Shown piece by piece: positions 1 to 24,527 of a stretch of 24,527 nt of DNA. Below the pieces are notes generated by a model. That model did not search any database and was not told the origin of the DNA. It saw only the letters and a program-made list of their open reading frames with translations. The position numbers and the translations under genes are program-made. Every line of letters begins with the position of its first letter. Positions within the stretch are counted from its first letter, which is position 1. Source of the stretch: a virus; the IMG/VR virus record IMGVR_UViG_3300042543_000255, positions 1-24,527 of that record; one strand, given 5' to 3'.

Positions 1-32
1 CCCGATCCCTTCCTGGGTGTCGCCGGTTCCAC
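1..32 (-). CDS. 5' end of an unidentified gene running off the left edge
   Basis: On the minus strand a GTG codon at 32-30 follows a consensus Shine-Dalgarno (TAAGGAG, 5 nt spacer). It opens a frame of ten codons (M-E-P-A-T-P-R-K-G-S) that is still open at the window edge. The ribosome binding site is the only real support, because ten codons cannot identify a product. It would be the next gene downstream of the 74-aa gene in the left block. Confidence 0.35.
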   Translation of the reverse strand, partial: MEPATPRKGS

Positions 33-112
33 CGGCTCTCCTTAGCGATTGACTCCCTCGTGCGTGTCGTTCGTGCGTGTACAGGCTTGCGTGGGGGGCC
101 AGAGCGTAAAAC

Positions 113-126
113 GGGGGGGGGGGGGG
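113..126. repeat. Run of 14 G residues
   Basis: An uninterrupted G14 tract lies between the end of the 74-aa gene and the partial gene at the left edge, so it falls in non-coding DNA. Its length may vary between molecules or be a sequencing or assembly uncertainty. No gene call here depends on it. Confidence 0.8.
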
Positions 127-161
127 CAAGTGGCGTACCAAATCCCCCGCGATTTCTGCGG

Positions 162-386
162 CTACTGAGCCGGCTCAAGCTCTTCGAGGTACATGAGCAA
201 CCGCCCCTCGGCGGTATCCACGAGGTAAGCCCCGTCCTGCGGAGCGGCGACCACGCCCGGCTGGTAGCCCCCGCCGAACGCTCGCGGGCAGCGAACCCGG
301 TCGCCGGGCTGCGGGCGGTAGCGATTGCCGTAGAAATCAGCGACAGCGGCTTCGGCGGCGGCAGCTTCGCGGTAGTGAGCGTCCAT
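162..386 (-). CDS. Small protein with a possible SH3/KOW-like beta domain, 74 aa
   Basis: I chose the ATG at 386 because AGGG lies 8 nt upstream; the longer open frame to 572 has no ribosome binding site and runs through promoter sequence. Residues 1-20 are an alanine/glutamate-rich helix. The rest (QPGDRVRC, then GVVAAP, AYLVDT and RLLMYLEELEPA) has the alternating pattern of a small beta-barrel such as an SH3 or KOW fold. The product has no family assignment I can defend. It has its own sigma70-like promoter at 442-469 and lies in the left-end block of small, separately controlled genes, so an early or accessory role is likely. That is inference from position. Confidence 0.6.
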   Translation of the reverse strand: MDAHYREAAAAEAAVADFYGNRYRPQPGDRVRCPRAFGGGYQPGVVAAPQDGAYLVDTAEGRLLMYLEELEPAQ

Positions 387-411
387 TCTTGAGTCCCTTC
401 GAGGTGTGAAA

Positions 412-469
412 CTGTCCATCTGTCCATCAGTGAGGGGGCGTATCCTACCCCCCTCGGTTGCTCGGTCAA
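412..469 (-). promoter_or_regulatory. Sigma70-like promoter for the 74-aa gene, with a tandem 8-bp repeat
   Basis: Reading the minus strand, -35 TTGACC (469-464) is followed after 16 nt by -10 TAGGAT (447-442). The start codon is about 55 nt further on. The leader contains a perfect tandem repeat of ATGGACAG (427-412) just past the expected transcription start, a position suited to an operator. The match is by eye. Confidence 0.5.
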
Positions 470-525
470 GCGAGTTTTTCTCTTCGCGGTTTCGTCGGGG
501 AAATAAGGGGTTTTCGTTCGTGCCG

Positions 526-572
526 TATGGTCTAGCGGTAGGTAGGCTATGGTCTAGCGGTAGTTTCGTCAA
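526..572 (-). promoter_or_regulatory. Paired operator-like 16-bp repeats with a weak promoter
   Basis: TATGGTCTAGCGGTAG occurs twice on the plus strand, at 526-541 and 548-563 (22-bp period). On the minus strand TTGACG (572-567) and TAGCCT (549-544) lie 17 bp apart, with the second copy in the spacer and the first just beyond the -10. Close relatives of the element occur in the promoters at 1362-1390 and 1715-1743. Together this suggests an operator for one regulator. The -10 is poor, so the promoter claim is weaker than the repeat. Confidence 0.5.
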
Positions 573-640
573 CCGGAAAGACCAGCGGCGAGGATTCGCA
601 GCAAAACGATCGCAAGCTCAATCCAGATTTCAGCGTTCAT
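569..640 (-). CDS. Hydrophobic micro-peptide, 23 aa
   Basis: This short frame has ATG at 640 and TGA at 571-569, with AAGGA 7 nt before the ATG. The peptide begins MNAEIWIELAIVLLR and ends LAAGLSG. Apart from one Glu and one Arg in the middle it is hydrophobic and could form a membrane or amphipathic helix. It lies in the otherwise gene-free stretch 387-724. Its stop codon falls inside the TTGACG -35 hexamer next to the operator repeats. It could be a membrane micro-peptide, a leader peptide or chance; the good ribosome binding site and coherent hydrophobicity favour a real product. Length prevents any family assignment. Confidence 0.45.
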   Translation of the reverse strand: MNAEIWIELAIVLLRILAAGLSG

Positions 641-666
641 GGTGCCTTCCTTGGCGTGTGAAGAAT

Positions 667-710
667 CCAAAAATGCCACCCGTTTCGCGGCTGTCGGCTG
701 GCCGGGTGGC
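667..710 (-). terminator. Rho-independent terminator after the 110-aa gene
   Basis: On the minus strand GCCACCCG (710-703) pairs perfectly with CGGGTGGC (682-675), separated by a 20-nt GC-rich loop. After one A comes a run of five T (673-669). It begins 15 nt past the stop codon of the 110-aa gene. It is the only hairpin plus T-tract terminator of classical form that I found in the window. Confidence 0.7.
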
Positions 711-724
711 CCCACCATGTGCGG

Positions 725-1057
725 TCAGTTGTCGATACCGTGGCGGCAGAGGTGCTGCTCGGGGCAGGCGGTGGTCTCGCAGTCAAGTTGATTCGCCATG
801 CGTATGAGGTGAGCGGCCTGCTCTCGGAGTTGCCGCGACAACTCAACCTTGGCGTCCCGCTCGGTGGCGAAGAGCTTGTCGTGCTTGACCCAGGCACCGT
901 TTCGGCGATCCCACCGGACGTAGCAATCACTGCCGTCGCGGGCTGCAACGTAGGGGCGTCCGTCGCCAGTGCAAACATCCTTCACAGTTTTGGCGACGAC
1001 GTAGTTGTTGTAGACGATCCAAACTTGCTGCATCGGCTTGAGGTCTTCGGCGGTCAT
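725..1057 (-). CDS. Hypothetical protein, 110 aa
   Basis: ATG at 1057 is preceded by AAGGGA about 6 nt upstream. The N-terminal half (QVWIVYNNYVVAKTVKDV, then YVAARDGSDCYVRW) looks like a small beta domain. The middle (FATERDAKVELSRQLREQAAHLIRMANQL) is a charged helix, and the tail has two cysteines (CPEQHLC). I do not recognise the family. It is followed by a clear terminator and preceded by a hairpin, so it is probably the last gene of a two-gene unit with the 60-aa gene. The overlapping longer frame in another register (927-1133) has no such support. Confidence 0.65.
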   Translation of the reverse strand: MTAEDLKPMQQVWIVYNNYVVAKTVKDVCTGDGRPYVAARDGSDCYVRWDRRNGAWVKHDKLFATERDAKVELSRQLREQAAHLIRMANQLDCETTACPEQHLCRHGIDN

Positions 1058-1087
1058 CGTTCGTTCCCTTTCGTCTCGTGGTGTCGT

Positions 1088-1113
1088 GCCCGCTGGCCCA
1101 GGTGCCAGCGGGC
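1088..1113 (-). other. Intergenic hairpin between two small genes
   Basis: GCCCGCTGGC and GCCAGCGGGC form a perfect 10-bp stem with a 6-nt loop, between the stop of the 60-aa gene (1124) and the start of the 110-aa gene (1057). There is no T-tract on either side. It may be a T-less terminator, an attenuator or an mRNA processing or stability element; the sequence does not decide. Confidence 0.6.
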
Positions 1114-1123
1114 GGGGTGTTGG

Positions 1124-1306
1124 TCAGGCCCAAACCTCCATGGCGGCCTTCTGGTCGCGATAGCGAGCAAGCTGCTCGCTGTAGTAAGCAACCTCCTCAA
1201 GAACTTCGCTCTCAGAGAGAGCAAAGTTGAGGTAGGCGGCCTCGATTAGTTCGAGGCACTCAGCAATGTGGGAGGCAAGGTTCGCGATTTGAGTGGCGAG
1301 CGTCAT
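1124..1306 (-). CDS. Hypothetical acidic helical protein, 60 aa
   Basis: ATG at 1306 follows GGAGA with a 7-nt spacer, and a well-formed sigma70-like promoter lies 56-84 nt upstream. The protein is acidic and almost entirely helical (ATQIANLASHIAECLELIEA, then ESEVLEEVAYYSEQLARYRD), probably a helical hairpin or coiled coil. No motif identifies a function. It is the first gene of the unit that includes the 110-aa gene. The operator-like element in its promoter suggests co-regulation with the excisionase-like gene. Confidence 0.65.
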   Translation of the reverse strand: MTLATQIANLASHIAECLELIEAAYLNFALSESEVLEEVAYYSEQLARYRDQKAAMEVWA

Positions 1307-1361
1307 CGTTTCGTCTCCAGGCTAGGTGTCCCGCGAGTCTCATTCGCTCGCGTCTGGGGGT

Positions 1362-1390
1362 ACTATAGGCTATCGGTATTTGGGTTGCAA
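1362..1390 (-). promoter_or_regulatory. Sigma70-like promoter with operator element for the 60-aa gene
   Basis: On the minus strand -35 TTGCAA (1390-1385) is followed, after exactly 17 nt, by -10 TATAGT (1367-1362), one base from the TATAAT consensus. The element TATAGGCTATCGGTAT (plus strand 1364-1379) overlaps the -10 and fills most of the spacer. A protein bound there would block polymerase. This is the best promoter match in the window. Confidence 0.65.
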
Positions 1391-1437
1391 GGGGGTGAGG
1401 AAAGATTTTTTTGGGGGCGTTTTTCGCGGGGAAAACG

Positions 1438-1698
1438 CTACTTTCGCCGCTTGGCGGCTTTTTTCCGCTTGGCGGCGGGCCGCCTGGCGAGGTGCTTCTT
1501 GCCCGTCGCCCTGGTCGTGAGGGTGTCGCGGACGTGGGCGGCGGATCGCTTCGCCACCAGCCGCAGCCGTTTGCCCATCATCCGGCTTTCGAGCTTGCCC
1601 TCGCGGCAGAGCACCCGCACCCAGCCATCGGTGCAGCCGATAAACTCGACCGCCTCCGAGACCGTGAGGTAATCCACGCCGTCGATGTTGTACGCCAT
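1438..1698 (-). CDS. Excisionase/MerR-like winged-helix DNA-binding protein with basic tail, 86 aa
   Basis: I chose the ATG at 1698, which has GAGGG 9 nt upstream; the ATG at 1707 directly abuts that Shine-Dalgarno. Residues about 8-55 (DYLTVSEAVEFIGCTDGWVR, then LESRMMGKRLRLVAKRSAA) match the helix-turn-helix plus wing pattern of phage excisionases and MerR/AlpA-type regulators: the LTVSEAAE-type helix, a second helix, then an arginine-rich wing. The last 20 or so residues are almost all Lys, Arg and Ala (KRKKAAKRRK), a histone H1-like tail unusual for excisionases. It is divergent from the integrase, as expected for a recombination directionality factor. A promoter-bound regulator is the alternative, and it could itself recognise the operator repeats. 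Confidence 0.7.
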   Translation of the reverse strand: MAYNIDGVDYLTVSEAVEFIGCTDGWVRVLCREGKLESRMMGKRLRLVAKRSAAHVRDTLTTRATGKKHLARRPAAKRKKAAKRRK

Positions 1699-1714
1699 GC
1701 TGACCATCCCTCGA

Positions 1715-1743
1715 ATACTACCGCTAGCCTATAGACGCGTCAA
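1715..1743 (-). promoter_or_regulatory. Promoter with operator element for the excisionase-like gene
   Basis: On the minus strand TTGACG (1743-1738) and TAGTAT (1720-1715) are 17 bp apart, and the excisionase-like start codon is 17 nt beyond. The spacer holds TATAGGCTAGCGGTAG (minus strand 1733-1718), a near copy of the elements at 526, 548 and 1364. The very short leader fits a promoter dedicated to this one gene. Confidence 0.6.
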
Positions 1744-1778
1744 ATAATCGCGGCGTTTTCGCCGCTGAAAACGCGTCT
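1733..1778. repeat. Nested inverted repeats in the integrase/excisionase divergent region
   Basis: An outer pair AGACGCGT (1733-1740) and ACGCGTCT (1771-1778) encloses an inner hairpin GCGGCG-TTTT-CGCCGC (1750-1765). Both pairs are perfect and share nearly the same centre, so the region could extrude as a cruciform or fold as RNA. On the plus strand TTTT follows the outer arm, so it could also act as a terminator blocking read-through into the integrase. Position beside int and the excisionase-like gene makes a recombination site the other natural guess. Confidence 0.6.
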
Positions 1779-1813
1779 TTTGCCTTCCGCGTGCTTGCCG
1801 CCATACGATGCAC

Positions 1814-1863
1814 TACTGAACAGAACTCGAATGGAGACGAGGGGGGTTCACATTTGTTCAGTA
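1814..1863. repeat. Separated 9-bp inverted repeat upstream of the integrase
   Basis: TACTGAACA (1814-1822) is the exact reverse complement of TGTTCAGTA (1855-1863), with 32 bp between them. The right copy ends 34 bp before the integrase start codon. Centre-to-centre spacing is about 41 bp, close to four helical turns, which would put both copies on the same face of the DNA. An operator or integrase arm-type sites are possible. Confidence 0.5.
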
Positions 1864-1897
1864 TGGTAGACTGCGTTTTTCACAAGAGGCTGGAAAA

Positions 1898-3004
1898 ATG
1901 GCCGATTCCGCGACGCTCCGCTCGATTCTGGATGACGATTACGCTCCGCTCAGGGGGCTCGCCGCGAAGGCTCTGTCGCAGTTCCGAATGAGCCTCCAGA
2001 GGTACGCCGAGCACCTGGGGCGAGAGCCCACGGTGGCTGATTTGACGGGGATTTCGGTACAGCGGTTCCTTTCTGCCCGCCGGCAGGCGGTCGCTGTCGC
2101 AACCGTGGTCAAGGATAGAACGCATATTGTCGCCCTGTGGGGCCACCTTTTTCGGCTCAGGCGGGTCGAAGTCGCCCCGGCCGCGGTCCTGCCCCCCATG
2201 CGAGCCCCGCGGCGTGTCCCGCGGGCATACCGAGCCCACGAGGTCTCAGCGGTCATCCGGGCCGCCCTGGCCACACCGGGCGGCATCGACGGGCGACCGG
2301 CGGCGATCTGGCACGCGTCGCTCATTCGGGCAGCCTTTGAGACCGCCGAGCGGGTAGGGGCGTTGCTCGCGGTCGAGTGGCGGGATGTTGACCTCAACGA
2401 ACGGACCATTCTTCTCAGGGCCGAGACCCGGAAGGGTGCGAGCCAAGACTTGCTCAGGCCAATATCGCAGGAAACGTGCCGCTGGCTGGCCGAGCTTCGC
2501 CGCGATGCCGGCGACCGGCGGCTCGTCTGGCGATGGGACCGCACACCTACCCATCTCTGGGGCCACCTCCGCCGTATCTGCAAGAGGGCCGGGGTCCAGT
2601 GCCGGGGCTACCACGGGCTCCGCCGGGCAGCCGCGAGCTACATCGCCGCAGCGGGGGGGCTCGGGGAAGCCGCAGCTGCACTCGGGCACGCTTCGCCATC
2701 GACAACCAAATCCCACTACGTCGATCAGACCATCGCGAAACCCACCCGCAGCCATCTCGACATGCTCCCTCACCTCGACATCGGCGACGAGCCGCCCGAC
2801 CCCGTGGCAGACGCCAAGGAAGCCGCCCTGCGGGCTGGCCGGCAGGCGGGGCGGGATCTCGCAGCCCGAGGGGAGCCGTGTCCCGCACGGGCTTCTATAG
2901 ACGCTCTGGCGGCGGGGGCGGGGGTGCCGGTCGAGATGGTAGCCCACTACCGGCGGGGGCTTGTGAGCGGCTGGGCTGCCGGTCAGGAAGACCCGGCCGC
3001 CTGA
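1898..3004 (+). CDS. int: Tyrosine recombinase / phage integrase, 368 aa
   Basis: It catalyses site-specific strand exchange between phage and host attachment sites, through a phosphotyrosine intermediate. Residues about 20-95 form the SAM-like core-binding domain. The catalytic domain shows Arg152 (ETAERVGALL), Lys179 (ETRKG), H239-x-x-R242 (HGLRR), His264 (ALGHAS) and the nucleophile Tyr274 (KSHYVDQT), so the active site appears complete. The start is the ATG at 1898 after AGAGG (9 nt). A C-terminal extension of about 80 residues past the tyrosine (alanine/arginine-rich, ending GWAAGQEDPAA) is longer than in minimal integrases. It is the only confident plus-strand gene, divergent from the excisionase-like gene and convergent with the 66-aa gene. 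I see no convincing -35/-10 pair in front. Confidence 0.95.
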   Translation: MADSATLRSILDDDYAPLRGLAAKALSQFRMSLQRYAEHLGREPTVADLTGISVQRFLSARRQAVAVATVVKDRTHIVALWGHLFRLRRVEVAPAAVLPPMRAPRRVPRAYRAHEVSAVIRAALATPGGIDGRPAAIWHASLIRAAFETAERVGALLAVEWRDVDLNERTILLRAETRKGASQDLLRPISQETCRWLAELRRDAGDRRLVWRWDRTPTHLWGHLRRICKRAGVQCRGYHGLRRAAASYIAAAGGLGEAAAALGHASPSTTKSHYVDQTIAKPTRSHLDMLPHLDIGDEPPDPVADAKEAALRAGRQAGRDLAARGEPCPARASIDALAAGAGVPVEMVAHYRRGLVSGWAAGQEDPAA

Positions 3005-3017
3005 CCCGACAGGCGGG

Positions 3018-3053
3018 GAGCGGCGGGGGAAAGGGATGAAAACCCCGCCGCTC
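3018..3053. terminator. Hairpin between convergent integrase and 66-aa gene
   Basis: GAGCGGCGGGG (3018-3028) and CCCCGCCGCTC (3043-3053) form a perfect 11-bp GC-rich stem around a 14-nt purine-rich loop. The hairpin starts 14 bp after the integrase stop and ends 16 bp before the stop of the opposing gene. There is no T-tract, but the tail-to-tail position makes a bidirectional terminator the likely role. Confidence 0.65.
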
Positions 3054-3068
3054 AACCCGCCGCCCGGT

Positions 3069-3269
3069 CTAGTCGTGAGCCGCCATCCAGTACGGCACCG
3101 TCGTCTCGGCCCGCCGTGCCGCCTCGACCTTGAGCCGTCGCAACTCGAAAAGCAGTCGCAGCACATCCGCCGCGAGCGTCCCGCTCGTGCCCGTGTACGC
3201 CCCCGAGAACCGGCGAGCCCGGTGCTCGCACTCCGCGAGGTACGCGTCGGTGAGGGGCTCACGAGTCAT
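3069..3269 (-). CDS. Hypothetical protein, 66 aa
   Basis: The ATG at 3269 overlaps the stop of the Nmad1-like gene (ATGA), and this decides the start; the upstream extension to 3539 is only the shadow of that gene. The sequence is helical (LTDAYLAECEHRARRFSGAY, then LAADVLRLLFELRRLKVEAA) with an amphipathic second helix. No family is recognised. It is the last gene of the non-structural cassette and ends at the hairpin shared with the integrase. Confidence 0.65.
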   Translation of the reverse strand: MTREPLTDAYLAECEHRARRFSGAYTGTSGTLAADVLRLLFELRRLKVEAARRAETTVPYWMAAHD

Positions 3270-3751
3270 CGGTGTTCCTCGCGATGAAGCAGGAGAGCCA
3301 AGAGCGAGTAGCTCGCGAGATCGAAGAGGTTGTCTTCGAGCGACTCGTTTTCCAGCCGCCCGGTCGCGTTGTACGCGGCGAGCCTTGTCACCTTGTCGGA
3401 GAGCCTGACCATCGCGCCCTTCCACGCCGGGATGCCGACGAACTTCGCTCCGTTGCGGATGTTCGCGAGCGGGTCTTCGCCGCTCGGGCAGCCGTAGTCT
3501 CGGCTCTTGCGACGGTGCATCTCTTTCAAGGCATCGCACAGATCGAAGAACTCCTGCGACGTGGGGTGAACGTCAGACCGCAGGAGCGAGTCGCCGCGCA
3601 TCCGCAATCCTTCGCAGCACGAAGGAACCGTGTCACCCTGGTCGAGTTGGTAGCCGATCATCTTTTCGTCGCTCGGGTCGGTCGCGTCGAGCCGAGCCTT
3701 GACCGCTGCCCGCATCGCCTCGTTCGCTTTCTCCAGAATCGCCGCTGTCAT
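3266..3751 (-). CDS. Nmad1 / DUF1599-like protein, 161 aa
   Basis: The C-terminal 100 residues fit the DUF1599 'nucleotide modification associated domain 1' pattern: an amphipathic helix (EFFDLCDALKEMHRRKSRDYG), an N-x-x-N-G segment, then VGIPAWKGAMVRLSDKVTRL and ESLEDNLFDLASYSLLALLL. That is an all-alpha domain with conserved D/E/K positions, found in phages and linked by genomic context to nucleotide or base modification. The N-terminal 60 residues (ANEAMRAAVKARLDATDPS, then a Cys-Cys pair) are not recognised. The ATG overlaps the metallophosphoesterase stop by 4 nt, so the two are translationally coupled. No modification enzyme such as a thymidylate synthase homologue is in the window, so the substrate is open. 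Confidence 0.65.
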   Translation of the reverse strand: MTAAILEKANEAMRAAVKARLDATDPSDEKMIGYQLDQGDTVPSCCEGLRMRGDSLLRSDVHPTSQEFFDLCDALKEMHRRKSRDYGCPSGEDPLANIRNGAKFVGIPAWKGAMVRLSDKVTRLAAYNATGRLENESLEDNLFDLASYSLLALLLHREEHR

Positions 3752-4935
3752 GTGAGTTCCTTTCTCGGGCCTGCTACGTGCGTCGCGGTCAACCCACCGT
3801 CGAACGCGTAGAGGTGAGTTTCCATCGCTTGTCTAGCGTTGAGGAACCCGAGGCTCGCGTGCCAATCATCAGCGACGCAGAGTGAGGGTGCGGTTCGCAC
3901 CAGCACGCCGTCGATCGTCTCGATCGGTCGCGACCACTCCGCAGCGGTCGAGTGGTAGTGCCCCGTGTGGTACTCGCGGTAGGGACAGGCGGCCCACTGT
4001 GAAGCCGCCTCGATCGCCATGAGTTGCGGCAACTTCTTCTTCGCCCGGTGCCCGTGGGCGAAGCCGAGGAGGTTCCGCCCGTGGCTCAGATACTTTCGCC
4101 CCGTGTAGCGTTCGTCGATCGTGATCCGCTTGTCGTTGCGGTATCGCTCCAGCAAGAGCCGATGAAACACCCAGGAAAGCGTCTCGTCGTGGTTGCCATG
4201 CACGAGCACCACATCGGTCGGCACGGTCTCGGCGGATCGCTCCACGATGCCGAGCAGCGTCGCCACGCCGACATCGAGCATCTTCTGAAGTCGCCCGTCG
4301 CGTTCGAGCAACGTGCCGCTCGAAGTCTCGGCCCGCTCGGCTCGGTCATAGTGGAAGAGATCACCCAGGAACGCGATCGTGCGGCGGGTGGGTTTGTGAG
4401 TGTCGCCCACCGCCAGGAGCTCGTGCCCGGTGTCCCGCACGACCCGCTCGGCGATCGAGAGATCCCAATCGGCTCCGGTTGTCTCTCGCCACGAGTAGTT
4501 GCCGAAGTGCGTGTCGCTCACGACCAGCACTTGCCAGAGCCCCGGCTTCGGCTTGCCGTGGCTCCTCGCCGCCGGTCGGCGGATGTCGCGGGCTGCCGCC
4601 GAGATCATCGCCTCGACTGCCTCGGCGACCTTCGGCCCCGCCTTCGGTCGCAGCCGCACGAAGACGCGGTGCAGTTCGGTGACGGTCGTGCCCCCTTCAC
4701 CGTCGCCCGAGGCACACTCCCACTTGGTCGCCTCGCTTGCCGCTACTTCGTAGCGGGTCATGTCCGCTTCGATGTGGGCGAGTAGATCCTCGACCGTCTT
4801 GATCCGCCGGCTCGTGGAGCGGGCTTCAAGCGTGTCGCCTTCCTGCCGCTGCGTCACCTGTTCCGCCGTGGCCGGCGGACTTGGTGCGGGCAGACTCGAC
4901 ACGACAGCCGCTTTCAGTCCTTGCTTGCCAGCCAT
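3748..4935 (-). CDS. Calcineurin-like metallophosphoesterase, 395 aa
   Basis: All metallophosphoesterase motifs are present in order: D141-x-H143 (VVSDTHFG), G191-D192 (FLGDLFHYD), G247-N-H-D250 (VHGNHDE), an H-G-H (GFAHGHRA) near 294 and G-H-Y-H at 325-328 (HTGHYHS). A two-metal phosphohydrolase, phosphodiesterase or nuclease activity is expected; the substrate is unknown. Residues 1-130 are a separate charged helical region (KTVEDLLAHIEADMTRYEVA), perhaps a nucleic-acid or partner binding part. GGGAG lies 7 nt before the ATG, which overlaps the 83-aa gene by 22 nt. Phages often carry such enzymes in DNA metabolism cassettes, and coupling to the Nmad1-like gene fits that. Confidence 0.85.
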   Translation of the reverse strand: MAGKQGLKAAVVSSLPAPSPPATAEQVTQRQEGDTLEARSTSRRIKTVEDLLAHIEADMTRYEVAASEATKWECASGDGEGGTTVTELHRVFVRLRPKAGPKVAEAVEAMISAAARDIRRPAARSHGKPKPGLWQVLVVSDTHFGNYSWRETTGADWDLSIAERVVRDTGHELLAVGDTHKPTRRTIAFLGDLFHYDRAERAETSSGTLLERDGRLQKMLDVGVATLLGIVERSAETVPTDVVLVHGNHDETLSWVFHRLLLERYRNDKRITIDERYTGRKYLSHGRNLLGFAHGHRAKKKLPQLMAIEAASQWAACPYREYHTGHYHSTAAEWSRPIETIDGVLVRTAPSLCVADDWHASLGFLNARQAMETHLYAFDGGLTATHVAGPRKELT

Positions 4936-5165
4936 TCACGCACTCCCGGTACGCCACAGATCGTGATGCCGCGTTGCTGACAGTTCGCCACGATTGCTGC
5001 GGCAAGGCTGCGGCCCGAGGCTTGAATGGTGCCCGCCCGCCATTCGCGTTTGATCGCAATCAGTTCGTCGCGCACGTCATTGGGCAATCGGTCGATCCAG
5101 CGAAGCGGCAGCCTCGGGGCTTGCGGGGCGGCAGCCGCCACGATCGCAGAGCGAAGATCATTCAC
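4914..5165 (-). CDS. Hypothetical protein, 83 aa
   Basis: The GTG start at 5165 overlaps the stop of the HEXXH gene by 8 nt. The core (LPNDVRDELIAIKREWRAG, then SLAAAIVANCQQRG and GVPGVREWLAS) looks like a three- or four-helix domain resembling small phage helix-turn-helix proteins. I know no established function. It is sandwiched between the metallopeptidase-like and metallophosphoesterase genes with overlaps on both sides, so it is translated with them. A DNA-binding or accessory role is only a guess. Confidence 0.65.
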   Translation of the reverse strand: MNDLRSAIVAAAAPQAPRLPLRWIDRLPNDVRDELIAIKREWRAGTIQASGRSLAAAIVANCQQRGITICGVPGVREWLASKD

Positions 5166-5442
5166 GCGGCACCTCCCTGTATCCGAGCATGGTCAGCACC
5201 CGCCGCTGCACGCGTGCAAGTTCGGTCACCGCTTCCTCACTGATGCTCGGGCCGAGCACCGCGTGGGCGATCTCGTGGAGCACCGTCTCCAACTTCTGCG
5301 CCCCCGTGCAGCGATCGTCAATCAAGATTCGCGGGCTGGTCGCGTTATCAAAGAACGTCCAGCCCATCGCGTCCCCCTTGAGCCGGGTGAACCGCAAGAG
5401 CCAACGCTTGCCGTCGATCGTGATGTGGTGATCTTCCGCCAC
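5158..5442 (-). CDS. HEXXH zinc metallopeptidase-like protein, 94 aa
   Basis: H56-E-I-A-H60 (ETVLHEIAHAVLG) is a zincin HEXXH motif. The following helix (SEEAVTELARVQRRVLTMLG) offers Glu69 or Glu70 as a third ligand. The N-terminal part is a small beta-sheet (HITIDGKRWLLRF, RILIDDR). This layout resembles a widespread family of short phage proteins of unknown function with an HEL/IxH motif, related in appearance to SprT or ImmA-type domains but much shorter. The GTG start at 5442 has AGGG 8 nt upstream. It could be an active protease or a zinc-binding structural protein; the motif alone does not decide. It opens the non-structural cassette, 35 nt after the CxxC gene. Confidence 0.7.
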   Translation of the reverse strand: MAEDHHITIDGKRWLLRFTRLKGDAMGWTFFDNATSPRILIDDRCTGAQKLETVLHEIAHAVLGPSISEEAVTELARVQRRVLTMLGYREVPRE

Positions 5443-5477
5443 GACGAGCCCTTTCGCCCGTCAGTGTCGCGAGGGTG

Positions 5478-5798
5478 TCAACCGAACACAGCCTTCGCGT
5501 ATCGCTGGGCGAGCCGCCTCGCGACGCGTTGCACACGAACGCCGGCATCATTCAGCCACTTCTTCCGAGCCTCACACCCGCACCCGCCCGGCTTGCCCGC
5601 AGTTCGCGTCCACCGCTCGACTCGCTCCTTCGTGACGCCGAACCGAGTGAGCCACCGCTCCACGAAGTCGCCGAGCAAAAACGGGCGCCACGGCTGCGGC
5701 GGGGGCGGGCGGCACTGCCGGAACGTCGGCCGCGACCTCGCCCGGTAGCCGCACGTCGGGCAAGTGAGCGATTTGCTGAAGTCGCAGAGCTGCGTCAT
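5478..5798 (-). CDS. Small cysteine-motif protein, 106 aa
   Basis: The ATG at 5798 overlaps the stop of the fibre-like gene (ATGA) and sets the start. The sequence has C-P-T-C near residue 13, a further Cys near 28 and G-G-C-G-C near 72, followed by EARKKWLND. The G-C-x-C-x-x-R-K-x-x-L-N pattern recurs in small phage proteins of unknown function. The cysteines could bind one zinc. The tail is a basic amphipathic helix (VRVQRVARRLAQRYAKAVFG). Coupling to the fibre-like gene suggests a virion or tail-assembly accessory, but this is inference from position. Confidence 0.6.
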   Translation of the reverse strand: MTQLCDFSKSLTCPTCGYRARSRPTFRQCRPPPPQPWRPFLLGDFVERWLTRFGVTKERVERWTRTAGKPGGCGCEARKKWLNDAGVRVQRVARRLAQRYAKAVFG

Positions 5799-8044
5799 AG
5801 GATGGTCATGCTGTCGCCGAAAGCATTCCCCCAGACGCTCGCGGGCGGGCTGCATAACGGCCCCGTCACACAGTCTGAGCAGTCTTGTATCTCAAGGTCT
5901 TCTACCCACACCATGCACTTCGGAGGGCAATCAATGTCGCAGGCATCCGGCTCTGGCGAGCTGTGTGGCGGAATCGGCACGAACACGCGGCCCAGACTGT
6001 CATGGGCAGAGCACGGAGCGATGTAGACGCTCGGCAGGAACGGGTATGACCATCGCAACACTCCAATCCTCGCCAGTATTCCGCCTGGAGAATACAGGGG
6101 CGAGGACGCCAACAGCATCACATAAGTTCCAGACGGTGGTGCTATGCCGCCCGACGTGTTCACCCACTCAACAGTGATTTCCTCTGGCACCGGGTCTGTG
6201 CCGCGGCAGCACTGGTTGCACGATCGCTCGCCCGCGTAGCCATCCTCCGAATCGTATTCGCCTCCAGGCGTCACGACGGCTGTCACTCCATCGGCGTCGG
6301 TTGCAGTGAACGACAGATCGTCACAGTCTGTGACATTCGTTGTGGATGTCAGCGTCGTGGCGCACGTCTCGGAAGGCATCGGAAAGTCGCTGCTAGTCGA
6401 AAGCACCTCATTCTGGAACAGCACCAGCGGCGGCAGCGATGGCCCTCGATACTCGACTCGGACGGAGCCTCGCAGCCCGTACAGGTTGCCGACGCCACAA
6501 AAGCGGTGCTCATAGATACATCGGCTGGCGTCTGGAGCCGTCTCGAACCCGTGCTCGGCAGTGGCGACGGCCGCGCGTTTCAAGACAAAAGAGCGATCGT
6601 TGTAGGACGTGCCGCAGCACACGGGGAACTCCGGGTACTGCTGATACCCGCTGCCGCCGTTCGTGATCGAGATGGCTGTTATCTGGCCGAATGTCGGGCT
6701 GGTCGGATCGTCATCAACCGTCACGTCGAACGCAGCACCCGACCCCTCGCTGGGCCTCCACACGCTGCCGACCGGAAACACTGACGGCGATTCAAACACA
6801 GTGATCGCGACCGTAGACACATATGGCGGCTCGGTCGCGTCAACGTGGTAGTAACTGCCAGGAGTCTCAACGGCGACTAGCAACGCGCCGGCGGAGGTTT
6901 CGTAGTATGCCCCGCGATTCAGCGCGTTGATTGCTACCGAATGCAGTTCGTCGGTTCGCGAGCCGATGTATTCGCCAGCCGGGCCGGCGACGAGGGGCGA
7001 AACATCCGGCGCGACAAATACCGCTGTAATCGCGCCGTTGCCATCGACCGATTCGATGTCCAGAAACGCATTCACATTTGCGATCCCGTCATCAGCAGAC
7101 GCGAATGTGAGGTCTATGCCCTCGAACTGCTGATACCCGCTGCCGCCATTGAGCACCGTCACGCTGGCAAGTTCGTATAGTTTCTTGTTCGGAGCGGGCC
7201 ACTGATTGGACGGGAGCAGCGTCCACACGGCTTCAAGAGACGCCCCCGAGCCGCCGGTAGTGTTGATCGAAAACACCGGGATCGGCTCATCGTGAACTAC
7301 TCTGGCGGTTGCGATTGCAGCGAGAACCTGAACTCCGTTCGCGCCGTCGTCAAACGTGATCGCCGCCCCTTCTGTGTAGCCGCTGCCGCCGTTGGTGACG
7401 CTGACGGAATCCACCCCCCAGGTAGCGTTGCCGTTGTCGAGCAGCGACACCGTGGCGGTAGCGTTGCCGCTGATCGTCAGCGTAGGCTCGGCTCGACCCA
7501 CATAGAGCCTCGCCGTCGCCGCTTGCTCAACCGTGTCATCCACGGCGGCGGTAATCACAAGATATTCGCCATCGACGTAGCCGCTCCCGCCTGTGGCCGC
7601 CACGGACGCTAGTTGCCAGAAATCCACACCGCAGGCGTTGGGCGCGACGTTGAACGTGGGCGTGAAGGTCGCCCCGCTGCCCTGGCCGGAAAACGAAAGC
7701 GTCGGTGCAGTCCTGCCAAGGATCGCGTATCCCGTGCCCGCGTTGGTGATCGTGACAGTCGATATCGAGCCGCCAGACTCGGTGAGGGTCGCGGCGGCAT
7801 TGTTGCCGAAGCAACTGGTGAAAATGGGCGACAGCCGATTTGGACCTTCCCTGGAATCAGGGAATCCGCTGAGCGTGACCGTTACCGTGTCGGGGAGCGA
7901 CCCTTGCGTGCATAGGCTGCACCCGCAGCACGGGCTGCATGGTGAGCCGAGCATCAGCCCCATCGGGTACATCGACACCGCGAACGCCAGCACCGCCAGA
8001 AGCGGCAGCGACGCGGGCTCAACAGCGGCGAGAAACTCGATCAT
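5795..8044 (-). CDS. Cysteine-rich tail fibre-like protein with GGSGY repeats, 749 aa
   Basis: The ATG at 8044 overlaps the preceding stop by 4 nt, which fixes the start. Residues 10-32 are hydrophobic (SLPLLAVLAFAVSMYPMGLM), followed at once by the cluster CSPCCGCSLC. The body is beta-rich with at least five copies of a motif like S-V-x-V-T-N-G-G-S-G-Y (near residues 102, 152, 220, 302 and 475), seen in phage tail fibres and other surface beta-repeat proteins. I count about 23 cysteines, including CC, CxxC and CNQCC groups in the last 250 residues. As the largest gene after the tape measure and tail tip genes, it is the best candidate for host recognition. The membrane-like N-terminus and cysteine content are odd for a virion protein. 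Confidence 0.55.
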   Translation of the reverse strand: MIEFLAAVEPASLPLLAVLAFAVSMYPMGLMLGSPCSPCCGCSLCTQGSLPDTVTVTLSGFPDSREGPNRLSPIFTSCFGNNAAATLTESGGSISTVTITNAGTGYAILGRTAPTLSFSGQGSGATFTPTFNVAPNACGVDFWQLASVAATGGSGYVDGEYLVITAAVDDTVEQAATARLYVGRAEPTLTISGNATATVSLLDNGNATWGVDSVSVTNGGSGYTEGAAITFDDGANGVQVLAAIATARVVHDEPIPVFSINTTGGSGASLEAVWTLLPSNQWPAPNKKLYELASVTVLNGGSGYQQFEGIDLTFASADDGIANVNAFLDIESVDGNGAITAVFVAPDVSPLVAGPAGEYIGSRTDELHSVAINALNRGAYYETSAGALLVAVETPGSYYHVDATEPPYVSTVAITVFESPSVFPVGSVWRPSEGSGAAFDVTVDDDPTSPTFGQITAISITNGGSGYQQYPEFPVCCGTSYNDRSFVLKRAAVATAEHGFETAPDASRCIYEHRFCGVGNLYGLRGSVRVEYRGPSLPPLVLFQNEVLSTSSDFPMPSETCATTLTSTTNVTDCDDLSFTATDADGVTAVVTPGGEYDSEDGYAGERSCNQCCRGTDPVPEEITVEWVNTSGGIAPPSGTYVMLLASSPLYSPGGILARIGVLRWSYPFLPSVYIAPCSAHDSLGRVFVPIPPHSSPEPDACDIDCPPKCMVWVEDLEIQDCSDCVTGPLCSPPASVWGNAFGDSMTIL

Positions 8045-8379
8045 GAGCAGCGGGCAGCGATGAGATACCACGCTGTGCCGTCCTTCGCGATCGCACACGG
8101 CGTTGAGGACGCAGTGCCCGACGTAGTGATCGCAGCAAACAGGTTGTATGCAATCACGGTGTTTGGCGTGGTGGTCACGTTTCTGAACGTCACTGTCTTC
8201 GGCGTGTCAATCGCCCATGCCCCAGTGAACGCACACATGCGAAACACCTTGCCGGCAGGCGGATCGACCTTGCCGAACGTCAGCGGTGCGCCGTCCCGGT
8301 CGCCTTGTTCGACGCGGCGCACGACGGCGGCGATCCGCTCGGCGGCACCGCGAGTGAAATCGACGCGGGCGGTACTCAC
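8041..8379 (-). CDS. Hypothetical tail-region protein, 112 aa
   Basis: The GTG start at 8379 overlaps the last base of the preceding TAG stop. After an amphipathic helix (AAERIAAVVRRVEQGDRD) the protein is beta-rich with many Thr residues (KTVTFRNVTTTPNTVIAYN) and ends in DGTAWYLIAARCS. Beta-rich small proteins here are typical of tail tip or fibre attachment parts. No family is recognised; the tail assignment is from position only. Confidence 0.6.
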   Translation of the reverse strand: MSTARVDFTRGAAERIAAVVRRVEQGDRDGAPLTFGKVDPPAGKVFRMCAFTGAWAIDTPKTVTFRNVTTTPNTVIAYNLFAAITTSGTASSTPCAIAKDGTAWYLIAARCS

Positions 8380-8747
8380 TACTCCTCCAGAATCTGGAGG
8401 AGCAGCCGCGAGTTCGGAGCGTCAGCCTTCGCCGCGTAGTTGCCCGGCGCGAGCCGCAGCACGGCAGCGTCGCCGGCCTTGAGCCGCACCGTCTCGAAGA
8501 GCGTCGTGCCACTCAGCCGGCCGAAGGAAACGGTATGCGTGCCGCTGGTCGCGAGTGACCGGGCGAAGCACAGCCCCAGGTTCGACGCCGATGCCGTGGT
8601 GATCGCCTGTGTGCTCGTGCCGACGTTGAGCGTGAGAGCAAGCAAGCCCGTCGTGGCAAAGTCACTCGTGATGTTGGACGCGTTGAGGTTCTGATTCAAC
8701 GCCCCGGCGTTGACGTTCACATTCACGCTGTAGGAAATGTCGGGCAT
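8379..8747 (-). CDS. Hypothetical tail-region protein, 122 aa
   Basis: ATG at 8747 is preceded by TTAGGAG (5-nt spacer), whose TAG is the stop of the gene before. The longer frame to 8981 lies in the shadow of that gene. The protein is beta-rich and low in charge (SYSVNVNVNAGALNQNLNA, then THTVSFGRLSGTTLFETVRL and APGNYAAKADAP), with the ending LLLQILEE. The pattern suggests a beta-sandwich. It is translated with its neighbours as part of the distal tail block; function unknown. Confidence 0.65.
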   Translation of the reverse strand: MPDISYSVNVNVNAGALNQNLNASNITSDFATTGLLALTLNVGTSTQAITTASASNLGLCFARSLATSGTHTVSFGRLSGTTLFETVRLKAGDAAVLRLAPGNYAAKADAPNSRLLLQILEE

Positions 8748-8755
8748 GGTTGCTC

Positions 8756-9625
8756 CTAAGACGGCGGCGCGCCGAAGTATTGGGACATTGAGATTCTTTT
8801 GTAGACGCGGCGAGTGAGGATCGCAGGCAGATTGCCGCCGGTTTGCTTGCCGCCGCTGCCGTTGAGGGCGATCGGATTCGCGGATGCGACTTGCTCGCCG
8901 TCCGGGCCTTGAACGTCGGCTCGCCTCTTTACGCTGCCGTCGATGTAGTTGAAGCCGACATCGGGCAGGAGCAGGCTCCACCCGCTCTGACGGCAGAGCA
9001 GTTCGCTCGTGATCTTCCAGTAGCGAACCTCTTGCCCGTTCAACTGCTCAACGGCTTGCTCGCCGCTGATGCCCTGCACCTTCACGCCGTCCGTTGGGAA
9101 CCCGAGATAGCTGCCGTCGTTCACGCAGTTCGTAACCGCCGCCGCGAGAGCCGAGGGGAAGTTTTGCCGGTTGCTCTGGATCGTGACCTTCTGCTGGGCT
9201 TCATCGACGGTCAGACCCTCGAAGTAATCGCCGGCTGAGTTTGTGAGCGGCTTCTGCGTTGAGCCGTCGTAGTAGTAGAGGGCGGGCACCGCGACGCCTT
9301 GTGTCTGGAACTTCCACACGTCGGGCCGCAGCCACGGCAACAGATTCGCACTTTGCTCGTCAGCCTCGGGGATCTTGTAGCGGGCGATCAGTTCAGAGTG
9401 ATACCGATTGCCCTCGTAGGATTCGTTGTATTCGAGTTCGTAGCACCGGGCGAAAGACTCTTCGGGGTGCGGCGTGTAGTGCTGCACGCCGATGGTGCTG
9501 ACCACCAGGGCAGCCGGCGTGTCGGGGGTGTTGAGCGTCGCGATGAAACGCCGCTCATATTCGGGCGACGCTCCGATCAGATGCGTCGCGGTACGCGGCA
9601 GTTCGTTCCAAGAGTGAACGCTCAT
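8756..9625 (-). CDS. Distal tail / tail-tip candidate protein, 289 aa
   Basis: The start codon shares a base with the tape-measure stop (TGATG). Position directly after the tape measure is where distal tail or baseplate hub proteins normally sit. The sequence is mixed alpha/beta with many aromatics (VSTIGVQHYTPHPEESFARC, LPWLRPDVWKFQ, ALYYYDGSTQK, VRYWKITSELLCRQ) and ends in a flexible Gly/Asn segment and a basic stretch. I do not recognise a Dit, Tal or other named family, so the role is inferred from gene order. Confidence 0.6.
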   Translation of the reverse strand: MSVHSWNELPRTATHLIGASPEYERRFIATLNTPDTPAALVVSTIGVQHYTPHPEESFARCYELEYNESYEGNRYHSELIARYKIPEADEQSANLLPWLRPDVWKFQTQGVAVPALYYYDGSTQKPLTNSAGDYFEGLTVDEAQQKVTIQSNRQNFPSALAAAVTNCVNDGSYLGFPTDGVKVQGISGEQAVEQLNGQEVRYWKITSELLCRQSGWSLLLPDVGFNYIDGSVKRRADVQGPDGEQVASANPIALNGSGGKQTGGNLPAILTRRVYKRISMSQYFGAPPS

Positions 9626-12552
9626 CAGCCCGTCCCCGCGAGGATGTCCACCTTCTCGGCGTTCAGCTTGGCGAGCTCTCGCCGCATCTTCTCAAGCTCG
9701 GCAGTCTGCTTCTTAGCCTCCGCGATCGCCGGGTCTTCCTTCAGCGTGTCAAAGAACGCCGAGATGCCGCCGCTGCGGATGTCGTTGATCTCGACCGAGC
9801 CAGTGCGAACGGTGGCGAGTTCTTCGGCGCGGGCGAGTTCGATCTCGAACTGGCGGTCGCGGATCTTGCCTTCGCCCTCGGCGATGCGATTGTTGATCTG
9901 CTCCAGTTGCCGAAGGTCAGCGAGACGATCTTCAAACAACTCTTTCTGCCGTTCGACTTCCGCCTCAAACGCCTCGCGGTTGAGGATGCCGTCTTTCACT
10001 TGCTCCTGGGCAGCGGCAATGCCATCGGCAAGTTGCTGGGCCGCGATCGCTCCTTCGTTGCCGAACTCGCCCGCCTTGTCCACGAGAGAACTGAGTCCTC
10101 TGTCCACGCTCGCGAACGCGGCGTCGAAACCCTGCTCGAATCCCTGTGCGGCTTGGTCGGCCTGCTCTTGCAGCCCGGCTTGCAGTTGGTCGAGTTGGGC
10201 GAGCCGGCCCGCGAGGGCGTTGGCCTGCTCGGTCGCACCATTCTCGCGAGCGGCAGCGAGATCAGTCTGAACGCGAGCGATCTCGGATTCGATTGCGTTG
10301 AGGTCTTGCTCGATCTGCGGAATCTCGTTCGCCTTGGCGAGCAAGCCATCGACGCGGCGGGTGTTCTCTTCAATTCGAGCGGCGGCTTGCTCGGCGATTG
10401 CGATCTGATCGCTGTACGCCGCTTCGGCTGCCGCCGCCTCGCGACGGAAAACTTCTTCGTTGATGAGTCCGCGATCGAGCCGCTCCTGCAAGTCAGTGAT
10501 CGCGTTCTGGTACTGCAACGCGGCATCGAATCCTGCCTGCCCAAACTTGGCAGACTCGTCGATTGCCTTCGATACGTTGTCGGTGAATCCTTGCAAAAAC
10601 TTCTCTCGCTCGCCTGCCGCCTTGCGTTCTTCCTCGGTTAGCTCCTCAATGTCACTTCCAAGGTTCTGAGTCGCCTTGGACGCCTGCTGAGCCGACCGGT
10701 CGATGCCTAGAAACTTCTCGGCAATCGTAAGGAGGCGACCGACAACCCCGCCGATAGCGTTCGCGATAGTCGAGAAGACCGACGCTACTGCGCCAAATGT
10801 CGAACTGATGATGTCGCCCAGCGTCTGAAGAAACGGCGACTGTGCGACAAGTTCAGAGAATCGCGAGACAAGCCCGCCGACGAACTCACCGGCTCTCTGG
10901 AATGCTGTCGTGATGATCGTCACAACGCGGGAGATTGTCTCGCCCAGGGCTCCGACGTTTGCAGCGATAGCCCCGATGGGAGTGAAGGACACGACCCATT
11001 CAGTCACCGATACGGCTGCATTGCTAATGCCTTGCAGGAAGTTGAATATGCCCTCGTATAAGGGCTCCAGTGCTTGCGAAACTTCTTGCACGATCACGGC
11101 GAACGGCTCGAACACGGCACCAATCGTTCGCCCAAAGTTGCCGATATTGACGCCGATCAGTTCGATGATGCGACCGATCTGCGTTAGCAGCGGCTCAAGG
11201 ATTCGCCCAATGGGATCAACGATAGCCGTGATGCCCGCCGTGACCTCCGCAAGCCCGCGAGCGATGCCGTCACCGAGCCCGACGAACGGGAGCAGCAGCG
11301 AGGTGCCGAGCCCTTCGGTAGCGAGGCTCAGTGTGTCAATGCTTCCGCCGAAGTCTGCGAGCCGTTCGCGATCCAGATCTGACACGGCACGCCCGAACCT
11401 CTCCATGTCTGTCGCGGCAAGCCCGAGCTCATTGAAGAACGGCAAAAGCTGAACGCCGCTGCGGCCAAACAAGGCGATCGCCGCTGCTGACCGCTGGGCA
11501 GGGTCTTCGATCGCAGCCAGCCGCTCGCCGATCAAGTCGATCCGCTGTTGCTCCGAGAGTGCCCCGAAGTCTTGAACCGACACGCCGAGCCGCTGCAATG
11601 CCGCCTGGGCTTTCTTGCTCTCTTCGTCCGCACCCGCGAGCGTGTTCTGAAGCCGGGCGAACGAGCCGCTCAACTGCTCGATCGAAACGTCTGCCCTGCG
11701 GCCCGCTTCCTCCAGCACTTGCACGAACTCAAACGACACGCCCAACTGCGTCGCCAAGCGACTGAGACGCTCTACGCGATCCTCCAGGGCCACGAGTCCA
11801 CGCACCACCGCTGTCGCACCGGCCGCGAATGCCGTGATGCCCGCGAGGGCGAGCGTGAACGGGTTGATGAGAGCGGTGACTGAAGACACAAGCCCCTGGA
11901 AGCCCGCCGTCAATCCGCCCGCGAAGATCCGCGACAGCCCCTCGCTCGCACTCGCGATGCCCGAGATCCGCCCCGCGATGTTGCCCAGCGGGCCGGGCAG
12001 CACCGAGAACACGCCAGAGAGTTCGTTGAACTTGAGCGTCGTGCTCTCGGCTGCGGTGTCGATCTCTTTCTGCTGCACCGCCAGCCCGCGAGCCGCACGC
12101 TCCGCGTCGGTCAGCCCCTTCGCGGCGTTCTCGGTCGCCCGGTTGTAGGTCTCCAGCGAGATCCGCCCGGCGTTCAGTTGCTCAGTCAGTTCCGCCTGAG
12201 CACGGTCGAACCGCTCCAGCGTTGTGAGATTGGCTTCGGTGATTTGCTGCGCTCGCTGGAACGCGGCAGCCTCTTTGTTCGCGGCTTCGGTTAGCCGCTC
12301 GAAGGCAGCGGCGAACTGCGTCGCAGCCCCAGGCCCGCCGTCGCGAAGGGTGTTGATAAGATCCTGCGACTGCTGCTCAAAGCGGGCCTGAGCCGCCGCC
12401 GCCGCTTCGCTCCCGCCGGAAAACTTTGCGAACTGACTCGTCAACTTCTCGGCTTGATCGCCCAGCCCCACGAGCGCACGCTGCACCGGATCGAGCCGTA
12501 GGCCGCTGGCGTCAGCCGTCACCCGCAACGCCAGTGAGAGTACGTTAGCCAT
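9625..12552 (-). CDS. Tail tape measure protein, 975 aa
   Basis: It sets tail length and is later ejected with the DNA. Evidence is its size, its position right after the chaperone pair, long alanine/glutamine/glutamate-rich coiled coils at both ends, and a hydrophobic glycine-rich centre (about residues 180-270 and 410-640). A motif of the form L-x-x-G-x-I-x-x-E-x-F/Y followed by a helix occurs three times, near residue 126 (LNAGRISLETYNRA), near 695 (LDRGLINEEVFRRE) and near 865 (VKDGILNREAFEAE). At the usual 1.5 angstrom per residue the length predicts a tail near 145 nm. The start overlaps the gpT-like stop by 8 nt. I see no lytic domain, as some tape measures have. Confidence 0.93.
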   Translation of the reverse strand: MANVLSLALRVTADASGLRLDPVQRALVGLGDQAEKLTSQFAKFSGGSEAAAAAQARFEQQSQDLINTLRDGGPGAATQFAAAFERLTEAANKEAAAFQRAQQITEANLTTLERFDRAQAELTEQLNAGRISLETYNRATENAAKGLTDAERAARGLAVQQKEIDTAAESTTLKFNELSGVFSVLPGPLGNIAGRISGIASASEGLSRIFAGGLTAGFQGLVSSVTALINPFTLALAGITAFAAGATAVVRGLVALEDRVERLSRLATQLGVSFEFVQVLEEAGRRADVSIEQLSGSFARLQNTLAGADEESKKAQAALQRLGVSVQDFGALSEQQRIDLIGERLAAIEDPAQRSAAAIALFGRSGVQLLPFFNELGLAATDMERFGRAVSDLDRERLADFGGSIDTLSLATEGLGTSLLLPFVGLGDGIARGLAEVTAGITAIVDPIGRILEPLLTQIGRIIELIGVNIGNFGRTIGAVFEPFAVIVQEVSQALEPLYEGIFNFLQGISNAAVSVTEWVVSFTPIGAIAANVGALGETISRVVTIITTAFQRAGEFVGGLVSRFSELVAQSPFLQTLGDIISSTFGAVASVFSTIANAIGGVVGRLLTIAEKFLGIDRSAQQASKATQNLGSDIEELTEEERKAAGEREKFLQGFTDNVSKAIDESAKFGQAGFDAALQYQNAITDLQERLDRGLINEEVFRREAAAAEAAYSDQIAIAEQAAARIEENTRRVDGLLAKANEIPQIEQDLNAIESEIARVQTDLAAARENGATEQANALAGRLAQLDQLQAGLQEQADQAAQGFEQGFDAAFASVDRGLSSLVDKAGEFGNEGAIAAQQLADGIAAAQEQVKDGILNREAFEAEVERQKELFEDRLADLRQLEQINNRIAEGEGKIRDRQFEIELARAEELATVRTGSVEINDIRSGGISAFFDTLKEDPAIAEAKKQTAELEKMRRELAKLNAEKVDILAGTG

Positions 12553-12877
12553 TGTCGAGATCGCCTAGACCAAACTGCCGCCGCAACTCCAGCAAGGCCG
12601 CCATGTCCTGCGACTCGTGCTGCGGCGGCTTCTCAATCGGAATGAAATCCTCGGGCTTCGGTCGCTTCTGGTTCTTCCCGATGTGCGGAGCCAGGAGAGC
12701 CGTGACGATCAACGCCGTCTCCCGCCACGAATCCGGCAGTGCCGAGAAGTAGCGGTTGTAGGCGATCCATTCACTGAACTCGGCCGAATCCATTCGCGTG
12801 CTCAACTCGCCGACAGTCATTCGCAAGTCACGAGCGACCGCGAACATGTACCGGCGAGTCGGGCTCGCGTTCAGCCT
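12545..12877 (-). CDS. gpT-like frameshift extension of the tail assembly chaperone (DUF4035-like)
   Basis: This frame is open from the slippery site to 12545. From the first ATG (12847) the peptide has the DUF4035/gpT look: LRMTVGELSTRMDSAEFSEW, then IAYNRYFSALPDSW. No ribosome binding site precedes that ATG, while the frame is joined exactly by a -1 shift on GGGAAAA. The expected product is therefore a fusion of 113 residues of the gpG-like protein with 110 residues from here (223 aa), as in lambda gpG-gpGT. Both forms chaperone tape measure and tube subunits and are absent from mature virions in that system. Confidence 0.8.
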   Translation of the reverse strand, partial: RLNASPTRRYMFAVARDLRMTVGELSTRMDSAEFSEWIAYNRYFSALPDSWRETALIVTALLAPHIGKNQKRPKPEDFIPIEKPPQHESQDMAALLELRRQFGLGDLDNG

Positions 12878-12883
12878 TTTCCC
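12854..12883 (-). promoter_or_regulatory. Programmed -1 ribosomal frameshift signal
   Basis: On the minus strand the heptamer GGGAAAA (12883-12877) is in the X-XXY-YYZ phase of the gpG-like frame (CTG GGA AAA). Eight nucleotides later GCGAG-CCCGA-CTCGC (12868-12854) forms a 5-bp stem with a 5-nt loop. The zero-frame stop TGA (12873-12871) lies in the spacer. A -1 slip continues into AGG CTG AAC and on into the gpT-like frame. Slip site, spacer and hairpin all match the known phage G-GT signal. Confidence 0.85.
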
Positions 12884-13215
12884 AGTTGCTGCACATCCTC
12901 CTCTGTCATCCGGTTGTGTCTCATCGCCTCGTCAAACAGCCGGCCCATCACTGCACCGCTCTTGCTCGCGAGCGTGTCGATCTGATCGCGGCTGAACAGG
13001 AGCTTGCCGGTCTCGTCGCACAACACGCCCGCGAGGTACTGCGTGCGGAAGTTCTCGATGCCGGTTTCCTTCTTGCCGATCCACCGCCGCTCGTACGAGT
13101 CGCGCTCGCCCACGCTCATCACGCGAATGAACACGTCGCCGCCCCACTCAGGGACAGCGACACGTTTCAGGCCCATGTCATCCGCCGCGAGAATCTGATC
13201 TGCCGTCAGTGCCAT
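12871..13215 (-). CDS. Tail assembly chaperone, gpG-like, 114 aa
   Basis: The sequence LKRVAVPEWGGDVFIRVMSVGERDSYE, read in pieces, is the typical start of siphophage tail assembly chaperones: V-P-E-W-G, a beta-hairpin, then G-E-R-D. It continues with FRTQYLAGVLCDETGKLLFS and a C-terminal helix. It lies between the tail tube genes and the tape measure, the expected place. AGGAG is 10 nt upstream of the ATG. The last codons contain the frameshift site, so most ribosomes should end here at 114 aa and a minority continue into the gpT-like part. Confidence 0.85.
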   Translation of the reverse strand: MALTADQILAADDMGLKRVAVPEWGGDVFIRVMSVGERDSYERRWIGKKETGIENFRTQYLAGVLCDETGKLLFSRDQIDTLASKSGAVMGRLFDEAMRHNRMTEEDVQQLGKG

Positions 13216-13228
13216 CTGTCACGATCTC

Positions 13229-13591
13229 CTAGGGATTAGTCGGTGCCCCGACCGTATCCATCACCCTAAACGTGTACGCAAACCTCACGACCTCGTTCGC
13301 GACCGCTTCGATGCGTGCGTCTTCGTAGATGCAGTCGCGATCAAAGAACGTCACGAGCGTTCCCGCCGACGCAGTGCGACCAGCGAACGTCAGCCGCTTT
13401 CGCCGGCCGTACTCGCTCTCGGGCAGGTGAGCCGTGGAGAACGCGGCGATCCGCAGCGTGCCCAGGCTCGGCGTCCATGTCGTCGTGCGACCGAGCGGCA
13501 GCCCGCGAGCGGCATCCAGGTCAAACGCCTGCACCTCTTGGAGCGACTGACCGCCCCAAGTGATCGTGAACCCTTGGCAGGGAATCGCCAT
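13229..13591 (-). CDS. Tail protein, possibly a second tube-like protein, 120 aa
   Basis: This beta-rich protein (FTITWGGQSLQEVQAFDLD, then GLPLGRTTTWTPSLGTLRI and NEVVRFAYTFRVMDTVGAP) lies between the tail tube candidate and the chaperones. The W-G-G-x-x-L/I-x-E-V start and the closing F-A-Y-T-F-R-V-M-D strand fit a tail-tube or tube-cap beta fold. Which of this and the 144-aa neighbour is the main tube cannot be settled by eye. Its start codon and Shine-Dalgarno sit in a hairpin just after the neighbour's stop, so its translation probably depends on the upstream gene. Confidence 0.6.
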   Translation of the reverse strand: MAIPCQGFTITWGGQSLQEVQAFDLDAARGLPLGRTTTWTPSLGTLRIAAFSTAHLPESEYGRRKRLTFAGRTASAGTLVTFFDRDCIYEDARIEAVANEVVRFAYTFRVMDTVGAPTNP

Positions 13592-13609
13592 GACGGCCCT
13601 CCGTCATGG
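13588..13609 (-). promoter_or_regulatory. Hairpin holding the ribosome binding site of the 120-aa tail gene
   Basis: On the minus strand CCATGACGG pairs with CCGTCATGG (9 bp, perfect) around the tetraloop AGGG. The loop is the Shine-Dalgarno and the 3' arm contains the start codon (ATG 13591-13589). The TGA of the tube candidate ends at 13610, immediately before the stem. A ribosome finishing the upstream gene would melt it, which is the classical layout for translational coupling. Confidence 0.65.
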
Positions 13610-14044
13610 TCAGGTCAGCGAGCTAGTGCGAACCAGCGTGAGCACAGCCTGCCCACGCACCGCGTCATTGGTCGCGAGCGTCAGTGTCGAGCTAGCCACC
13701 GTCGCATAGAACGCCGTCCCGGCGACAGCAGTCGATCCGATCAGAGCAGTGCCGCCGATTGCGATGTAGACCGTGGCGGTTGCGCCGTCGAGAAGGATGG
13801 TCTTCCCCAGGTAGTCGAACGTGATCTGCCGGCCCGACCCGCCGTCCTCGGCAGGGATCACGAGCGGACGATCCATCGTCGCAGCGAGTTCGCCCGCAGA
13901 CTGCGACAGGTGTGCCACGTCGATCCGCGAGTCTGCCCCGGCGGCAGGATTGGTGTTGCTGATGACGATGTTCGTCGCCGTGTAGTTGTTGGCACCGAAG
14001 CGAAGGATTGTGCCGGAACCATCGTGCGGGGTCGAGAATGACAC
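13610..14044 (-). CDS. Major tail tube protein candidate, 144 aa
   Basis: A small beta-rich protein with G-S-G-T-x-L start, ISNTNPAAG, then SRIDVAHLSQSAGE and ITFDYLGKTILL. The I-D-V-x-x-L-S/D element followed by R-Q-I-T-F-D is a common feature of siphophage tube proteins. It directly follows the DUF3168 tail terminator and precedes the chaperone pair, the canonical tube position. The GTG start at 14044 has AGGAG 10 nt upstream, inside the end of the previous gene. The strong ribosome binding site suits an abundant virion protein. Confidence 0.65.
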   Translation of the reverse strand: MSFSTPHDGSGTILRFGANNYTATNIVISNTNPAAGADSRIDVAHLSQSAGELAATMDRPLVIPAEDGGSGRQITFDYLGKTILLDGATATVYIAIGGTALIGSTAVAGTAFYATVASSTLTLATNDAVRGQAVLTLVRTSSLT

Positions 14045-14048
14045 GGTT

Positions 14049-14468
14049 CTAGATCTCCTGCCAGAGAATGGTGTAGGTCTGCGTCACGCTGTAGACGGCG
14101 GGCAACTCGCCACCGGCCAACTGTACGAACCCGTCGCTCTCACTGAGCAGCGACACGTTCCGCACTGAAATCCAGTTTCCCAACGCCCCGTTGAAACCAT
14201 CCAGTGTTTGGCGGCAGCGGTCAGCCAGTTCCCTTACTCCCTCATAGGTCGTGGCGTACATATCCACGGCCAGCGTTACCGTCGCAACGCCCGACGGGCC
14301 GGATAGGGTGGCTTCCCGCTGCACCGCCTGCCGCCGCCAAGTGACGAACGGGATCGCCGCCGAGGCGGGGGCGATGACGGGGTACACCCGGTCGCCCACG
14401 ATCTCCGCGACGGCGGGGTCGGCGACCAGGGCATCGCCGATGAGGCGTTCGGGGGATTTGACGCTCAT
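14049..14468 (-). CDS. Tail terminator / tail completion protein (DUF3168-like), 139 aa
   Basis: The ATG at 14468 overlaps the gp10-like stop (ATGA). The protein shows the DUF3168 pattern: L-I-G-D-A-L-V-A-D-P-A-V then VGDRVYPVIAPASAAIPFVT, a beta-strand VTLAVDMYATTYEGVRELAD with the following helix RCRQTLDGF, and a closing strand AVYSVTQTYTILWQE. Members such as HK97 gp11-type proteins cap the tail and join it to the head. Gene order between gp10-like and tube genes agrees. Confidence 0.85.
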   Translation of the reverse strand: MSVKSPERLIGDALVADPAVAEIVGDRVYPVIAPASAAIPFVTWRRQAVQREATLSGPSGVATVTLAVDMYATTYEGVRELADRCRQTLDGFNGALGNWISVRNVSLLSESDGFVQLAGGELPAVYSVTQTYTILWQEI

Positions 14469-15298
14469 GTGCCGATGGTTCCCGTGGATCGCTGCGAGAG
14501 GGTGTCGAGGGCTTGCTCCAGCGAGAGCCGCAGTTCCCGCTGGAGGATCTCGGCGACGGTGGGCTGCGTGCGTGCCCACGCGGTCTTGAGGGGCGGCTGC
14601 CCGTCACTGCCGCCCGCCGGCATCGCCGGAATCGTGATCGGCTGACGCGACTTCTTGAAGAAGGCGTTCGGATAGCCCGGCTCAGTGATGAAGCCTCTTT
14701 CGCCGCCTCGGAACTTGTTGATCTTGAACGGCCCGAGCCGGTTGTAGCTGCTCGCGTAGAAGTAAGAGTTCGGGTCGTTCACGAGATGTGAGGTAACGCC
14801 GTGCCCGCGAACCGAATGCCCCTGCACGGTGAACGTCTTGCCATTGCGTGTCATCGTGTACGTGCGTCGATCGAAGCCCGGCTTGTTGTAGCCAGGGCGG
14901 TTGTATGCCTTCGGCGGCGACGGTAGGCGGATCTGCCGGGGCTGCGTGCCCTCTTCGAGCCACCACTGGTGAAATGCCCGGTCAGGGCCGGCTCGCACCG
15001 TGCCGCCGGCAGCACTTACGGAGTCCGAAAGCCCCGCACGTCGGAACCCGAGCACCGCAACCGCCGCCCCGTCCTTCGCGTAGACGAGGATCTTCTTCGC
15101 TACCGCACGCCGCAGGTTGCCCGTCGGCCCGAGCGGCGTGGTCTGCTTCAACGCTTGGAACGCAGGCTCGATCGCCTTCGTGAGTGCCGCCTTCAGAATG
15201 CGAGCCTTGTCAGCCGGCGAAAACAGCCGGCCGATGTCCTGCTGCAACTGCCGCAGTTCCGCCATCTCGGCGGTGATCTCAATGCCCGCGACTGCCAT
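14465..15298 (-). CDS. HK97 gp10-like neck/tail protein with a large insertion, 277 aa
   Basis: The ATG at 15298 overlaps the head-closure stop (TGATG); the longer frame to 15532 is a shadow of that gene. The N-terminal helix, TPLGPTGNLRRAV, FHQWWLEEGTQPR (residues 109-121) and the C-terminal helix VAEILQRELRLSLEQAL match the HK97 gp10 family, usually about 130-160 aa. Residues about 125-220 are an additional segment rich in Tyr, Asn, Pro and Arg (KAYNRPGYNKPGFDRRTY, SYFYASSYNRLGPF) lying between the E-E-G-T motif and the closing P-A segment. The extra part may add a surface loop or domain to the neck. Confidence 0.8.
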   Translation of the reverse strand: MAVAGIEITAEMAELRQLQQDIGRLFSPADKARILKAALTKAIEPAFQALKQTTPLGPTGNLRRAVAKKILVYAKDGAAVAVLGFRRAGLSDSVSAAGGTVRAGPDRAFHQWWLEEGTQPRQIRLPSPPKAYNRPGYNKPGFDRRTYTMTRNGKTFTVQGHSVRGHGVTSHLVNDPNSYFYASSYNRLGPFKINKFRGGERGFITEPGYPNAFFKKSRQPITIPAMPAGGSDGQPPLKTAWARTQPTVAEILQRELRLSLEQALDTLSQRSTGTIGT

Positions 15299-15621
15299 CA
15301 GTCCACCCTCTCCGTGCACAGCAACTCGTGCTCGCTGCGGTTCGCGTGTTCCAAGAGCGTCGTGATCTCCAGCACCCGACCACGCCACAGAAGCCGCATC
15401 GTCTGCACGAGCCCCGTCACGTACCGCAGCCGCACCCGGTGCGTGCCTTCGGTCTGCTGCTGCCCCAGGAGCAGCACCTCGCGAGACGAGAGCCCTTCGA
15501 CGCTCGCCCACCGCTCGGCGAACGTCGCCCACTCCAGCGTGGTCTCACCGAGCGAGTTGCGTCGCTCGGTTGCCTGCTGAATCGTCACCCGCTCGCGAAG
15601 CCGCCCCGGATCAAGAGCCAT
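15298..15621 (-). CDS. Head closure / head-tail adaptor protein (Phage_H_T_join), 107 aa
   Basis: MALDPGRLRERVTIQQATER followed by NSLGETTLEWATFAERWASV and a central S-S-R-E-x-x-L-L-G-Q is the recognisable pattern of SPP1 gp16 / HK97 gp9-type closure proteins. V-R-L-R-Y and L-W-R-G-R-V-L-E-I-T-T continue it. It forms the ring below the connector that retains DNA and docks the tail. The start overlaps the previous gene by 11 nt. Length is typical. Confidence 0.88.
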   Translation of the reverse strand: MALDPGRLRERVTIQQATERRNSLGETTLEWATFAERWASVEGLSSREVLLLGQQQTEGTHRVRLRYVTGLVQTMRLLWRGRVLEITTLLEHANRSEHELLCTERVD

Positions 15622-16039
15622 ACATCACCAGCGTGTAAGACGCGGTGCCCGCCGTGCCAAAGACGTTGATCGAAAACGAGACAGTCTCCAACGCTTCCGA
15701 CACCGCGACCTGACCGGCACGCGAATAGATCGTCCAATCGTTCACGCCGCAGCCGCCGATGCCGTCGCACGCCACGAGCGTCGGGCCTGACGCCTGAAAC
15801 GCCACTCGCGAGACGCTGGAGAACGACACGATGTCGCCCGCTGCATTGCGGTAGGTTGTCGGGGCGATCGACACCGTAGACACGGCTGTGCCCACGGTGC
15901 CCGTCACGACCGCGATCTTGCCGAAGTCATACTCGGTCGCGTGCGTCAGGTTGATAGTCTTCATGCTGCTCGCGCCGCCCGCCACGGTCGAGTCATTGAA
16001 CGATACGTCGATTCCGAATCGGCCCTTGACGTTGCTCAT
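15611..16039 (-). CDS. Hypothetical virion-region protein, 142 aa
   Basis: The ATG at 16039 overlaps the connector stop (ATGA), with GGAG 6 nt upstream. The protein is a predicted all-beta, Ser/Thr/Val/Gly-rich domain (DFGKIAVVTGTVGTAVSTVS, then GDIVSFSSVSRVAFQASG and SFSINVFGTAGTASYTLVMY) with two nearby cysteines (ACDGIGGCG). It resembles the 142-aa protein after the capsid gene in length and composition, though I cannot show homology. An insertion between connector and closure genes is unusual; a decoration or neck-whisker role is a guess. Confidence 0.65.
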   Translation of the reverse strand: MSNVKGRFGIDVSFNDSTVAGGASSMKTINLTHATEYDFGKIAVVTGTVGTAVSTVSIAPTTYRNAAGDIVSFSSVSRVAFQASGPTLVACDGIGGCGVNDWTIYSRAGQVAVSEALETVSFSINVFGTAGTASYTLVMYGS

Positions 16040-16632
16040 CGGTAGCTCCCCCACTTCGCCGAATCGAGCAACGCCTTCACGCCGAAGGGAATCTCCGACA
16101 GGCTCACCGCGTCAGCCGCCATGCGACGCTCATACCAGAGCCCGACCAGCCAGAGGATCGCCGACTTCACCCGCTGCTCAATGCCCGAGCCGTCGGAACT
16201 TTTGCCGCCCCACCATGTCACCGTCACCGCGTTGTAGTCCAGCAGGTGCGAGGGCCAGGAGCCGTTGTAGTTCGTGCGGAGCACACCCGGCACGCTGTCT
16301 CGATCGACCCGGTACTGATTCGTCGCGAGCGTGGCGGTGCTCTGATTCTCCAGCGTGTAGGTCACGCTGACAGCCGTCGTGGTGCCGGCGGTCGCCATCG
16401 GCGGGCGGGGCAACTCGATCTCCACGGGGAACGAGTCCAGCGTCATCCGGTACTGCGTATGCACGAACGTCTCGTCGCAGTACGCCTCGCACCACTCGCG
16501 AGCCGCCTTGATGTACGCCGCGATCAGGGCATCGTCGGTATCGACATCGACCCGGCAGTGCGACTTCGCCTCGGCGAGCGTGACCGGCTCAACCGCCGGC
16601 TGCGTCAGAGTCTTGAGGCTGCGGTATCGCAT
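16036..16632 (-). CDS. Head-tail connector protein (phiE125 gp8 / HK97 gp6-like), 198 aa
   Basis: I chose the ATG at 16632 (AGGA 6 nt upstream); an ATG-frame extension to 16677 lacks such a site. EPVTLAEAKSHCRVD, then DDALIAAYIKAAREWCEAYC, the strand QYRMTLDSFP, IELPRPP, VTYTLE and the C-terminal helices RVKSAILWLVGLWYERRMAA form the well-known phiE125 gp8-family pattern. These proteins form the ring beneath the portal. It overlaps the 79-aa gene by 44 nt, suggesting tight coupling. Confidence 0.88.
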   Translation of the reverse strand: MRYRSLKTLTQPAVEPVTLAEAKSHCRVDVDTDDALIAAYIKAAREWCEAYCDETFVHTQYRMTLDSFPVEIELPRPPMATAGTTTAVSVTYTLENQSTATLATNQYRVDRDSVPGVLRTNYNGSWPSHLLDYNAVTVTWWGGKSSDGSGIEQRVKSAILWLVGLWYERRMAADAVSLSEIPFGVKALLDSAKWGSYR

Positions 16633-16828
16633 TCGGTTTCCTGCCGCGTCGCGGTCGTGCGTCAGCCCGCTCGGCATCGGGCTCGACCGTCGCCGCCTCG
16701 ATCAAATCCATCTGCGGTTCCCGCACGGCGATGCCGTCGCGAATAAGCCGCCGTGCCGTCTCGTCTTCGCAATCAACCACCCGGCCGACGGTGTAGGTCG
16801 AGTAGTTCTGCGTCAGTTTTATTTTCAT
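16589..16828 (-). CDS. Small phage protein, 79 aa
   Basis: The ATG at 16828 overlaps the glycosyltransferase stop by 4 nt; the longer frame upstream is only its shadow. MKIKLTQNYSTYTVGRVVDC then DETARRLIRDGIAV is the compact fold (V-x-L-x-x-x-Y-x-x-x-x-x-G-x-V-V-D ... A-x-x-L-I-x-x-G) found in many small phage head-region proteins of unknown role. The second half is disordered, with Arg/Pro-rich PRRGRKPNAIPQPQ. It lies between the glycosyltransferase and the connector. Confidence 0.75.
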   Translation of the reverse strand: MKIKLTQNYSTYTVGRVVDCEDETARRLIRDGIAVREPQMDLIEAATVEPDAERADARPRRGRKPNAIPQPQDSDAAGG

Positions 16829-17559
16829 GATCCAGGGGCACTCCATGCAGTTTTGGGCTTGCCGTTCGCGGTGTAGTCGCCGACGTACTGAAACACGGGC
16901 TTCTGGAGATCCTTGCCCGGCCAGACCGAGACCCACTCGCCGTGACCGATCGCGATCCGGGGGGAGATGTAGACGCGGTTCCCGCCGGCTCGGAACTGTT
17001 TCCAAAAGTGAATGTCGGCGTCAGTTCTTCCCGATTCGTAGTCCCCGTCAGCATTCGGGATGTCTTGGAACCAAGGCTTCGGCGTTCGCTTCAACGCCTT
17101 GGTCGAAATCAGCGTGCAGCCGAAGTGAGCCGAATCGACTTCCTGCACAGGCTCGGCGAACCAGCTCATCGGCAGTTCGGTTGCCCCTCCCTCGGGCGGC
17201 TTGTCGAGCGTGCCGGGCAACGTGAACATCGGGCGACCGTCCTCCCGTTTGACTTGCAGCGGGGCGAGGGCGTCGCACTGAAAAGCCATCGCGATCGCGA
17301 CCAGTTCCTCGACCGTCTTCTTGTCCCAAAACGAATCCATGTCGGTGCAAAGGATGTACTCGGTTTGGTCAACGAACTGGGAGAGGCACCGGGACAACAC
17401 CTGACCCCACAGAGCACCCTGCCCTAGCGTCGGGCGGATGCCGAGTGGCATGAGGGCTTGAGCCCAGCCGAAGACATTCGAGAGCGGGCCGAATCGCGGG
17501 CCGCTCATCACGCACTCGATCCGAACATCGACATCCGTACCGCCGACCTTGACGATCAT
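16825..17559 (-). CDS. GT-A-type glycosyltransferase in the head operon, 244 aa
   Basis: The ATG at 17559 has GAGGG 4 nt upstream; a GTG-started extension to 17601 would begin inside a strong hairpin. Evidence for a GT-A fold is the nucleotide/metal motif D73-M-D75 after a hydrophobic strand (EYILCTDMDSFW), an acceptor-side segment VDSAHFGCTLISTKAL, TDADIHFWKQ, and a metal-ligand type His in IAIGHGEWVSV. The N-terminal part (SNVFGWAQALMPLGI, LWGQVLSRCL) resembles phage-encoded family-2-like enzymes. It would transfer a sugar from an NDP-sugar; the acceptor may be a virion protein, host glycan or modified DNA. Overlap with the 79-aa gene shows it is part of the structural operon, not a later neighbour. 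Confidence 0.8.
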   Translation of the reverse strand: MIVKVGGTDVDVRIECVMSGPRFGPLSNVFGWAQALMPLGIRPTLGQGALWGQVLSRCLSQFVDQTEYILCTDMDSFWDKKTVEELVAIAMAFQCDALAPLQVKREDGRPMFTLPGTLDKPPEGGATELPMSWFAEPVQEVDSAHFGCTLISTKALKRTPKPWFQDIPNADGDYESGRTDADIHFWKQFRAGGNRVYISPRIAIGHGEWVSVWPGKDLQKPVFQYVGDYTANGKPKTAWSAPGS

Positions 17560-17575
17560 GAAGCCCTCAAACAGA

Positions 17576-17609
17576 GATGGCGGGCACGGCTCATGCCGCA
17601 CCCGCCATC
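17576..17609 (-). terminator. RNA hairpin between the small head gene and the glycosyltransferase
   Basis: As minus-strand RNA, 17609-17595 and 17590-17576 pair over 15 bp (13 Watson-Crick, two G-U) around an AUGA loop. On the plus strand the two G-U positions become C-A mismatches, so the structure is specific to the transcribed strand. It is followed by TCTGTTTG, only a weak T-tract. It lies 24 nt past the stop of the 142-aa gene. An attenuator or partial terminator, or an mRNA processing site, would lower expression of genes beyond the capsid block. Confidence 0.65.
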
Positions 17610-17633
17610 CACTGTGTCGAGGCTGTCAAGCGA

Positions 17634-18062
17634 TCAGCCGCTGTACTTCGCGAGCACGCCCTTCGCGGAAGCCGTCTCGGGGCCAGCCTCACCCTTGCCC
17701 AGCCGAGCCACGATGGTCGTGGCCAGCGAGGTAGCGGGAGTGGCATCGACCTTGACATATCGGCCCTTGCCGCGAAGGTCAACATCGAGCCGCACCACGC
17801 TGGGCTGAGCCGTCACGGCCACGCTCGCGGCGGGAACCGCCACGGTGTAGACCGAGGAGCCCGCCGTGTTGGTGTCGCCCTGCGAGAGCGTCAGCACGTT
17901 GAGGATCGACGCCGAGGTGTTGGCCGGGGTCGCCGAGACCGCCACCACCACATCGACTGACGCGTAGTCATAGCCGAGGGTGTCGATAGTCAGGGTCGCT
18001 GTGCCGGCAGCACTCGTGACCGTCGTGCCAACGACCGTCTTCGTAGCTTCGAGGTGATTCAC
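17634..18062 (-). CDS. Hypothetical head protein, possible capsid decoration, 142 aa
   Basis: The GTG start at 18062 lies 31 nt after the capsid stop, with AGGAG 10 nt upstream. The protein is beta-rich, small-residue rich and low in aromatics (VVGTTVTSAAGTATLTID, then YASVDVVVAVSATPANTSAS and SSVYTVAVPAASVAVTAQPS), ending in a short basic helix. Abundant small beta proteins directly after the capsid gene are often decoration or cement proteins. The hairpin that follows would keep its expression linked to the capsid. No sequence family is recognised. Confidence 0.65.
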   Translation of the reverse strand: MNHLEATKTVVGTTVTSAAGTATLTIDTLGYDYASVDVVVAVSATPANTSASILNVLTLSQGDTNTAGSSVYTVAVPAASVAVTAQPSVVRLDVDLRGKGRYVKVDATPATSLATTIVARLGKGEAGPETASAKGVLAKYSG

Positions 18063-18093
18063 TGGTCAGATTCTCCTAGGAAGGGGTCAGAGG

Positions 18094-19464
18094 TCACGAG
18101 GCGAACTTGAGGGCGACGATGGGGCCAGCCTTGGTGGCATCGCCGAGGTCGTGAGCAACCATCGCGACGCGAGCCGTGGCGAACGTCAGCAGCTGGTCGA
18201 ACTCGATGAACCGGCTGGCGTCGGTCTTCACGCTGATCTCGCGGCGGGTGCCCATCGTGCAAGCCTGCGAGAGATCGCCGAACAGGCAAGCGATCTGATT
18301 CGCGGTGCCGGTCAGGCGGCTCTCCAGGGGATGCACAAGCACCACCGGGAAGCCCAGGAAGGACAGGTTCGCACCGCCAGCCACGTCGGCCTGATTGTTG
18401 CCGCTCGCAGCCATCATGAGCCGCAGCATCGAGGAACCGTAGCCGGCGGGGCTGATGTACCACTTGGCATTCCGCCGAGCGTACAGGGGCAGCCGGGCGA
18501 CCACGTTCGTGTAGTCCGAGAGGTCGAGACCGCTCGTGCCACCGCCGAAGGTGTTGTTGCCGGTGTCAGCCGTCACCACGCTCGCGGCGTGCGTGCCGTC
18601 GTTGATGGCGACCGCCACGCCCACCGTGCCGTGATAGAGCGAGCCGTTTCCGGTTCCGATGAACCCGGCGTTGTCGTAGGCTTCACTGAACGCCTGGGCT
18701 GTCTCGACGGCCATTGCGTCACCAAGTGAAATCACAGAGTCTTCCATGAGGCTCATGGGCACCCTGTTGTCCACGCCCCACAGCTTCGCCACGAGTTGCA
18801 CGTTGTCGAAGGTCACGTTCGTGCTCTCGGGAGCAGCGTTCTCACCGATCGGCTTCGCCGACAGACCGCCGGTGCGACGGGCGATCAACAGCGTGTCGCT
18901 GTTCATCGTCACGTTGCGGGCGTTCGCCGGGAAGGCACCGAACTCTTCGACCAGCCGGATGATCTCGCTGGAAAGCTCGTCATTGGTCAGCACACCGCCG
19001 AGCGAGTTGATTCCGCCAGCCTGGGCACGGAAGTTGACGCCGTGATCGTGGCACCACCGCCGGGCTTCGTCATCGTTGAACAGGCTCGCCTTGGCAGCCA
19101 TGCCCGCACGATATGCCCGCTCTTCGCAGCGGAAACCGCGAAGGGGGCGATGATTCTTCGGAACGGCGTAAACCTTGGCGCGACTCTCCACGGCGGGGGT
19201 CTCCTCGGTGGCTTCGATCTTCTTGGCGGGAGCGGCACGCTCCAGAACGCTGCGGAGCTCAAGCTCCTTGGCCTGCACGCGGGCCAGGAACTCGATCCGC
19301 TCCTTCAACTTGTCGGCCCGAACTTCGAGCGACCGGAGCGAAGCCTCTTGCTCTTCGGTCATCGGCTCAGCGGGAGCCTCACCCTCGGGAGCGTCCTCGG
19401 TCATCGCCTCCATCTCGGCGACAACGCCAGCCAACTCTTCGAGCAATGCCTTGATCTTGTCCAC
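18094..19464 (-). CDS. HK97-fold major capsid protein, 456 aa
   Basis: I chose GTG at 19464 (AGGAG 8 nt upstream) over an upstream in-frame start at 19533. Residues 1-100 form a charged helical delta-type scaffolding domain (VDKIKALLEELAGVVAEMEA, then KLKERIEFLARVQAKELELR). In HK97 this part is removed by the prohead protease, here encoded two genes upstream. The HK97-fold part begins after about residue 110, with SLGGVLTNDELSSEIIRLVE, VPMSLMEDSVISLGDAMAVE (E-loop/spine helix region), YISPAGYGSSML, LGFPVVLVHPLES and the closing strand RVAMVAHDLGDA. No catalytic residues are expected. Gene order is canonical. Confidence 0.93.
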   Translation of the reverse strand: MDKIKALLEELAGVVAEMEAMTEDAPEGEAPAEPMTEEQEASLRSLEVRADKLKERIEFLARVQAKELELRSVLERAAPAKKIEATEETPAVESRAKVYAVPKNHRPLRGFRCEERAYRAGMAAKASLFNDDEARRWCHDHGVNFRAQAGGINSLGGVLTNDELSSEIIRLVEEFGAFPANARNVTMNSDTLLIARRTGGLSAKPIGENAAPESTNVTFDNVQLVAKLWGVDNRVPMSLMEDSVISLGDAMAVETAQAFSEAYDNAGFIGTGNGSLYHGTVGVAVAINDGTHAASVVTADTGNNTFGGGTSGLDLSDYTNVVARLPLYARRNAKWYISPAGYGSSMLRLMMAASGNNQADVAGGANLSFLGFPVVLVHPLESRLTGTANQIACLFGDLSQACTMGTRREISVKTDASRFIEFDQLLTFATARVAMVAHDLGDATKAGPIVALKFAS

Positions 19465-19494
19465 GAGGGAGGCTCCTGTAGTCGGGTTCGCGGC

Positions 19495-19508
19495 AACGCG
19501 ATCGCGTT
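19495..19508. repeat. 14-bp perfect palindrome in the capsid leader
   Basis: AACGCGATCGCGTT is a perfect palindrome in the 86-bp gap between the zinc-ribbon gene and the capsid start, 31 bp upstream of the GTG. It could be a protein binding site. With no loop it is unlikely to be a useful RNA hairpin. It contains GCGATCGC, a frequent word in some GC-rich genomes, so chance is possible. Confidence 0.4.
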
Positions 19509-19550
19509 CGCCTACCCCGAAACTAGGAGCCACGCCCCGGAACCATGCAG

Positions 19551-19733
19551 TTAGGCACGCTCGGCAGTAAACAACTTTCGCCGCACTTCAGTGCCGTGCA
19601 CGATCTGCTTGTCGGTGCAGCCGCACCGCTGGCACCGCAGATAGCGAGTCTGATACTCGCCGCTGCGAACGCTCGACGCGACGGCGTACTTGCCATCGCG
19701 GCACCGGGGGCACGAATCACCACTAGCGGCCAT
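19551..19733 (-). CDS. Small zinc-ribbon protein, 60 aa
   Basis: Two C-x-x-C knuckles (C8-P-R-C11 and C34-Q-R-C37) separated by 22 residues define a zinc ribbon, with an aromatic strand YQTRYLRCQRC between. The tail HGTEVRRKLF is basic. The start overlaps the protease stop by 11 nt. Similar mini-ribbons, related in look to transposase or transcription-factor zinc ribbons, occur in phage head operons without known function. Nucleic-acid binding is the natural guess. Confidence 0.7.
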   Translation of the reverse strand: MAASGDSCPRCRDGKYAVASSVRSGEYQTRYLRCQRCGCTDKQIVHGTEVRRKLFTAERA

Positions 19734-20736
19734 GCTGCCTCAGATACTCGCGAATCTCTGCGGCACGCGACCGGGCAAGCGAACGCCTCGCCACCTCGAT
19801 CTCCTGCTGCTGCCGGTACTGGTCGAATGACCGCTGTGCAACTTTCACATCGGCATCGGGATACGCCGGGAACGTCACCGGCCCGACATCCAGGAGCGAG
19901 TCGATCCGCTGGATCGTCCGCACGCTGCGACCGTCCTCGACCGCCCACGAGTCGCCGCCGCTTGGCACGGTGAACGAGAACGACGAGCCCTTCACGATGC
20001 CCGCCCGAATGTTGCTCGCGATGTCCCGCCCGTAGGTCGTGTCGGGCACCGGGAACTCATACCGCAGCCCAACCTCATCGACCGTCATCCGCAGCGTGCC
20101 GGGGTAGCGGGCGAGGGGGTAGTTCGGGTCGTGATTCCACAGGGCTCGCGTCTCCAGCGGCTTCCGCCTGCCGCGACGCTCGGCGACCAGCCCGAACGCA
20201 CCGGGGTCGATCCGCTCCACGAAGTCGCCCAGGTCGAGGGAGAGCACGCCGAACTTCGCTGCGTAGCCAACGACGTATTCGCGTTCGCTGCCGTCATCAT
20301 CGCTGCGGCTCTCGACCGCGAGCAGCGGCACCGCCGACTCGATCTCGTCAATCGCCAAGGAACGCCGTTCGATGTTGCCCATGATGCTCCTGCCTTCCTC
20401 GTCTGCCGCTTCGATCTGCTTGGTCAGTTTGCTCGCCCACGCTTGCCCCGGATCGCCGCCCCACAGAGCCCACGCGATCCGGCCCGCACTCGGGAAGCCG
20501 TCCTCGCCGGGGCTCCAGCCCTCGCCCTGCTTGTCCACTTCGTGCCGGGCGAAGTAGCTCGCCATCCGCTTCGCCGTGTCGGGCGAGATGTTCGTGCCGT
20601 TCGACAGGTCGCGTGCTCGGGCAACGCCGACTGCCGTGCCGCCTCGGTTGTATTCGCTTCGCCACGCGAGCCCCTTCGCTGCTTCCTCCCGCACGCCGCT
20701 CGGCGGGCTGAAGTCGATGTGGTCATACTTAGCCAC
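19723..20736 (-). CDS. HK97-type prohead protease (S78) with an N-terminal accessory domain, 337 aa
   Basis: The GTG at 20736 has GGAGG with a 7-nt spacer and overlaps the portal stop by 8 nt; a frame extension to 20787 has no such site. Residues about 120-310 match the S78 family: ERRSLAIDEIES, YVVGYAAKFG, ERIDPGAF, the histidine motif ALWNHDPNYPLAR, GTLRMTVDEVGLRYEF, and the serine motif VKGSSFSFTV. It matures the capsid and removes the delta domain. Residues 1-115 are a separate domain (VGVARARDLSNGTNISPDTA, MASYFARHEVD, GRIAWALWGGD) that I have seen in other phage proteins but cannot name. An internal ATG at 20382 preceded by AGGAG could give the protease domain alone. Confidence 0.88.
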   Translation of the reverse strand: MAKYDHIDFSPPSGVREEAAKGLAWRSEYNRGGTAVGVARARDLSNGTNISPDTAKRMASYFARHEVDKQGEGWSPGEDGFPSAGRIAWALWGGDPGQAWASKLTKQIEAADEEGRSIMGNIERRSLAIDEIESAVPLLAVESRSDDDGSEREYVVGYAAKFGVLSLDLGDFVERIDPGAFGLVAERRGRRKPLETRALWNHDPNYPLARYPGTLRMTVDEVGLRYEFPVPDTTYGRDIASNIRAGIVKGSSFSFTVPSGGDSWAVEDGRSVRTIQRIDSLLDVGPVTFPAYPDADVKVAQRSFDQYRQQQEIEVARRSLARSRAAEIREYLRQHGR

Positions 20737-22051
20737 CCTTCCGCCTCCGCCCCTTCCGCTTCGGCTTGCCGTAGGCGTTCTCCTCAACCGGCGGCGGCTC
20801 GGGGAGCGGGGCGGTCTCTTTCACCACGATCTCCTCGACCACCGCCGGCTCCTCGACCACCTGGGCCGCCTTGTCGAGCGTGGTCATGTTCAACTGCACG
20901 AACCTGACATCGCCGCTTTCGACCGGGTTGAGATTCTCCAGCGAGCGGATCTCATTCACGCTCAACACGCCAAGGTTCCACATCGTGTTGTAGTAGCTGG
21001 CTCGCCCGGCAGCGTCGGCCCGCAGCACGCCGCGAGTGTCGAACTCCGCGAAGTATTCATCGTCGCCTTCAAGCAAGTCGCGAGCGATCGAAGACTCGAT
21101 GCGACGCAGATACGGCATCAGCCCGTTCGTCAGGAAGTCGAGCGATTGCTGTTCGATATTCGAGAACGACGAACGCGTGAGGTCGCCCACCAGATGCGGC
21201 GGCACGCCGAAGAGCCGACACACTTCCTCGACTTGAAACCGGCGAGCCTCAAGGAACTGGCTCTCTTGGTTGTTCCCGCCGAGCTCCGAAACTTTGAGCC
21301 CGCCCTGCAATACTGCCGTTCGGTTGCTTCGGTCTGGGCCGCGATGAGCCCTCTCCCACTGATTCCGCGTGTTCTCAGCCGCCTCGGGCGAGAGCATCTG
21401 ATCGGTGGAAAGGATCACGCCCGGCCGGGCACCATTCCCGAAGAACGTCGCCCCGTGGATCTCGCACGCCCGAGCCAGCCCGATCGCGTCGCGGGCGAGC
21501 TCAATCGTGCTCATCCCGTTCACGCCGTCATCCGACATCCCACGCACCGACATCACCGCGTCTTGGGTGTAAACCGTCGAAGAGCCAGACGCCTCGCGGT
21601 ACGTGTACCGCAGGCGGTTGTTTTCAAGTTGCTCGGTCTTCACCCGGCTCGGGTGCAGCGGCACGATCTCGGTGATCGCCCCGCCGCTGTAGACCTTCTC
21701 ATCAAGAGCGAACCCGTGCGAGAGTAGGTGCAGCATCATCTGCTCGCGCCACTCGAACGAGGTCTGCCACGAGTTCGGCTGCGTGTGCAAAAGCCGATAG
21801 AGCGGATGCTCGCGGGCGACCTCTTTGCCACCACCCGGAAGCCGGCGGTAGAGGTGCAGCGGCAGACCGGCGACGCTGGTCGAAAGCACGCGGATGCACG
21901 CCAGCACCACGGTCGACCGGAGAGCCGTCTCGGCGTCCACCTTCACGCCGCTGGGGTTGCGGTTGCTCGAAGCCCAACTGCCCGACTCATAGTCCCAGTT
22001 GCGGGAGTCTTCGCCGGGGAGCCACAAAATGCGGTGAGCGTTGGCGATCAT
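20729..22051 (-). CDS. HK97-family portal protein, 440 aa
   Basis: This dodecameric vertex protein is the DNA gate and the nucleation point of the head. VDAETALRSTVVLACIRVLS, VAGLPLHLYRR, HPLYRLLHTQPNSWQTSFEW, then VIPL-like TEIVPLHPSRVK and VCRLFGVPPHLVGDLTRSSF are hallmark segments of the family. LGVLSVNEIRSLENLNPVES is the conserved C-terminal motif. The ATG overlaps the TerL stop (ATGA). The tail is Pro/Glu-rich and then basic (KPKRKGRRRKGG). Length is typical. Confidence 0.95.
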   Translation of the reverse strand: MIANAHRILWLPGEDSRNWDYESGSWASSNRNPSGVKVDAETALRSTVVLACIRVLSTSVAGLPLHLYRRLPGGGKEVAREHPLYRLLHTQPNSWQTSFEWREQMMLHLLSHGFALDEKVYSGGAITEIVPLHPSRVKTEQLENNRLRYTYREASGSSTVYTQDAVMSVRGMSDDGVNGMSTIELARDAIGLARACEIHGATFFGNGARPGVILSTDQMLSPEAAENTRNQWERAHRGPDRSNRTAVLQGGLKVSELGGNNQESQFLEARRFQVEEVCRLFGVPPHLVGDLTRSSFSNIEQQSLDFLTNGLMPYLRRIESSIARDLLEGDDEYFAEFDTRGVLRADAAGRASYYNTMWNLGVLSVNEIRSLENLNPVESGDVRFVQLNMTTLDKAAQVVEEPAVVEEIVVKETAPLPEPPPVEENAYGKPKRKGRRRKGG

Positions 22052-23682
22052 AGGATGAGGATGGAGGGTTCGGCGGCGGGCTTGTTCGTGATCTGCGAAG
22101 ACTCCCAGCCACCGAGAGCAAAGATCAGAGCCACGATCCCGTCGATGCGGCCCGTCGATTTCTTCTTCACCGGCCGCACGTCCTCAAACGAGTTCGTCTC
22201 CACCGTCACATTTGCCGACATCCACGAGAGCACCGGGTTGCCACCGTGGCGGATGCGGTTCTGAAGCACGAGCGATTCGAGCCGCTTCGTGCCCGAACTC
22301 ATGCCCCGGAACCCTTGGCTCCATCCTGACACTTTGAGCCCCGCCCCTTGCAGTTCCACGGCAAGCTGCACCGCCCCGTTGAGATCCATGTAGACGTGCT
22401 CGATCTGGTGCGTCTTGGCGTACTCCAGCACGAACTCCCGAATCTTCGAGTGGTCAATCACGTTCCCGTCGGTCGCGGTGATGTACCCCGAGTTGACCCA
22501 ATGCTGGAACGGCTGGCGGTCGGTTCGCTCCCGCTCCATGATGAGATCGCGGGGAGCCCAGAACATCGCATCGACCTCGAACTCGTCACCCTCGCACGGG
22601 TACAGGGCGACCATCGCGGAGAGGTCGGTGCTCTTCGACAAGTCCATCCCGAGGATGCACTTCCGCCCGGCGAAGGGCGAAGTCGGGCCGGCGGAACACG
22701 CGGCCCACTTCTCAGGATCGAGCCAGCGGTTCGTGCTCTCAGTCCAGACCCCGAGCGAGTAGCGGAGCCACCCGTTCAGCTTGGTCGCTTTGTTCTTCGC
22801 TTCGCGGGCATCCGCCGCGAACGATTCCTCGGTCATGGTGACGCCCATGCCGGGATTCACCCGCCGCCATGTTGCCGGGTCGAAGTAGTCCTCGGTGCCG
22901 TCAGTTCTCGCCCCGAAAATCTTCCCGTAGAAGCGGGGATCGTAGTTCGGGTCGGCGGCGGTCAACTCCGCGTACTCGTGTTGCTCCCAGCAAATCGTGT
23001 CGCGGCGGTCGCCGGCCGTGGTGATCGTGCAGAGCAGCGGCTCCCGCCGGGAGCGACCCGAGTACCGCAACGCCTCGAACAGCCGGCGATCGGGCCACGC
23101 GTGCAACTCGTCGCAGAAGACGAACGAATAGGACGGGCCTTCCGCCGCCCCGGCATCTCGCGAGATCACCCGCAGGCTCGATCCCGTGCTCATGCACACG
23201 ATCGTCTTCCGCGAATCGACCACTTCGAGCGACGCCGCCAGTTCGGGCGACCGCTTCACCATCGCGGCAGTCTCGTCAAAGATGATCGCCGCCTGGTTGC
23301 GATCCTTCGCCGCGATGCACCCGAGCTCGCCCTCACCCTCCATCAAGAGATGCCAGATCGAGAGGCACGAGAGGAGCGTGCTCTTCGCGTTCTTCTTGGG
23401 AACCTCCAGATACGCGAGCCGATACCGCCGCAGCCCGTCCTCGGTTCGCCACCCGTAGAGCGGCTCGATCACGTCCTGCTTGTGCCACTCCAAAAGCCGC
23501 ATCGGCTCGCCGGCCTTCGCGGTCGGGGAGTCTTTCGTGTGGCAGCACACCGACTCCAAGAATCCGACCACGAGATCGGCGGCGTCTTGATCGTAGGTGT
23601 AGCCCGCGACCCGCTCAGGCTCACGCCTTGCGGGCAGCCTTGAGGGCTCGGAACTTGTCGATCGCGCTTTCCGCCTTGGCAT
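22048..23682 (-). CDS. terL: Terminase large subunit, 544 aa
   Basis: It is the ATP-driven packaging motor and headful or cos nuclease. The ATPase domain has Walker A E93-V-P-K-K-N-A-K-S-T102, Walker B VFCDELH (D191, E192) and the coupling motif TITTAG (219-224). The RNase H-like nuclease domain has D347 (ILGMDLSKSTD), a second acid in HVYMDLNGA and a final Asp in GRIDGIVALI. This is the Terminase_1 / HK97-type large subunit, of usual length. The ATG at 23682 overlaps TerS by 62 nt; I found no ATG or GTG nearer the TerS stop that keeps the conserved start region, so the long overlap is probably real. Confidence 0.96.
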   Translation of the reverse strand: MPRRKARSTSSEPSRLPARREPERVAGYTYDQDAADLVVGFLESVCCHTKDSPTAKAGEPMRLLEWHKQDVIEPLYGWRTEDGLRRYRLAYLEVPKKNAKSTLLSCLSIWHLLMEGEGELGCIAAKDRNQAAIIFDETAAMVKRSPELAASLEVVDSRKTIVCMSTGSSLRVISRDAGAAEGPSYSFVFCDELHAWPDRRLFEALRYSGRSRREPLLCTITTAGDRRDTICWEQHEYAELTAADPNYDPRFYGKIFGARTDGTEDYFDPATWRRVNPGMGVTMTEESFAADAREAKNKATKLNGWLRYSLGVWTESTNRWLDPEKWAACSAGPTSPFAGRKCILGMDLSKSTDLSAMVALYPCEGDEFEVDAMFWAPRDLIMERERTDRQPFQHWVNSGYITATDGNVIDHSKIREFVLEYAKTHQIEHVYMDLNGAVQLAVELQGAGLKVSGWSQGFRGMSSGTKRLESLVLQNRIRHGGNPVLSWMSANVTVETNSFEDVRPVKKKSTGRIDGIVALIFALGGWESSQITNKPAAEPSILIL

Positions 23683-24118
23683 CCGGTTCCACCTTCAGCG
23701 AGGCACGAGCGGCAGGCGAGAGACCGAAGTCGCTCTCCAGTTGCCGCAGTTGCCCGGCGAGCTTGTGGGCGATCGATACCTCGGGCCGCTGGGCGATGTA
23801 CTTGATCTCGCCGCCGTCATTGAGGATGGGGTACGTGTCGCCTTCCGCCTTGAGTTTGACCCGCACCGCAAGCCACCACTCCCAGGTATCGCAGTACCGG
23901 GCGAGTGCCTCGACATCGGCCCGCGTCATCACCCGCGTCGCCTGGAGCATCGGCAGCAACTCGCCCCACCGGGCGGCGGCGACTTCGCCCAGGTGTGGCG
24001 GCATCGCGATGCCGTCGGCCGGCGGCTGCGGCTCGTCCGCGTTCAACTTTTGCTTGCCGGGGTTCCCGCGAAGGATCTTTAGTTCGGTCGGGATCGGTTT
24101 CGGCCCGCGTCTTCCCAT
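23621..24118 (-). CDS. terS: Terminase small subunit, P27 family, 165 aa
   Basis: It recognises the packaging site and feeds DNA to TerL. MGRRGPKPIPTELKILRGNP is the near-invariant start of P27-family small subunits, followed by PPHLGEVAAARWGELLPMLQ, the helix MTRADVEALARYCDTWEWWL and the C-terminal FGLSPAARASLKV motif. Length is typical. The cognate pac or cos site is expected near here, possibly in the 138-bp gap upstream. Confidence 0.95.
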   Translation of the reverse strand: MGRRGPKPIPTELKILRGNPGKQKLNADEPQPPADGIAMPPHLGEVAAARWGELLPMLQATRVMTRADVEALARYCDTWEWWLAVRVKLKAEGDTYPILNDGGEIKYIAQRPEVSIAHKLAGQLRQLESDFGLSPAARASLKVEPDAKAESAIDKFRALKAARKA

Positions 24119-24256
24119 GACTGACCTCGAAAGTGGCTGCCGTTTTTTGCGGCGTAAAAACCGGGCGGCGGCGGCAGACCTACCCCCTTGCCGTTACTTT
24201 CGCTCGCCCTCCCCCATAGGAACTTCTGGTTTTCCTCAGACGTGCTCGGAAAGGCA
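24119..24256. other. Non-coding gap between HNH and TerS genes
   Basis: These 138 bp hold no credible gene; a long minus-strand frame crossing it (24079-24483) is out of frame with both neighbours and antagonised by them. On the minus strand CCG-x-TTTTT (24162-24154) and AAAAA-CGG pair around ACGCCGC, a weak hairpin with A/T stems. HNH plus terminase spacing suggests that a cos or pac site could lie here. No direct evidence of a cut site is visible. Confidence 0.35.
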
Positions 24257-24527
24257 TCACCCGCCCTCCCCTCGCGCACCGGCTGCCCGCTCTTTGTGCA
24301 GTTCCTTGTTGGTCTTGCGGCTGTGGCATCGAACGCAGAGACAGCGACCGCCGGCAACGTCATACCGCGATCGCCCATCGCGGCAGACATCGGTGCCATG
24401 CACGACCGGCGAGATGTGATCCGCGTGAGCCTCTCGCCTATCAGCACACACCCGCCCGCAGTCCTGGCACTGCCACGCGTCACGCGTCAGCACCGCGAGC
24501 CTCCACGCCTTGTGGCTGGCTGAGCAG
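24257..24527 (-). CDS. HNH endonuclease, 5' end beyond the window
   Basis: The frame contains C-x-x-C (CQDCG), the catalytic H in AHADHISPVVHG, and CVRCHSRKTNKE with the second C-x-x-C and the closing H/N/K residues: a zinc-containing beta-beta-alpha HNH domain. A GTG at 24493 could start a 78-aa protein, but the frame stays open to the edge and reads S-H-K-A-W-R-L-A before VLTRDAWQC. That is the usual lead-in helix of phage HNH proteins, so the true start probably lies outside. HNH proteins next to terminase genes are needed for packaging cleavage in HK97-type phages (gp74-like). This one fits that position. Confidence 0.85.
   Translation of the reverse strand, partial: CSASHKAWRLAVLTRDAWQCQDCGRVCADRREAHADHISPVVHGTDVCRDGRSRYDVAGGRCLCVRCHSRKTNKELHKERAAGARGEGG

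Follow-up and report, generated by a model that had tools for sequence, protein, structure and literature searches.

A glycosyltransferase gene kept in the head operon of an uncultured aquatic phage lineage and its probable role in virion glycosylation

The window, i.e., the whole stretch of DNA that was analyzed, is an IMG/VR-type virus record of 24,527 bases with a GC content of 64%. Its late operon runs on the minus strand, where the genes for TerS, TerL, portal, S78 protease, a 60-aa Zn-ribbon-like protein, HK97 capsid and a 142-aa protein (g142) are followed by those for a glycosyltransferase (GT), a 79-aa open reading frame (ORF), a gp6-like adaptor, a 147-aa protein (g147), the head completion protein, neck and tail proteins and the tape measure (Table 1). 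Pfam and PHROGs matches for TerL, portal, S78 protease, HK97 capsid, gp6-like connector and HCP back this head-operon context. The Zn-ribbon-like ORF is retained in near relatives. The window also carries genes for a tyrosine recombinase, a calcineurin-like metallophosphoesterase and, at the fiber position, a protein that belongs to no Pfam family, contains glycine-rich repeat motifs and reaches only about 31-32% identity in two long relatives with the same head genes.

Table 1 Features of the late operon and further genes of the window, with base-modification genes of relatives in the last line
Feature	Position	Strand	Basis or remarks
GT-A-fold glycosyltransferase gene, predicted, 244 aa; D73-D75 (DxD), D142, D182, H206	16825..17559	-	alignment and predicted structure
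79-aa ORF; start inside GT stop codon; downstream of GT in relatives too	16589..16828	-	weak DUF7302 / connector-like matches
gp6-like head-tail adaptor (Phage_connect_1, phrog_40 Ad1)	16036..16677	-	Pfam/PHROGs
147-aa protein (g147), S/T-rich (23% S+T), without family	15611..16054	-	candidate acceptor
Head completion protein (Phage_HCP, Hc1)	15298..15621	-	Pfam/PHROGs
142-aa protein (g142), directly upstream of GT, 24% S+T	17634..18062	-	phrog_5707 (unknown); decoration-like by position; candidate acceptor
HK97-fold major capsid protein (MCP), 12.5% S+T	18094..19533	-	candidate acceptor
60-aa Zn-ribbon-like ORF between protease and capsid genes	19551..19733	-	
S78 prohead protease	19723..20787	-	
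Portal protein	20729..22051	-	
Large terminase (TerL)	22048..23682	-	
144-aa protein, 23% S+T	13610..14044	-	major tail protein by position alone; candidate acceptor
Tyrosine recombinase, strand opposite to late genes	1898..3004	+	Phage_integrase, E 1.8e-13
Calcineurin-like metallophosphoesterase, 395 aa	3748..4935	-	
Fiber-position protein, 767 aa	5795..8098	-	
Sporadic C5-cytosine methyltransferase / TET/JBP genes among relatives	G005 (L096) 10006-11331; G012 6846-7319; G021 3788-4261		

In the ORF list the GT frame begins with GTG at 17601. The starts of homologues favor the ATG at 17559, and an SD-like GAGGG lies upstream of the start; the frame ends with TGA at 16825. The earlier note had placed the gene correctly and had rightly recognized its D-x-D and late histidine, found here as T-D73-M-D75 and G-H206-G-E. 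It had also seen the gene coupled by ATGA to the head-to-tail joining genes. The overlap is real, but the partner is the 79-aa ORF and the adaptor lies one ORF further on, so that coupling to the joining genes runs via one small ORF. An overlapping stop and start was retained in all 54 near GT homologues and in 108 of 112 wider ones. Judged from these overlaps, translation of the GT is coupled to that of the 79-aa ORF, and the coupling is conserved in relatives.

On its own, the window protein is hard to place. A single-protein search found nothing above threshold in Pfam, NCBIfam or PDB sequences, the score for PF00535 (12.2 bits) remaining below the Pfam cut-off of 23.3. A weak phage match led to a protein of cyanophage S-TIM54 noted as 'GT', whose relatives make up the large cyanophage family phrog_1574; several depositors name members of it glycosyltransferase. 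The window protein matches phrog_1574 with an E-value of 8e-4, 52 of 55 aligned family members match it too, and profile-profile comparison by hhalign gave an E-value of 8.2e-6 over 178 columns with all motifs in register. In the alignment of 55 homologues (A4), which includes the cyanophage group at 16-21% identity, D73, D75 and H206 are invariant, and so are D142, F146-G147, P162-W163-F164, D182 and G205-H206 across both groups. Invariance down to such low identity is far beyond chance, and a fortuitous DxD and histidine in the ORF was ruled out on this ground. L523, a contig binned as Candidatus Paceibacter, encodes a distant homologue at the corresponding place in its operon (positions 1657-2832; family-profile match E 2.4e-46), which carries an N-terminal SAM methyltransferase domain fused to the GT homologue and scores 29.6 for PF13632 (Glyco_trans_2_3, GT2-type), above the cut-off of 27. 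The profile link, the invariant residues, this homologue and the predicted fold together close the gap left by the single sequence.

AlphaFold (AF2) run on the 55 homologues yielded a model with a pLDDT of 83.2 and a pTM of 0.83; with a shallow alignment, whose sequences were 82-99% identical, the pLDDT was 34, so that the deep alignment was needed. For this model 30 PDB matches were obtained at E<=0.001, nearly all of them glycosyltransferases or related sugar-nucleotide enzymes. They include COLGALT1 (1.7e-7), the LH3 GT domain, STIV A197 (4.6e-7), Mnn9, mimivirus R699, GalNAc-Ts and TarS/TarP, and BFVD structures likewise match. According to the model, the window gene product is a GT-A-fold glycosyltransferase with a Rossmann-like nucleotide-sugar fold. 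Structure prediction, which the earlier note had proposed as a check on its GT-A assignment, thus bears that assignment out: the model matches solved glycosyltransferases and shows the nucleotide-site fold.

The position of the gene proved equally stable. In the 80 loci found via the GT, the order capsid, 142-aa protein, GT, 79-aa ORF and adaptor was present wherever the contig reaches, and in 119 wider loci, most of them at 49-80% identity, the upstream neighbor was MCP or g142 and the downstream neighbor the 79-aa ORF or the adaptor, contig ends being the exceptions. Since these loci were first found through the GT, the search was repeated with the adaptor, taking in loci whose contig extends 1 kb or more upstream of it. 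The GT lay directly upstream in all 71 near loci and in all 60 distant ones, and the distant loci carry more weight because the near loci are often the same contigs as those found with the GT. The adaptor-led searches exclude GT-led searching as the source of this position.

Of all proteins in the head-tail module the GT shows the highest conservation, with a median identity to the window of 60%, followed by Hc1 (59%), adaptor (56%), portal (49%), TerL (36%) and MCP (35%); the adaptor-found loci give the same ranking. GT distances correlate with those of adaptor (Mantel r 0.75), Hc1 (0.71) and MCP (0.71), with permutations at or below 0.14, and these values come near those obtained when adaptor, Hc1 and MCP are correlated with one another (0.75-0.84). 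By gene order and protein distances, the GT gene is a vertically inherited core gene of the head-tail module. The view that it is not stray cargo therefore holds: conservation beside the capsid genes was examined in relatives of the lineage, where the gene was never missing or moved and its distances track those of its neighbors.

The lineage so defined consists of uncultured lake and ocean phages and is large, with 547 matches in one IMG/VR scan and at least 600 in another. Among 50,697 phage records there was no convincing GT match except the weak cyanophage one, and no cultured phage with the gene. A pattern-based scan of bacterial genomes for the GT found none, and an adaptor-based scan found two: of 80 more distant adaptor-bearing contigs in bacterial genomes, 78 lack the GT and only L477 and L523 have it, which shows that the gene marks one lineage. 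L477, a 14.9-kb contig of a Planctomycetota MAG, stands alone among bacterial-genome contigs in having the whole syntenic module and hints at Planctomycetota as host, with the caveat that it was binned from a metagenome.

The same data bear on the idea that the protein is mainly structural, i.e., a neck or scaffold component of GT-A fold in which catalysis is secondary or lost. It is conserved like the adaptor and head completion proteins and placed among them, as such a component would be. Nevertheless, D73, D75 and H206 are invariant in very distant homologues, of which the one seen in its context, in Synechococcus phage Sf-FS3, lies outside the head operon. The invariance of the metal site across distant homologues favors an enzyme and disfavors a purely structural role. 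Furthermore, the GTs of mycobacteriophage Corndog were not found in virions (PMC4351075). We regard a mainly structural function as very improbable.

If the protein is an enzyme, its acceptor may be sought outside the particle. Phage GTs for modification of the host surface are well known, and the tyrosine integrase in the window indicates that the phage may be temperate. The GT could thus be a passenger of the late operon that alters a host surface glycan (LPS, capsule or sheath) for superinfection exclusion or lysogenic conversion. Conversion genes, however, tend to be variable accessory genes that the prophage expresses, whereas this gene is embedded in the late head operon of every relative, translationally coupled and co-inherited. 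No membrane segment is evident in its 244 residues and no flippase or anchor partner adjoins it, and a role at the host surface is therefore unlikely.

Phage DNA GTs are also common, and the substrate could be hypermodified phage DNA, with 5-hmC arising through a C5-methyltransferase and TET or through a dUMP/dCMP hydroxymethylase. Companion genes were surveyed in 26 long relatives, whose records are fragments. A C5-cytosine methyltransferase occurs in three and a TET/JBP protein in two of them, never together, and a thymidylate-synthase-like hydroxymethylase in none of these fragmentary records, all 26 of which contain the GT. A DNA glycosyltransferase system would be expected to bring companion base-modification genes whenever the GT is present. 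Their sporadic occurrence disfavors glycosylation of DNA, to which we give as little credit as to the structural role.

The survey revealed other companions. In 17 of the 26 long records, including the distant half of the lineage, there is a second GT-A-like gene, which has 294 aa in G005 and is 40-91% identical across these records. Some members additionally have a GT2-like gene of 234 aa and a methyltransferase gene of 209 aa, the latter found in five of the 26. The methyltransferase gene and these two further GT genes are contiguous in G005, G002 and G006; G003 and G014 have all three as well, but partly apart from one another. The window, which is incomplete and short of that region, shows neither the second GT nor the methyltransferase; since the records of the relatives are fragments as well, absence of companion genes means little. 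In Sf-FS3 (L341, positions 4842-6669), the phrog_1574 homologue stands three genes after a prolyl-4-hydroxylase, and in cyanophages the two may form a hydroxylate-then-glycosylate pair. For the GT family of the window a collagen-type hydroxylase pairing was rejected, PF13640 being found in none of the 26 relatives.

Glycosylation of the virion is the best explanation of the GT and, in our judgment, probably the correct one. A phage-coded GT gene is present in the structural operon, and systems of the Che8/Corndog type have such a gene in or with theirs. A small, soluble, metal-dependent GT-A enzyme would be made together with head and head-tail proteins and, during late expression, would transfer a sugar from the host nucleotide-sugar pool to a virion protein, be it capsid, g142 or tail tube, at Ser/Thr (or other) residues before or during assembly. 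The second GT, joined in some members by the methyltransferase, may extend and cap the glycan. We infer catalysis, donor, a virion protein as acceptor and this extension and capping. Operon position is evidence of co-expression and not of acceptor identity, and the candidate acceptors in Table 1, picked by position and S/T content alone, are no more than suggestive. The place of the gene in the head operon and a conservation exceeding that of the capsid suggest that phages of this lineage routinely glycosylate their own particles as they are built. More tentatively, and with considerable doubt, virion glycosylation could be an obligate step of head or neck morphogenesis rather than an optional shield. 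The GT would then be a morphogenetic core enzyme as indispensable as the maturation protease, and a very common group of aquatic siphophages would have obligatorily glycosylated particles.

A few mycobacteriophages are known to glycosylate their virions, with a reported effect on immune recognition. For an aquatic lineage, animal antibodies are no obvious pressure. Should the GT glycosylate the virion, the sugars would have to benefit assembly, stability or adsorption, or else help the phage to evade grazing or defense. For phrog_1574, listed by PHROGs as of unknown function, the match to the GT suggests a function. No paper on this GT family in a head operon was found in the open-licence literature. 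What looks new is that, in an uncultured lineage of very large size, a GT is an obligate part of the head-tail module and its most conserved one. The process as such is already known: the earlier note had called phage-coded capsid glycosylation little described, but a 2023 report described it in Che8, Corndog and Myrna (Freeman et al. 2023, as cited in PMC12363180), and in Corndog, too, GT genes lie inside the head operon (PMC4351075).

Among the systems compared, COLGALT1, the LH3 GT domain and mimivirus R699, all GT-A enzymes, are the best solved structural matches by E-value, and COLGALT1 and LH3 are Mn2+-dependent protein glycosyltransferases. At 10-13% identity the resemblance is at the level of the fold, and no collagen-like acceptor was identified. 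STIV A197 (PDB 2c0n), a top-five structural match with a TM of 0.66 by target length, is a minimal stand-alone GT-A protein, essential and proposed to glycosylate the STIV capsid protein, which is known to be glycosylated (PMC10551542). Unlike the GT, it belongs to an archaeal virus of another realm, shares 14% identity and is not part of a tailed-phage head operon. The phrog_1574 proteins of T4-like cyanophages (S-SSM7, Sf-FS3, S-TIM54) have the same DxD, D142, PWF, D182 and GH motifs. They differ in their low identity and, in Sf-FS3, the record inspected, in gene location; compared with them, members of the GT family are extended by about 35 aa at the C-terminus, and a loop that separates the first two conserved blocks is missing from the GT family. 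A further parallel is provided by the mycobacteriophages (Corndog gp35-gp38, Che8 gp110), which likewise encode GTs. Capsid and tail-tube proteins are reported as glycosylated there (Freeman et al. 2023, as cited in PMC12363180; PMC4351075), and in Corndog glycosylation of the capsid reportedly requires gp38 (PMC12363180, citing Freeman 2023). Glycans are thus reported on Corndog and Che8 virions, whereas the lineage described here is known from its genes. In Corndog, an O-methyltransferase, two GTs and a GlcNAc-transferase are encoded between the portal and protease genes, inside the head operon (PMC4351075), and the GT, GT and methyltransferase set in some relatives and the methyltransferase-GT fusion in L523 resemble this arrangement. 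Unlike Corndog, however, the present lineage universally has a single GT between capsid and head-tail adaptor, and its methyltransferase and other GTs, where present, are located elsewhere.
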